Assembly (NCBI GenBank): GCA_025201845.1
Contig: MU603935.1
Span: forward strand, 8,481 to 72,480
From: Martensiomyces pterosporus
Taxonomy: Eukaryota > Kickxellomycota > Kickxellomycetes > Kickxellales > Kickxellaceae
DNA length: 64,000 nt
Direction of reading: 5' to 3'
In this document: piece after piece, positions 1-64,000 of the stretch
Layout: each line of letters opens with the position of its first letter
Position numbering within the stretch: the stretch's first letter is position 1
Position numbers and translations under genes: made by a program
Notes under the pieces: generated by a model
Database searches by the model: none
Told to the model about the DNA's origin: nothing
What the model saw: only the letters and a program-made list of their open reading frames with translations

Positions 1-707
1 CCACCACGGAGGAGACCACCCCCTGCACTCCTACTACCATCACCACCACCTACACCACCACTCCCTGCCCCGACTGCGAGCCCACCACCGTCACCACTAC
101 CGAGGTCATCACTCCCACCCCCACTGAGGAGCCTACCACCGAGGTCGTCCCTACCACCGAGGTCCCTGTCACTTCCGAGCCCTGCACTCCTACCACCGAG
201 GTTGTGACTCTCACCACCACCCCCTGCCCCGGCTGCGAGCCCTCCACCGTCACCACCACCAACATTGTGACCCCCACCCCCACTGAGGAGCCTACCACCG
301 AGGTTGTCCCTACCACCGAGGCCCCTGTCACCACTGAGATCCCCGCCACCACCGAGGCCCCCGTCACCACTGAGGCCCCTGCTACCTCTAGCCCCTGCAC
401 TGACTGCGAGCCTACCACCGTCACCAACACCGTCGTCACCACTCCTTGCCCTGGCTGCGAGCCCACCACTGTGACTAACACCGACGTTATCACCCCCACT
501 AAGGTTGAGCCCACCCACGAGGTCGTCCCTACCCACGAGGTTGTCCCCACCACCGTCACCAACACCGTCGTCACCACTCCCTGCCCTGGATGCGAGCCCA
601 CCACTGTGACTAACACCAACGTTGTCACCCCCACTGAGGTCGAGCCCACCCACGAGGTCGTCCCCACCACCTCGATCCCCAAGTGCCGCATCGTCACTCT
701 CAACTAA
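1..707 (+). CDS. Thr/Pro-rich repetitive cell-surface (mucin/adhesin-like) protein, 5' partial
   Basis: The reading frame is open from the first bases of the window to TAA at 705-707, so only the C-terminal part (about 234 residues) is seen and the start lies upstream. The protein is dominated by Thr, Pro, Val and Glu. It is built from imperfect repeats of the type PCPGCEPTTVTNT alternating with acidic TEEPTTEVVPTTE blocks, with a paired CxxC in each repeat. This composition is typical of heavily O-mannosylated fungal wall proteins and flocculin-like stalks. The C terminus lacks a hydrophobic tail, so no GPI signal is visible; the last residues include one further Cys. The ligand or adhesive domain, if any, would be in the missing N-terminal part. 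Function is inferred from composition only. Confidence 0.75.
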   Translation, partial: TTEETTPCTPTTITTTYTTTPCPDCEPTTVTTTEVITPTPTEEPTTEVVPTTEVPVTSEPCTPTTEVVTLTTTPCPGCEPSTVTTTNIVTPTPTEEPTTEVVPTTEAPVTTEIPATTEAPVTTEAPATSSPCTDCEPTTVTNTVVTTPCPGCEPTTVTNTDVITPTKVEPTHEVVPTHEVVPTTVTNTVVTTPCPGCEPTTVTNTNVVTPTEVEPTHEVVPTTSIPKCRIVTLN

Positions 708-989
708 AGCTAATTGCCTTGCGCCAAAAGAAACAGAAAGATACACTCTAGGCTATACATCCGCTGTGTAGCAAGCGGTGTCTAGACACGTGGTAGATGT
801 CTCCAGATATCGCCCTGACTTTCCTTCTCCACTTATTCGTAGTATTGCTCTATATCTTTCTCCCTGTCTTTAGTACTCGGCACATGTTTATAAACTTTAT
901 TTATTCGGCATTTAGAGCGAGCAAGTAGTCTCAGTAACATGAAACTGCCTCCCACAGCCTGTTTGCAAACAGAAAGAAAAACCTGCTGC

Positions 990-1631
990 TCAGGGCTGCT
1001 TTTGTTTCTTGGCCGCTTTGCCTGATGGAACGATCATCAGGGCGGAATCCCTGCGGTCCCCGCGCTTCCAGCTTCTAACCTGGCAATTAACAGTGCCTCC
1101 GGGAATATTGATGCATCTGTCACCCGGGTTGCATGAGTTGTACTGCCACTGCCCATTGACGCATGTGTAGAATCCGCCCCCATTAGAGCCGCCCACGCAT
1201 CGCTGCGCACCATTCGGGCACTGCGGCGCAGCCTGGTTACAGACAGCCTGATTAGGCGATATCTGCGTGCATTGGTAGCCGCTGCCGCAGCTGTAGAGCC
1301 TCCAGGAACCGCCAGAGCACATGTAGTAGAATGCCGGATTGCCCGATCCCACGCACCTTCTCTCGCCTTCAAAGCACCCGCCGCCAGTCGATAAGCATTG
1401 GCCACTGAATCCGCCGTTGTAGGAGCATGCGAACCCGTTGCCGCATGTGTAGAGAACCCACTGCCCGTTGGTGCATCGGTAGTAGAGTGGAGACGTGCCG
1501 TCTTGAGCGGTGCAGCGACGCTGGCCCTCAGGACACCCTTGCTGCCGCTCCTGCCTGCCTGCCATGGCAGACGGCGTCAGCACCATGAACAGGCAAAGCA
1601 GGCTGAACAGTAGCTCTTTTAGCACCATCAT
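990..1631 (-). CDS. Small secreted protein with three CBM19-like six-cysteine modules
   Basis: Single exon, 213 residues. ATG at 1631 is followed at once by a second ATG. Residues 1-24 form a signal peptide (hydrophobic core LLFSLLCLFMVLTP, small residues AMA before the cut). The mature part has three tandem modules of about 45 residues, each with six Cys in the order C-x5-C, then an aromatic pair and C, then NGQW or a similar turn, C-x5-C, and a final C. Spacing and the GxW turn resemble chitin-binding CBM19-type domains. A basic tail rich in Lys, Arg and Gln follows. The protein is probably extracellular and binds wall or exogenous chitin; this is family inference and no catalytic domain is present. 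The same module recurs in the gene at 10589-12205. Confidence 0.8.
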   Translation of the reverse strand: MMVLKELLFSLLCLFMVLTPSAMAGRQERQQGCPEGQRRCTAQDGTSPLYYRCTNGQWVLYTCGNGFACSYNGGFSGQCLSTGGGCFEGERRCVGSGNPAFYYMCSGGSWRLYSCGSGYQCTQISPNQAVCNQAAPQCPNGAQRCVGGSNGGGFYTCVNGQWQYNSCNPGDRCINIPGGTVNCQVRSWKRGDRRDSALMIVPSGKAAKKQKQP

Positions 1632-2249
1632 TTTGCGAGTTGGGAGTATGGCGAGTGCTTGCGTGTTTGACGTGTTAGCTGTAAGGGCTGACGATGAAGT
1701 GGCAAAGAGGAGGGAGATGTGGTGTTGCAGCAGCGGCAGCCGAGGCGGCTATTGCGAAATAGATATTAGATCTCGCCTGCCCAAGGCGTATCGCAGCAGA
1801 AGTGCACCATCTGGCTATTGGCACGTACCTAGATCCTGGGCCCAGAAGCGAGGCATCATGCGTGCCTTTCAAATGGCAATACAAGGCGCACATGGCCCCT
1901 TGCAATGTGTGCTGCTCGTCCCCACATCTCCTTGCCATGCGTGGCGCGGAGGCAGGCTAAGCACCATGGCTAATTGCACATGTAGCTCCATATTCCAAGT
2001 TTAATTTTTGCCCGGCCTGGACAGCAACTAATCCAAGCACTGCTCGTTGCTCCAAATTGCATGCTTTGCAGAAAATACAAACTTTATTAACTGGCAAACG
2101 GCCGAAACGGAAAGAGCGGAAGGCTGGGTGAAGCGGGAAACGTGGCAACGAGGAATATATATGGAAAGTCTGAAAGAAACGGGAAAAAGAAAGCGAGGAC
2201 AGGTGAATGTATATGGAAGAAAAGCAGCAGCAGCACTACCTGCCTGCTT
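1632..2249. other. Intergenic, upstream of the small chitin-binding-like gene
   Basis: 618 bases between the start of the minus-strand gene at 990-1631 and the stop of the minus-strand KRE6-like gene. It must hold the promoter of the former and the 3' flank of the latter. Open frames here have no ATG-led coding signature or recognisable family. I see no repeat or RNA gene. Confidence 0.5.
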
Positions 2250-3800
2250 TTACGAGCTGGGCATGGGCAAGTAGTCGCCTTTGTCAAAGGGATTAGGAAC
2301 CTTGGGGCTGCACTTGTTGCTCAGCTTATACGAAGGAAGGCCATACCCAGTGTCCTTCCACCGCGTGAGGTTGGCGTTGTAGTAAGCGCGCGGGTGGTTC
2401 TGGATATACTCGCCGGTTGGTCTGTCCTCCGGATCGCACGAGAGACGGATATTGTCAGGGTCCTGGTATAGCCTAATATAGTCGATGTACATCTTGGCCT
2501 TCTCTGGGAGAGTGGGGTCAACATAAGCGAAGCCGCTCGAGATGCCCAGGTTCATGATCATGTACATGGGCTCCTCGGAGATGAGGCGCTGAGCGACCTT
2601 GCTCAGCTTGTTAGGGCCAACAGCACGGGCATCGAGGTGCCACACGGGTTTTCCGTCAGCAAACCAGCGGACGTATCCCTTGGGCCCAGGGCGGTACTCG
2701 AAACCAAAAACCTGGAAGTTCCCTTGAGTGGATGTGGCAGGATCAACGTAGTGCAAAGACGAGACACTCTGCTGGTACGTTCCACCGATATACGAGTTGT
2801 AGCGAGACTGGTTGGGGGCGTCAGCGGCAGGCTGATGAAGCTCGTTCCAGATGTGCGTGTACTCGCTCTTCTTGATAGCGTAGTGGTAGTCAAAGGGAGC
2901 GACCTGGTCGGACATGGACAGAGTGATCACCCCGGCATCGACATTGACACTGCCTTCAAAGATGTCAATTTCGGGAGCTCCGCGGCCGACACCGGGGCTA
3001 GGGTGGTCTCCGCTGCACACGCAGGCATTGAGACGCTGCCCGGGCTGCTGGGAGAGCGCAGAGTTCGTCTGGTTCAGAAGCACGCCATCGTCGCACGAGT
3101 TGTAAGTGTATGGCCACAGGCCCTCAGTAGTGGCGCCATAGCCAGCACGGCCGAGGTTGCCAAGAGTCCACACGGCGGGCCAGAAACCGGATTTCTTGCC
3201 ATCGCCGGGGAGCGACACCTTAACCTCCAAGTATCCGCCCTGGAAGCAACGCTTGTTCCATGACTGCAGCATGGACGAGGTGTAAGGAAGGCCAGCGTGC
3301 GACTCATTCTTTTCAAGCGTGATCTCAAGCCTGCCGCCTCGCGTAACTGCGTGGTGAGGGTCATACCACTCGAGATCACGGGTTGGCCAGTACCACAGGT
3401 CGACAGCCTCCCAGTTCTTGTCCTCGCCAGGCCCGAAGGTGCGACCCTCCTTTTCGAACTCGTCGCTGAAAACAAGCATCCACTCCTTGTTGTCTGCGGA
3501 TAACCACTTTAAGTTTTTTGGGCTATCTGGGTCGACGGGCAGCGGGTTTGGGATCAGCGGCTGGCCCACGGAGGTGAGGTTTTGCGCGAGCTCGTTCAAC
3601 CGCATGTCGTAGTCCGAGATTGCCTGCTGGGGCTTGGAGTGGGGTTTGCGGCCCCAGTTGTAGTGGCCCAAGATGGGCAGGCCGATAAACACAAACAGCA
3701 GCGCTAGGAATATGATAACCAGGGTGACGACATTACACCAGCCATGGCCAGACCAAAGCAGCCGTGCGCGCCAGTTGTGGATTCTCTTTCCGAGCCCCAT
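2250..3800 (-). CDS. KRE6: Kre6/Skn1 family beta-1,6-glucan synthesis protein (GH16-like)
   Basis: Single-exon type II membrane protein of 516 residues. A short basic N terminus (1-23) is followed by one membrane anchor at about 24-46 and a lumenal GH16-fold domain from about 105 to 480. The GH16 active-site motif EIDIFE is at 277-282 with both Glu and the Asp present. Several NxT/S sequons lie in the lumenal part. The family acts in Golgi/ER and at the plasma membrane in making wall beta-1,6-glucan; the exact reaction is still debated. Yeast Kre6 and Skn1 are about 720-770 residues because of a long cytosolic tail, which is nearly absent here. KRE6 versus SKN1 cannot be separated from one copy. 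Confidence 0.93.
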   Translation of the reverse strand: MGLGKRIHNWRARLLWSGHGWCNVVTLVIIFLALLFVFIGLPILGHYNWGRKPHSKPQQAISDYDMRLNELAQNLTSVGQPLIPNPLPVDPDSPKNLKWLSADNKEWMLVFSDEFEKEGRTFGPGEDKNWEAVDLWYWPTRDLEWYDPHHAVTRGGRLEITLEKNESHAGLPYTSSMLQSWNKRCFQGGYLEVKVSLPGDGKKSGFWPAVWTLGNLGRAGYGATTEGLWPYTYNSCDDGVLLNQTNSALSQQPGQRLNACVCSGDHPSPGVGRGAPEIDIFEGSVNVDAGVITLSMSDQVAPFDYHYAIKKSEYTHIWNELHQPAADAPNQSRYNSYIGGTYQQSVSSLHYVDPATSTQGNFQVFGFEYRPGPKGYVRWFADGKPVWHLDARAVGPNKLSKVAQRLISEEPMYMIMNLGISSGFAYVDPTLPEKAKMYIDYIRLYQDPDNIRLSCDPEDRPTGEYIQNHPRAYYNANLTRWKDTGYGLPSYKLSNKCSPKVPNPFDKGDYLPMPSS

Positions 3801-5250
3801 TTTCTAGTTTGTTGTGTATAAGGACTCGAGGGAGCCTATGCAGCTGTGTAGCTGTGGTTCAATATGCCGTCTTCAGCCTTCTGGGTGTTGCGCCCCGCGC
3901 GTCTGTCGCTATCGTGTTCAGGCTGAGCAGACTGGACAGAGTGTGCTAGGATAGTAGACGAAACCAAAATACAAAAGCTGAGGCTACAACGCACGCGCAG
4001 TAATAAGAGGAGGAATGTTTAATAAGAAAAGAGCGGTAAAGCAAAGGCAAGAGAAGGAAAAGGAGAGCAAGGCAGCCAAAACAAAAAAGCCCAAAAATGA
4101 AATAGCCAACAGCAAAGGCAAAGGAAAAAGCACCGAGAATGCAGCCAAGCGGCCCTCTTTCTTTCTCCGTCTGCGCACTGGAGGCGGGCTGCTGCTACAG
4201 AGGGAGTGAGGGCCACTGCCGCTGGATTCCATATTATTTAGCCTTGTTAGTGGGCGCTTTGTGCCGTTGTTGTTGGGTGGATCTTGAGAAACGCAAGGCC
4301 GGCTCTATTTATGTTTACCAATGGCAATCCGCTATTGGGAGCAAGGAAGCCCAAAACGAGCACAGGCGAAGCACTATAGAAACCCCTCTTCGCACATGCT
4401 GTGCTGCCAATGAGCCAGAAAGCACAATGGACGAGGCGTGATGAATTAGGTTTTCCAGGGCATCCTTGCAGGTGGCATCATGTATGAGCAGAGTCATTCA
4501 GCGCGAGCAGCGGCAGCAAAAAGAGGAAGGTGGGAGGGCGGCATTGCCCAGGGTTGCGCCAGTGCCCCCGGCTGAGGGCGTACAGCTCACAGCCGGGCGG
4601 CAGCTCAAAAGGACGAAGGGGTCCTGCCTGGCTCCTCGTGAGCAGCAGCCACCGCCAGGTTGTCGGTGCCATCGTTCTTGCGCTGAAGCAAGAGCGCACG
4701 GCATGTGCTTGAGATGCGAGTCTCCATCGAGGCAGCGATGCCATAGAACCCGACGCCTACCCGCAGACCCGTCTAAAGCGCGGTGGCAAGAGCCAGTACA
4801 GAGCGAAAAATGGCGAATACTGGTCAGCGAGGCGAGTTAGGCGGGCAAGAAAAGCCCAGCCCTCTTGCTGCCTGTGGGTTCAAACAGCGCAGCGCCGCCT
4901 AATGCCAGCCTCTCCTGCTGTGGGTCGAGGGCAGAACGTTTCTCTGCAAAGAGGCGCACAAACAGATGCACAGGCCAGTGCCTGATCGCGCAGCCCTCGA
5001 TTATATTAGATTTCCTGGTTCCAAGCACGTGTAAGCCATCCGTTGGGCTCCTGCTGGGCGTGCTGGAGCTCTCCACAGGCCCTTGGCGAGTGTGCGGCAG
5101 CAGCTCAGCTCCTGATTTCTGCCTTTTTGTTTCAAATCGCTGCATCGCTGTCTTTAGACCATCAGCTCTTTCCTTCCCAATTCGAAGTCCTAGGCACCTA
5201 CATTGCACCCACCCTCACACACATACGGCAGATTCTTGCGGCAAATAGAA
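3801..5250. promoter_or_regulatory. Divergent promoter region between KRE6-like gene and SAR1
   Basis: 1.45 kb separating two head-to-head genes. It contains purine-rich tracts (about 4030-4130), CCAAT-type pentamers such as that near 4389, and AT-rich stretches, but no frame that resembles a protein family and no RNA gene that I can recognise. Individual binding sites cannot be assigned with confidence. Confidence 0.4.
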
Positions 5251-5910
5251 ATGTTCATCTTCAACTGGTTCTGGGACGTCTTGGCCAACTTTGGTAAGCA
5301 GCAGCAGCAGGTGGACGAACGCACCTTCTGGAAAACAGCCTTGATGACACAGATGCTAATAATCTTGGGCAGCTCTCTTTGTGCTTGCATTTAGGTCTTG
5401 TCAACAAAAACGCCAAGCTCCTTTTCCTTGGTCTCGACAATGCGGGAAAGACGACTCTTCTGCACATGCTCAAGAACGATCGCTTGGCTACTCTCCAGCC
5501 CACTCTGCATCCCAGTAAGTACCGATTTGCTAAGGGCAGCTAGCCCTTTGGTTTGCGCAGAGTCTGCTGCTTTTCTTCTCGGGGAGCCGTGCTCTAAAAT
5601 TCGCAACTACTTGTTGTTTTCTGGGCGTGTAGCTTCGGAGGAGCTCTCTATTGGCAACGTCAAATTCACTACGTTTGACCTCGGAGGACATCAGCAGGCG
5701 CGTAGGCTGTGGAGGGACTATTTCCCAGAGGTCAGCGGCATCGTTTTCCTGGTAGACGCCGTGGACAGGGAAAGGTTCTCTGAGGCCAAGGCCGAGCTCG
5801 ACGCCCTGCTTGCCATCGAGCAGCTGCAGACCACACCCTTCCTTATTCTCGGAAACAAGATCGATGCCCGTGGCGCCGTCTCCGAGGAAGAGCTCAGGGC
5901 CCAGCTTGGG

Positions 5911-5942
<32 letters not shown>

Positions 5943-6039
5943 GCTCAAGGATATCCGCCCCATCGAGGTTTTCATGTGCTCCGTTGTTATGCGCCAGGGC
6001 TACGGCGACGGCTTCCGCTGGCTCTCGCAGTACGTCTAA
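5251..6039 (+). CDS. SAR1: Sar1 small GTPase (COPII coat assembly)
   Basis: Three exons at 5251-5293, 5395-5514 and 5633-6039 join to 189 residues, matching the usual 189-190. Donors are GTAAGC and GTAAGT and acceptors TTAG and GTAG; each join keeps the Sar1 reading. Sar1 in its GTP form recruits Sec23/24 to ER exit sites and starts COPII budding. Visible motifs: the amphipathic N-terminal helix beginning MFIFNWFW, P-loop GLDNAGKT at 27-34, switch II DLGGH at 70-74 and guanine-specificity NKID at 129-132. Catalytic His74 is present. The gene converges on the uL13 gene (minus strand), 391 bases away. Confidence 0.97.
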
Positions 6040-6430
6040 ATAAGCCGCGTTTAAATGGGTTTACTTCAAATAGCCTCCTTCATATCGCTCTGGCTTGCTC
6101 CACGCATTGCCTCGCTGTCTGTCTTCTCCCCTCTACGCTGCTGTCTGTCTTAAGCGCTTTTTTTCATGCCGGCTGCTATACCCCCCACTGCCTTGTCGAA
6201 AATAAACAACATTCTGTGTGCTCGGTTTCGCACCGCAGCTTTTCTACATCCATAGCACATGTGAAAGGCGCTGGGCACTGGCGGCAATGAATAGGGATGT
6301 GCCCGCAAGAGCAAGGCAGCAGCAGCCACGGCTCGTGTTAGAAATGAACGTTGTTTTAATTCCACAACCATGGGACGCCAGGGTGTGAAATGGAGACGGC
6401 AAAAGCAAAATAGAGCTAAGGCTAGGGTGC
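6040..6430. other. Convergent 3' flank of SAR1 and the uL13 gene
   Basis: 391 bases holding the 3' ends of two convergent genes. A possible AATAAA polyadenylation hexamer for SAR1 lies near 6200. Nothing else is recognised. Confidence 0.5.
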
Positions 6431-7593
6431 TTAGTGGCCGTGCTCGACAAGCTGGGACTTGATGGAAGCAAGCTCGGTCTCCTTGGCGACAACAGCCTTG
6501 GCACGGATGTTGGCGATAGCCTTCTTGCGCTCGTAGAAAGCCTGAGCCCTGACCTTGCGCTTCTTCTCGAGGTCGGCAACAACGTCCTGGTACTTCCATC
6601 CGACCTCAGTGGCCATGCGGCTGAGGGTGGTGAACTTGCGTCCAGGCTTGAGGTTGATGACGCGGAGGGCACGGGGGATGACCATGCGCTTCATCTTGTC
6701 GTAGGGAGGAGGAACGCCCTCGAAGACCTTCAAGCGGCCAAGAGCGGCCTCACCACGAGCGGTCTTGTGGGGGACCATACCGCGGAGAGCGCGGTAGAAG
6801 ATGCGCGAGGGGGCGCGGAAGTGGAAGGGACCGCGCTTGGGGTTCGAGATGCAGCGCTTGCGGAGGTAGTTGTGGAGCTTGATCTTGTTGCGGAAGAACG
6901 AGCCAGAGACGTTCATCTCCTCGCAGCGGACAACAACGACCTTCTGGCCGTTGAGGATCAGCTTGGCGACAACCGAAGCAAGACGACCAAGAAGGTGACC
7001 CTTAGCGTCAATAACGTAGACCTAAATGTTGAGTGCGCAAGAGCAGCTTGTGTTGTTAGTAGCCATCACACAGTAGGGGAGGTCACAGCATCCGTCGCCA
7101 GTTCGTAGTGCCAAGGTGGCTGGGAGTGGTGTAGCTGGTCTGGGCAGTGTGCCGGGTGCTTCAAAAGGGCGGCAGGCTAGTTCCGAAGACGTGCTGGGCT
7201 GCGCCGCTAACAAGAACAGGCCTCCTAAGCGTCTGGTGCGCAGATCGTCGACTCCAGCCACGGCTGCTGCAGGACTGGCGGATACTCGCTCGCGCTACCT
7301 CAGCACATGAGCAGATTGACGCGAGCACCCCTTGTCAGCTCTAATGCGCTGGCTATTCTCCCGAGCGAACGCAGAAGCCCCCAAAGCACCTCTTCACAGA
7401 CCTGACGACTGCCACCGCCCAGGAGAGCGGCTGACTGCTCCACCAAGCCACTGCTCCTCCGCCCTCGAGTGAGGTCGGCAGAAGGAAATCCACAGACGTA
7501 GAGCCACGCAAACACCCGCTCCCCTGAGGAGGTGTGTCTTGGCCCGCCTGGTCAATAAGGGTAGCTAATTACCTTGGCGAATGGAGCGTTCAT
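6431..7593 (-). CDS. RPL16: 60S ribosomal protein uL13 (RPL13A / yeast Rpl16)
   Basis: Two exons. A seven-codon first exon (7573-7593, MNAPFAK) ends at donor GTAATT, and a large second exon (6431-7021) begins after TTTAG with [16 protein letters not shown], the strongly conserved uL13 start. Total 203 residues, as expected. The protein sits on the solvent side of the large subunit. The C-terminal half is Lys/Arg-rich with a predicted helix. The 551-base intron in this short gene is long for the window. In mammals RPL13A introns host box C/D snoRNAs; I found no convincing C/D pair here. One GCATCCGTC (7088-7096, antisense) in the intron matches a variant of the motif in other translation-gene introns and may be chance. 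Confidence 0.96.
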
Positions 7594-9133
7594 TTTCTTT
7601 TGCGGTGAAAGCGAAAAAGGTTACTCTGCCGTGCAAAAGGTATAATAGGGGAAGAGAGAGAACCCAGCTGGTGATTTGGAATTGTTGGTAGCTTTGTGCT
7701 GCCGCGCGTTTCCTGGCTGTGCTGTTTTGCAGCCAATTTTTTTTCTATTACTTGCACTTTTTTCCTCTCGCGCTTGATCGGATGGGCCAGGGGCCTTGTC
7801 GCCTAGCTGTGCGAGGGTAGGGCCCCCCAGCCCATAGCAGAGCAGCCAGTGCTTCTGCTGCTTGCTGCTGCCCACCCGCCTTCGCACTGGAGAGCCGCGA
7901 TTCGGCGGCTGCGCGCTTGCTCGTCGGCGGCTCGACTCGCTGCGCGATCTGATTGAGCATCCGCAGATCCAGCAGAATGCACAAAAGTTTAGGGTCATGG
8001 AATATCACGTGTTATATTTTGGATATGTTGCTGGCTCACGGCTCAGGCTGCAACCTCGCATGGCCAGATACAGGACAGCGCCATACGCAGGTGCAGTATA
8101 CGCAGGTGCACTGGCGACTCGCAGAGGTGGCAGGCAGCATGTCTCGGCAAGCGCCCTTGTGTGCCAATTGCTGTATCGTCGGCACGGCCGCGGCGGCCAG
8201 GCGACGGCTGCTCTACAGCAGCCATGGACCTACAAATTGGGTGGGTGGCTCAAAGCACCCAGCCCCTCCCCTCGGATGCGATAGTGGATACTGAGCAATG
8301 ACAGCCGTGCCAATGCGGGAAAAGCAGCGTCATTTTGAGACACATCCTGGTGGCCCTTGCTGCATATGTACGCGGCGGAAGGAGGCTCAGTTGCATGAGA
8401 CCTCCAATTTATTGCGTTTTCCTTTATCCAGTGTATCCGCATTAGGAAATGCGGAGTTAGTTGTTCGCAGGGATGCACTATTCATACCTGAAGGCTCTAA
8501 AGAGGCTCGTGTGCGCATCATCTGCTCTCCTTTGTGGCATTCCCAGTCTAGCCAGCCATTCACGAGCACAAAATAGACGCTGAAGCGCAGGGCATACACA
8601 TTTGCACCCCACTTTGTGTCTCGTCTTTATGCAGCTGCCTTGTCCTTTCCAAGGCGCTGAGATGCTGGGCTTAAGAGAAGGAAAATGCGAGAGGCAGTCT
8701 CGATATGCCATATAACTGCCTCATCTGCCCCGCACATTTATGCCATCCCTGCCCTCTGCCCACACGCATCGCTGCATCGCGCCATTCCTCTAAACGACAT
8801 TCTCTACGCTGCTGCTAGCTACCTGCCGACCAGCTTGCTTAGTAGTTTATTTGCTTTGCTCTGTTCTCGCCAGCTCTTCTCCTTGGAATATTTGCCTTAG
8901 TTTACGTGTTTTAACGTGGTTCTGCTATTTTGACCTCGTCTTGCTCTACTAATCCCTCTCTCCTAGCTCGCCGCCGTCTCCCATTTCCCTCCTTGCCCTC
9001 AGCCTTTCCGCCAGCCCTCGTCATTCCACAGGCAGCATCGCTCATTCTACCCAACGCCCTCTTTTTCATTGTCGCTTCTTTGTTGTCTCGCGCTTTTCTA
9101 AACGCCCACCACGACCGTCTCTTTTGTTTGGCA
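7594..9133. other. Intergenic region, no gene recognised
   Basis: 1.54 kb upstream of the uL13 gene. It includes that gene's promoter (a TATTATA-like stretch about 40 bases before the ATG, reading on the minus strand) and, toward the right, a pyrimidine-rich tract (about 8935-9130). Such tracts precede many start codons in this window. Frames here are short and lack family resemblance. Confidence 0.45.
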
Positions 9134-9358
9134 ATGGGAATCAAGTACACAGTGAGGTGGATGGTCAACAGGATGTGGCCACGCATTGAAAGCAGCCCGT
9201 CGTACAGTACACAAAAGACTACGCACAGCGGCCATGGTAGCGGTCGCAACTCGTCGCACTCTGACTCTATCAGCACGTTCAGTGACTCCAATGCCGAAAT
9301 TTTTGGCGTGGACTCATCCAAGATCAAGCTGCTCAATCTCGTGCTCCGCGTTAACTAG
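9134..9358 (+). CDS. Hypothetical small Ser-rich protein (74 residues)
   Basis: An ATG at 9134 follows a long CT-rich leader of the kind seen before real genes here (for example before the SH3 and pseudouridine genes). It opens a 74-residue frame ending in TAG. The product is Ser/His/Thr-rich in the middle with a basic Trp-containing N terminus and a Leu/Val-rich end; it has no signal peptide, no membrane helix and no family I recognise. It could be a genuine small protein, a first exon of a longer gene, or chance. A CA/CT microsatellite lies just downstream. Confidence 0.3.
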   Translation: MGIKYTVRWMVNRMWPRIESSPSYSTQKTTHSGHGSGRNSSHSDSISTFSDSNAEIFGVDSSKIKLLNLVLRVN

Positions 9359-9414
9359 ATTGCGCCGCTTCCGTGTGGGATATATCTTTTTCGGCACCAC
9401 TCCGCTGCAGTTAC

Positions 9415-9460
9415 CACACACACACACACACACACACACACGCATTCTCTCTCTCTCTCT
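9415..9460. repeat. CA dinucleotide run followed by CT dinucleotide run
   Basis: About 13 CA units at 9415-9441 are followed after three bases by about seven TC units to 9460. It is a compound microsatellite just 3' of the small hypothetical frame and is likely length-variable between isolates. Confidence 0.95.
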
Positions 9461-10588
9461 AGTCTCACTGTCTTTAGTACCGCCATCTTGTTGCTGTTGC
9501 TGTCGCTGTGCGTCGAAAGAACAATTGATTTTGCCCAACATGCCTAGTTCAGCAAAAGTAGCAGTGGCGAGTATTTAGTGAGACCATGCGTGGCATTAGC
9601 ACATAGGGAAACACCGCCACCCGATGCCTTTCTCAGATTCGGCTGCCATATCTGCAGCAACCCATTCAGCACCAGCGCGAATCTTGCAAGAATTGGATGG
9701 GTAAACTGCTACCAGACCCTACAGAATCTTCATGCACCTCATACTCTTCGTGCAAGCGAGCCAACACAGCATATCAAGTTGGCGCAAATGATCTCCTTGC
9801 CACCCTTGCTTTCTTCGTCCAAAGCACCACTTGCCCAACCTATAAAAGCAAAAGGGTCAGAGAATGCAACTACGGGAAGGTTTTTATTATTAGCCTCTTG
9901 CGCATTCTTGGTGCGACGACACGCAATCCTGGTGCAATTTGTGCGCGAGTTGCTAATATGACAACAGCCACAAGCCCTCTTGCTGTTCATCATTCCCAGT
10001 CTCCAGTTCCATATGCAAGTCTGAATGGCCGACCACAACGCTATATTTTGGGCCAATTCCGGGTGCTTGGCGGCCTTGTGGGAAAGGATACAAGCGGAAT
10101 TTGTACAAGGCCACTTGAGCGGACGGAACGCAGCAGCCAGAATAAAATTTATAGCACCCTGGGTTTATTATTAGGAGGTGCTTGGCCATCGGACGACTTT
10201 TGCACGGAAAGAAGCACACTTGACTACGCTACATTATTTTTGGAAGGTCTTTCAGATGGAGGATGTGATGGCGCTATTTTAATGCACAGATTGGCTCTTG
10301 TAGCGTCCAGTCGATGCCAATAATAAGACTTTTATGGAGCACGCTCATAATGTTAGTCGTGTGCAGGCACAGGAGAAGTAGACGTGTTTGTGAGCAGGCA
10401 GCTATCAAGAGGGATACTGCCCATCCTTAATAGCAGCTTGCCTAGGTCACCACCGCACTCATGCGCTCTCGTCTTCCTCTTCCTCTTTCTTGACTCAGCC
10501 TTACTACCATGGTTTACTAGCTGCTAAACAAAACACAACCAGCACGCCATCTCTAATTATACCTGCTCGCACCACATTCACGCTTACA
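9461..10588. other. Intergenic region upstream of the Ser/Pro-rich Cys-module gene
   Basis: 1.1 kb, more AT-rich than its neighbours, with a CCTATAAAAG TATA-like element near 9839. An ATG-led 208-codon frame (9697-10323, plus) crosses that element but resembles no known protein. A CT-rich tract at 10465-10495 probably belongs to the leader of the downstream gene. Confidence 0.4.
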
Positions 10589-12205
10589 ATGAACATGCAT
10601 TTCTGCATGCGATCCTTGGCTTTGTACCTGGTCATAGTCGCACTGTCATATGCCTACCCTACAGCAGCGAGCCACTCCGGCAGCAAGTGCGTGCCGCAGA
10701 CTATTGTCTGTGCAGATGGTGATGGTGCCTCACCAAACTACCTAAAGTGCGTCCAGGGGCGGTTTGTGCAAGAATCTTGCCCGCAAGGCAGCGTGTGTGT
10801 AGGATCAAAGGACACCACAGTATTCTGCGCGGCAGATGACTCGCACACCTCACCTAGCAGCTCGGCCTCCAGCTCTAGCAGTAGCTCCGCTCCCAGCTCT
10901 AGTTCCGTTTCAAGCTCTACCTCTGCTCCCAGCTCTAGCTCTACTTCTAGCTCTACTTCTAGCTCATCTTCAGCTGCAAGCCCGCCTTCAAACTCCATCT
11001 TGTCATCTATCTTGTCATCGCTGTCGTCGCCAGACACACCGCTGCCGCCAGTAGCACCAAAACCACAGCTACCAGTAGCCCAAATGCGTCCACCAGTCGT
11101 CTCTTCCTCACCACCCTTTCCTGCACAGCCGCAGCCTTCACCAGGATTTCTGTCAAGGAATGCCATACCTCAGCAAGGGCTGCCATTGCAACAGAGTGTG
11201 CGATCCGCAGCCCTGCCGCCACAGCAGCAGCAGCGGCAGCAGCAGCAGCCAGTGGGGGCAGCAATTGGTCTCGCTTTTGGCGCGCAGAATGGCAACCCGC
11301 CAGTGCCGGTGAATGACCAAGTCAGGTCATCGCCTGTGGATCTGTCACAAAGCACGGGCCCCATTTGGCTCTTTGGCGAACCCCGGGAGTCAGCTGCACT
11401 GCAGCAGCAACCTCCCATGGCACTGCAGCCGCCTCCCATTCTTCAAAACGCACCAACGGGCGTGCTACCACCAATCAGCATACTGACGTTGGCCCCGCCC
11501 ATGCCATTTGTGCCCCTGCCAGTCTCGTCATCCCCTACATCGCCATGGCAGATTATGAATGCTGGCAGCAATCCCGTAGATGCAGCTCCGGAGGCACCAC
11601 GTCCACAGCAGCCATTGCAGGCACCACCCATGATCCAAGTGCAGCAGCCCACTACCCGTACGGCAGTAGGTTGGCCTAGTGCCATTGCAAGATTCAGCGA
11701 TGACTTGGATGGCATGGATGCCAAGCAAGTGGTGTCGATAATTGGCAACCTCATAATCTCGCAGCACAAATACACAGCACTCCCCACGTTTGCCACGCCC
11801 TCATCTGCCCCTTCTGCTGCGTCTAACCCGCTGGCAACAGATGCACCAGACCGTCAGATGCAAACTCTGGTGCCGCAGCAGACAGCCGGCGCAACTCCCC
11901 GTGTGCCGCCACCCATTGTGCCGCAGGCAGCGGTGGAACTTGTGCGCGACGACTCGGACCATGGCGGCGAAGGCGTTGTTCCCTACATCCCGTACAGGGC
12001 CCCGGGCACTTGCTCCCCAGGAGAGTTTGTGTGCGAGGCGCATGGCTTGAGGCCTGGGTTCTTTGCCTGCGATGCATCCGGATTTGCTCTGCCAGCTGCG
12101 TGCGCGGTCAACGAGGTGTGCTACCAGTATGGTCGGTCGATTTTGTGTGACGCTCCAGGCAGAGGTGCGGCTGCCGCTTCTGCCTCTCGCGGCGTGTCCT
12201 ACTAG
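10589..12205 (+). CDS. Secreted protein with six-Cys chitin-binding-like module at both ends and Ser/Pro/Gln-rich linker
   Basis: Single exon, 538 residues. I chose ATG 10589 because it starts a good signal peptide (MNMHFCMRSLALYLVIVALS); the frame is open further upstream only without an ATG. Residues about 36-82 form one six-Cys module and residues about 475-525 a second, with the same C-x5-C ... C ... C-x5-C ... C order as in the gene at 990-1631. About 390 residues between them are low complexity: Ser/Thr first, then Pro/Gln, then mixed. A segment near residues 370-400 (DDLDGMDAKQVVSIIGNLIIS) looks like a short folded helix. The protein is probably extracellular or wall-linked, with the linker O-glycosylated. 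Two binding heads on a flexible linker suggest bridging of polysaccharide chains (inference). Confidence 0.8.
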   Translation: MNMHFCMRSLALYLVIVALSYAYPTAASHSGSKCVPQTIVCADGDGASPNYLKCVQGRFVQESCPQGSVCVGSKDTTVFCAADDSHTSPSSSASSSSSSSAPSSSSVSSSTSAPSSSSTSSSTSSSSSAASPPSNSILSSILSSLSSPDTPLPPVAPKPQLPVAQMRPPVVSSSPPFPAQPQPSPGFLSRNAIPQQGLPLQQSVRSAALPPQQQQRQQQQPVGAAIGLAFGAQNGNPPVPVNDQVRSSPVDLSQSTGPIWLFGEPRESAALQQQPPMALQPPPILQNAPTGVLPPISILTLAPPMPFVPLPVSSSPTSPWQIMNAGSNPVDAAPEAPRPQQPLQAPPMIQVQQPTTRTAVGWPSAIARFSDDLDGMDAKQVVSIIGNLIISQHKYTALPTFATPSSAPSAASNPLATDAPDRQMQTLVPQQTAGATPRVPPPIVPQAAVELVRDDSDHGGEGVVPYIPYRAPGTCSPGEFVCEAHGLRPGFFACDASGFALPAACAVNEVCYQYGRSILCDAPGRGAAAASASRGVSY

Positions 12206-12458
12206 ACGAGAGAACAACAGCCCTCTCCCCTGTGCCGCTAACCTCGCCCACCTGCTCCATATATTATTATTATTGCATTTTCAGATCCCCTCGTTTCTTT
12301 CCATATTCTATATAAACGCCCAGACTGCCAGCCAAAAGGATCGCGCTGTGCAGCACCTGTGCACAGCATATGTGATGCTACGAATTGAAGTTTGCTATTA
12401 CGGATAAACAGAGAAAGAGGGAACGTGGTATGAGATAGAGACCAAAGGGAGAGCGCCT

Positions 12459-14067
12459 TTAGTTGCCCGAGGGGATGGCCTTGTACTTGAGAGGACCAGC
12501 GACCTGGCCATAGAGACCGAGGTTTTCGCGGCCGATCATCTCGTCCTGAACCTGCTCGATGCTCTTAAAGTAGCGGACGGTCTTGACATGGAGCTCAAGG
12601 GTGGCATCGTCATCGCACACAACGAGGGAGCGGGGGTGGGTCTGGATGGCCGAGACGGTCCACATGTGGTTGACGCCCTCCTCAATGCACTTGGCCAGGG
12701 CAATGGCCTTGTTGGCGCCAGTGATGATCACAACAACCTCGCGGGCATCCATGACTGTTCCGACACCAACGGTGAGGGCGAGCTTGGGGACCTTGGAGAC
12801 GTCGCCGCCAAAGAAGCGGGCGTTGGCAATGATGGTTTCGTAGGCAAGGGTCTTGACACGGGTGCGGCTCTGCAGGGAGCTTCCGGGCTCGTTGAAGGCA
12901 ATGTGGCCGTCGGGACCGATGCCGCCCATGAAGAGCTCGATGCCTCCGTATGACTTGATCTTATCCTCGTAGCGCTGGCACTCGGTAGAGAGGTCGTCGG
13001 CGTTGCCGTTCAGGATGTTGACGTTCTCCGGGGGGATGTCGATGTGCTTGAACAGATGGTTCCACATGAAGCTGTGGTAGCTCTCGGGGTGGTCGCGGGG
13101 AAGACCGACGTACTCGTCCATGTTGAACGAAACGACGTGCTTGAACGAGACCTTGCCATCGTTGTAAAGGTTGACCAAGCGCTTGTAGACACCGATGGGC
13201 GAAGAGCCAGTGGGGAGGCCGATAACGAAGGGGCGCTCGGCACTGGGCTTGAACTGGTTGATGCGCTCCTTGATGTACTCGGCTACAAAAGAAAAGAGCG
13301 CCGTAGTGACATGGGTTTAGTGCTACTGCTGTCGTCATGTAAAGCACTGAGTGAAGAGGCGCATGCGTGTGCGTGTGCGTGCAGCAGAGGCAGCAGATGC
13401 TAATTGCAACCACACAGCGAGACGAGAGGCCTGTCTATGGCTTTGAAAGATGAGCTAGAAAGAACAATCCAGGCAATCTCCCCATACGTGCCACACGCAC
13501 TTTGCAGAGATAGAGCACCGCATGCATGGTGGGCGAAGATCTGTAGGCAAAGGCAAGTCATATGTCTCCCCGTCCCCAACTCCCTCCTTCCCTAAAAGAG
13601 CAAAAGTGCGGAAGGAGGGGTGGCTGTGCGGACTTTTGCGCGGCTCATTTATTCGTGATCAGCAGCAAGCTGCCCTCCCCTCCCACTTTGGGCAGCAAAC
13701 CGGCGTGCCATGCCAGTATCGTTTCTCAGAATCGCGAGTGCTGCTTAGGGCAGCGCATGGGCAGAGCAACGCAAAAAAAAGCAGGGCAGCTCGCCGGAAA
13801 GGCACACGTGTGTGGGAAGCAGAGGCTGTGGGAAGAAGGAAAGGTGCGCCTGGCCTGAACGCAGGGCAGTAGCAGCAAACAATAGGCACGAAATGGGGTG
13901 CTAGACACAGAATCTTGTCCGCAAAGGGGCTAGCTGGCAGGGGGTGGGAGCCAGGCGTCCGGTAGGCAGGCACCTCAATAAACAGAAAAGAACAATAGCT
14001 GGGCTCCCAGATACGTACCGATGTAATCGGCAACAGTGTCGCCGTCGTTGCGGATAACAAGTCTCAT
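12459..14067 (-). CDS. NAG1: Glucosamine-6-phosphate deaminase
   Basis: Two exons at 14019-14067 and 12459-13282 join to 290 residues. Donor is GTACGT and acceptor TTGTAG, and the split Ala codon restores DTVADYIAEYI. The enzyme converts glucosamine 6-phosphate to fructose 6-phosphate and ammonia, the last step of GlcNAc/chitin catabolism, in the cytosol. Catalytic residues fall at the same numbers as in the E. coli enzyme: Asp72 in FNMDEYVG, and Asp141 and His143 in [12 protein letters not shown]. The phosphate-binding PTGSSPIG lies at 40-47. The 736-base intron is the longest coding-sequence intron in the window. In some fungi NAG genes cluster with GlcNAc kinase, deacetylase and transporter; no such partners are seen here. 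A chitin-binding-like gene lies immediately to the left, tail to tail. Confidence 0.96.
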
Positions 14068-15386
14068 TGTTTCTTAGAAAAAGAGCAGCCCTGGTAGGGG
14101 TAGTGAGGGAGATAAAAGGCAAGGGGTATAGGAAGGGTATATGGTGGGCAAGAGAAGACAAGGAAGCGCTTCCGACGAGGCCAGGGGGCCTGGACCTCTA
14201 TTTATTGCAAAAACACGCATACACAGGTTTCTGCCCGTCCTACTTTTCGCTCCACCTGAGCCCACTCCCCCCCTAAAAAGAAAAACCCCCCTCCTCCGGT
14301 TTCCCAGTTCCTCTGGCCATCACGCATGCATTGCTCGCCGCATCCCCCGAGCATCGCGCACATTATCGGGCAGAACAGCAGGTGTTTCCCCTGCTGCCCG
14401 CTCCTGCCGTCGCCGCGCACTCCACGTCAGCTGTAAGCTGGGGCACGCCGGCTGCCAATAGAGTCCCTGGCTGCAAATGGGGTGACTCGCCAATCCACCA
14501 GCCCATTGGCGCACCATCCCCTGATCCAGCTTTCTGCTGCCGTTGCGTGCTGGCCTGGTCCAGCCCACCTGTCTTGGGCTGATAATTGCCCGGCCCAATG
14601 TCCGGCTGGCTGGGCCAACAGGGGCGGGCAGCGCGGTTGAGCCCCGCCCGTCGTCGCTCGCTGTCCCTCCAGTCACGGCGCTTTTTTCGGCACGCCCGCT
14701 CCCAACCAGGAAGCACACGTTGCCACACGGACTGCTCCAGGCTGCCAGCGCTGTATGTCTGTATGCAGCTATTACACTCAGCACTCGGAGGTAAGCTGTG
14801 CGGCCGGCGATTTTTTAGGGTAAAAAAGCTGTGGCCTGATTGCGGATGGGGCTGAGCGATCACGGCACCTGCTTTATATGGGAGCCAGAGCACTCACCCC
14901 CATCGGCACCAGCAGCTTTCAGCCAGGTCCATGCGGCACGCCTACTGCTGCGTGTGTCTGGGTGCCTGCCTCCTTCTGCATGTCTCCCAGTAGGCCCCGT
15001 TCACAGACGTAGGAGTCAGAGTAAGCAACGCTACGAAACAGCCACGTCTTTACTATATCGAGTCTGACATGCATACATTCGAGGTGGCTGTGGTTCCGTA
15101 GGTGACCCGTGGGTGACCCGTGGGTGACCCGTGGGTCCGCTGTTGTGCCGTTGTGACGGCCATGGCTCTGCTGTATAATAGAGTGCTCAGCAGCAAGCAG
15201 AGAGCACAATAGCCGTTTCTCACACATAAATTGCGTCGCACATGTGACTACTGGTCTTCCTTCATGCTCAACTCCGCTGCTGCTGCCTTTGAGTAGGCGT
15301 CATAGAGCTCGAGACAGAATCGGCATCTTCAATTAAACTATAGTTACAAGAGCAAAGGCAGCCTGTGCTCAAAGACGCCAACCTAT
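14068..15386. other. Intergenic: promoter of the deaminase gene and GC-rich block
   Basis: 1.3 kb with GC-rich sequence at about 14330-14750 and an 11-bp tandem repeat at 15101-15133. No frame shows family resemblance. The left end must carry the promoter of the minus-strand deaminase gene and the right end the 3' flank of homoaconitase. Confidence 0.45.
15101..15133. repeat. Three perfect tandem copies of an 11-bp unit (GGTGACCCGTG)
   Basis: Three identical head-to-tail units with no interruption, followed by a partial GGTCCG. The repeat is short and intergenic. It lies more than 1 kb upstream of the deaminase gene and about 250 bases beyond the homoaconitase stop. Confidence 0.95.
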
Positions 15387-17588
15387 TTATTGCTGAGCAC
15401 CCATGCGGTTGCGTACCCAGTTCTCCAGCCCACCAGCCACGATGATCTCCTGCGCAGCCTTTCCGATCCTGGGGATCTCAACCTCAAGCACCGGGTTCAT
15501 GCCATCCACCAGCTGCATGCGTCCAGCAGTCAGCTCCACCTTCGCATTCAGCTCGCTAACGATGGTCAGCGGGGCTCCAGGCTTCTGGTACTTGTTTCTG
15601 AGCCACTGCACAAGCTCCGGGGACTCCAGCACCAGCAGGCCATTGTTGACTGCATTGCGCTTAAACGTCTCACTGGCACTTTCGCAAACAACCAAGCGCA
15701 CTCCGGCAGCCAGCAAAGCGGTAGCCGCCTGCTCTCGCGACGACCCAGTGCCAAAGTTAGCACCGGCCACAACGATATCGCCATCCTGCACCGCTTTGCT
15801 GAACTCGGGGTCGTAGTTCTCCATCACAATGGCCTTCATCTGCTCGCGTGTGATGTCGTCCTGATACGTGTACTTGCCAGGATAGATGCCATCGGTGTTG
15901 AGGTTGTCGGCAGGCAGAAAGACCAGGCGGCCGTTGAGCGAGGCAGGGAACCCTTCGATCGCACCACCAGCTGATGCCGCTTCGGCGGGCTTTTTGATTT
16001 GCTCAAAGGATGGTGTCGTGTCGATACCAAACCGCACCACCGGCTGTGCAGATTGCGAAGCTGGGGCTGCGACGGTGCCCTGGATAGCCGTGCGCGGGGA
16101 GCAGATATAGCCAGAGACTGCAGAGGCAGCTACTACGGCTGGAGAGGCGAGGTATGTGTGAGCCTTCTTAGATCCCATGCGGCCCTTGTAGTTACGGTTG
16201 GTGGCTGAAATGCCGACTTCACCGTCCTCCAGCAATCCAACACCAAGGCCGATGCAGGGTCCACACCCGGGCGGCAGAGGCCTTGCTCCAGCATCAACAA
16301 GCACCTGCCAATCGCCACTAGCCTGCGCGTCAGCCAGCACCTGGCTCGAGGCAGCAGCCACGTACCACTGGACATGCTCAGGCGACTTGACAGCCTTTCC
16401 TGGGTGTGCCTTCTGGACAGCACGGACGACATTGGCAGCCTCACGCAGGTCCTTGGCACGCGAGTTGACGCAGGAAACGATGTACGCCTTGTTGATGGCC
16501 ACCTTTTCCTTCTCCAGCTCCGCCAGCGGCGTGGCTGCCTTGACCGTGTCTGGGCCAGAGACATGCGGCGTAAGGGAGCTAAGGTCGAGCCACAGATGCT
16601 TCGCATACACGGCATCTTCGTCTGCTTGCCACATACTTGGGTTGGCCTTGACGCTCTTGCGCAACGCATCGACGGTGGCGGGGTTGACATCGGAGTGGTG
16701 GTCGCCAACCCTCTCCTTGATCCACTGCACCCGTGCCTCGTACCACTTCAGGGTAACCTCGTCGACGGCGAACAGGCCAGCCAGGGCACCCCACTCGGTG
16801 GTCATGTTGGCAATGGCCAGCCGGTCCTCAACGACCAAGCTGTGCATGCCCTCGCCAACGAACTCTACTGCATGGTTGAGCACCTCGTCCCTCGAGAACA
16901 GGCCGCAAAGCGCAACAATCACGTCTTTGCCCACTACTCCGGGAGGCAGCTCGCCGCGCAGCTCTACTTTGGCCACTGGCGGAGCCTGCCACCAGGTCTG
17001 CGAAGTAGCCCAGATGGCAGCCGCATCGGTACGCACGACGGGAGTTCCCAGACATCCAATGCCTCCGTACATATTCGAGTGCGAGTCTGATCCAACCACC
17101 ATAGTGCCTGGCCACGCATGGCCCTCCTCGACCAGCACTTGGTGCGCGATTCCGCGGCCGGCTGGGTAGAACCGGTTGCCGTGGGTCTTGGCGAAAGCCT
17201 CGATGCTCTGGTACTTCTTGATGTTCTTCTCGCCCTTGTTCTGGATATCGTGGTCCAGGGCAAAGACGGGCTGCTTGGGGTCGGCCAGCTGGGTGGCGCC
17301 GATGCTCTTGAATTTGGGGATTACGGCGCCAGTGTTGTCGTGTGTCATTATGTGGCGTGGCCGGATTGCGATGAAGTCGCCGCTCTTCACCTGCTCGCCC
17401 TCGCTCAGACCGACGGCGTGCCGCTGGGCTATCTTCTCAACTAGTGTTTGGCCGCCCTGCCGCCCTGCCGTGAAGGAGAATTGGCGGCGGGCACCCAGCA
17501 TTGGGTGCCTGCGCGGTTTGGTTGCGGCTGCGGCTCCTGCGCCCATGCGGCGGGCGGCGGCTGCTGCTACTAACAGTCTGAAGCTCAT
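15387..17588 (-). CDS. LYS4: Homoaconitase, mitochondrial (lysine biosynthesis)
   Basis: Single exon, 733 residues from ATG 17588; the open frame extends further only through a TTG. The first ~40 residues are rich in Arg and Ala with no acids, a mitochondrial presequence. The enzyme isomerises homocitrate/homoaconitate to homoisocitrate in the fungal alpha-aminoadipate lysine pathway and carries a 4Fe-4S cluster. Motifs seen: the N-terminal aconitase block with VGSDSHSNMYGGIGCLG, a cluster-ligand Cys in VSCVNSR, the pair in GCGPCIG, and the swivel domain with GANFGTGSSREQA. The segment PTNRNYKGRMGSK as in family members is present (here SATNRNYKGRMGSK). Mitochondrial aconitase is the main alternative, but overall pattern and length fit Lys4. 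A TGACTCA site lies upstream. Confidence 0.93.
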   Translation of the reverse strand: MSFRLLVAAAAARRMGAGAAAATKPRRHPMLGARRQFSFTAGRQGGQTLVEKIAQRHAVGLSEGEQVKSGDFIAIRPRHIMTHDNTGAVIPKFKSIGATQLADPKQPVFALDHDIQNKGEKNIKKYQSIEAFAKTHGNRFYPAGRGIAHQVLVEEGHAWPGTMVVGSDSHSNMYGGIGCLGTPVVRTDAAAIWATSQTWWQAPPVAKVELRGELPPGVVGKDVIVALCGLFSRDEVLNHAVEFVGEGMHSLVVEDRLAIANMTTEWGALAGLFAVDEVTLKWYEARVQWIKERVGDHHSDVNPATVDALRKSVKANPSMWQADEDAVYAKHLWLDLSSLTPHVSGPDTVKAATPLAELEKEKVAINKAYIVSCVNSRAKDLREAANVVRAVQKAHPGKAVKSPEHVQWYVAAASSQVLADAQASGDWQVLVDAGARPLPPGCGPCIGLGVGLLEDGEVGISATNRNYKGRMGSKKAHTYLASPAVVAASAVSGYICSPRTAIQGTVAAPASQSAQPVVRFGIDTTPSFEQIKKPAEAASAGGAIEGFPASLNGRLVFLPADNLNTDGIYPGKYTYQDDITREQMKAIVMENYDPEFSKAVQDGDIVVAGANFGTGSSREQAATALLAAGVRLVVCESASETFKRNAVNNGLLVLESPELVQWLRNKYQKPGAPLTIVSELNAKVELTAGRMQLVDGMNPVLEVEIPRIGKAAQEIIVAGGLENWVRNRMGAQQ

Positions 17589-17844
17589 TATTTCTATTTT
17601 TGCCGTAGTGCAAATACTGCAAGCTGTCTTTCTAGACTTGTACCACAAGGGGTGTGAAAGCGGAAGCGAAGCAAAGGCAAAGGTTGTGGCGGGGTGTGCT
17701 GGGTGACAAGAGACAGCAGGAGGACCCAGGCCGTCTTATCTTATAAAAAGATGGAATCCTGTCTGCCGAGAAAGGATGGCTCGAGAGGGCTCAATAGCCA
17801 CAGAAAAGGCTCTGGAGCTCCGAGACGATGACCCACGCGTGTCG

Positions 17845-17851
17845 TGACTCA
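17845..17851. promoter_or_regulatory. TGACTCA (Gcn4/AP-1 type) site upstream of LYS4
   Basis: A perfect TGACTCA lies about 257 bases upstream of the LYS4 start codon, between LYS4 and COX20. In fungi the bZIP regulator Gcn4/CpcA binds this heptamer at amino-acid biosynthesis genes, including lysine genes. That it acts here is inference. Confidence 0.45.
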
Positions 17852-17991
17852 CAATGGAATAACAAACTCACACTCCTTGTGACTAACTTTCCCCCCACCC
17901 CTGAGCAATAAATAAACAGCGGCTGCATTCTGTTGCCAGCAAACACTAGGAAAAGCAGTAGAACCACAAGCGACGGCTCTGGGTGCAAGGC

Positions 17992-18507
17992 TTATTGATC
18001 GGAGCTGCTGGCAGGCTTTGGCTCGCTGTCCGGCTCGAACCCCTTGACTTTTGGCTGGTTCACTGTCGACTGCATGTCCAGAAGTGTGCGGACCTTGGCG
18101 CGCTGGTGAGCCTGCTGGAAGTGGCACAGCTTCTTGGCTACTACAGCCACACCCGCAAATGTCAGAACGCCCCAGTTTCCTGCACTCATCACGCTTCCGC
18201 GCTTGAAGAACCGCAAGATGGCGACGCCCACGCCTGCCCCTATTCCATACAAAAAGCCCTCGCGAGCGCAGGGCTCGGTGTGTGCCACATTCACCAGGTC
18301 TCCCCAGCTGTGCGCCTACTTGTGTCGTCGTAAAGGAGTGAGCTCCGTGTTGGATTTTTAGCTTGCTGCAATGGAAGGCATGCGCTGGTTTGGTGCCGTG
18401 CTGTTGGCACTGCTTCTGGTACTTGCCTTCACAACATCGACCAACGTCGTGTGCTTCTTGTGCTCTCTGTGGTCTTTGCCACCGGCATTTGTCGAGTCCT
18501 CAGCCAT
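17992..18507 (-). CDS. COX20: Cytochrome c oxidase assembly protein Cox20
   Basis: Exon 1 at 18427-18507 (27 codons from ATG 18507) and exon 2 at 17992-18315 join to 134 residues. Exon 2 holds the family core EPCAREGFLYGIGAGVG followed by the second helix around AGNWGVLTFAGVAVVA. Cox20 is a two-span inner mitochondrial membrane chaperone for newly made Cox2. Exon 2 is preceded by an in-frame TAG that must be the acceptor. The only donor I found that keeps frame is GCAAGT after AAG, so the 111-base intron is GC-AG. The joined VDVVK-AHSWGDLVN resembles the family's segment before the first helix. The exon-1 assignment is less certain than exon 2. Confidence 0.85.
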
Positions 18508-19258
18508 CTCCACCTTGCGTGTATGCGCGCGGGCCTGTTATCTAAGGAAAATAGAGAATGTGCGGCGCTTCTACAGGATCAAGCAGAAAAAAATAGAATC
18601 GCTCCCGGCCCCACATGACCTGGCCGATCAGGCTGGCAATTGGCAAACAGCCAAGGGCTGCTTGCGATAATGGGGCCAGGCCCGTCAGGCCTGTGGGCTG
18701 CCTCTTTTTTTTTCTGAGCACAAACCAACCCAACAGCAGCCGAATGGCGCTTGTTTTTTGAAACTCCGTGTATGGGCAACGTGGTGGTGCAGCAGGCATG
18801 TGTTTGGCACAACATGTAAACAATGGCCCAGCGCGAGCCCAGCTCGTGTTTGGGGGGCGATGGGCCATGTAGGGCGTTCAAAAATATCCCAAGCCAAGCA
18901 ACAACAAAGTAGAAAAGCCATGCATCCTCGGTGCAAATGCGGCAGCCTGCCTCCTTCTTTCTTCTCGCTCATACACCTTCCTGCAGAACCCACCTCATTT
19001 CTCGCTTGTATGTTCTCGTAACGCCCACTGCACATTTCACTCAGCCTCCTTTCCCTCGCCCTCCTCCTTACTCGCAACGCACACCCTTTCCTCATACTCC
19101 CGCTTATTTCAGCAAGTCCCCTCCACCCTATCTGTTTCCTCTTTACGATCCCCCCCCTCTTCAAACACACTCCAAACACCCTTCAACTTTTCTCTCCTTC
19201 ATTTCATATTGTGCATCTCTAGATACGGCTTTGCCAGCTTGTTCATCCCTGCTCAAAC
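18508..19258. promoter_or_regulatory. Divergent promoter between COX20 and the SH3-domain gene
   Basis: 751 bases between head-to-head genes. The right half (about 18950-19250) is a long pyrimidine-rich leader for the SH3 gene. No gene is recognised. Confidence 0.45.
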
Positions 19259-21382
19259 ATGATTGCACTGCAGCAGGCACCATCCCCAACCTCGTTCATG
19301 GCTCAGACAGCCGCTACGCCGAACAGCGGTCGTCCAGCGTACAACACCATTTGTGATCCCCAGCTGCAACAGCAGCCTCATGCGCTGGCAATTTACCTGT
19401 CGAACTCGATCAGACGCGATGTGCGCATCCTGGCTGCCCTGGGCGCCATCAAAGAGACCAGCGCCAATCTGATATTCAGCTATCTCCCGCACGCCACCAC
19501 CACGATCAACGACGAGGAGGTGGCCATTCTCCAGGCACTCACCTGCGGCGCAGCCTCGCCGACGCCCGACAGCACCATCGCTGTCAGACCGCCTGGCAAA
19601 TCGCCTGCTGCGGCTGCCGACGCTATTGCCAACAGTGCAAGCACGGTCAAGCCTGCTAGTCCTGCTGCAGAATACCTTTCCAAGGACATGAATGTCAGGC
19701 ATATTGCTAGTCTGCCGAAGAAGTCGCCGCGCCAGCGCTCGGAGACTGCACCACTCCGTCTGATCCAGGCTGCATCCCAGCCATACCAGCAGCAGCAGCA
19801 ACAACAGCAGCGTGGGTGCGGGTCACCACCACGCAAGGACAAGGCACAAAAGTACGAAGGGCTGGGTGCCAAGATTGGCGCCTTGTTTGGCAAGTTTAGC
19901 CAAGACTCGGAGACCAGCCCAAAACCCCGGAGCGTCAGAAGCAACACGTCAGTGGCCAGCCCGCTGCTTAGTCCCAGGCTAAAGTCCAACAAAAACATGC
20001 CTCTTCCAGCAAAGTCTGCTGGTGGCACTGACCGTAAGCAGCCAGATGCAACGACACTGGCTTCGCTGGCGGCAGAGGAGGAGCTGAAGTTGCACAGGCT
20101 TAGCCAGCAGGACTCTTCATTCAAGAGTTCGCCGAGACTGCCTCTGGCTGCAAGGGGATCTGCTAATCAGCTCAACCCTGCCATTGAGAAAGTTGAATCC
20201 AGGGGCGGTTGTAACGAGCTGCCCCTGGGTATCGCTGCTAGAAGGGCCGTCGAGGTGACGGAGACGGACGCACAAAAGTTCCGCATACCGTCGCAAGGCA
20301 GCCAGCACTCGTCAACAAGCAGCAACGAATCAGTGTCCACTGCCACCATTGCAGAGTACTCGACACATAGCTCCGACACCAGCTCCATTGCATCGGGGCG
20401 CAACACGTCGTCGTCTACAGCGTCTATCAAGTCATCGAAAGCCTGGCGCGATGTTCAGATGGCACTGCTGCACGACCACCAGCCATCGTCCGTGCCGTCC
20501 TCGGCAGCGTCCTCAGCGACTAATTCGGCGGCATCCACGCTGGCCAACCGCAAGCGCAGCTACACGCATCTGGGTCTATCGATGGAGTCGTTTGTCACGG
20601 CTGACCAGCACCCCCTCCCTACATCCACCGCCCCGTCGCCTGCTCTCTCACAGGCATCGTCAACCACACGCACGCCGCAGCTCAGGCGCTCGAAGCCCAG
20701 CCCCAATCTGGCCAGATTCGAGGTCAAGTATTCGGGCACTGGCACAATGACTGAGGGAACCTCAAGGTTCACGGCGCCCACAAACTCGCTGGGATTGATG
20801 CTGCAATCATCCAGTGCATCACCCGGACCATCGAGGTCGAAGCCCCTGCCCACCCCCATTAGGGCACAGCGCCACCACAATAGCTTCAGCGTCGCCAGCC
20901 GCGAGCCTAAAAGCCCTGCTGGTCGTGTGCACGGCGGCGGGCTGTCGAGCATTGTGCACTCGCGCTACGCCGCACCCGCGCCGAAGCCCGCGGCTACAGG
21001 CAGCATTGTGTTCCCGTCTATGCCTACGGAGGCTAGCCAGAGGGCCATGATGTCGGCCTCACTGGGGTCCATGCAGCAGGCACTCCTGAAAGACCCCGCA
21101 GAGCTCCAAGCAGGCGCTCAATCTGCGCCCAGCCTGCCGATAGTGGCGCTCGATAGGAAGAGTGCTGGACAGCCGCTGATGGCCACCGCTATCTACAACT
21201 ACTCGTCGTCCATTAAAGGCGACTTGGAGTTTGCGAAGGGCGACCGCATCGCGGTGCAGAGCAAGGTCAATGATGACTGGTGGTTTGGATCCGTAGTGGC
21301 AAAGCACGACGAATATGGCATCACCGCTAAGCGCACAGGAATGTTCCCGCGTAGCCATGTTGCGCTGGCATACCAGCACTAA
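19259..21382 (+). CDS. SH3-domain protein with Lsb1/Pin3-like N terminus, cytoskeletal adaptor candidate
   Basis: Single exon, 707 residues from ATG 19259. The C terminus (about 640-705) is a complete SH3 domain: AIYNYSSSIKGDLEF in place of ALYDY..., the DDWWFGS ligand-groove Trp pair, and GMFPRSHV. Residues about 40-75 (IYLSNSIRRDVRILAALGAI ... IFSYLP) resemble the short N-terminal segment of yeast Lsb1/Lsb2 that precedes their SH3 domain. The ~550 residues between are low complexity, Ser/Pro/Gln/Ala-rich, with a polyGln run near 180. SH3 proteins of this layout bind proline motifs of Las17/WASP and act in actin patches and endocytosis. The name stays open because the protein is three times the length of Lsb1. 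Confidence 0.8.
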   Translation: MIALQQAPSPTSFMAQTAATPNSGRPAYNTICDPQLQQQPHALAIYLSNSIRRDVRILAALGAIKETSANLIFSYLPHATTTINDEEVAILQALTCGAASPTPDSTIAVRPPGKSPAAAADAIANSASTVKPASPAAEYLSKDMNVRHIASLPKKSPRQRSETAPLRLIQAASQPYQQQQQQQQRGCGSPPRKDKAQKYEGLGAKIGALFGKFSQDSETSPKPRSVRSNTSVASPLLSPRLKSNKNMPLPAKSAGGTDRKQPDATTLASLAAEEELKLHRLSQQDSSFKSSPRLPLAARGSANQLNPAIEKVESRGGCNELPLGIAARRAVEVTETDAQKFRIPSQGSQHSSTSSNESVSTATIAEYSTHSSDTSSIASGRNTSSSTASIKSSKAWRDVQMALLHDHQPSSVPSSAASSATNSAASTLANRKRSYTHLGLSMESFVTADQHPLPTSTAPSPALSQASSTTRTPQLRRSKPSPNLARFEVKYSGTGTMTEGTSRFTAPTNSLGLMLQSSSASPGPSRSKPLPTPIRAQRHHNSFSVASREPKSPAGRVHGGGLSSIVHSRYAAPAPKPAATGSIVFPSMPTEASQRAMMSASLGSMQQALLKDPAELQAGAQSAPSLPIVALDRKSAGQPLMATAIYNYSSSIKGDLEFAKGDRIAVQSKVNDDWWFGSVVAKHDEYGITAKRTGMFPRSHVALAYQH

Positions 21383-21622
21383 TAACAAGCGCCTTGCGAG
21401 TTTGGGCTCTTGCATATCCTATGCCTAGAGGCAGCCAGCACGGCTATTTGAATGCTGATGGTGCAGCCTTATACACTAGTGTTTTTCAATAAAAAGATTT
21501 GAAACATGGCCGTTTCATTCATATGGCTGCAGAGGGCGCAATAAACTCATCGACGCTATCGGTCCTAGTAATAATTTGACGACTGCAGTTCTTCACCAAT
21601 GTGGCTTGTTTGGTGGCTGCTG

Positions 21623-23821
21623 CTAGACCTGGGCCGCGGAGGGATCGCTGAGTCTCTGCTGCTGCTGGGGCTGCTGGAGCTGCTGGGGCTGTTGAGGGAA
21701 GATGGGCGGCGGGAACCGCTGCGCAAAGGCATCGACCAGCTCATCGTCCGACTGGATCACATGGATAAGCCAGCTTCTGCAAAACTCCCTCTGCATCTTG
21801 GTGGCATCTGGCACAGCTGCAGGGCCAGCAGCCACAGGGGATGCGCTTGAACCCGCAGGCGGTGGCGGCTGTTGGGTCATGGTCATCCTCTGGCGCACGA
21901 GCGAAACAAGCTGCTCAGCCAGATTGTGTGCAACGCTGGTGTTGGGTCGTCCACTTGCATTCGCGTCCAGCGGTGCCTGCTGGCCTGGGGGTTGGGAGAC
22001 GCCCGGCTGCACCTGATCAGCAGCAGAGGCAGCGGCAGGTAGCGGCGGCGGGAGTCCACCGGGAACGAAGTGAGGCGGGGCCATTGGCATTGGTGGGTGG
22101 TGCACGCTGCCAGGCTGGCCATGAACGAGCTGCGGGAAGGCGTACATTCCTGGCACCATGCCGTAGTTTGGCGGTGGTGCCGGCGATGCATGAGCCGATC
22201 GGTTCTCGCCAGGGTGGCCCATCTGACCATGCCAAAACTGCGGCAGCACAGGAGCCTGCTGCTGCTGAGGGGCACTCGTGTCAAGTCCGGGAGTGCCATT
22301 ACCAGGCAGCGGCGTGGCAAGCGTTGATGGCGGGAATGGCGATGGGACAGGGTGCAGTGTCGGCGATGCTGGTGGAATCATCATGTTTGGTGCCACGTTT
22401 GGTGCCACATGCTGCACATGCGAAGTTGGCAAGGGGAGCGGAGACCTGAATGCCGCTGCCTCTCCTGCGCTCGGCATATAAGGCTGCTTATGCTGCTGCA
22501 GCTGGCGCTGGCTGCCCACATCTGCTGGCTGGGCAGTCTCCTGAGCGTCCTTCATAGTGGTGCCCGCCTCCTGCTTAGCTGTCGACGATTTGCGTGCCAG
22601 AACGATAGCAGGGTCCGATGGAAGGGCATTTGGCTTTGGCGTCGCCGCACCCTGGCCATGTCCGCCCGATCCACCTGAAGGGTCGAGGCCAAGCGCCTGC
22701 AGCTTACTCACAAGATCAATGCCGCTACTGCTGTTCGAGTTTGACGCGGGGTTCAGCCCGCTGTTCCGCTTCACCTGCTGCTGCTGCATACGCGTGCGGC
22801 TAATAAGCGCCGTAAGGTCCTCCGCGTTCGAGTGCGCATCATGGGTGCTGTGCTCGCGCCTGCTGTTGGAGCGACTCCGTGGATGCGACCGCAAAAACTC
22901 TCTCTCCTCCTCGGCATTCTTTGGGAATAGGCGCTGGGGACTCTGCCCCGAGAACGCAGACTTTGCGCTCTTGCAGCATTTCTCCAGCTGCGATGAAATC
23001 CGGATCCGATCAGACTCCTCGTATATCCATATTCCAATGACATCGCCGCCGTCTGAGCGGTAAATCAGGAACTGGTCGGATGGCTGGAAATTCATTTCGG
23101 GGTTGAGAAGCTCCGTGTAGTTGTCCAAGCTCAGCCGATTCATGACCATAAATCCATAGCACGGTGCTGAAGCCCTACGGTTGTTTCGATCAAGACGTTT
23201 GTGGGGATAGATAGGGCATCTGTGAGTATGAGAAGTGTAAAACATGCGCACGCGCACGCATATGAGCACTGGACACCCCCAAAGACAGTGAAAACAACAC
23301 CATGCCAGGCGCCAGCAGCCATGGTTTCAGCGACGGTATAGAGCCTCTCGCCACGCTACTGTAGCTCATTTCCTTTTTGCACAGCGTGCAGGTGTCGAAT
23401 GCTAATTGCCTTACCTTTGGAAGATGAACAGCGCGCCCTCGACATCCTTTTTAGCCTACAAAGCGAATACACAGGGAAAAGGCGCGGTAGAGCCGTTTTG
23501 AGTGCCGAAAGCGAACGACGGGTCTTTTAGCCGCCCAGGGCGGTTTACGAGCAGCAAGCGTGGGTGTCAGTGCAAATTTCAGCCACGCCCATTCCCAAAG
23601 TAGCCAATGCAGTGTTTTGTCAGACAAATTAAGCTTTCTTCGATTCGAAGCGCGGAGCAAAAGGAGCGTACCCAAGAAGACGTGTCGTGCTGGAATTGAT
23701 AGAGAACTACATGGCTGGTAGTGTCTATAATTGCCTGAATTTCACTGTCGTACCGACGCAGAACCTGTAAATTCGCAGCCAATTTCTTGCGCGCGTCTGA
23801 CGAAAGCTTGCTAGGTGCCAT
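21623..23821 (-). CDS. DCP1: mRNA-decapping enzyme subunit Dcp1
   Basis: Three exons at 23672-23821, 23415-23455 and 21623-23174 join to 580 residues. Donors are GTACGC and GTAAGG, acceptors both GTAG, and phases agree. The 41-base middle exon encodes the diagnostic KKDVEGALFIFQR, and the joined sequence runs into YGFMVMNRLSLDN as in Dcp1. Residues 1-125 form the EVH1-like domain that activates Dcp2 for 5' cap removal in P-bodies. The remaining ~450 residues are Pro/Gln/Ser-rich. A compact hydrophobic helix near the end (EFCRSWLIHVIQSDDELVDA) sits where animal DCP1 has its trimerisation domain. Yeast Dcp1 is only 231 residues, so the tail is a notable difference. The protein is cytoplasmic. 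Confidence 0.95.
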
Positions 23822-26800
23822 AGTGTCTTGCTTTGTTTTATCAGGAAACACTGGCAAGGCAACAAATACTGTATAAGTAGTTTATAGGGAAATAGAGCTG
23901 GTAACAAGTGGAAAAGAGGTTGAAATTTCACGCCCGCTTTGCCCCTGTGAATTGCTGACTTACCAGCAGCCGGATGGAATTCACGTGATAAGCGCGCTGA
24001 TTGGACACTGCTGGATTATTGCACGTGAGTTGCAGGCTAAATGCCGTTGGTTCGTTAAGGCAGAGATGGCGGCAGCATCTGGCGTGTATATGCCTCCTGT
24101 GGCAGCCGCTGTATTTGTTGACGCATATACACACTGGAACAGCATGCAGTGGAAAACCAGATGCGTAAACGAAGCAGAAGAGACTGCGATACTAAAAGAG
24201 CAGCTCTACGGATGACAACGGTGGGCACTTTGGCGCTGCGCACCGAAATGCACACCGCAAACCAGTAGCAGTGCACGCAATTGAAGCTGCCTTTGGTTGG
24301 CAGCAGCGGAGGCCAGATGAACAGCATGTCTGTCGCTGTGATGGCTTTCTAGAATGCCGGCTTCCGTCCCCACTTCGGAGGGTGGTGTAGAAAAGAGGCA
24401 TGGCGAATCCGCCGCAAAATTCGCCAGTGCTGCTCTATCTAATGAAAGCCATCTCCCATGCAACCAAGAGGTAGTGCTGAAACATTCGTGTCTGGGATGG
24501 GTCATGTGCTAGGATTGGCACAGCGAAACACATGGGCAGCTTCAGGCTGCCGGAGCGGCCTCAGTGCTACCGGCAACAAGGTGCAGCGGTTTGAGCAGGC
24601 TCTTATCAGGGCTTCTTTGCTGTTGTTCTTGACAAAAACTGGTTGATTTTATTTTTTTTTGTAAAACTGGGACCAGATGCATGCAGGCTTGCACTGGGAC
24701 CGGAGCAGTGAGTGCGGTGAGAGTACGGGAGAGGCGCGAATCAGGCAGCCAAAGCAATCGAAGCAACTGGGAGTAACAGCAATCCACATAGGGGCCTGCC
24801 ACAGCTCTGGCTTTTCATGGAATCGCGGCGGCGGCTTACATCACCATATGCATGTCGCTCTTGGCTCTTTTGTGGCAGACTCGGTGCTAGGATCCATGGT
24901 GCTACTCATTTGACCTCCAAGGATAGAGAGGCATGGCTCATGAGCCACTTGTCTGGGCTTTCAGATACTGCAATGCTGAATGGATATATGTAGTGTTGTA
25001 ATAATAGGCTCGGCTGTGAGTTCGTGGAATACTGGACACTGGTAGCGGCAATAATACATGCATGTGCAATGGCCGATTGCATTTGCTCATTACCAACCTC
25101 CTTGCTTACAAAACGCGTGAGGCAAGGGGCATGGCAGCGGGGGCATTGCAGCAAGAATAGCACCAGCTGTGCTAGCTGCAAAAAAGACGCAGCTCAAAGA
25201 CTGGACGCAGCTGCGCGGTCACATGCTTTGGCTACATGGAAAGTGCGGTGTACGTCAAAAGCGGATGCAAATTACAGACCTGCAAATCTGATTTGGTGCA
25301 AAGAGTCGGCGCTTATGTAGGAGCGGAGGCATGCAACCTGCTTGTGTATGCAGCATGCATGCATATGGGGGTGTGCTGCAAAGCTGGCTGTATTGAAGAG
25401 CACCTGTGCTGAAAAGTGCGTGCGCACGCATATGAAAAGACTTGTTGTGCATGCACGGCACAAGCGGCGTGTCGCTCAAGTATCCTCTTTGCCGGAAGCA
25501 TCTCTCGCTCATCGCAGCACACAGCGCTGCCATACCTCGACCCAGGCGGCTGCCTCTTTCTTGGCGAGACTCGCTGCTTAAGGCGCTGTGTGGCCACAAA
25601 GCACTGGCAGCAGCGCCCAAGGCACAGCCGAGAGGGGCGGTGGACGATCCACGCATCAAACACAGGCAGCCAATTGTACTGATTGGTACGGGCTCGCAAA
25701 GCTGCATGCCACTTCAATTGGTGCGCGGCAGCAGAGACCCGTAGCAGTTATCATTCCCTTGCTCCTGATTAGCAAGCGTGTACAGGGGCAATAGTCGCTT
25801 GATCTATCCGACAATGTCTGCAAGTGCGCTCGTGGGTGCGTGGGCAGGAGCAGCAGGCGCCATAGCCGATGTGATTGGGCCGGGCGCACGACAGCACCCG
25901 GGGCACAGCGGCTCGCCGCCATGCCAGAAGGGTGGATGGGGCTCGTTCATGCGCAGACATGCTCATCCACGCCTAAAAAGGAACTGGCTACGCAGAGAGC
26001 GGCTGGTCTGTGTTTGTTGGGAAAGCAGAGCATCTGCTGGATAAACAAATGAAATCTCCGCCCACTACTACCCTTGGGCGATTTCCCGGGCTGCTGCTCC
26101 ACCGCATGGCTTGTTTTTCTGCGCCGCCCTGGCTAGCGTGCTTATAGCGGAACTGCGCGGTAGCTTGTCTGCTGATTGGCATGGCAAAACAATGCGTGCT
26201 GGGAGCGCAGAGACGAGCAGGCATTGAGAGCGCTGTGCCGATGGGTACGGCGGCTCCTAGGATTTGCCTGATATTTCAAGGGGAGGGTGATCCTGTGCCG
26301 CCTGGAGCGGGGGCTTCCCCTTCCTCTGCGCTTGGCACAGGTTCTGCTCAATGAAGGACAGGCATGCGCATCAAAACGCATATTCTGTGCAGCAAGGGGA
26401 GGGTGCCCTGTCCACCCCCGCCACCCCGCGCGCGCCAGCCCATAGCAATCTCCTTGCATTGCATTTCGAACGAAGCGCTGTGTGGGGGGTTTTCCCTATC
26501 GCTATTCTGCCATGCATTCCGTTCGTGGTGCATTATTTCCGTCGAAAGGGCTGCAGCATTCGCTGTCGAAAGTAAACAATGTGCGCGCATGTTGGCAAAA
26601 CTCTGCTGCACCGCCAAAGCTTCGATGCAGCAGCGAAATGGTGTAAAGGGCGTGCTGTCGTCTGGCAGTGGCATGTGTGCCGTGGATGGTGGATCCGGCC
26701 AGGCTAAGTCTAAAACCATATAAACTAGTCGGTCTCTCACCCTCTGTCCTCCCACCCTCCAACTCTCTTTCTCTCGCTTGGTTTTTCTGGCTGCACTTCT

Positions 26801-27053
26801 CCCTATCCTTTTTCTAGCACTCTTTTGCTTGTTGTGTTCTGTATCGGTCTTGTGTGCAGGTGCAGCGCGTGCCATTTAGTATAGAAGCGAGTCATACCAA
26901 AGCACCAGTCCTTTTGCTGCTCCTCATATTACTATAGCGTCTGCTTCTCTCCACAAATCCTTGGTCCTCCCCAGCCAGGCCACGCCAGCACACAGCCTTC
27001 AGTCTAGAGCTGGAGATACCGAACCCTAACTACACGCATATCCACCTGCCAAA
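23822..27053. other. Large divergent intergenic region, no gene recognised
   Basis: 3.2 kb between DCP1 and the UNC93-like gene, the longest gap in the window. I read both strands. Frames are short, rich in Cys/His/Arg as random GC-rich sequence gives, and fit no family. No tRNA, 5S rRNA or terminal repeats of a mobile element were found. Alternating purine-pyrimidine patches with GCATGCATGC and CGCACGCATATG occur at about 25340-25440. The last 350 bases (26700-27050) are CT-rich and are the likely promoter/leader of the UNC93-like gene. Confidence 0.5.
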
Positions 27054-29103
27054 ATGAGGTTCCGCTACAACAGCCCAATGACCCAAGTGGTCATTATGAG
27101 CTTCATCTGCTTCTTGTGCCCAGGTAAGCTAATTTCTATTCCCGGCCGCATGCGTACACAAGAAGCCTGCCCCTTTCCCTCTTTCGCGTTCCCCCGCCTC
27201 TTCCAAAAATAGAAATGCGCTAATATAGACGTGCTTCTTGCGTCCTTCTGGATGCAGCCCGCTTATGCTTCAGTCGCTATACCAGTCCAAGGAAAACCTC
27301 GGCCATCTCTTTTGGCACACATCTCAGCTACAAAGCAGCAGCATATGCCTTTGCGGCGGGATGGCTGTTCTATTTTGCGGCGGCTCTCTCTGGCTGCGAA
27401 TTATCTGCATTTCCTGGCAGCTAAAAAAAAAAAAACTAGCTGCTGCTGCCTTGCGGTATCCGGCATTGCGTCATTCTGGCATTCTTGACCACAGGGCAGC
27501 TGGTTTGCTCTTTGTGCTTTCGACACTCCAGGTGTTGACATGCGCACTTATTTCTAAGGAGCAAAGCCGGTGCAGATCCTGCTCCAAAGAACCCGTTTGT
27601 GCGACATGGCGCTTTACTGGTGTGTCCCAAGCACTAGCCACCTCGCTGATGATCCGCGCATTTTGCCGCTCCTCGCAGCCTTGCATCTTGTTGCTCCATC
27701 CCTGCCTCCTTGGTGTCTGGTAATCGACACAGCCAACACGCACTGACCAGGCATATGCCGTTCGTCTCTTTGACATGATTCTGTGCTGTCCGTACATAGG
27801 AATGTTCAACGCCCTCAATGCCATGGGTGGTGGCGGACAGGTGAACCGCCAGGTCTCCAACAACACAAACACCGGTCTGTACTGCACTTTCATCGTCTTT
27901 GGTGTTCTGGGTGGCGGCATCGTCAACCTCTTGGGCATCCGCTGGACCATCTTCATCTCTGGCTTGACATACTCGCTCTACTCGGCCTCCTACATCTACC
28001 TCAACCACACGCACCACGGCGGGTTCACCATTGCAACTGGTCCCATCCTGGGTATCGGCGCAGGCATCCTGTGGTCGGCCCAGGGAATGATTATGATGTC
28101 ATATCCAGTGGAGAGCCAAAAGGGGCGGTACATTTCGATTTTCTGGGTCATCTTCAATCTTGGCGGCGTCATTGGCGGCATCGTTCCGTTCGTCGTCAAC
28201 TTTGACCAGGACGATGGGCAGATCGCACGGCCTCTGTCAGACTCTGGCTACATCGTCTTTGTCATCCTCGAGGCTCTTGGTGCTGCCTGCGCTCTGGCTC
28301 TGGCTCCGCCCGAGAACGTCGTCCGCGGCGACGGGTCCCACGTCGTCCTGATCCGGTATACAAGTGTGCGCCACGAGACCGCGGAGATGCTCAAGCTGTT
28401 CATGAACCCCTGGATAATCCTCCTCATTCCCATGAGTGTGATGTCCAACTTCTTCTACTCGTACCAGTGGGGTGGATTCAACGGCTCCCTGTTCACCATC
28501 CGCACGCGTGGTCTGAACTCGATGCTCTACTGGGCGTCGCAGATGGCTGCTGCCTACGGCATCTCGTTCCTCCACGACTACGAGAGACTCAGCCGCCGCC
28601 ACCGCGGCGTCATGTCGCTGATCGTCGTCGCCGTCCTGGCAAACGTCATGTGGGGATGCACCCTGGTTTTCCAGCTCAGGTACACCCACGGCCCCTCCGA
28701 CAAGGGCCCAACCGACTATCCTGGCGGGCTCATCGATTTTAAGGAGTCGAGTCGCTCGGCCGGCCCCATGATTCTGTACTGCTTCATGGGCACTGTTGAT
28801 GCTCTGTGGCAGTCGTTTACGTACTGGGTCATCGGCACCATGACTAACGACTCGCAGATGCTTGCTCGCTACGCTGGATTCTACAAGGGCATGCAGTCGC
28901 TGGGTGCTACGATTGCCTGGCAGCTGGATGCGCACACGGTGCCGCTTATGACCCAGCTTATCATCAACTGGACTTTGTGCAACTTTGCCCTCCCCTTCAT
29001 GTTCTACGTGGCAGCGAACATCAAGGACCAGTCGGATGATGTGGAGGAGCTGCCGAACGAGGACTGGCTGATCAAGGATGCCCATGATATCGAGTACCTC
29101 TAA
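27054..29103 (+). CDS. UNC-93-like polytopic membrane protein (MFS fold)
   Basis: Exon 1 at 27054-27123 and exon 2 at 27800-29103 join to 457 residues. Donor is GTAAGC and acceptor ACATAG; the split Gly codon gives CPGMFNALNAMGGGG, a conserved first-helix segment of this family. About ten to twelve hydrophobic helices span the length, with few charged loops; one loop holds the conserved-type SYPVESQKGRYIS. Family members (Pfam UNC-93) are MFS-fold proteins with poorly defined substrates; in fungi they are often called DUF895 or notchless-like membrane proteins. The C-terminal tail is acidic and cytosolic. The 676-base intron is long and its open frames are not coding. Confidence 0.88.
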
Positions 29104-29586
29104 GCAGCCGCTCCAGCCACTCCCCCCTCTTGCTCTCCCTCCCTGTGTATCATGTATCTTGTAGCATATCGGTGTGCAAATAAGTAAAGCAAAGACAGTT
29201 CATTAGAATAATACCTTATTCGTGCCTTCTGCCCCGCTGCTGCTGCTGCTCTTGACACGCTGCCTCTTCCTCTCTCGTCGTGCACATTTCCCCTTTTCTT
29301 CCCCGCTTCTACCCCTAGACAGTTGTTACACATCCCTTGTCCTGCTCCCTAGCCCACCCACCTCGCGTTGTAGCATGTAATAAGCCGCAATAGATACTGC
29401 TTGCTATTCGCAGAGCGCAGCGCATGTCGGATGGAGAAGATGGCACGAGTGGCATGAGTTTATAGACTGACATAGAAGTAATGAGGAGGCTGTGTGGGGG
29501 CAAGTGCTGGCAAGGAGCGCTAAAAGGAATGGCTGAAAAGAAGTTGTAAGAGCTGCGGTCGACGTACACAGAGCTCGCTCTGCTTT
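29104..29586. other. Convergent 3' flanks of the UNC93-like gene and RPT6
   Basis: 483 bases between two convergent stops. It is CT-rich in the middle, with AATAATA-type AT-rich sequence near 29207 that could serve 3'-end formation. No gene is seen. Confidence 0.45.
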
Positions 29587-30961
29587 CTACTTGAACAGCT
29601 TCTGCAGCGATGTGTTTTGCTCCGAGTCCTTCTTCATAATCTTGGACACGGCCATCTCAAAGTCCTCCTGCGTTACGTGCACGCGCCTCTCGCGCAGGGC
29701 ATACATGCCAGCCTCCGTGCACACGCCCTTGACCTCAGCACCGCTGGCGCCCGACATGCGCTCAGCAATCTTGCGCAGGTTGATTCCACGCGTGAGGTTC
29801 ATCTTGCGCGAGTGAATGCGGAGAATGTCCGTGCGGGCAACCTCGTTTGGCGGCGGGAACTCGATCTTGCGGTCAATGCGACCAGGGCGCAAGAGCGCCG
29901 AATCCAAGATGTCAATGCGGTTGGTTGCCATGATGACCTTGATGCTCTGCGAGGGCTCGAATCCGTCGAGCTGGTTAAGAAGCTCCAGCATCGTCCGCTG
30001 CACCTCCGAGTCGCCGCCGCCAGAGCCAGACTCTCCACGCGACGACCCAATCGAATCAATCTCGTCCATGAAGATAATCGACGGCGCATGCTCACGGGCC
30101 ATCACAAACAGCTCTCTGACCATGCGGCTGCCCTCACCAATATACTTTTGCACAAGCTCCGACCCCGAGACACGGATAAAGCGGCAGTCCGTGTGGTGAG
30201 CAACAGCACGCGCCAGAAGCGTCTTTCCTGTGCCGGGTGGACCATACAGCAGGACGCCCTTGGGCTGCGCAATACCCAGGGCCTCGAACAGCTCGGGGTG
30301 CTTGACTGGGAGCTCAATGACTTCCTTAATCTCTTTAATCTGCTTGTCCAGACCGCCGATCATGTCGTATGTCGAGTCCGGCACCTTCTCGACCATCATC
30401 AGGCTCACAAGCGGGTCGATCTTGTTTGGCAGGATCTTGTACAGCTTGTATGTGTCGGGCTGAAGCGCAACGCGCGTGGACGGCGTCAGCTTGGAGATGT
30501 CAATGTCCTCCGCAATGTCAACCACGTGCTTGCCCTCGGGCTGCAGCTTCACCAGAACCTTCTTCTTACCCATGACTTTAACGACCTCTGCGACCGAGGC
30601 TCCAGGCTCCTGAAGCAAATTCAGCTCGTCCTTGAGCAGGCGAACTACAGACCAGAAAGCCCCCAAAAACAAAGACGTGCAATTAGCAATGCGGAATGGC
30701 GCTTGCAGGCAAGAATACATCTATAGCCACAAGATTGCTGTTTGAATCAACAATCTCTTGGCGGGCAAACGTACCCCTGGCATTGAGCGCGTTGCGCTGA
30801 GCCTCGAGGCGCCGCAGGTTCTGCGTTTTGTCAACTATTTTCTGCTCAGCCTCCTGGATTTTGTGCAGGTAGTAGTCTCTGATTCCCTGCTTGCCATTGG
30901 CGCTGCTGCTGTCGCTGGCAGTGGCTGCCTGTGGCCCTTGCGCGACTGTACTGCTGGACAT
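29587..30961 (-). CDS. RPT6: 26S proteasome AAA-ATPase subunit Rpt6
   Basis: Exon 1 at 30775-30961 (62 codons plus one base) and exon 2 at 29587-30644 join through GTACGT/CTGTAG to 414 residues (family about 405). Rpt6 is one of six ATPases of the 19S base that unfold substrates and open the 20S gate. Visible parts: N-terminal coiled coil (about 35-80), the OB domain, Walker A GPPGTGKT at 197-204, Walker B IIFMDEID at 252-259, and the arginine-finger region RPGRIDRK. The sequence around [14 protein letters not shown] and the end SLQKLFK are those of Rpt6 rather than other Rpt subunits. The extra length lies in a Ser/Ala-rich start. It is head to head with eL32. Confidence 0.97.
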
Positions 30962-31369
30962 TCTGTTCAATAAAGTGCTGGTTTGTAAATGCGATTGCGA
31001 TTGAAATAAGGGGAGCCAAAGCGAACAACAGGAAAGCGCAGGCTCCCGACCTACTTCGCCCCTCGCCATACAGCAAGCGGCAGCGGCAGCGAGCGGAGGG
31101 GCGAGCGGGTGGAATGACGCGGCCCAGCGCCATTTGCAGTCGTAATTGATCGAAAGATCACTCGATCAGTGGCAAATCGCCTGCAGCCGCCATTCTGAGC
31201 AAGCAGGCAGGCGTGGAAAGCTGCCACAGAGCATTTGCAGTTTTGCGCGGAGCAGAGCAGAGAGCAGAGAGCGAGCGCTGTTGCTGCTAACTGCCAGTCA
31301 AGCACTAAGCAGCACTGGAATCTCTCTTTCAAACCACACCAATCAACTAGTTGAGAGGATACATAAAAG
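30962..31369. promoter_or_regulatory. Divergent promoter between RPT6 and the eL32 gene, including the eL32 leader exon
   Basis: 408 bases between the RPT6 start codon and the predicted donor of the eL32 leader intron. The right end (about 31320-31369) would be the non-coding first exon of the eL32 gene; it has no ATG. No PACE-like or other proteasome element was identified with confidence. Confidence 0.4.
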
Positions 31370-32094
31370 GTAAAGAGAAGAAATATGGCGCATCCATCGG
31401 CATATCCACCAGCACAAGCGACGGATGCACCACGGGCAGACACAGTGGAGGCAGCACAGAGAGAGGGATAGAGCAGGGGCGGATGCTGCATCCATCGGCA
31501 GCAGCAACGGCAGCAGCAACCAGCGTGGGATAAGCACGAGTGCGGAGCGTATCCTCGTTTGGAGACGAGGGCATGCAAATGCAGACGTGAATGCGATGGC
31601 TGATCAGATTCGCTTCTCAGCGCACAGAATGCTGGCTGCAGTGAGGCGGAACTTCGGATGGGCAGACATTTGCGCTGGCACATTCTAGCTGGGGTGCAGC
31701 GGCGGCTGTGGAGCTCGCCAGTGTGGACAGGCTTTATGCGGCTGCCGGACTATGCTGTTTTTAGGCGACTCCGCTCCTCATCGGGGCCGTGTTTATGCTG
31801 GGGACACCAACCTAAGGAGTGAGCCTTGCGTGTCAGGCGGCCCATTTGCCTCGCCGCCAGCTGGACCTGCTGGAATATAACGCTGCAGCCCCGCAGCCCC
31901 GGTCTCTGGCTCCTCTGTGCTCGCCTTGCACCGCTGATGATGCAAATAGGAGCGTTGGTGCTGCTAGGCCCACAGCATCCACACCAGCCTACTCTGTGGT
32001 AGCGGTGCGCAGAAAGCATGTGCTACCAGTATGCCCGCATGCTCTGGACCAGATTTGCTAAACGGCGCACACTCTTATCTGTCATTTGCTGTAG
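31370..32094 (+). other. Predicted 5'-leader intron of the eL32 gene with GCATCCATC motifs
   Basis: A donor AAAAG|GTAAAG at 31370 and an acceptor GCTGTAG ending at 32094, directly before the ATG, bound a 725-base predicted intron. Within its first 130 bases are two exact GCATCCATC copies (31390-31398 and 31488-31496) and two degenerate ones in reverse. The acceptor is strongly suggested because TAG abuts the start codon. The donor is a choice by eye. Confidence 0.55.
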
Positions 32095-32493
32095 ATGGTT
32101 CGCCCTGCCCGTAAGGTTAACATTGTGAAGAAGCGCACCAAGCCTTTCGTCCGCGTTCAGTCGGACCGCTTCAAGCGTGTTCCCACCTCGTGGCGCCGCC
32201 CTGTGGGTATTGACTCGCGCACTCGCCGTCGCTTCAAGGGCACCCGCCCCCACCCCAAGATCGGCTACGGATCCAACAAGAAGACCCGCTTCCTCCTCCC
32301 CGACGGCTTCCGTAAGTTCACCATCGAGAACAAGGCTGACCTCGAGAGCCTCGTCACGCTCAACCGCACCTACGCCGCTGAGATCGCCCACAACGTCGGT
32401 GCCAAGAAGCGCGTCCTGCTCGTCGAGCGCGCCAAGCAGCTCGGTGTCAAGGTCACCAACGCTGATGCCCGCGTCCGTTCCGTTGAGAACTAA
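32095..32493 (+). CDS. RPL32: 60S ribosomal protein eL32
   Basis: One coding exon of 132 residues. It begins directly after an intron acceptor, so the leader is spliced. The sequence [31 protein letters not shown] and the C-terminal [13 protein letters not shown] are eL32 hallmarks. The protein is very basic, as expected, and belongs to the large subunit. Codon use is strongly biased to C-ending codons (AAG, CGC, GTC), a sign of high expression shared with EF-1alpha and the other ribosomal genes here. It is tail to tail with the uS9 gene. Confidence 0.97.
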
Positions 32494-32883
32494 GCTGAAT
32501 GAAAATTTTCCTTTCGGTATTCTTCAATACATTGAAGCACGGTTGTTTTCGTTTCGCGGCTCCTTTTTCATTCATTAATAGCAAAGCCACCAACACAGCA
32601 TCCCTGGCGCATACACAGCATTTGGCGCGCACTGGCAAGCCGCGGCACCGCGAGTGTGTGCAGCGCCGTGCAGCGCTTGCACTGCAAGCAGGCTGTCCAC
32701 CACGGGCAGGCGCGCACCGTGCTGGAGCGTGTGGGTCGGGCCAATGCAGGGTGTGCTCGGCACGACATGTCACTTTGTGTACATGGAGAATTGCGCTCCA
32801 GCATTTATTGGCATATAAAGGCTCAAAGCAGAAAATGACACAAACGCGGAGAGATGGATGTGAGTAAGAAGCGTACTGCAGAT
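32494..32883. other. Convergent 3' flanks of the eL32 and uS9 genes
   Basis: 390 bases between convergent stops. It is GC-rich in the middle. The ends are AT-rich, where 3' processing probably occurs. No gene is seen. Confidence 0.45.
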
Positions 32884-33443
32884 TTAACGGTAGGACTTCT
32901 GGAAGCGGGCACGGGCACCGGGACCACCGAACTTCTTGGGCTCGCAGCGGCGGGGATCGGCGACGAGGAGGGAGCGGTCGTAGGCGACAAGGAGGTCCTT
33001 GATCTCCTTCTTGGAAGCCTCGTCGACGAACTTCTGGTAGAAGGCAACGATGCCCTTGGCGATGGCCTGGCGGATAGCGTAGACCTGGGAAGTGTGACCT
33101 CCACCCTTGACGCGGACGCGGATGTCAAGACCGGCAAACTTGTCCTCGCCAACGATGAGGATGGCCTCGTAGACCTTGAACTTGAGGATCTCGGGCTCGA
33201 GGAGCTCCAGAGGCTGACCGTTGATGCGGATCATACCCTTGCCGCGCTTGACGTAAGCAACGGCGGTGGCGTTCTTCTACAAAATCGAATGAAAACAGAA
33301 ATGCGGGTTTAGCCAGCGGGCTCTGCCGTCGCCTAAGCAAAATCATAGCCCAACGCGCGCCGTCCTGCCCACTCGTCCAAACCGCACATGCACGTAGTTG
33401 ACATGATACGTACCTTGCGACCATAAGTCTGGACGGCCTCCAT
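32884..33443 (-). CDS. RPS16: 40S ribosomal protein uS9 (RPS16)
   Basis: Two coding exons: a ten-codon exon (33414-33443, [10 protein letters not shown]) and 32884-33276, joined via GTACGT/TTTGTAG to 140 residues (family 141-146). The join restores the conserved [17 protein letters not shown]. The C terminus ends [14 protein letters not shown], the uS9 tail that reaches toward the P-site tRNA. The protein is basic and part of the small-subunit head. A further intron is predicted in the leader, with acceptor CTGTAG five bases before the ATG. The gene is divergent from eL13 and convergent with eL32. Confidence 0.97.
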
Positions 33444-33448
33444 GTTTT

Positions 33449-34030
33449 CTACAGAGAAGGAAAGGCAGTTGAAACACGCGCAAAAGCGGCAGAGATGTGT
33501 TAGCTGCTTCATGTATATCGGCATGGGTTGGGCGAAGCCAAAAAAACACTCGTGCTTTCAGAAAAATACACGTTGCTCCGCCTCTGCGCGGTGTGAGCAC
33601 AGGAGTGAACGTGCTGCACATTGAGGACTCGGCGCAGATTTGCACAGCACACGCACACACGCCAGCTTTGCGTGCCGGGGACCCAATCTACCCGCTTTCC
33701 CGCCGTAATTCACAGCACTCTTCCCAGTCTCCAAGGCCTGTAAGTGCCAGAGCAAAGCCATGGTGTTCTGCCCAGTCCAAATTCCGAGTTGAAAATGGGC
33801 TTCCTTGTCGTTGCTGAATTGAGTTTTGGGGCAGCACGGAATTTCAACACCGGCGGTCGGCGCCCCCTTCCTGAAGCAGGTCAATGGATGCGAAATGCGC
33901 CCAGCCCGCGATGGATACGCCCCTCCCAACACGCGATGCGCGCCCTACTGTGCGTGTGCATGTGCTGTGCCTGGACACTATACTCCGTCGTCTGCGCCCT
34001 GTCCCACCGATGGATGCGTGCGATACGTAC
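33449..34030 (-). other. Predicted 5'-leader intron of the uS9 gene with GCATCCATC motifs
   Basis: Reading the minus strand, donor GTACGT starts at 34030, the same hexamer used by the next intron of this gene. The acceptor CTGTAG ends at 33449, giving 582 bases. Starting 13 bases into the intron there is an exact GCATCCATC (34017-34009), then GTATCCATC (33918-33910) and GCATCCATT (33891-33883), all in gene sense. The leader exon upstream has no ATG. Confidence 0.55.
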
Positions 34031-34476
34031 TTATGACTAGCTTTTACAAATTAAAAACCGGCAGCGGGTGTGGAAAGAGAGTGAGCCAGAGGTATGTCGC
34101 CGCCCTCCACCAATGTAGCTGCTGCTGCCCGCCTTGCCAGCGTGCCCGCATGCTGGAGGCTACACCCACCTGGCGCAGCGGGCCAGCCAGCACACCCGGG
34201 ATGCCCTCCCGCCCTGCGCTGTGCGCAAAAGAGTGGCGGAAAATGACTTTGCGAAAATAGCAGCTGCCTGGAGTGGCTGGCTGTGCACGTGAGGGTCCCC
34301 TGGGTCCCCTGGATGTGTCTGATTTGGCGGGTGGCAGAGCGGTTTTTTTGCACTGCCTGGCAGCCACGCCTAGCGTGGGCCTGGAGTTGCTCCCATTGTA
34401 CATACGCTGAGCGCACGCCTGCAGGTTATTTGAACTTCCTTTCACACGGCCGTTAATTTGTATTTGGCAATAAATC
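34031..34476. promoter_or_regulatory. Shared divergent promoter of the uS9 and eL13 genes
   Basis: 446 bases between the two predicted leader donors. Near each end, in mirror orientation, is the identical 10-mer TTAATTTGTA (minus 34054-34045, plus 34453-34462). Each copy is exactly 14 bases before the predicted donor of its gene. The centre has a GGGTCCCCT direct repeat near 34294-34312. It probably drives both genes together (inference). Confidence 0.5.
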
Positions 34477-35074
34477 GTAAGTGCGATGAAGTAGGGATGG
34501 GGGATGGATACGCAGCGGAGATGCAATGGATTCACCACTACGCGCACGCATATACGCATCCGCACACGCAGAGCGCCGCACGCGGGAGCACATGGAATCG
34601 AGGGCTGCGATGGATGCGCTGCAGTCGCAGGGAGATATTGCAGGGGCATCCATCTTGGCGCGGAAGGGCGGGAGACATGCACTCGGCATCGGGTGTCCGA
34701 ATTTCCCGCCGATTTCCAAGCCGAATGTCGCAATTAGCACTCCCTGTGGCCACAGCGCGGTCTGTGCACGTATCTCGCTGTAGGCGGGCTGGTCCTGGCA
34801 GCCACACTAGGAGCTGCAGAAGGGCCGAAGAGCGAATCAGCTGTATAGCTGAAGGATCTGCATTTGTCGCAGCCTTTTTCAGCCCGCAGCTTGCACGGCT
34901 GCAGCTCTTTGGAAGCGGCGTTTTGTGCGGAGCGTGGTCGTGGTGGTGGTCCAATTTGCACCGCTATCGAGGGGCTTGAGAGCCAGGAGAGGCCAAGCAC
35001 CCGTATTCAACGGCTGGCATGAACTCTAACTGGTACTATGGCGTCTTTTTCTTAATTTGCTTCCTGGTGTTTAG
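34477..35074 (+). other. Predicted 5'-leader intron of the eL13 gene with GCATCCATC motifs
   Basis: Donor GTAAGT at 34477 and acceptor GTTTAG ending at 35074, directly before the ATG, bound 598 bases. Motif copies: GCATCCATC at 34646-34654 (plus) and 34617-34609 (minus), GTATCCATC 34511-34503 (minus), and GAATCCATT 34533-34525 (minus). A 15-mer including the last copy recurs in the EF-1alpha leader intron. Confidence 0.55.
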
Positions 35075-35807
35075 ATGCAGAACAAGCAGCTGCCGAACGT
35101 TCACTTCCGCAAGGAGTGGGACCTCCGTGTCCGCACCTGGTTCAACCAGCCTGGTCGCAAGCTCCGCCGCCGCCGCGCTCGCGTCGCTAAGGCCGCCAAG
35201 ATCGCTCCCCGCCCCATCGAGCTTCTCCGCCCCGCCGTCCGCTGCCCCACCGTCAAGTACAACCGCAAGGTTCGCGTTGGCCGCGGTTTCACTCTTGAGG
35301 AGCTGAAGGTAAGCACAGCCATGGCTGCAGTGATCCAGACCAGACCGCAAGCACCCACGGCGAGGGCATTTTGTACTAACACACCTGATCTACGCATCCC
35401 GCTGCATTGATTCTGCTTAGGCTGCTGGTCTTACCTCCAAGTACGCCGCCACTGTTGGTATCGCCGTCGACTACCGTCGCCGCAACCGCAGCGAGGAGTC
35501 CCTTGCCCTCAACGTCCAGCGCCTCAAGGCCTACAAGGCCAAGCTCGTTGTCCTTCCCCGCAACGCCAAGAAGCGCACCGCTGAGGACGTCGAGGCCTAC
35601 AAGAACGCCGTCCAGACCCCTGGCCAGACTGTCCCTGTTGTCAACCCCTACGTCGCCGAGGCTCCCCGTGCCATCACCGCCGAGGAGAAGAAGGCCAGCG
35701 CCTTCACCACCCTCCGCGAGGCCCGCGGTGTCTACAAGGCTCGCGGCTACGTCGCCAAGCGCAAGCTCATCCTCGCTGAGGAGGCTGCCAACAAGGCCAA
35801 GAAGTAA
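35075..35807 (+). CDS. RPL13: 60S ribosomal protein eL13
   Basis: Coding exons 35075-35308 and 35421-35807 join through GTAAGC/CTTAG to 206 residues. The intron has a perfect TACTAAC branch sequence at 35374-35380. The N terminus [20 protein letters not shown], then [20 protein letters not shown] and [10 protein letters not shown], identify eL13. The ATG abuts an acceptor, implying a spliced leader. The protein is about three residues shorter at the N terminus than human or yeast, so a coding microexon upstream is conceivable, but the predicted leader exon has no ATG. Large-subunit protein with strong codon bias. Confidence 0.96.
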
Positions 35808-35978
35808 ATTGACATCTGCTAGCTGTTCTTTTTACCCAAATTGTTTGTTTACGAGCTGGATTGTTGTCTTGCAAAAAGTATCCATATATATATGCCGGTG
35901 CGGCATGTAGTCTTCTGTATTGGCTGTGTGCTGTTTGAGTCTAGTTGGAAATGCGGCAGCGGCGGCTTGCTGCTGCCG

Positions 35979-38900
35979 TCAGCTCTTGGGGCTCTGAGCG
36001 GCATCTCGTGAGCCCCTCGCGGAGCTGTCCGACAGAGCATGCCGGCGCATTTGCGACCTGGTGTCGCCCGCGTCCGACCACGGGTCGATCTGCCGGCCCG
36101 GGCTAGACGGCGTCTGCAAGAGCAGCCGTGGCTTGCCCGACGCCCGCGTGTGCGGCTGGTAGACGTACCGCTCGCCGCTGGACCTATGGATTCCATCGGT
36201 GCCCGCGCGCAATCCAGCAATCCGGCCCTCAGAGCTGTGCGATCTAAACCCAGGCGCGGCGCCGTCGTCGCTGGCATAGGTATGTCTGCTGGACTGGCGC
36301 GACGACGGGCGCAGCTTAGTAGCGTTGCTGGGTCGCAGCGATGTGGTGGAGCTAGCTGCCTTTGGAGCCAGCGGCGACTTGGCCCGGCTGCCCGACAGCC
36401 GCGGCTGGTACGGTTTCTTCGGCAGCCAGTGACCAACGCGCGCAGCCATTCCCGTGGGTTTCTGGACGCCATTCACATGCGCACCAGCATCGATATCATC
36501 AGGGTCTCCGCTCTCGTCGTCGTCGTTATTGCTGTTGCTGGTCGATCCCAGGCCACCACTGCTGTGGCCAACATCGCCGCTGTATGGGGAGTGTGGGCCA
36601 TCGTAGGCGCTTGATGTGGCATCAAAGGGCGACGAGGGCGAGTCATCATGCAAGTGCTCCAGCGATGGCCGCCCCAAATGCCACTCGCGCGGATCCCGCA
36701 TGCCATGGTCGAGTGCATCGGCAGTGGCACTGGCGGATGAGATGTGGCCACGGAAGTTGATTGAATTCGAGTGCACGGAGCCCGTCGGCGAGTACCGGCG
36801 AACGCTGCCATGGCGGTCAGCAATGCCCTGCTGTCTCTCAACCGCCCGACGCGCCTCCAATATCAGCAGCCTTCCTTCCTCGTGCGGCAGCGACAGCGGG
36901 CCAAGCTCAGTATCCTCGTCGTCTCCTGTGCGGACACCCGGGGCACCGATCCTGCCAACACTGAAGTACTCCATCACGCGGCCATGGACATTGAAGAACG
37001 CCAGGGCAGCGGGGACCATGATAAGGACAGGGATGGCGCGGTTCGACTGCTCGCCCAGCACGGGCACCAGGTCGATTTGGCCCATGAACTTGGCAAATTC
37101 CGTCGCCGTGTCGCCGTCGTCGCTGCCACCAGCCCCGGCCATGTTGAGGAAGTTGTAGCACAGGGGGAACATCAGACGGCAGAGGTATGCGCCACAAAAC
37201 AGGAGGCTGCGCTCGTTGGTGTGGTGGTGCGACTCGAGGGAGTAGACATTGAAGATCTTGAGCTTCATCACCGAGCTATATGCGCACAGACACATGTAGG
37301 CGATGATGACGATGCTGGTCAACTCGATGGCAAAGTACGTCAGGCCCATGGACCGCAGGAAGAGGTGCACTATAGACAAGTGCGGCGACGTTAGGTTGAA
37401 TGTGAGCTCGGACCACAGGATGGCGGCACTCAGCGTGGCTGCGCCTAGGGACAGGGCGCGGCAGGCGAGTGGACGCAGGATGATGTACCACCACCAGAAT
37501 AGGGAGCGCCGGAGCATGCCCCAGCGGCACCACGGCGACAGACTGGACTCTATCTGGCGATTAGGGTTCTCTCTCGACGCCAGTGCATCTTGGAGGAAGA
37601 ACGCCCGCCTGGCCGAGCTGCTCCAGCGCCACCGATCGCGCTCCTCCTTCAACACGGCCTGCTTGACGCGGTTATGCAGGGTGGCCAAATAGCCCTTGGT
37701 AATCTCCGTTGGGATCCTCGAGCCCAGCGCAGCGTTATTCGTGGGAGCCCTCGAGTCGGTCTTGGGACAGCACTCGAGGATCTGGTCGACACAGCCCCGC
37801 AGGTCGTCCATCTGGCTGACCCGCGCCGAAACCAGCAGGGTCTCCTTGACTACGTCCGAAAGCTCGAGCTCCGAGTCGTATGCCCTGTCCTTGTACGCCA
37901 TTGCGCGACTCTCGATCTTGGCCAGCTCGTGGCGGAGGTCGCCGCGCCGCCAGAGCTTGCGCGGAATGGAAACGAGTCCGAATCCCATGAAGATGATTAC
38001 GAGGAAGAGCCCCCAGAAGTTGGCAGCCGCCATGAGGAAGGCCACAAGGTCGGCGCCAAAGTAGTTGCGTGTCAGGGCGATGTACCCGACGACGAAGAGC
38101 CCGACCGCGCCGCTGATCCCGTAGAACTGCAGGTTGCTCCACGCCGACTCGCGCAGCCGATCCTTGAACGAAAACGCGCCGGAATCGACGTATGACATCA
38201 TGATTGGTAGCGCAAGCCTGCCGTTTTCAACAAACACCAACACGCACGTGGATAGAATAAGGTGCGTATTCGTTTAGCAGCAGGCAGTTGCAATGAATGC
38301 ATGCAGCGGGGTCATATGCACATTGAATGCGTGCGTGCGTTTGCCAGCACCCGAGTTAATGCACCTTTGAAGTGGGTCGAATAAACGAATTTATGTATAT
38401 GCACTGATTTCCTCTTACCATGTAAGCAGATACATGATCCAGTACAGCGACCACCACAGCTGCCGCGTGAACCGATCGTTGATGTACCCAGCGGGCTCGT
38501 CGCAGTCGTGCTCGCATTTTCTATACAGCGTCTACATAGACCAGGATGGAAAACAATGGTGCAGCGCTTGCATGCTTGCATATAATCAGACACATTGTCG
38601 CTGGAATTAGGTGGTACCACCCACAGTCAAAGGCGGTCTTTGTACAACCCATCCCTCCCAATTCGTCGTGCCATCCACCCGTTGAGGCAGGATGGGCAAG
38701 TGGTCGGAGTTGGGAGCGAGGGTCGAGTCCATTCGCCTCGCCTCGCTCTTCATGGAATTGGCGGAGCTAGAGGCGTAGCTGGGATTAGCAAGGCAGGCCA
38801 AGTATGGCTGATTGGGGCGAAATAGGAGTGCGGCTACCACAGCAGCCAGCGCCTGCTTGTGCTGACAGGGCAGGTTACCAAGGCGTTTGTACTTACCGAG

Positions 38901-39067
38901 CTGAAATCAAATGGCAGAATAAAGACAATTGTGAACGGCAAGTACCAGCTAGTGACTGCCGCAACCTGGACATACCACGCACAGCGCCTCCGGTCGCCAT
39001 ATGTGTGCAGCAGGCGTAGAATAACCAGGAGGCTGACAGCCCCGCAGAGCAACAGCGGCCACAGCAT
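35979..39067 (-). CDS. LMBR1-family polytopic membrane protein (LMBD2 homologue)
   Basis: Exons 38897-39067, 38419-38531 and 35979-38217 join in frame (donors GTAAGT and GTAAGA, acceptors ATGTAG and GGCAG) to 840 residues. The joined first part has FTIVFILPFDFSS-TLYRKCEHDC and then LYWIMYLLTW-LALPIMMSYVDSG, the LMBR1 order of first lumenal loop and helices 2-3. About nine membrane helices are seen to residue ~500, with a coiled-coil-like cytosolic loop in the middle. The last ~330 residues are Ser/Asp/His-rich and disordered. LMBD2 relatives are linked to GPCR or trafficking functions in other eukaryotes; the role in fungi is not established. The small middle exon (113 bases) is supported by family match and phase. 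Confidence 0.92.
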
Positions 39068-40258
39068 GGAAGAGTTGTGTAGAGGGCCAAGCACTGGCTC
39101 TGTTTCGCTGTGTAGTCGTAGAGTGTCAGTCGCTGTTGGTAGCCGTGACTATTTACTGTGTTGAGCGGAATGCCGTCGGGTGTCTTCTATACAGCTTTTG
39201 TTGTTACAGAGGGGAAATGCAGGAGAGAAAGTGTAAATAGGGCAAAAGAAGCAAAATGGGGGGTGGGTGGATTATTATAAAGACGGGCCGCGGCCCCGCT
39301 GTGGACGGGTTTCTGGCGGCGGCCATCACGGGTGATACGCCGTGCCTTTTATTTTTTTCTTTTCGCTTCTCTTCCTTGGCGCCTGCACGCAGGGGGTGTG
39401 GGGTCGAGTGGAGGCGGGGGGAATGGCCAGGGCGGCAGCCGTTGCTACTCCACTGCGCTTCATTGCTAGAGGAGAGCGCCAGATGGCATGGGCATTTCTA
39501 GACTGCTGCCGCACGAGATGCGTGGACGGAGCACGCATACCGTGTTCCTATCCACCCGCAAATCTGTTCGCATTTGTGTGCGTGCCTGCTTGGACAGCCT
39601 CGTCAGATCTAGGTCAGCGGGTGGGCTGGCCCCCTCTCATAGCTGTGCCCGTTTATTATGCTTGGCAGTGCATGCAGCGCGCCGGTGGACTCGGGCAAAG
39701 GCAGACCGTCAATCAGGCTGCGTGTCCTTCGACGCCCTGCGCGCATGTCCCCAAATACAAGCATGTGCAATGCAAACCAGTATTGGCCCAGTGCCAGAGG
39801 AGGCTGGCAGCAGAGAGCAGCTCTTTCAGGGGCTGTGTAGAAATGCGCAATGAACCCACGTTCCCCTTGCCTTGTCTAGCCAGCGCAGGGAGCGGCAGCG
39901 GTCGCTGGTGCTCTACTGCACGTTGCAAATGCGGCGTTGCTTCTTTGCCAGAAGAGATATTCGGATGGCACCACAGGAAAGCTGGTGGTTGCAGTAGACT
40001 GGCAGCAGATGTGGCTTTGGGTGCCCGCTGAATGCAGCACCTCCCCTTGTTTGACGACAAGCAGCAGAGCAATGAAGTGCGGTGGCACTGGGCATACAGC
40101 TCGCGCTTTCCCTCTGGCAGCTTAGCTTTCTGCCTACAGGTATGAGCTCATATGCCTCCTTCCTCTTTCCTCTGTTCTCCCCGGATATCTCATTTCGCCT
40201 GTTTTCAAAGACTGCATAGAATAGAGGTCTACGCATATTTGCTCAAGTTGCTTGGCGG
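39068..40258. promoter_or_regulatory. Divergent intergenic region left of the unknown membrane-protein gene
   Basis: 1.2 kb between head-to-head genes. A TTATAAAG element lies near 39277 next to a GC-rich patch. The longest frame (39342-40031) starts with GTG and looks random. No RNA gene is recognised. Confidence 0.4.
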
Positions 40259-41143
40259 ATGAGGGCTGCAGATGTTCCTACTTCCGCGCCAAGCACTGCA
40301 TGCCCGCCTGTTGACGAGCTCCCACAGCCCAGGGCCACGCTGCTGACACCTGACGGCGGCGTTCTAGCCACCCGAGTACACTACGAAACCCTCAACGACG
40401 CAGTGTTTTTGGCAAAAGCAACGCTTCTGTCGTCCGCAGTATGCCTGTTGTCGTTCATTCTGCTCTCACTTGCCTCAGCTAACGTCGACATCAAGCTAGG
40501 GGTCCTAGCCATCACATCATACCCAAAGCTGCTGTTCTCGTCCTCGGTGTGGTCCTCTACTTCTGTGTTTGCTGCCATCCAGGTCGTGTGGTTTCTGGCA
40601 TACTGCCTGTTTTCACATATAATCCGCCTGCACTTCAATGCCACGGATCCCCCGCGTGATTGGGATGACAGGAATGGCGAGTGGTCCGTGGTTGAGCTGG
40701 ATGTCAGGGCCAATGCCAAACCGTCGTCACCCGCTGCCAGCGAGGCGCAGAGACGCGCCAATAGTGCATATAATGTGCTGCGGCAACGCCATTCGGCCGA
40801 TAGCCATAGACCGGCGCCGCCGGTTGTTGGTTCGCCTGCCGCTCAGCCTTCGGTTGTGACCGAGTTCATCGCAGAGCCGCATAATAGCAGCGTTAACCTC
40901 GTGTGGCCAAACAGCCTTCGTCACCCACCAAGTATCCCATTGCCGTCTACGATATTGGGTGAATGCTACGAGTCTGAGGCAGCGCTGCGTACATTCAGGT
41001 CGGCGTCGGACGAGTGGAAACTCTGCGTTCAACCAACTGCAGACACCACAGCCACTGGTATGCTGGCCGCAATTTCATTGCTGACTCCGGACCCAGACTA
41101 TATTGCATGGAAAGCACGGCGGAAGCAGAAAGAGGGCCACTAG
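40259..41143 (+). CDS. Unknown protein with two predicted membrane helices
   Basis: Single exon, 294 residues from ATG 40259. I do not recognise the family. Two hydrophobic stretches at about residues 54-75 (LLSSAVCLLSFILLSLA) and 100-122 (FAAIQVVWFLAYCLFSHII) would make a hairpin, with the long C-terminal part (about 125-294) on one side. That part has a tryptophan-rich DWDDRNGEWSVVELDV segment, a Ser/Pro/Arg linker, and a charged end with KARRKQKEGH. There is no cleavable signal peptide. Codon use is ordinary, without the bias of translation genes. It lies head to head with LMBD2 and tail to tail with LHS1. The frame length and clean ATG make it likely real. Confidence 0.7.
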   Translation: MRAADVPTSAPSTACPPVDELPQPRATLLTPDGGVLATRVHYETLNDAVFLAKATLLSSAVCLLSFILLSLASANVDIKLGVLAITSYPKLLFSSSVWSSTSVFAAIQVVWFLAYCLFSHIIRLHFNATDPPRDWDDRNGEWSVVELDVRANAKPSSPAASEAQRRANSAYNVLRQRHSADSHRPAPPVVGSPAAQPSVVTEFIAEPHNSSVNLVWPNSLRHPPSIPLPSTILGECYESEAALRTFRSASDEWKLCVQPTADTTATGMLAAISLLTPDPDYIAWKARRKQKEGH

Positions 41144-41313
41144 ACATATGAGCGTCGCATGTTTTCTTGTATTTTTGAATACTGCGTTTGCTATTCTAAG
41201 AGAGACAGCAGCAACAACAGTAAGATGTATAAAGGAGGGGTTGCAGCAGTGCAAGAGAAGGAGCTGCTGCTAGTTTTATAAATGGAGTGCACCCACAGAC
41301 ACATGCGCTGCAT

Positions 41314-44034
41314 TCAGAGCTCGTCGTGCGCATTGCCCTTGGTCTCCTTGGTCTCTTCCTTGGCTTCTTCTCCTGCCTTGTCCTGAGCATCGCCCGCTTG
41401 CTCATCGTAGTCGTCGTCGTCGTCGTCCAGCTCATTGTCTTCCTTCTCTTCAGCCGTGGTCTCGGGCACAATCTTTTTGATCTTCTTTGCAACAAGCTTG
41501 GCCAGGCTGCGCTCGATAGCGAGTGCCTTGCTGTCCATGTCAGTGGTGGTCAGGGCAGGGTCGTCAGACGGCGCAAGTGCGTCCTGCTTAGCCACCATGG
41601 TATCCAGCCAGGACGAGGTAGCGTCAAGAATGTCCTCGAGGTCCTCAAGCAGCTTGATAGCAGGCTCCAGCTCCTCCTGGGTGTATTCGCTGCGGTAAAT
41701 GCCAGTGAGGTTCTCCGCCTGGGAAATGATGGCGCGCAGAGCTACGACGTGCTCTGGACGCTTCTCGTCCTGGCGTCTGCGGTAGACGATGGGCTCCTCG
41801 AGCTCCTTGAGCTGAGCAATCCTGGACTTGATCTCATCTAGCGGTGAGCTCTCTGCGTTATCCTCGAGCCACTCAGATGCAAGTCCAACAGCCTCCATCA
41901 ACGCCTCACGCTGGCTTTCGGTGGTCACAGCAACAATCTCGTCTTCCTCCACCATGTCACGCAGGTGGTAAACAAGGGACTCGAGCTGGTTGACTGCGCC
42001 ATGGCGGACAGTGCGGGCAGCATCGTCCTCGTCCATGCGCTTAAGGAGGTTGCGCGACGTCTTGAGCGCCTCCTCACTGAGCTTTTGGGCTCCAAAGTGC
42101 TCAATGCTGAGACCAAGGGGGACGATCTCGATGATGTGCTCGGGCTGAGGCGTGGGCTTTGCGCGGAGCTTGGTCTTTGTCTTGCTGCTCTTGGCCTTGG
42201 TGCTCGAGGCAGCGGAGTCGGTTTCCTTGCTGTTGCTGGTGCCATCGGTGGAGGCCGCATCGGTCTCAGTTTCAGTCTGAGCTGCTGCTTCGGCCTCGGC
42301 TTCAGCAGACTCCTTGCCCCAGGCGACCAGGTCTTCGAGGTACTGCACGTATTTCGGGTTTGTGACGTTAAATGCCGCTTCGGCCCTGAGAACCTCGAAT
42401 GAGCCAAGGTCGTTGGTCTGGACAAACACCTTGACATCGGGCTTGGCGCTCACTGGATTCTTCGACTTGAGCTTCTTCACGGCATCAGGGATGCCGCTGA
42501 TCTTTGCGATTGCCAGCTTGCTCCACTTGCCGCTGCTGCCCGAAACCTTGGACTCAAACTCGATCGCAAAGTCAGAGCTGCGGGTGTCGTGGATCACACG
42601 GCGTGCACCAACGGCAGCAAACTCTGGGTACAGGTAGAGGGTCTCTTGCTTGGCATTGCCCAAAAGCGATTTGGTCTCCTTGGCGAAAGTGCCACGAACA
42701 GCGTACGACATGGCATCGCGCAAACGCATGTCGCGGACCTTGAACTGGCTGCTGAGAGTGGCGCCCTTGAAGACTGCGCCCATCACACATGCCTCGTCGG
42801 CGTTGACGTTCTTGGACAGCTTGTCGGCACCAAAGGCAGCAGAGAGTGCCTGCTGCACAAAAGGCACACGTGATCCACCGCCAACTAGGACAATCGAGTC
42901 AATGTCGCCGATTGTCAAGTTGGACGCCTTTAGCGCGCTGTCAATTGGCGCGCGAATGCGGGGCACAAGATGCGACGAGGCCTTTTCAAGGTCCTCGCGG
43001 GTGATCCTGGTGCGGAAGTCGATGCCCTCATGCAGGCCCTCGACTGAGGCAGCAGCCTCGGTGTTTGCACTGAGGATGGTCTTTACGCGCTTGGCCTCCT
43101 TGAGCAGGCGGTTCATTGCGCGTGCGCTTGTCTTGATATCGCTGGCCGATGGGTTGCTGGCAGCGAACTTTTCAGCCAGGAACTCGCGCACAATGAAATC
43201 AAGTTCTTGTCCGCCAAGAGCGCTGTCTGCCGCATATGCGTTAACCTTGATGATGGTCGCCTTCTTGGTCTTTGAGCCCTTGGTCGCTGGGGTGGCATAG
43301 AACCCAGCAACAGTCGCGACAGTCTTTCCAGCACCCATGTCATAGAACAGGTGCCTCTCGGGCTTTGTGAACGTGCGGCTCATGGCGTAGTTGAGTGCCA
43401 CGGCGCTGCCGTCGTTGACAAGAGCCAGCGTGCGGAAGCCAGCGAGATTGGCCGCGTCGAGCATAGCCTGGCGCTGGGACTGATCGAAGAACGAGGGGAC
43501 TGTGAAAACAGCGTCCTTGACAACGATCCCCTCGCTCTCCTTGACAAGCTGCCTGGCATAGCGCAGCTGCATGGCGACGATCTCCTGAACGGTCAGTGTT
43601 TCGTTGGCTGCAGAGCCATACTGGAATGCAACAGAGCCAGTCTCGGGGTCCTTGATCATCTTGTTTGGGAACTGTTTGCGGTACGCTGCTGCGATATCAG
43701 AGTCGAACGAAACGCCCAAGAGATTGCGAACAGCCATGAACGTCTTTTCGGGCATGCGCGGTGCGATGGCGATGGCGTTCGAGCCAAACGTGCGCTCGAG
43801 TCCGTTGACTGTGACCACAGACGCTGTCTGCCGGTTGGCATCGCGGTTAAGCACCAGGTCGAGTGGGCGTCCAGGGTTGGCGAGGGCGATGGTGAACCAG
43901 TCGGTGCCAAAATCAATGCCGAGAACAGCAGCGTTTACGCAGGCGGATAGGGAGGCAAGGGCGCAAAGGAGCACCAGTAGCATATATTTGAGCGCCCCTC
44001 CTTTGCTGGCCCGCAAAGACGCCGTTCGAGCCAT
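41314..44034 (-). CDS. LHS1: ER-lumenal Hsp70 relative Lhs1 (HYOU1/GRP170 family)
   Basis: Single exon, 906 residues. A signal peptide occupies about residues 15-36 and the C terminus is HDEL, a retention signal for the ER lumen. The ATPase domain has GIDFGTDW at 39-46 and, later, IVLVGGGSRVPFVQQAL, the Hsp70 phosphate and adenosine motifs. After about residue 430 a short beta domain is followed by an acid/Ala-rich loop and a long alpha-helical extension, which separates the large GRP170 class from BiP. In yeast Lhs1 is nucleotide-exchange factor and co-chaperone of Kar2/BiP in protein import and folding. The last 40 residues before HDEL are very acidic (EEKEDNELDDDDDDYDE). Confidence 0.95.
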   Translation of the reverse strand: MARTASLRASKGGALKYMLLVLLCALASLSACVNAAVLGIDFGTDWFTIALANPGRPLDLVLNRDANRQTASVVTVNGLERTFGSNAIAIAPRMPEKTFMAVRNLLGVSFDSDIAAAYRKQFPNKMIKDPETGSVAFQYGSAANETLTVQEIVAMQLRYARQLVKESEGIVVKDAVFTVPSFFDQSQRQAMLDAANLAGFRTLALVNDGSAVALNYAMSRTFTKPERHLFYDMGAGKTVATVAGFYATPATKGSKTKKATIIKVNAYAADSALGGQELDFIVREFLAEKFAASNPSASDIKTSARAMNRLLKEAKRVKTILSANTEAAASVEGLHEGIDFRTRITREDLEKASSHLVPRIRAPIDSALKASNLTIGDIDSIVLVGGGSRVPFVQQALSAAFGADKLSKNVNADEACVMGAVFKGATLSSQFKVRDMRLRDAMSYAVRGTFAKETKSLLGNAKQETLYLYPEFAAVGARRVIHDTRSSDFAIEFESKVSGSSGKWSKLAIAKISGIPDAVKKLKSKNPVSAKPDVKVFVQTNDLGSFEVLRAEAAFNVTNPKYVQYLEDLVAWGKESAEAEAEAAAQTETETDAASTDGTSNSKETDSAASSTKAKSSKTKTKLRAKPTPQPEHIIEIVPLGLSIEHFGAQKLSEEALKTSRNLLKRMDEDDAARTVRHGAVNQLESLVYHLRDMVEEDEIVAVTTESQREALMEAVGLASEWLEDNAESSPLDEIKSRIAQLKELEEPIVYRRRQDEKRPEHVVALRAIISQAENLTGIYRSEYTQEELEPAIKLLEDLEDILDATSSWLDTMVAKQDALAPSDDPALTTTDMDSKALAIERSLAKLVAKKIKKIVPETTAEEKEDNELDDDDDDYDEQAGDAQDKAGEEAKEETKETKGNAHDEL

Positions 44035-44532
44035 CGTGTCTTGTTGTCGTTTCTATCTTGCAGGTGCGTCTGGGTATGTGATGTAGGGAAATTGCCAGCA
44101 ATAAAACAAATATTTGAGTGATGCGCGTAGTTAATGAGGGGAGGAGAAAGAGCGGTAGAGCAGAAGTAAAAGGCGTGAGGCAGCAAGTGCGAGAGGCGGG
44201 GGAGGGCACGGGGAATCAGCGCGGTATGCAGTGCACGCAGTAGAGGGCGCTCACGAACTGGGCGGTCTGGCTGGACCTCTAAGAAGCGGACACCTCACGG
44301 TCAGGTGCATCACGTGCCACTGATCTGATCTGATATTCTGTTTATCGGCATGCCCAAAAAATGGACGCCGCTGACAAGAGGGGAGGATTTCAGGCAGCGA
44401 ATTTGCATTTTGCATTTTGCATTCAAATTCACGCTCTACACGCTTTATCTTTGTCATTCTGGCAGCGCTGTCTGGTCAGCTCTCGTTTCTCAATTATAGA
44501 CCTTTCATTCGCAGCAGCAAGGAGGCAGCAGT
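44035..44532. promoter_or_regulatory. Divergent promoter between LHS1 and the mitoribosomal gene
   Basis: 498 bases between head-to-head starts. A TTTGCATTTTGCATTTTGCATT direct-repeat patch lies near 44402-44422. No clear unfolded-protein-response element was identified. No gene is recognised. Confidence 0.4.
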
Positions 44533-44847
44533 ATGAAGATTGACCGCATTTTGGCAAGGCTCGAGACAGGACTTGGCGCTACTCAGCTGTCGCCTAACGT
44601 TCAGTCGCTAACACTGACGCTGTCGCAGCGGACACGGGCATCGGGTGCTAGGCACTTTTGGCGCGAGCATTTGCGGCGACTTCAGTATGCCAACCCAAAC
44701 CTGCCCATCGTAGTCAACTACCCGCGCGAGCCCTGCATGCCCAAGCTTGAGATCAAGTTTGCAAACGCCGCCACAGACTCGCTCAGCGTCGCTGGCTTGC
44801 CCTCGGATGAGATCTGCAGGCGGCTGCTGGAGAAGACGACCAGCTAA
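44533..44847 (+). CDS. Mitochondrial ribosomal protein of the L51/S25/CI-B8 fold (mL61/Mrp49-like)
   Basis: Single exon, 104 residues from ATG 44533. The pattern of an N-terminal helix, a GxxxLSPNVQSLTLTLS strand, GARHFWREHLRRLQYANPN, then strands PIVVNYPRE and KLEIKFANA and a final helix, matches the thioredoxin-like L51/S25/CI-B8 fold. That fold is shared by mS25, mL43, mL61 and complex I subunit NDUFA2. The ARxFWREHLPRLxYxNP type segment fits yeast Mrp49 (mL61) or mS25 best. No separate presequence is evident, as is common in this group. The exact subunit name is uncertain. Confidence 0.75.
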   Translation: MKIDRILARLETGLGATQLSPNVQSLTLTLSQRTRASGARHFWREHLRRLQYANPNLPIVVNYPREPCMPKLEIKFANAATDSLSVAGLPSDEICRRLLEKTTS

Positions 44848-45454
44848 GCATGTGCCTCTTTGCACAGGCGCGCCCGATGATGTGTCTGCGGCGCCTTTGT
44901 CGCTGCGGATAGTAGTAGCATTTGGCGGGAAAGCAGCAAAACTGAGAAATAAACATGTCCATCAGCATCCTTGCTACTACGTACAATAGTAATTGGCTGG
45001 CTACGGCGCCCATTCAGGACATATCGGCGAGGACATGCATGCATTGGCAGGTGCAGCTGCTGCCCCCGCATGTCTGCTACTATATGGATGTGCCTGCGTG
45101 GGAGCTGCTGCACACCCCCGTCATGATTGTGGGGGCCCAGTCGCTGTTTGTTGCTTTTGCTGCGTGCACACCTTGCAGTATATGATGTCGCCAGCGTTGG
45201 TAGCAGAGCGCAGAAAACGCATGGCAGTCCAAATAGTAGCGTGTGGGTTCAAGCGGCCACCCGATGATGGGCGTTGTGTAGGTCGCAGCTGTGGTGCAGC
45301 TTTGTGGAGTGGTGTGCGGGGCGTATAAATGGCAGCCAGTCATGGGTGTTGAGTGTGGCTAGCACAATGCCCGGCATACTGGAAGTCGTCCGCACACATT
45401 TGCACTCGTTATTTATATAGTCCAGAAGTTGCAGCAAGCCTACCATTCGCAGCC
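44848..45454. other. Intergenic region, no gene recognised
   Basis: 607 bases between two plus-strand genes. A GTATAAAT TATA-like element at about 45324-45331 lies roughly 130 bases before the next start codon and may serve the small secreted protein gene. Nothing else stands out. Confidence 0.45.
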
Positions 45455-45772
45455 ATGCAGGAGTTTAGATCGATTGTCCCCGCGGTGCTGGCAGCCATTC
45501 TCGTGCCTGTAGCCAGCGCGCAGTGGTGGGGCGGTGCTGGACAGTACTATGGCGTGCCAAGCGGCGGGGCATTATATGAGGGCGGTGCCGTACTTGGCGG
45601 ATCTCCCTGGCAGTTCGGATCGCCATGGGCGTACGGTAACCCAGGCGGGTTTATCGCAACCGGCTATGGGCACGGGATCATTCAGGGGGCCTCTACGAGT
45701 GGAGCCATCATTCAGGGGCCCTCTGGCGTGATCGTTGCACCACCGCAGTCTGCAGGCAGCATCGTGTTCTAA
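45455..45772 (+). CDS. Small secreted Gly-rich protein
   Basis: 105 residues from ATG 45455, chosen because it opens a signal peptide (SIVPAVLAAILVPVASA, cut before QWW). The mature ~82 residues are Gly/Tyr/Trp/Ser-rich with no Cys. They end in two imperfect repeats of IIQG-[AP]-S around residues 75-95 and a Val/Ile-rich tail. It resembles structural wall or spore-coat proteins and short glycine-rich effectors in general style only; no family is recognised. A TATA-like element sits about 130 bases upstream. The frame is short, but the signal peptide and composition argue for a real gene. Confidence 0.6.
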   Translation: MQEFRSIVPAVLAAILVPVASAQWWGGAGQYYGVPSGGALYEGGAVLGGSPWQFGSPWAYGNPGGFIATGYGHGIIQGASTSGAIIQGPSGVIVAPPQSAGSIVF

Positions 45773-46605
45773 GAGCATCGTGCTCTAAGCAGCAGTACAG
45801 CCGCCTTTTGCATGTCTACTCCCACGTCCACGGCTAGTGTCGCTCACTTTGCGCAGCCTAGTTTCATTGTGCATTTTCTCAATACACCAGTCGCCTAAAG
45901 CGCAGCAAGCTCTGGCAGCAACAATGGCTGGGGAGGGCGGCAGCTGCAATAATGCGCCCAAGCTCCTGAACACGTAGAAAGAAGCAGCCGACACGCTTTC
46001 TAGCAGTCCCCCAAACGTGCATTCGGTCCTGCGCGGCCAATGCTAGGTTTGCCTTGGCAGATATGCCAGCCGGGCTCGATGGTGCTCGCTGCAGACACGC
46101 GGCCAGCTGAGGCCGGCGTGCTCCTCTGTCGTGGGGCTCGTTTCCCCATGCTCCAAGCGGAGACACATCGTGCGACGCGAGTCCTGGGCCGCCCTCAACG
46201 GAGCGCTCCCGCTCCTGGCCCACTCGCCGCTCTCCACTCGCCAGGCCATCCGCACGCCTCCGCTCCCTCGCCCCTCCAGGCTGCACAGTCTCGCTGTGTG
46301 CATGGCAGGTGGTGCTCTCTGCCGCCTGCATTTCTGGCGCCCTCCCCAGCTCGCCAGGCACAGCAAATCAGCCCAGCTCGATTGCCGCAGAAGAACAACA
46401 AAGGGGCAGAGCGGCAGAGCGGTTGGGGGCGCGCACAGCCAATCACCGGCGAACGCATGAAAAAATTTGTGTACATTTTCGAATATTTTAGCATTCTTCG
46501 GCTGTCCACCTGGCAGCGCTGACGGGTTGCGGTTGCCGCTGCTGCGACGAGCTGGCCGCGTAGCCGGGCAAGGAAAAAATTTTCGTTAGACGGAGGGCAG
46601 CGCAA
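45773..46605. promoter_or_regulatory. Intergenic region including the upstream promoter of the EF-1alpha gene
   Basis: 833 bases. The left part has no recognised gene (its frames are random-like). The right 150 bases are AT-rich with GAAAAAATTT-type elements and lead into the TATA box of the EF-1alpha gene. Confidence 0.45.
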
Positions 46606-46611
46606 TATAAA
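46606..46611 (+). promoter_or_regulatory. TATA box of the EF-1alpha gene
   Basis: TATAAA at 46606-46611 lies about 75 bases before the predicted leader donor at 46681. This leaves room for a start site near 46635-46640 and a 40-base leader exon without ATG. Confidence 0.6.
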
Positions 46612-46680
46612 GAGGACGCTGGTCACAGGCAGCCAGTTTCCTCCTTGCATTCGCTCCTTCTAAATCACTTTGAAGACTAG

Positions 46681-46936
46681 GTAAATATCAGCTAGCGGCT
46701 CTGTTACCGCGCGGGAAATGCATGCAGTCTGTTGTCTGGCGTGCGCGCGCATCCATCAGCGCGGCGCATCCGTCCAGCGCATATGGCCAGCGCATCCATT
46801 GCACACGCATCCCGCGGCGCGCGTGCGTGGCCGAATCCATTGCATCTGCCCGACGGCGCATCCATCGGCGCCCGCAGCGCAGCAGAGTGTGCACAGAAAG
46901 CTAACTGCCCTGCCCTGGTCTGCACTCCCCCTGTAG
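46681..46936 (+). other. Predicted 5'-leader intron of the EF-1alpha gene with GCATCCATC motifs
   Basis: Donor ACTAG|GTAAAT at 46681 and acceptor CCTGTAG ending at 46936 bound 256 bases; the remaining leader AAAACACAAAA leads to the ATG. The intron holds exact GCATCCATC at 46749-46757 and 46858-46866, plus GCATCCGTC 46766-46774, GCATCCATT 46792-46800 and GAATCCATT 46833-46841, all in gene sense. Confidence 0.65.
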
Positions 46937-46947
46937 AAAACACAAAA

Positions 46948-48324
46948 ATGGGTAAAGAGAAGAACCACATTAACGTCGTCGTCATCGGTCACGTCGATTC
47001 CGGCAAGTCGACCACCACCGGTCACCTTATCTACAAGTGCGGTGGTATTGACAAGCGTACCATCGAGAAGTTCGAGAAGGAGGCTGCCGAGCTTGGCAAG
47101 GGCTCCTTCAAGTACGCCTGGGTCCTTGACAAGCTGAAGGCCGAGCGCGAGCGTGGTATCACCATCGACATTGCCCTCTGGAAGTTCGAGACCCCCAAGT
47201 ACGTCGTCACCGTCATTGACGCCCCTGGCCACCGTGACTTCATCAAGAACATGATCACTGGTACCTCCCAGGCTGACTGCGCCATTCTCATCATTGCCGG
47301 TGGTGTTGGTGAGTTCGAGGCTGGTATCTCCAAGGACGGCCAGACCCGCGAGCACGCCCTGCTTGCCTTCACTCTTGGTGTCAAGCAGCTCATCGTTGCC
47401 GTCAACAAGATGGACTCGGTCAAGTACAACGAGGCCCGTTTCGTTGAGATCACCAAGGAGGTTGCCAACTTCATCAAGAAGGTCGGCTACAACCCCAAGA
47501 CTGTTGCCTTCGTCCCCATCTCCGGCTGGGAGGGTGACAACATGATTGAGGCCTCCAGCAACATGCCCTGGTACAAGGGATGGGAGAAGGAGACCAAGAG
47601 CGGCAAGTCGACTGGTAAGACCCTCGTCGAGGCCATCGATGCCATCGAGCCCCCGGTCCGCCCCACCGACAAGCCCCTCCGCCTTCCCCTCCAGGACGTC
47701 TACAAGATCGGCGGTATCGGTACCGTGCCCGTCGGCCGTGTCGAGACTGGTGTCATCAAGGCCGGTATGGTCGTCACCTTCGCCCCCGCTGCCGTCTCGA
47801 CTGAGGTCAAGTCGGTCGAGATGCACCACGAGGTCCTCACCGAGGGTGTTCCCGGCGACAACGTCGGCTTCAACGTCAAGAACGTCTCCGTCAAGGACAT
47901 CCGCCGTGGTAACGTCTGCTCTGACTCGAAGAACGACCCCGCCAAGGAGGCTGCTTCCTTCGAGGCCCAGGTCATCGTCCTGAACCACCCCGGACAGATC
48001 TCGGCTGGCTACGCCCCCGTGCTCGACTGCCACACCGCCCACATTGCCTGCAAGTTCTCGGAGCTCCTCCAGAAGATTGACCGCCGTACCGGTAAGGTCA
48101 CTGAGGAGAACCCCAAGTTCATCAAGTCGGGTGATGCCTCGATCGTCAAGCTCGTCCCCTCGAAGCCCATGTGCGTTGAGTCGTTCACTGAGTACCCTCC
48201 CCTCGGTCGCTTCGCCGTCCGTGACATGCGTCAGACCGTTGCTGTCGGTGTCATCAAGAAGGTCGAGAAGACCGACCGCACCAGCAAGTCCACCAAGTCT
48301 GCTGCCAAGGCTGGCAAGAAGTAA
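46948..48324 (+). CDS. TEF1: Translation elongation factor 1-alpha
   Basis: One coding exon, 458 residues, with the invariant start [20 protein letters not shown]. It delivers aminoacyl-tRNA to the ribosomal A site in the GTP state. Motifs: G1 GHVDSGKS, the DAPGH of G3, NKMD of G4, and SGW of G5, followed by beta-barrel domains II and III. Codon bias is extreme (C-ending codons), as in the ribosomal genes of this window. The start is fixed by conservation, although the frame is open upstream through the leader intron. The long antisense open frame here is a by-product of the codon bias. Confidence 0.99.
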
Positions 48325-48484
48325 ATTCCCTCCAGGAATGCCTGAATGCCCTGCTTGCATTGTGTTGTCTCTAGCCTAGTTTGCCGCTGAGGCGTGTTTG
48401 TTTTTCACCATTTTATCTGAGAAATACATGTGCTTTGGCGCAACAGCTATGTCTATCTGCATGTTTGTCTATTTGTCTGTCGGT

Positions 48485-49405
48485 CTATCCGCCCGTCTGC
48501 CCCGCGAAGTACTTGGATCTCGTCTGCGGCCCGATCCGCGCCAGCTCGTCGTGATCGATGCCGCCCCCGGCCAGCACGCAGTCCCGGACGTACCTGAGCT
48601 GCCTGAAGTACTGCAGCTTCTCCGGGTTCTGGTACGTGGTTGTCCGGCCGCTCGTTGACGGCATGACGAACAGGTACGCAAACGGGGGCGTCTGCTCTCG
48701 GGCCTCGGCGGCGGCAGCAGCAGCAACCTGGGTCTCGTCTGGAGCCAGGAGCCGCAGCGGGGGGAGCCTGGCCTCGCCGCTGGCACCCGCACATCTGGTG
48801 CAGTCGAGCTCGTACACCTCGGGCTGCAGCCCCAGCTCGAACCTGCTGCTTGCGGAAAAGACCTCGTAGATGCCCTTGCCCACAAAGCAAACGATCCTTG
48901 GCGGGTTCTCCGAGATCTTGCGGCACAGCTCGGGCACGGCCTCCCGCATCTCCCTGCGGGTCAGGTCGCTCGTCGAGGGCGTTGTGCGCTGGACCATATT
49001 GGCAATGCTCATGTTCCACTTGCTCCACAGCATCCAGCCGTCCTCCGGAGGGATGGCCTCTGGAATGAGGCCCGACTGGTACAGGCCCTTCCAGAAAAAG
49101 TTCTGCGGGTTGCCAAAGTGCATCTGCTTCTGGCCGCTCATGATGCCTGGGTTGATGCCGATGAAGAGGATGTCCAGGTTTGGCCGCAGCGTCTCGGGGA
49201 TGGGCTGGATGGCGGCGAGCTCGGCGTCGGTGAGCCTCTGGCGCTTTGGTGCGCGAGGTCCCCTGCTCTTGCCTGCGCCGCTGCTGGCCCTTTTGCGAGC
49301 GGCTTCTGGAGCGTCGCCAGTAGTGGTTGCCGCGGCTGCGCTTCTGGTCCTTGGCGACCTTCTCACCGCCGGCGTGGCGTTGCTGCTGCTGCTGGCGCTG
49401 CTCAT
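48485..49405 (-). CDS. G/T-U mismatch-specific DNA glycosylase (TDG/MUG family)
   Basis: Single exon, 306 residues from ATG 49405. The frame is open much further upstream into the neighbouring promoter, but those residues look random. A basic, Ser/Ala-rich N terminus (1-60) with PKRQR may serve nuclear import. The catalytic domain has motif GINPG at 83-87 followed by GNPQNFFWKGLYQSGL, and the second motif MPSTSG at 248-253, corresponding to TDG MPSSSA. The catalytic Asn86 of GINPG is present. The enzyme excises thymine or uracil opposite G in base-excision repair. An Ala/Glu-rich insert (about 222-240) is unusual. The gene is divergent from the pseudouridine gene. Confidence 0.9.
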   Translation of the reverse strand: MSSASSSSNATPAVRRSPRTRSAAAATTTGDAPEAARKRASSGAGKSRGPRAPKRQRLTDAELAAIQPIPETLRPNLDILFIGINPGIMSGQKQMHFGNPQNFFWKGLYQSGLIPEAIPPEDGWMLWSKWNMSIANMVQRTTPSTSDLTRREMREAVPELCRKISENPPRIVCFVGKGIYEVFSASSRFELGLQPEVYELDCTRCAGASGEARLPPLRLLAPDETQVAAAAAAEAREQTPPFAYLFVMPSTSGRTTTYQNPEKLQYFRQLRYVRDCVLAGGGIDHDELARIGPQTRSKYFAGQTGG

Positions 49406-49785
49406 GCTGCTGTTTGCGCTGGCTTTCAGCGGGTGCGTCCAGTAGGGCGAGTTGCAAGACAATGGACTTCCAGCTGACGAAAGCGAGCAGAGGGCTATCT
49501 GTGGGAATGCTGTACGGGGGTGGTGGGCGTGTCCGTCGCGCTGTGTGCTGGCCGTGCGCGGGCTGGAGAGGGGGTTAGGGGTGGCAGATGGCACACGCCC
49601 TGTGGCGATCCGTGCTGCCTTTTCTTGCGTCTGCCCGCCAGATCGAGCGTGCCCCTGCACAAAGCGCTCTTTCTCTCCTCCACACCCCAAGCTCGCTCGC
49701 ATCTCGCTTCTTTCCAATCTCCAGCTCGTTCTTTCTTTCTTCCTCCCGCATCCGAGTTCTTTATTTTTGTTTTCTGTTTCAAACG
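49406..49785. promoter_or_regulatory. Divergent promoter between the DNA glycosylase and pseudouridine-degradation genes
   Basis: 380 bases. The right ~110 bases are a CT-rich leader ending in TTTCAAACG just before ATG 49786. An in-frame upstream ATG (49588) exists but lies before this tract. Confidence 0.45.
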
Positions 49786-52156
49786 ATGAGTAGCGCACTT
49801 GCTGGAGTGGCAAGACGCCCCATGCTTTGCTCAAGGCTGCTGTCCAGAACAGCCGGTGTCTCGCGCAGCATTGCCGCGTCCTCCCAGGCCACCCGCCACC
49901 TCTCCTCGCACCTCCGCCTGTCGCCCAGGGTGGACGAGGCCCTGAAGAACGGCGAGCCCGTGGTTGCCCTCGAGTCGACCATCATCAGCCACGGCATGCC
50001 GTACCCGCAGAACGTCGAGACGGCGCAGCAGGTCGAGCAGATCGTCGAGAGCCAGGGATCGGTGCCCGCAACAGTCGCCTTGATCGACGGCAAGATCCAC
50101 GTCGGCCTGACTCAGGACGAGCTTGTTCGGCTGGGCAAAAGCGGCAAGTCGGTGGCCAAGACGTCGCGCCGCGACATGGCCTATGTGCTCAGCCAGCGCG
50201 TGCTGGGCGCCACCACCGTATCGGCTACCATGATTGCGGCGCACATGGCCGGCATCCCGATCTTCGCTACGGGCGGGATCGGCGGCGTGCACAGGGGCGC
50301 CGAGTCAACCATGGATGTCAGCGCGGACCTGACGGAGCTGGGACGGACGCCTGTCACGGTTGTCTGCGCCGGAGCCAAGTCGATTCTGGATCTGCCCAAG
50401 ACGCTGGAGTATCTCGAGACACAGGGCGTGCCCGTTGTGGCGTATGGCGAAAGCAGGGAGTTCCCGGCGTTCTTTAGTCCGAGGAGCGGGCTGACGGCGC
50501 CATGGAACCTGCAGACGCCCGAGCAGGTGGCTGCAATGATGAAGACCAACCTGGAGCTGGGGCTGCAGACAGGGCAGGTCGTTGCGGTGCCCATCCCGGG
50601 AGAGTACGCGAAGTGTAGCGAGGAGATCGAGCGGGCCATTGAGGTGGCTGTGCGCGAGTCCGACGAGCAGGGCATCAAGGGCAAGGAGAGCACGCCGTTC
50701 CTGCTCAAGAGGGTCGTGGAGCTCACCGGTGGCGCCTCGCTGACCGCCAATATTGCGCTGGTCAAGAACAACGCCAGGATTGGAAGTCAGATCGCCAGGT
50801 CCTTGGCCACCATGGTTAGTAGAGACCACTGAGAGTTTAGTCGTTGCACTCCAATACAAACAAGCCAGCGCTTCCCCAGCCTCTGCTAAATAGCTTGCAC
50901 ACTCGCCACAGCGAATCAATAGCAAAGGAGATCGCACTCCACATCGGCAAGGCAGACAGCCAGGAAGCGGTTTGCTGGCACGCACGGAAGCCGCCCTCTG
51001 CTCGTCGTTGGAGGCTCGGCCATCGACGTCATGTCGCGCATCGACTCTGCCGTGGAATCCGCAGCGCTTACAGCGACCTCTTATCCGGGCGTGGTGCAGA
51101 CGTCTGTCGGCGGAGTTGGCCAGAACATCGCGCGCGCGGCGCATTTCCTGGGCGCTGACACCGTATTCATATCAGCCATCGGCCACGACGCCTACGGAGC
51201 CACAGTCAAGTCGGCACTGGAGGAGATCGGCATGGACACGCAGTTTCTCCAGTACCCACCACGACGCCTACGGAGCCACAGTCAAGTCGGCACTGGAGGA
51301 GATCGGCATGGACACGCAGTTTCTCCAGTACCCAGGCAGCAACGCCCGCACCGCGGTGTACAACGCCATCCACAGCCCCGACGGCGACCTGATGTATGCC
51401 GTCGCTGACATGGAAATCAACGGCATGCTTTCTTCGCAGCAGATCCAGGACGCATTCAAGAAACTGAACCCGGGTGTCGTGGGGCTGGATGGCAACATCT
51501 CCACGCTGGCAGTGGCGAGCGCCGTAGTGTCTTCGCAGGCCTGCAATGCGTGCGTGGTCTTTGAGCCCACGTCGGTCCCAAAGTGCACCCGCGTGCTGAA
51601 TGCCCTTTCGTTCATCAAACGGTCGGGAACAATCGACAGCGTTTCGGGCATCGTCCACATCATCACGCCCAACCACCTGGAGCTCGAGCAGATGGCGCGG
51701 GTTGCGCTTGATCTCGCCCTAGTCGAGAGCGCACCGCTGGCCCCCACCGTCAATGAAATCGCAGAGAGCCACTACACACTGAGCCCAGCCGTCATCAGAG
51801 ACGCATTGACACTGTTCCCCTTGTTCCCGATCCAGGTCATCAAGCTCGGAGAGAAGGGCGCTGCCGTGGTAAGCCCCTCGCCTGCTAACCCGGCCAAGCC
51901 GCTGATCAGGCACATCCGCCCGCTGAAGCCCAGCTTGGTGATCAACAGCAATGGCGCTGGCGACAGCCTTGTGGGTGCGGTTTTGGCTTCGCTGGCCACT
52001 GTGAAGCCAGAGCTTGCTTTGGGCAGGCCGCCGGCTCTTAGCCCAGAGGACCTGGATCGCATTGTTCTGCGTGCGCAGAAGGCGTCCATTCTGTCTCTGG
52101 AGTTGCCGCTGGCCATCAGCGACAAGCTCGACCCCAAGCTCATCCAGGAGGACTGA
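49786..52156 (+). CDS. Bifunctional pseudouridine-5'-phosphate glycosidase / PfkB-type pseudouridine kinase, kinase half frameshifted
   Basis: The first exon (49786-50814) encodes an Arg/Ser-rich, presequence-like start and a full PsuG/IndA-type glycosidase: ALESTIISHGMPYPQN, then FATGGIGGVHRGAESTMD and KNNARIGSQIA. Donor GTTAGT and acceptor CAATAG (50815-50922) are the best in-frame intron. The second part is a PfkB kinase with LLVVGGSAIDV and SVGGVGQNIARAA, and near the end GAGDSLVGAVLA, the catalytic-Asp motif. Fused glycosidase-kinase proteins are known in fungi and degrade pseudouridine to uracil and ribose 5-phosphate. A perfect 76-bp tandem duplication at 51183-51334 changes frame, so the conceptual kinase stops at 51408 while the remainder continues in the next frame to 52156. 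Either the gene is disrupted or the assembly carries an error. Confidence 0.85.
51183..51334 (+). repeat. Exact 76-bp tandem duplication inside the kinase domain
   Basis: Copy 1 (51183-51258) and copy 2 (51259-51334) are identical base for base and both begin CCACGACGCC and end CAGTACCCA. As 76 is not a multiple of three, the second copy is read in a new frame. One copy alone would join HDAYGATVKSALEEIG directly to the PGSNARTAVY that follows. Confidence 0.97.
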
Positions 52157-52357
52157 TCCCTGTCGACACGGCATGGGCATGGCCCTCAAAGTCACACAGC
52201 GTTTTGTTTGAAGGGGGGGGGGTTCTTAAGAATATAGAAGTGAAATAGTCGTCGAGAAATGGTATGAAAACGCAAGCATCAGGATTCCGCTGCTTCATTT
52301 TTGAGTTGGTCTGGCTGTCCCGCTGCACAAGAGACAAGCAAGGAGCTCGTTCCTCCC

Positions 52358-53251
52358 TTACATGGGCTTGAGGATGCCCTCAAAGGTGTCCAAGGCTTTG
52401 CGGTCGATGATAAGATAGTCATGGCGCAGGATCTCGTACACCTCGGCATCCGTCGAGTTCATGATGGTGACGCCGGGGATATTGCGGCTAGCCAGCTGCA
52501 AGTTTTCCAGCTCCTCCCCACTTCCCTCGCCCATGTACGGCAGCATCATGATGCTAGGCGACATTCCAGTAGACGTCAGGGGCGCCCACCCATTGACCTG
52601 CAGCATGCGCGTGAGGTCGCGGGTCTTGTGCGACTCGATCTCCATGTTGTCCACAATAACCAGCTGGTCCTGTGCATACTTGGCCGACAGCACCGAGCGC
52701 AGACCCATCAGCCACACCTTCCTCTGGATCTGGGTCTCATGGCTACGTGGCACCGGCCCATGGGCCTTGGCTCCTCCGACAAACTGCGGCGCTCTACGCG
52801 TACCGTGTCTGGCCATGCCCAGGCCCTTCTGCGGCGAGACCTTGCGGGTGGATCCGCGGACCTCGCTCCGCGTGCGCGAGTTGTGTGTGCCTTGGCGCTT
52901 CATGTTCCGCTCGTATGTCACCACGCGGTGGATGATATCCGTGCGGATCGGCGCAGCAAAGACGCTGCGCTGCACATCAAGGATCTCCAAGGGAGTGTGC
53001 GTCTCAAAGTCAAGCATCCATGCCTCAATGGTCTCGGCGAAGGGGTTGATCGCGCGCACGGGTTGGGCTGGCGGCCAGTTAAGGGGCGCAGCCTCGCCGG
53101 CTGACGGTGCCACCTTGCGGTTCGACCCTATGGGCCGGAGCACAGAGGGCGCGTCTGTGGCAAACGCACGTGCAAGGTGCTGGGTTGCCCTTGGTGCTGC
53201 AAAGGCCTGCCGGAGAGTAGGCAGGATTCTGCTCAATTGCCTGGCCTGCAT
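52358..53251 (-). CDS. Mitochondrial large-subunit ribosomal protein uL4m
   Basis: Single exon, 297 residues. ATG 53251 is used; two codons further upstream the frame has only a TTG. The first ~32 residues are rich in Arg, Ala and Gln with no acids, a mitochondrial presequence. The uL4 core runs from about residue 90: PLEILDVQRSVFAAPIRTDI, then TRSEVRGSTRKVSPQKGLGMARHG with the conserved basic loop, and AHGPVPRS. It corresponds to yeast YmL6 (Mrpl4/Yml6) and bacterial L4. The gene converges with the pseudouridine gene (202 bases apart). Confidence 0.93.
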   Translation of the reverse strand: MQARQLSRILPTLRQAFAAPRATQHLARAFATDAPSVLRPIGSNRKVAPSAGEAAPLNWPPAQPVRAINPFAETIEAWMLDFETHTPLEILDVQRSVFAAPIRTDIIHRVVTYERNMKRQGTHNSRTRSEVRGSTRKVSPQKGLGMARHGTRRAPQFVGGAKAHGPVPRSHETQIQRKVWLMGLRSVLSAKYAQDQLVIVDNMEIESHKTRDLTRMLQVNGWAPLTSTGMSPSIMMLPYMGEGSGEELENLQLASRNIPGVTIMNSTDAEVYEILRHDYLIIDRKALDTFEGILKPM

Positions 53252-53641
53252 TATCAAAACAAATCTGTATTTTGGAGGGTGGCAGCCCTGTTTTCTCTGT
53301 CTAATTCTTCCTCAGCGGAGAAACCACGGTCAATGCGATACGTCCTCTGGCTCGCCGCACCGAAATTGAACAGAAAGGAAATAAAGTATACCTCTGAATG
53401 CAGACAACAAAGGCTGGAAAGCGAAAAGCAGGTTGGCAAAAAGAATTTGTTCAGTTGGCTAATTTGGCCCACCCTTTCGAGCGATAACGCTGGCTGACCG
53501 AGCCGAGCCGGGCGACTTGCATAGAGAGCCGGCCAGTCCATATTTGATGGCTGTTGTACCGGCTCTCTATTCCGTGCGGCACTGTGGTGCCCAGATGCCA
53601 AAGTACAGCAACGCACGCAGCCGGGTGCATTTAGCAAATAG
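53252..53641. other. Intergenic between the uL4m start and the SWD1 stop
   Basis: 390 bases holding the promoter of uL4m and the 3' flank of SWD1, both on the minus strand. No gene or repeat is recognised. Confidence 0.45.
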
Positions 53642-55145
53642 CTACGATTCTTCGATGGCGTGGCCTTCTTGTGGTTCCTTGTCTTCAGTCAGCACCGACA
53701 CGAGCGAATCGGTTGTTGGAGGCGGCAGCGCCGACGCATCGCACGCGACATCCACAGGAAGCACAAATCCTTCGTCCTCGAGCTCCGAGTCCGAGTCGCT
53801 GAAAAACGGATCATTATCCGTGACATCCACGATTAACTCCGAGTCATCCACAATCTTGCTGCCAGCCATCCGCTTTTCGCGCAGAGTCCGCTCCTCGCCA
53901 CAGTCAACAACAGTCCCGTCTTTCGTAGTGACCGTGCGGTCAAACTCGTCCTCGGGCTCCATGTAATCGATGTTCTCTTCCAGCTCGCGGAACCCCGGCG
54001 CAAACGCATTCCAGTTCTGCTGTGGCACACGCGTCCACAAGTAGATGATCCCAAACGTCGATACCGACGCGTATACGGGCCGGAGAGGGTGTACGGCACA
54101 GTCCTCTAGTAGTTCGTTGGGACCCGTCAGCATCTTGACCAGGCTGCCTGTGAATTTGTCCCAGATGTAGATGTTGTGCTCCGCCTTGTGCTCGATTCCG
54201 GACACAATGTAGTCGCCGCTCGAGCTGAACACGGCTTGGATCCAGTGCACGCGGTTGACGATATCCTGGATTTTCGTCACCACCGCTATCGACGGCACAC
54301 CATCGTCGGGTGTGGGTTTCTGGGGGTTCGCGGGCAGGGACACTTGGCATACGCGCAAGATGCGGTCAGTCGAGTTTGTGACTATCTCCGACCCACGCGG
54401 GTTCTGCGCAATGGTGTTGACCGCACTCGAAGACAGCTTGACAGAACAGGCCACCGTGAGCGTGGACACATGCACCGCATGCACCTGGCCCTTTGATGTG
54501 CCAAAGAATGCAAACACCCCCTTCTTGCCAAAGCAGCAGCAGGTGCTCGCCGCTGCCTTTGTCTTCAGGTCAGCAGTCTCGGCAACGATCCTTATAGGCG
54601 CAACAGTCGGACTGCCCTCGCCAACAGTGACGATGCAGGGTGCTTCACGCGAGGGACACACAATGAACTGTGAGGCGTTGCGTGGATGCACGCGGGCGCA
54701 GTTGATTGCAGAACCGAATTCCACCTTTGCGTGGACCGACCCATCTTGCAAGTCCCACAGGATGCACAGGCCCATTTCATCGACTGTCAGGATGTACCGG
54801 CTGTTCCGCGACCAGCTGACGCCCGTTAGCGAGACCTCGCTGTGGTTGAGCTTGCGCACCACGTTCAACGCGTCCATGTCCCAGATGTAGCACTTGCCGT
54901 CGGAGCGGGCAGTCGCTAGCAGGGACCCGTGGTGGGAGAAGGCGCACTTGGTGGCGTATTCATCGTCCAAGCATGCCTCGATTGCCTCGGGATACTCTGG
55001 CTCAAACGGATCTACCGTGTTAACAGACACGAAGCACTGCGAGAGCACCCGAGGTCAGTAGAGTGCTATTCATCGAAGGAATGCACGGCTTGCCAGAGCG
55101 AGAGCAGCGTGAGCTGTGACACGAACCTAGTAGCTTCCTGTTCAT
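53642..55145 (-). CDS. SWD1: COMPASS histone H3K4 methyltransferase subunit Swd1 (RBBP5 homologue)
   Basis: A 19-base first exon (55127-55145) and a large second exon (53642-55011) join to 462 residues starting MNRKLLDPFEPEYPEAIEA, close to the family start MNLELL...YPE. The donor is GTTCGT and the acceptor ACGGTAG. WD40 repeats fill residues about 20-330: ATARSDGKCYIWDMD, SRNSRYILTVDEMGLCILWDL, and VSGIEHKAEHNIYIWDKFTGS. The RBBP5-specific segment NWNAFAPGFRELEENIDY follows, then an acidic, probably disordered tail. With Set1, Ash2 and Swd3 the protein forms the nuclear H3K4 methylation complex. The microexon rests on family match and phase and should be treated as likely, not certain. Confidence 0.92.
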
Positions 55146-55394
55146 GCTTTGGAGCAGAGGGAAGGCAAATGCAAACAAAACGCGTGTGTATGTACAAGGC
55201 GAGGATAAAGGTGCTTGATCCTCGGCTGCCCGCCCAAGCCTCCCACTGCTGAGGCTTTAAGGTCTGGAGCTCCCGGTTTTGGCGATGGTGGGATTTTCCA
55301 CGCGCAGAGGCTTCTAGGGCTTGGAGCGCGCGCTCAGGCTGGCTCTTTCTTTGCTCTGCTTCACGCTTCACGCCTTGCTTACTGTGTTTTCTCT

Positions 55395-56267
55395 ATGCTC
55401 AGCATGTCGCAGGACGGAGAAAGCGCGGCCAATGCGGAAACCACAGCCTCAGTAGACCGCGCAGCGACTGACCTGGTCCGCTACGCACTGGCCTGCCATG
55501 CGTCGGGAAAGTCCATAAAGCGCGAGGGCATCCGCGAGCATGTAATGAGCGGGATAAATCCACGCTCAATGAAGCAGGTAATGGACCGCGCCAACAGCCT
55601 CCTAGAGCTCCACTTCGGCCTGACGATGGCACCCCTCCCGCTCCACGAAAAAACGCTCCTGGGTGGCGAGGCACAGCACACGGACCAGCCACACAGCGCC
55701 AGCAGCACTCGGGCAAGCAACAAGTGGGTGCTGCAAAGCAAGCTGCCCGACACGAGTCGCCAAAGGCTGGAGCTTGAGCAGAGTAGCGATGAGGCGGCCA
55801 TCCTGGGGTTTGCAGCAGCCGTGCTGAGCCTGATATTTGTAAATAACATGAGCATGTCGGTGGATCAGCTCGTCCTCTACGTGAGGAAGCTAGGGCCACC
55901 CGAGTGTGTGCTCCTGCCAAATGAGGCGAGAATAGGGATAGCGGCCTACGCAACGGATGCACAGATGGAGTCGGCCGCGCTGGAGGCTATCAGCTACTTG
56001 GCCAAGCGCGGGTACTTGGACAAGGTCACGTCGGCCGCGAGTGGAGCGCAGGCTCATGGCGAGACACAGGCGACACAGGCAGCCAGTGCGGGTGACTCAG
56101 ACGCGGGAGTGGAGTATACCTGGGGTCCGCAGGCAAAGGTCGAGTTCCAGCCCATCGATATGGCCCGGTTTATTGCGGCCACGACGGGCCAGGAGTGCAC
56201 TGCAGAGTTTATAAAGACGGTCGGGAGGGCATATGGCAGGGACATTGCTGGTGCTGCATCTAGCTAG
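55395..56267 (+). CDS. NSE3: Smc5/6 complex subunit Nse3 (MAGE homology domain)
   Basis: Single exon. ATG 55395 (MLSMSQDG) gives 290 residues; the in-frame ATG at 55404 is equally possible. The MAGE homology domain spans about residues 25-260: SMKQVMDRANSLLELHFGL of the first winged helix, WVLQSKLPD, and AAILGFAAAVLSLIFVNN with LVLYVRKLG in the second winged helix, ending VEYTWGPQAKVEF. With the Nse1 RING protein and the Nse4 kleisin, Nse3 forms the DNA-binding NSE1-3-4 subcomplex of Smc5/6 in DNA repair. Length fits fungal Nse3 (about 300). The stop is 103 bases from the convergent VPS54 stop. Confidence 0.9.
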   Translation: MLSMSQDGESAANAETTASVDRAATDLVRYALACHASGKSIKREGIREHVMSGINPRSMKQVMDRANSLLELHFGLTMAPLPLHEKTLLGGEAQHTDQPHSASSTRASNKWVLQSKLPDTSRQRLELEQSSDEAAILGFAAAVLSLIFVNNMSMSVDQLVLYVRKLGPPECVLLPNEARIGIAAYATDAQMESAALEAISYLAKRGYLDKVTSAASGAQAHGETQATQAASAGDSDAGVEYTWGPQAKVEFQPIDMARFIAATTGQECTAEFIKTVGRAYGRDIAGAASS

Positions 56268-56369
56268 ACCTTGTTTTGTATAAACCATTTTGTATCAGCC
56301 AAACATCCTGATGTGCAGCGCTCCAACCGAGCAAAGAAAGCGAGTAGGGCGTGTTCTACTGAAGCGTAT

Positions 56370-59300
56370 TTACTGCTCGGGTTGTGGAGAGGCGGCAGCC
56401 GTGGTCCTGTCGCCCTCGCTCTTGGTGTCTTGTCTTTCTTGTGCGGGTGCCGGCGACAGCGAGGGACTCGGGGAGACAGATGCAGGGCCGCTGTTGCCCG
56501 GCTCTACTGCATTGCTGCCGCCAACAACCGAGCTGCTTGCCGGCACAGGGGACGTAGGGTGCTGGTACGGCTTGACGAGGTCGATGTTGTTAACAACGAC
56601 CTCCAGCTCCCAGTCAACCGGCAGCGACGAGTCCAGGGCCCGCAGCCTCCTGAGCAAGTACTGCGAGTTGAGCATCAGCTGCCGCTTCCCCTCTCCGCTG
56701 GTAATGCGCAGGCGGCGGTACTGCGCAGTAAGCTTGGCCTCATACATCTTGAAGATCTGCGCGAACACCGAGCGCAGCGTCGACGGGGGCAAATACCGCT
56801 TCAACACCTTGTGCAGCTTCCTTACCTCCTTGACCATCGCATCCATAGCGGGCACGGGCGGTTGCGCCGAGTGGTCCAGCTCGTCCCACTTGGTTGCATT
56901 GAGCATGCGACAGTGGTAGTCAGCGCGGTCGGTCATTATGGACACCAGCTTGCGGTGCAGCTCCTGCTGGTGGTTGCCAAAATCGCTTACGGTACGGTCC
57001 AGCTGGCTCAGCAGCACCTCTTGGCTGGGCGACATCACATGGCGCAGGCACTCTTTCACATAGGGCAAAAGCTCCATGCACAAGGAGAGCGATTCGGACG
57101 CAAGGGCTATGTGCTTGGCCGAGATGTTTTTGAGTCCGGCCGAGCGCATGGCTCCGGCGCCCAGAACCACCTGGCATGTGCGCGAGTTGAACGACTTGAA
57201 CACCTCGACGAGACGCTGCAGGACGTCGGTGACGAGCATCGGGATGTTGACTGCACACTGCAGGTACTCGACCACGCTCTTGACCAGGACCAGGCTGCAT
57301 CCGACCACATGGAATGCCTCGTCGCCAATATGCATAAGCCCAATACCTGCCGTGTCGACCGACCTGATCGACGCAGCGTCAGAGTCCATCTTTGGCGCCA
57401 AGAGCATGTGGCTAGGCGGCAGACCTTCGACGCTCTTTGTAGATGCGGGCGAGTCGGGTTGTGAGACTGTGGGCGTCCTTAGTGAAGACACCGGTTGCTT
57501 CGTCGACATGCTGCCCGACCGCTGGTGGCTCTGGCTCTGGCTCTGCTGCTGGCTCAGTGCCAGCGGGCTGTTAGCAAATGGTGCGCCCGCCACAGTGCCT
57601 GGCGCAGCAGTCGGCGTGTTTGTCCCCGACGCGAGAACAAGCGGACTCGTAGCCCCGCCAATACCAGCACCGGCCTCGTCGCCAGACACCGTGGCAGCAT
57701 CGACCACCTGGTTGACCAGGTTCTGGAAGTCAATAGGCACCTCAGCCTGCACCCACTGCTCGTTCTCGATCAGGATCTGGATCTGGCGGGATTTCTCCGT
57801 ATGGAAGTTGCTCAAAAAGGCCTTGGCCTGCGCCGTCAGCGTGCCACGCAAGCCAAAGCACATCTTGCCGCCAAGCTCCTCGTACTTTGAGATGAACTGC
57901 CATATGGACGCATACAGCGAGTAAAACCCGGCCAGACTCAGGCGCGCATTCTGCTCCGATCTGTGGTTGAGCAGCTTTGCACACCGCACATGCGCAACGT
58001 CCATGAAGGCATCAAATGCTTCGTTGAGCGACCGCAGGACATCTGATTTGGCCGAATCGTAGCACTTTGACAGGGGTGGCGATTCGCCTGCCACCTGAGA
58101 AACATCGGCGCGGCTGCCCTTGCTCTGGGGTGAGGGGATGTGCGTGTATCCTGGGTGCTTGAGAGTGCTCTGAACGGGTGTGGCTGCTGAGCTGGATTCG
58201 GTGTCGGATTCCTGGATGGGCCTGTTCTCCTCAAGCACCTCGAGGATGGCACGGCGGACCATGCTGATATGGCTGATAACAAGCAGCAGGACCTCCTGCT
58301 GCTGACGAAGCAACGCTCTAAACTGGTCGAACGTCAGGCCGCGCACAGCCGCACCCAGGGCCCGCTGCTGCGTGGCATCGTTGAACATCGCGTGCCCCTG
58401 GCTGCGCGGAAACCCACTTGGGTACAAATTCTCGATGAGCCCCGCCGTTTCGGCCATCAGATTGTCGCGATACATCTTCAACGCGCCGCCAAGGCCGCCC
58501 GTTCGCACTAGCCCGCAAATGAATGGCGTCAGCTGCATCGACAGGTTGACCTGGTAAATGTCCACCTGGCTGCGACTCAGCAGCCCATCCGACGAATTCG
58601 ACAGGCCGTCGTCGACGAACTCTCGCATATCGCGCAGAACAATGGCTGCGAGCTCTTGTTCGGCGTACGATGCCACGGAGCGCAAAGACTTGAGCATGCG
58701 CGCATTAAGCAGCTTGAACGCCTTTGTGTCAGCAACACTCGTTTCATGCACCTTCCTTTGCCGGCCACCCACATGCCGGGACCTTGACTTGCGCGACCTC
58801 TGCTGGGCATTGCCAACCATCTCCTGCGCCTCGACGATGAGATTGAGTGCTCCAATGCAGTCACCGGAACTGACAAGCTCGTTGATCGTCGGCTGGATAT
58901 GCTTAAAGTTGCTCAGCAAATCGACGTCATTCAGCACAACCGACAGGCTATCTCGCCTCCGGCGCAGGCGAATCAGCTCGAGGCCAGGAGAACACTGCGC
59001 ATGGGCCGTCTTTCTGAGGTCGTTCCTCAGGACGTGTATCTTTTCAATGCACCGATCCGTTTCTGCATGCAGCTCCTCGAGCGTGGACAGCGCGGCAAAA
59101 AACGACGGTGACCTGCGCGAGATCTCTCGAGTCAAATACGCCTCCACCGTATCCATGTACCCGGACAGCGTCTCATGCATGTTGGCGCTAGTCTCCACCG
59201 ACCTCTCAGGAGAAAACAGCCCTGCCGTGGCAGTTTGCGGACCCAGAACCACCTGCGTGGCAATGTCGAACATTGCCGGATCGCGGAGGTCGAATTTCTC

Positions 59301-60020
59301 CTCAAAGAATATAGTAGGAATGTCCTCGATCCCCAGCAAGCTATTGGCCTTGCCTGTAGTAGACACATCGCCACCGCCGTACTCGCTCATCGACTCCAGC
59401 CCAAACTCGCTTCTAGTCCCGTCAAGCGCCTTCAGTCGCTCGGCCATTGTCGTCGAGTCCATCGAGTACGTGTGACTGGCTGCCTCCAAAACCTTCTCCG
59501 CGTCCTCGACCGCTGCTTCGTATCGGTCCAGCTCGTCTGCGGCAATCTGGTACCCCGACTTGGTGTTGGCCTCATACTGCTCGAACAACGCAGCGACGCT
59601 TTCCAGGTACTCGTCAAAGTCGCTGCGTTTTATACGCGGGTAGTGGGTGCGCGGCACCGTAGGTAGTTCGTTGCGGTGAATGCGCGTGGGCGCCTTGTTT
59701 GGGTGGTTTGTGAGCACGGCTATGGCGTTGAGCCCGGCGGCTAACACGCTTTGTTTTGTGGGCTCTGCTGGCGGCGTACTGCTGCTTGGGCCTGGCGCTT
59801 GTCCTGCAGCTGGGGGCTCTGGCGATTTCCGTATGGCAGTGGTGCTGCTTCCGCCAGAGGGAATCCGCTTCATAGCGGTGGTTGCTCCAGAGCGCGCAGG
59901 GGGTTGTCCGTAAAGGCTGCCTGGCAGGGGCTGGGCGCGCCGCTGGAAGTACGACGACCCGCCAGAGGACCGCGCATCGGGGCCATTGCGAATAATGCCT
60001 ATCCCCGAATGTCTCTTCAT
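56370..60020 (-). CDS. VPS54: GARP complex subunit Vps54
   Basis: Single exon, 1216 residues from ATG 60020 (MKRHSGIGIIRNG). The frame is open 240 codons further upstream, but that part overlaps the HIS2 promoter and coding region antisense and has no resemblance. Residues 1-115 are Ser/Pro-rich. A coiled-coil tether region with IEDIPTIFFEEKFDLRDPAMF, the Vps54 signature, lies around 215-240, followed by helical-rod domains. The C-terminal domain (about 880-1130) contains VEYLQCAVNIPMLVTDVLQRLVEVFKSFNSRTCQVVLGAGAMRSAGLKNISAKH, shown here only to mark the conserved block that begins after residue 860. GARP tethers endosome-derived vesicles at the trans-Golgi. Low-complexity inserts (Gln/Ser, near 800) make the protein longer than yeast Vps54 (889). 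Confidence 0.94.
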   Translation of the reverse strand: MKRHSGIGIIRNGPDARSSGGSSYFQRRAQPLPGSLYGQPPARSGATTAMKRIPSGGSSTTAIRKSPEPPAAGQAPGPSSSTPPAEPTKQSVLAAGLNAIAVLTNHPNKAPTRIHRNELPTVPRTHYPRIKRSDFDEYLESVAALFEQYEANTKSGYQIAADELDRYEAAVEDAEKVLEAASHTYSMDSTTMAERLKALDGTRSEFGLESMSEYGGGDVSTTGKANSLLGIEDIPTIFFEEKFDLRDPAMFDIATQVVLGPQTATAGLFSPERSVETSANMHETLSGYMDTVEAYLTREISRRSPSFFAALSTLEELHAETDRCIEKIHVLRNDLRKTAHAQCSPGLELIRLRRRRDSLSVVLNDVDLLSNFKHIQPTINELVSSGDCIGALNLIVEAQEMVGNAQQRSRKSRSRHVGGRQRKVHETSVADTKAFKLLNARMLKSLRSVASYAEQELAAIVLRDMREFVDDGLSNSSDGLLSRSQVDIYQVNLSMQLTPFICGLVRTGGLGGALKMYRDNLMAETAGLIENLYPSGFPRSQGHAMFNDATQQRALGAAVRGLTFDQFRALLRQQQEVLLLVISHISMVRRAILEVLEENRPIQESDTESSSAATPVQSTLKHPGYTHIPSPQSKGSRADVSQVAGESPPLSKCYDSAKSDVLRSLNEAFDAFMDVAHVRCAKLLNHRSEQNARLSLAGFYSLYASIWQFISKYEELGGKMCFGLRGTLTAQAKAFLSNFHTEKSRQIQILIENEQWVQAEVPIDFQNLVNQVVDAATVSGDEAGAGIGGATSPLVLASGTNTPTAAPGTVAGAPFANSPLALSQQQSQSQSHQRSGSMSTKQPVSSLRTPTVSQPDSPASTKSVEGLPPSHMLLAPKMDSDAASIRSVDTAGIGLMHIGDEAFHVVGCSLVLVKSVVEYLQCAVNIPMLVTDVLQRLVEVFKSFNSRTCQVVLGAGAMRSAGLKNISAKHIALASESLSLCMELLPYVKECLRHVMSPSQEVLLSQLDRTVSDFGNHQQELHRKLVSIMTDRADYHCRMLNATKWDELDHSAQPPVPAMDAMVKEVRKLHKVLKRYLPPSTLRSVFAQIFKMYEAKLTAQYRRLRITSGEGKRQLMLNSQYLLRRLRALDSSLPVDWELEVVVNNIDLVKPYQHPTSPVPASSSVVGGSNAVEPGNSGPASVSPSPSLSPAPAQERQDTKSEGDRTTAAASPQPEQ

Positions 60021-60380
60021 TAATGCCTCGTGCCAGTGAGTATCTAATTCCGCGCCTGGATAAATGAGGGGAAGTTGCAAGTAAATACAGATGCGGGCTG
60101 GAGCAATTTGGACGATGCAAAGGAGAGGAGGGCGGAGGCGGACTTTCTGCACACGCAGACGAGCGACTGGCATCTGCTGCTCGTAGCATGTGTGCATTTT
60201 TGTTGGCTTGCGTTTTTGCTCACGCGAGAACAGGCGGTTGGCCTCAAAGATGACGCATATAACCCTCATCAAGACTGGGTTTCCAGGACCACCATGCCGA
60301 AGCCAGCTCCCTGCTCTTCTCTTCGCCTTTTTGTTCAGCGTAGAATCGCATACTCTGCAAACACCTCCCTTCTTTTTGTG
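60021..60380. promoter_or_regulatory. Divergent promoter between VPS54 and HIS2
   Basis: 360 bases between head-to-head starts. A TGACGCA at 60251-60257, close to but not identical with the Gcn4 site TGACTCA, lies about 125 bases before the HIS2 ATG. Open frames on both strands here are unsupported extensions of the flanking genes. Confidence 0.4.
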
Positions 60381-61298
60381 ATGCCGTTCACCTTTCACTC
60401 GCACTCGGGCCAGTTCTGCCGCCATGCCAAGGGCACCCTGGAGGACGTCGTCAGGGCCGCCATATCCCGCAACATGCTCGTTTTGGGTCTCTCCGAGCAC
60501 ATCCCCCGCTCCCGGATGCAGGACCTGTACCCCGAGGAGTCCGACATGACCACTGCGGACCTGCACAAGGCATTCAGGGACTACGTCGCCGAAGCACGTC
60601 GCCTGCGCGACAAGTACTCCAGCCAGATCAGCATCCTTATCGGCGCCGAGAGCGAGTACATCACCGCTGGCAGCCTGGAAGACGTGAAGCAGCTGCGCCG
60701 TGTATATTCGCTTGACTACATCGTCGGATCGCTGCACCATGTTGACGAAATTCCGCTTGATTTCAGCGACGAGCTGTACCAGAAGATTGTGGACCGCTGC
60801 AGCGGCGACCGCAAAGAGATGTTCCGCAGATACTTTGACGCCCAGCTAGTCATGCTCAAGGAGCTGCAGCCCGAGGTTGTTGGGCACTTTGACTTGGTGC
60901 GCATCTTCCATCCCTACACTGAGGGAGCCGAGGATCCACTGGACCTGGCCGAGATCCGCGCACTGGCGTCGCGCAACATCGACTACGCCATATCGTATGG
61001 TGCCCTTTTTGAGGTCAACTCGAGGGCGTGGAAAAAGGGACTCCCCCAGGCGTATCCCCAGCGCGATCTGCTCCAGGAGATTCTGGAAAAGGGCGGTCGC
61101 ATCACCATCTCGGATGACAGCCATGGCGAACAGGACTTGGGCATGCACTACGACAAGCTATGCAGCTATCTGAAGGAGATGGGCGTCGGCGACCTGCATT
61201 ACCTGGAGCGGTCTCCGAGTGGCGGGGTAGAGGCCAAGGTGCTGAGAGACGCCATGGACCACCCGTTCTGGAGCTTAAATGGCTTCTGCGGCGTCTAA
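60381..61298 (+). CDS. HIS2: Histidinol-phosphatase, PHP family
   Basis: Single exon, 305 residues from ATG 60381, which places the first metal-binding motif HSHSG at residues 6-10, as in yeast His2. Upstream in-frame ATGs would add a sequence without resemblance. PHP-fold metal ligands are visible in order: HSHSGQFC, GLSEHIPR, GAESEYI, GSLHHVDEIP, VGHFDLVRIF and ISDDSHGEQDLG. The enzyme removes phosphate from histidinol phosphate, the penultimate reactions of histidine synthesis. Yeast His2 is 335 residues. Confidence 0.95.
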   Translation: MPFTFHSHSGQFCRHAKGTLEDVVRAAISRNMLVLGLSEHIPRSRMQDLYPEESDMTTADLHKAFRDYVAEARRLRDKYSSQISILIGAESEYITAGSLEDVKQLRRVYSLDYIVGSLHHVDEIPLDFSDELYQKIVDRCSGDRKEMFRRYFDAQLVMLKELQPEVVGHFDLVRIFHPYTEGAEDPLDLAEIRALASRNIDYAISYGALFEVNSRAWKKGLPQAYPQRDLLQEILEKGGRITISDDSHGEQDLGMHYDKLCSYLKEMGVGDLHYLERSPSGGVEAKVLRDAMDHPFWSLNGFCGV

Positions 61299-61737
61299 CG
61301 ACGGCATAATGCGCATGGTGGTGTGTAACGGTAGGACCCGCTGGCGTCATTGGGCTCTAGACCCCTCGCCTTCCTGTATAACCACCCAACCGCATGGGTG
61401 TCTCTCGCTTTGCAATGCGCTCTGGGCAAAGAGGATGAGGGGGTGCGTGTCTAGGATGTGAAAAGACCTGTGACATGTCCGCTGGAGTGGTAGAAAGTGG
61501 GTAGTACTTTGGTTGACATAGAGTGCATTTGGGTCATGGCGGCCCTTCCTCTTCTCTTCTCTCCTGCAGCCATATTTTATATACTCACTCGCTAGTAACC
61601 AGTGTCTTTTCTAGCCCTGCGAGATAACCCATCTGATATCAATATACTATTCACGCACCAACACGCTGATCTCACGTATCCACCTTTCTCTCTACAGAGG
61701 GCATCTTCTGAAGAGGGCTTAGAGACACAGAAAAGGC
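61299..61737. promoter_or_regulatory. Intergenic region upstream of the NMA111 gene
   Basis: 439 bases between HIS2 and NMA111, both plus strand. A TTTTATATACTC stretch near 61573 may be a TATA-type element. A CT-rich tract ending TCTACAG at 61697 could be an acceptor of a leader intron, 41 bases before the ATG. No gene is seen. Confidence 0.45.
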
Positions 61738-64000
61738 ATGAGCGATAATACTGTGTCGCCCCCAGGAGCTGCTGCCTCTTCCAGCCGCAGCGACCAAGCG
61801 TCGTCGCAGCACATCGGCACCAGAGGATCAACCAACGCCCAGAAGCAAGACCATGAGCAGCGCCATCGCCGACACGGCAGCCTGGCGCAAACCCAGCACC
61901 ATCGTCCACGCACTGGCAGCTTCAGCGCCATGAAGACCCTGAGCAAGGCCGACACCATAGCGAAGGTCAACCGCCGTCTAAGCATCCCGGAAGCCACTGC
62001 CTTCGGCGAAATCAAGCTGGGGCGCAGGCAATCGCGCACCTATGCCGAGGCCGGTGTACCCGCCAGACGCCGCTCGCTGGCGTACGCCGACCTGATGGCC
62101 GTCTTCTACCCGCCCAACATCATGAGCCAGCCCACGGTGACCGACACGCCTTTCGAGTGCCCCGAATGGGAGGGCGTCGATGACGCGCAGCTGGAGCAGA
62201 TGGAGATCAACGACTCGGGCGTCGCCAGCTGGGAGCCCACGCTTGAGCGTGCGATCAAGTCCATCGTGTCAATCAAGGCACAGTGCGTGAGATCGTTTGA
62301 CACAGAGACCAGTGGCACCTACACGGCTACCGGGTTTGTGGTAGACGCCAAGGCTGGGCTGATTTTGTCGAACAGACACGTGGTCAACCCGGCGCCCATC
62401 GTGGCGCAGGCAATTTTTGTCAACTACGAGGAGGTCGAGCTGCAGCCCGTGTACCGCGACCCCATCCACGACTTTGGGTTCTTCCGGTTCGACCCGGAGA
62501 AGCTCAAGTTCATGCACCTGGAGTCAATCAATCTTGCCCCGCACAAGGCCAAGATTGGCATGGAGATCCGCGTGGTCGGGAATGATGCTGGCGAGAAGCT
62601 GTCCATTCTGGCTGGCACGCTCGCAAGGCTCGACCGCACGGCGCCGGAGTACGGCGTCGGCGAGTACAACGACTTCAACACCTTCTATCTGCAGGCTGCA
62701 TCGGGCACCAGCGGCGGCTCATCGGGGTCGCCTGTTCTGGACATCTACGGCGATGCTGTGGCTCTCAATGCGGGCGGATCGAGCAAGGCTGCCTCGTCAT
62801 TCTATCTCCCGCTCAACCGCATTGTGCGCGCCCTCGAGCTGGTGCGCTGCGGCATGCAGGTGCCTCGGGGCACGATTCAGAGCGAGTTCGAGTACCTTCC
62901 CTACGACGAACTGCGCAGGCTGGGCTTGGACATGGAGATCGAAAGCAAGATGCGCGAGACGTTCCCCCAATCGCAGGGCATGCTCACTGTGCGCACCGTG
63001 CTGCCCAAGGGCCCCTCCGATGGAAGTCTGCAGTCGGGCGACATTGTGGTGGCCATCAACGGCAGGCCCACAATCGATTTCTTCGGCCTTGAGGAGGCAG
63101 CTGATACCAGCGTTGGGAAGGAGATCAAGATCAGCGTGTGGCGCGGCGGCAAGGCCTACGATGCCTGCATCAAGGTCCAAAACATGCACGACATCACACC
63201 AAGCAGGTTCATCGAGGTGGGCGGCGGTGTCGTCAACGAACTGTCGTACCAAGTAGCGAGGAGCTACGGCATTCCTGTCGGCGGCGTCTATGTGGCCAGC
63301 AGCGGCCACGTCCTTGGATCAGCTAGTGCGTGGCGTGGGTCCGTGATTTTGAGTATTGGCAATATCCCAACCCCCAATCTTGACAGCTTCGCCGATGCGT
63401 TCAGTAGACTGCGCGAGGGAAGCCGCGTCCCCGTGAGGTTCTTTGCCCTCGAACAGCCGTACAAGCAGAAAGTAACTATTATGAATGTGACTACGCACTG
63501 GCACGCCCTGCGTATGGCCAGCCGCGACGTGTCTACCGGGTACTGGATCTACAGGGAGCTCAAGACACCCGAGTCCCCCACCGAACCCATTGCGCCGCAG
63601 ACGGCGTCTGTGGGCAGGCTGCCCAAGACTCTGGCGCCTGGGGACAGGGTGTGGCCCAGCATTGTACTCCTTGATTTTCACATTCCCTACCTCGTGGACG
63701 GCATGAAAAACACACAGTACATCGGGCCCGGGATCATCGTTGACAAGGAGAATGGATACATCCTGTGTGACCGCGACTCAGTACCCATCGGCGTGGGCGA
63801 CATCTACATCACGATTGCCGGGTCTATTGTGCTTGTAGGCAATGTCGAGTTCCTCCACCCGGTGTACAACTTTGCTATTGTCAAGTACGACCCGAAGCAG
63901 ATTGGCCAGACCCCCGTCGAGGACATCAGGTTCCATCCGGGGTGTATGAGCGGCGACGAGAACCTGGAGCAGGGAGACGCAGTCTATTTGGTGGCGGTGG
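61738..64000 (+). CDS. NMA111: HtrA-family nuclear serine protease Nma111 (3' partial)
   Basis: ATG 61738 opens a frame that runs off the window end (754 residues seen; fungal Nma111 is near 1000). The triad is visible: His214 in LSNRHVV, Asp245 in IHDFGFF and Ser329 in SGGSSGSPV. PDZ-like domains follow, the first around residues 400-480 with LTVRTVLPKGPSDGSLQSGD, and a second, degenerate protease half begins near 600 (GPGIIVDKENGYILCDRDS), as known for this family of duplicated proteases. In yeast the protein is nuclear and linked to apoptosis-like death and lipid homeostasis. Yeast has its catalytic His at 121, so this N terminus is about 90 residues longer, rich in Ser/Arg/His, with possible nuclear-import motifs. 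Confidence 0.95.
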   Translation, partial: MSDNTVSPPGAAASSSRSDQASSQHIGTRGSTNAQKQDHEQRHRRHGSLAQTQHHRPRTGSFSAMKTLSKADTIAKVNRRLSIPEATAFGEIKLGRRQSRTYAEAGVPARRRSLAYADLMAVFYPPNIMSQPTVTDTPFECPEWEGVDDAQLEQMEINDSGVASWEPTLERAIKSIVSIKAQCVRSFDTETSGTYTATGFVVDAKAGLILSNRHVVNPAPIVAQAIFVNYEEVELQPVYRDPIHDFGFFRFDPEKLKFMHLESINLAPHKAKIGMEIRVVGNDAGEKLSILAGTLARLDRTAPEYGVGEYNDFNTFYLQAASGTSGGSSGSPVLDIYGDAVALNAGGSSKAASSFYLPLNRIVRALELVRCGMQVPRGTIQSEFEYLPYDELRRLGLDMEIESKMRETFPQSQGMLTVRTVLPKGPSDGSLQSGDIVVAINGRPTIDFFGLEEAADTSVGKEIKISVWRGGKAYDACIKVQNMHDITPSRFIEVGGGVVNELSYQVARSYGIPVGGVYVASSGHVLGSASAWRGSVILSIGNIPTPNLDSFADAFSRLREGSRVPVRFFALEQPYKQKVTIMNVTTHWHALRMASRDVSTGYWIYRELKTPESPTEPIAPQTASVGRLPKTLAPGDRVWPSIVLLDFHIPYLVDGMKNTQYIGPGIIVDKENGYILCDRDSVPIGVGDIYITIAGSIVLVGNVEFLHPVYNFAIVKYDPKQIGQTPVEDIRFHPGCMSGDENLEQGDAVYLVAV

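Follow-up and report, generated by a model that had tools for sequence, protein, structure and literature searches.

The recurrence of a nine-nucleotide word, GCATCCATC, at the 5' ends of four translation genes of Martensiomyces pterosporus raises the question of whether their first introns carry a shared regulatory element. The initial annotation had listed seven exact copies in the window, the whole 64-kb stretch of DNA analyzed. All seven are found at the positions and on the strands given there, and there are no further copies. Base composition predicts 0.51 copies on both strands, in line with the earlier estimate of less than one for a random 9-mer. The Poisson probability of at least seven is ~1.2e-6 for GCATCCATC alone, uncorrected for the word having been picked by eye. 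The copies were said to lie in predicted leader introns of the genes for eL32, uS9, eL13 and EF-1alpha; splice signals and start-codon positions agree with this, and the gene identities are supported by Pfam.

Four named variants, described as thickening each cluster, occur ten times in the window. Eight of these are in the same four introns, one (GCATCCGTC, at 7088) falls within intron 1 of uL13, a gene absent from the initial annotation, and one is found at 52446, outside the four introns. GAATCCATT differs from GCATCCATC by two mismatches and the other three variants by one. The consensus of the intronic sites is CGCATCCATC; the motif was scored with at most one mismatch, so invariance at some positions is partly definitional.

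Features of the window

31370..32094, plus strand: eL32 first (leader) intron, predicted from sequence; donor AAAAG/GTAAAG, acceptor CTGTAG/ATG; three sites, none more than 130 nt from the donor (intron positions 21, 51, 119)
31390..31398, plus strand: GCATCCATC, exact, eL32 intron
31420..31428, minus strand: GCATCCGTC, one mismatch, eL32 intron, opposite orientation
31488..31496, plus strand: GCATCCATC, exact, eL32 intron
32095..32490, plus strand: eL32 coding region (Pfam Ribosomal_L32e, E 6.3e-44)
33449..34030, minus strand: uS9 first (leader) intron, predicted, splice signals only; three sites, none more than 150 nt from the donor
34009..34017, minus strand: GCATCCATC, exact, uS9 intron
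33910..33918, minus strand: GTATCCATC, one mismatch, uS9 intron
33883..33891, minus strand: GCATCCATT, one mismatch, uS9 intron
32884..33234, minus strand: uS9 coding exon, main part (Pfam Ribosomal_S9, E 5.4e-30)
34477..35074, plus strand: eL13 first (leader) intron, predicted, splice signals only; three sites, none more than 180 nt from the donor
34503..34511, minus strand: GTATCCATC, one mismatch, eL13 intron
34609..34617, minus strand: GCATCCATC, exact, eL13 intron, opposite orientation
34646..34654, plus strand: GCATCCATC, exact, eL13 intron
35075..35410, plus strand: eL13 first coding exon, end approximate (Pfam Ribosomal_L13e, E 7e-38)
46681..46936, plus strand: EF-1alpha first (leader) intron, predicted, splice signals only; donor CTAG/GTAAAT, acceptor CTGTAG; four sites (intron positions 69, 86, 112, 178)
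46749..46757, plus strand: GCATCCATC, exact, EF-1alpha intron
46766..46774, plus strand: GCATCCGTC, one mismatch, EF-1alpha intron
46792..46800, plus strand: GCATCCATT, one mismatch, EF-1alpha intron
46858..46866, plus strand: GCATCCATC, exact, EF-1alpha intron
46951..48321, plus strand: EF-1alpha coding region (Pfam GTP_EFTU, E 7.2e-58)
7022..7572, minus strand: uL13 first intron, a single variant site, at 7088 (position 477 of the intron); gene identity by Pfam Ribosomal_L13, E 2e-23

Clustering across the genome

Exact GCATCCATC occurs 314 times in the genome against ~139 expected (2.3-fold); positions are known for 262 of these copies, and the remaining 52 sit in the contig tail. A single copy is not specific; clusters are. 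The 205 exact copies on contigs C1-C54 form 18 clusters within 200 bp, and close pairs number 19 where 0.74 are expected (~25-fold, P ~1e-20). Eleven of the 18 clusters stand at the 5' end of translation genes, seven read in sequence and four assigned by position only. The genome-wide enrichment near translation genes that the initial annotation had put forward for checking thus holds for clusters but not for the single 9-mer.

All seven pair clusters on C1-C8, three in the window and four at other loci, belong to translation genes by sequence: eL18, uS7, eL43, eL20, eL32, eL13 and EF-1alpha. The clusters assigned by position (C10, C15:173 kb, C16 and C39) were tied to genes through ribosomal-family searches and sit 0.4-1.2 kb upstream of one L7Ae-family gene, two Ribosomal_60s genes and one ubiquitin-domain gene, which may be a ribosomal fusion. 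No control-family gene is found at any of the 18 clusters. The other seven clusters, retrieved blind, are described by their layout: in all seven a short exon ends at a splice donor with the array beyond it, and four have the exact ATG/GTAAR donor form (P ~1e-6, donors and strands having been chosen by eye). Of 33 noncoding copies at the retrieved loci, 22 are at genes that are non-translational or of undemonstrated class. Loci L001-L040 hold 50 exact copies on C1-C8, and densities within them are biased because the loci were selected for containing the word.

Gene specificity

Among genes located without the motif, an exact copy lies upstream in 5 of 11 ribosomal-family genes and in 1 of 55 controls (Fisher P 0.0003; some KOW and L7Ae matches may be other than cytosolic ribosomal proteins). 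This comparison is confined to C1-C54, since copy positions beyond C54 are incomplete; seven of 14 proteasome genes, four ubiquitin-like genes, six of 29 GTP_EFTU matches, two KOW genes and the mitochondrial carriers located there were left out. The 94 carrier matches were grouped manually into genes, 18 of them on C1-C54. The ribosomal count leaves out an Spt5-like KOW gene, whose three matches share one 982-aa frame.

The element is not universal: 6 of the 11 motif-independent ribosomal-family genes have no exact copy upstream, eL22 (L010) has no site within 1 kb upstream, and uL13, a ribosomal gene in the window chosen independently of the motif, has no 5' cluster. Two further ribosomal-family genes (on C105 and C95) have no copy among the positions listed there. 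Apart from EF-1alpha, 22 GTP_EFTU-family genes were compared and all lack a copy, which, together with the lack of an exact copy at about half of the ribosomal-family genes, indicates that the element is not a general mark of translation genes. Three or more sites within 1 kb upstream are found at 14 of 130 coding segments: nine translation genes, four divergent non-ribosomal neighbors sharing the same sites and one other (L038:2933-4369), whose three sites are all variants and lie scattered. Two sites within this distance are not specific, as only one of four such segments is a translation gene.

Position and orientation of the sites

An intron usually has three sites, placed 11-178 nt into intron 1, and both orientations occur. 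One-mismatch copies, exact ones excluded, occupy 12 of 2420 positions in the first 250 nt of ten ribosomal and EF introns, compared with 64 of 189987 in the other noncoding DNA examined, which makes the intron starts ~15 times denser. The remainder of the same introns has one copy in 3320 positions, and the 400 nt upstream of the donor in the ten genes have none in 3920. The 48-150 nt visible upstream across 17 genes contain a single site, as do the 48-115 nt of the seven blind pieces when counted by themselves; one L046 copy is found 65 nt ahead of its donor. Between the donors of the divergent genes uS9 and eL13, ~446 bp are free of sites. Overall, 17 sites are in sense and 30 in antisense orientation, mixed in 6 of 16 introns and uniform in 10.

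The host introns had been described as 5'-leader introns. This agrees with the splice signals at the four named genes; more generally the host is the first intron, often directly after the ATG. In eL18, eL43, eL20 and uS3, splicing of the first intron is required to produce the protein N-terminus conserved among orthologues. Among ten introns read from end to end, nine measure ~400-730 nt, while the EF-1alpha intron holds its four sites in 256 nt. In a probable eL8 gene, one copy sits in the 5'UTR, where no intron precedes the ATG.

A candidate regulatory site and its alternatives

We consider it probable that CGCATCCATC is the site of a putative double-stranded DNA factor co-regulating a large part of the ribosomal protein genes of M. 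pterosporus. EF-1alpha and a ribosome-associated gene of SERBP1/Stm1-like type would also belong to the co-regulated set. Each array has two to four copies within the initial ~180 nt of intron 1 and follows closely on a short first exon and a start region rich in pyrimidines. From there the putative factor would bind promoter-proximal DNA from the downstream side, and it may raise or coordinate transcription. Binding by a protein, an action on transcription and its activating direction are what we infer from the layout and the gene association.

The initial annotation had left the choice between a transcription-factor site within the transcribed leader and intron-mediated enhancement. The mixed orientation favors a DNA site over an RNA-level signal, which stays the weaker option. 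It is unlikely that the motif works in the pre-mRNA of early first introns, as a splicing enhancer or in intron-mediated enhancement via an RNA-binding protein, even with sites hardly ever found upstream of intron 1 and with uniform orientation in most arrays; in human UBC, intronic YY1 sites influence transcription and splicing alike (PMC3680475). Against an RNA role, the two orientations, combined within single introns in six cases, would be two different RNA words. The intronless leader of the probable eL8 gene argues against intron-mediated enhancement, and the L046 copy stands before the donor. In other eukaryotes, introns of ribosomal protein and EF-1alpha genes often host snoRNAs, and the length of most introns here would suit such guests, with the word as a box element. 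We regard this as extremely improbable: an Rfam scan of the 64-kb window returned no family at gathering score, and the mixed orientation, the crowding of sites at the donor end and the four sites in the short EF-1alpha intron speak against it.

Chance, growth of an ATCC/GGAT microsatellite or recent duplication of one intron would be suggested by the ATCCATC within the word, by one extra ATCC-type unit in L045 and by the modest excess of single copies. Moreover, one of the 11 three-site clusters in 362 kb of examined sequence (L006 3426-3537) is at no recognised gene; we take it as chance, since in addition the ATCC core is broken in both of its variant sites. As a full explanation these processes are refuted by the excess of close pairs, by the gene association and by the alignments between introns (E 0.01), which extend at most 44 nt, mostly 14-34 nt, around the sites, and we give them hardly any credence.

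Sites of a known type of ribosomal regulator, Rap1-like (CAYCCRTRCAY) or YY1/delta-like (CCAT core), are very unlikely as well. The likeness to half of the Rap1 consensus noted earlier is real as far as CAYCCRT, and ends there. CAYCCRT is enriched (42 seen, 2.1 expected) because it is contained in the word, but is followed by a purine in only three cases (0.85 expected) and by a pyrimidine in 39. The full CAYCCRTRCAY is absent from both strands of 17 introns (3266 nt, 0.05 expected), the CACCC form of the site is not enriched (1 seen, 0.8 expected), and a Rap1-type promoter position is not occupied in ten genes, whose 400 nt ahead of the donor contain no site with at most one mismatch. YY1 is known to bind ribosomal protein genes of vertebrates at downstream elements. 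The GCCAT core of YY1, however, is seen six times on both strands against 11.3 expected. A human YY1 zinc-finger query gave 25 C2H2 matches of 32-55% identity, the widest covering residues 4-116 of 121 at 36%; no clear orthologue was recognised, as no match is both full-length and highly identical, and introns could split the gene. Neither Rap1 nor YY1 fits these introns.

Comparison with known systems

Searches of the literature, including that on Kickxellomycotina, Mucoromycota and early-diverging fungi, found the element unreported in titles and beginnings of abstracts, with most subscription journals outside the coverage. Matches to the bare word were, among those listed, unrelated by title, and the available part of a Fusarium intron study (PMC5677156) has nothing on this element. 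To our knowledge, the known fungal ribosomal protein elements are upstream ones, in Dikarya. The elements of Rap1, Tbf1, Fhl1/Ifh1 and Mcm1 sit upstream of the start site; the M. pterosporus element is downstream, mostly intronic and of different sequence, and the introns contain no TTAGGG of the Tbf1 type (0.48 expected). What is alike is that a shared cis-element makes one regulon and changes between lineages (see PMC2834713 and PMC6173580). Ribosomal protein regulation changes repeatedly among fungi. The co-regulation of these genes differs among yeast, flies and vertebrates (PMC3575287). YY1, which binds the leader intron of human UBC (PMC3680475), offers a likeness in that a highly expressed gene has transcription-factor sites in its first intron or shortly after its start, and differs in its GCCAT core, not enriched here. 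Plant first-intron enhancement motifs (PMC8157754), which are tied to raised expression, resemble the element in their location, but differ in gene set and, on present evidence, in strand independence.

The closest parallel is the human LTSM (Localized Tandem Sequence Motif). The LTSM of vertebrate ribosomal protein genes is ATC-N7-ATC, strictly oriented and at ~+62 (PMC3262029); NonO/SFPQ are the proteins associated with its binding. It resembles our element in containing an ATC tandem, in lying just downstream of the start in the first intron—a position judged in M. pterosporus from gene structure, with predicted start sites—and in its gene set of ribosomal protein and some other translation genes; RPL12 has the motif in its 5'UTR, as does the probable eL8 gene here (PMC3262029). 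Unlike in the LTSM, the two ATC triplets of the M. pterosporus element are 1 bp apart within a 9-10-mer, and introns carry several copies each, with both orientations present. Identity of the two was rejected: ATC-N7-ATC is not seen in sense orientation (0.4 expected) and is seen three times in antisense (0.5 expected) in 3266 nt.

A wider reading is plausible but tentative: that the kickxellalean lineage of M. pterosporus has a ribosomal regulon read from inside the genes, in which a putative factor recognizes arrays of CGCATCCATC close to the intron 1 donor and the introns are kept as enhancers, a system distinct from Rap1, Tbf1, HomolD and YY1 and independent of the vertebrate LTSM. The element suggests that long first introns near the start codon of ribosomal protein genes may persist as regulatory DNA. 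With a site this short and well defined, the putative binding protein could be fished directly. The element is concrete and testable, in a fungal branch for which we found no published counterpart, and lies downstream of the start, as in vertebrates.

Window genes and their leader introns

A pattern search of the window recovers all seven copies of the 9-mer GCATCCATC listed in the initial annotation, and no further ones. The four genes to which they had been attributed, eL32, uS9, eL13 and EF-1alpha, are upheld by Pfam, and all seven copies lie, as had been proposed, inside predicted leader introns with ordinary splice signals read from the sequence:

Predicted leader introns in the window
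31370-32094, plus strand, eL32
34030-33449, minus strand, uS9
34477-35074, plus strand, eL13
46681-46936, plus strand, EF-1alpha

Four variants had been said to accompany the exact copies; eight of their ten occurrences fall inside the same four introns and two elsewhere. These introns, and the leader intron of uS7 outside the window, are predictions from splice signals only. In eL18, eL43, eL20 and uS3, exon 1 reads as the ATG alone or a few codons. By comparison with orthologues, the conserved N-terminus picks up after the acceptor, so intron 1 must be spliced.

The uS9 and eL13 genes are divergent, with predicted donors approximately 446 bp apart; no site (an exact or one-mismatch copy on either strand) lies between them at 34031-34476, and sites are found in the flanking introns on both sides. 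The window, which is part of contig C7, also contains a lumenal Hsp70 gene (41314-44034), whose product matches Martensiomyces pterosporus (Kickxellales) with 95% identity across 95% of its length, and, beginning at the window edge, an open frame (3-704, plus strand) with ribosomal-protein-like codon usage (0.74) and no Pfam match at 0.01. Its k-mer counts are dominated by CAG/CTG-type trinucleotide words, GCAGCAGC occurring 67 times in 64 kb over both strands.

Single copies and clusters in the genome

The genome analysed (17.38 Mb, 216 contigs) contains 314 copies of GCATCCATC, 159 and 155 by strand, where the base composition of the window predicts about 139; the control, the same word read backwards, occurs 39 times. 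A lone copy means little. In 40 loci fetched for exact copies, 17 of 50 copies are within predicted coding segments. Translation genes account for 11 of the 33 outside them (two each at eL18, uS7, eL43 and eL20, one each at a probable eL8, uS3 and a SERBP1/Stm1-like gene), and the other 22 lie away from translation genes or at genes that were not recognised.

Copy positions were obtained for 262 of the 314 by splitting the pattern on the next base, and are complete for contigs C1-C54. The 205 copies on these contigs include 19 adjacent pairs within 200 bp, against 0.74 expected (P ~1e-20), and 18 clusters are present. All seven clusters on C1-C8 could be named from sequence: eL18, uS7, eL43, eL20, eL32, eL13 and EF-1alpha. 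Four more were assigned, by position upstream, through family searches independent of the motif:

Clusters assigned by family search
C10, approximately 0.55 kb upstream of an L7Ae-family gene
C15, 0.45 kb upstream of a Ribosomal_60s gene
C39, 1.2 kb upstream of a Ribosomal_60s gene
C16, 0.55 kb upstream of a ubiquitin domain, whose 207-aa open frame may encode a ubiquitin-ribosomal fusion

For four pairs predicted beforehand, a ribosomal family was confirmed at C10 and C15:173 kb, and the layout only at C9 and C15:196 kb. Clusters of three sites number 11 in the 362 kb examined: one is at no recognised gene, and ten are at translation genes (eL18, uS7, eL43, eL20, uS3, eL32, uS9, eL13, EF-1alpha and the gene of locus L033). 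The last (L033:2900-3800; C7, ~148 kb) is a SERBP1/Stm1-like ribosome-associated gene; its relatives are named HABP4/SERBP1 and contain domain PF04774 or PF09598. There the last bases of exon 1, reading GCATCCATCAT/GTAAGT (slash at the donor), overlap an exact GCATCCATC, and two one-mismatch variants follow in the predicted leader intron. The motif clusters are real, and the main association initially proposed, with translation genes, holds genome-wide for clusters, not for single words.

The remaining seven clusters (C9:144.3k, C15:196.0k, C15:226.9k, C27:80.2k, C28:56.8k, C46:109.4k and C49:11.6k) were fetched blind as 266-base pieces, with donors chosen by eye. A donor precedes the array in all seven. 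In four (L042, L044, L045, L047) it stands straight after the start codon as ATG/GTAAR, an arrangement expected nearby by chance in ~1.3% of clusters (P ~1e-6 for four of seven). L041 has ATGG/GTAAGG, L043 has 17 bases from ATG to donor, and L046 has a leader donor and, 65 nt before it, an extra exact copy.

Anatomy of the arrays

We compiled 17 first introns, ten read completely and seven partly. At least two sites occur in the first 250 nt of 16, uL13 being the sole exception, and at least three in 13; these fractions are a description of the arrays, not a measure of their frequency, given how the 16 array introns were obtained: four belong to the initial annotation, five were retrieved because they have an exact copy, and seven because they have a pair. 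The 47 sites (30 exact, 17 one-mismatch) occupy intron positions 11-178. All 17 mismatches spare both the A-T-C-C core and position 8 (T). With C preceding 37 of 47 sites, the consensus is CGCATCCATC. Two-mismatch forms are mildly enriched in the first 200 nt (26 against 12.3 expected).

For a density test the exact word was set aside and only one-mismatch copies were counted in ten introns. They occur at 12 of 2420 positions within 250 nt of the donor, at 1 of 3320 over the remainder of the same introns and at none of 3920 across the 400 nt before the donor; for other noncoding DNA examined the count is 64 of 189987.

Upstream of the donors, CTCTTTC-type tracts occur six times against 0.35 expected, fitting a pyrimidine-rich start region. 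TGGATT, similar in sequence to the site variant GATGGATTC, is seen upstream of donors near the presumed start in eL20, uS3, uS7 and others; its five counted occurrences, in three genes, compare with 0.41 expected, and it may be a weak version of the site lying upstream. At L026:1250-1610 a tandem duplication across a run of 10 N includes the promoter and first codons of uS3, whose first intron appears to begin with GC, as a GC-AG intron.

Specificity

Eleven ribosomal-family genes on C1-C54 were located without the motif. An exact copy lies within 1.5 kb upstream of five, and two copies in four. Among 55 controls on the same contigs (7 proteasome, 8 other ubiquitin-like, 22 GTP_EFTU besides EF-1alpha, 18 mitochondrial carriers) one gene carries a single copy and no gene carries two (Fisher P 0.0003). 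EF-2 and further translation GTPases are probably among the GTP_EFTU genes, and the element is therefore no mark of translation genes generally. No exact copy was found within 1.5 kb upstream of the Ribosomal_60s gene on C18, the ubiquitin-domain gene on C11, the L7Ae gene on C21 or the KOW-domain genes on C15, C34 and C39; some of these genes may encode something other than cytosolic ribosomal proteins. Nor was a cluster found at eL22 or uL13.

Strong expression alone seems not to account for the arrays, since six codon-biased non-translation genes (14-3-3, pyrophosphatase, 6-phosphogluconolactonase-like, alcohol dehydrogenase-like, phosphoglucomutase and ribonucleotide reductase) each show no more than one site in the kilobase upstream. 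A lone exact copy (L040:2099) lies 1.26 kb upstream of the inorganic pyrophosphatase coding segment, which has strong codon bias, and phosphoglucomutase and ribonucleotide reductase have two exact copies within their coding segments.

Mechanism and comparison with known systems

From sequence, position and gene association we infer a factor that would bind DNA right downstream of the transcription start and affect transcription. Repetition of the sites, their closeness to the start and their mixed orientation (17 sense, 30 antisense, two-sided P 0.08; both within one intron in 6 of 16 arrays) argue for this reading, as does an exact copy without an intron: locus L011 contains an L7Ae-family gene, a probable eL8 judging by its length and domain position, in which no intron precedes the ATG, and the copy starts 38 nt upstream of this ATG, below a TATA-like sequence. 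The alternative is an RNA-level element in the intron; a single orientation throughout 10 of 16 arrays, and the intronic position of nearly all sites at array genes, count against a pure DNA reading. The description that fits the arrays best is a new element of ribosomal protein genes that lies downstream of the start, for the most part within introns, and has a putative binding protein.

The loose likeness to the Rap1 consensus suggested initially does not extend to its full length: the complete consensus is not found in these introns, which show no enrichment of the CACCC form either. The YY1 core likewise lacks enrichment in the introns, and no clear YY1 orthologue was recognised in the genome. 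We found no published description of the element in the accessible text of the literature searched, including that on Kickxellomycotina, Mucoromycota and early-diverging fungi. The best parallel in layout is the human Localized Tandem Sequence Motif (LTSM), which lies in the first intron of translation genes at about +62, with the element in the 5'UTR in one gene (PMC3262029); the Martensiomyces element is unlike it in sequence, in spacing and in the strict orientation of the LTSM. In human UBC, intronic YY1 sites affect transcription and splicing alike (PMC3680475), and intronic sites of such a kind can therefore work on both.
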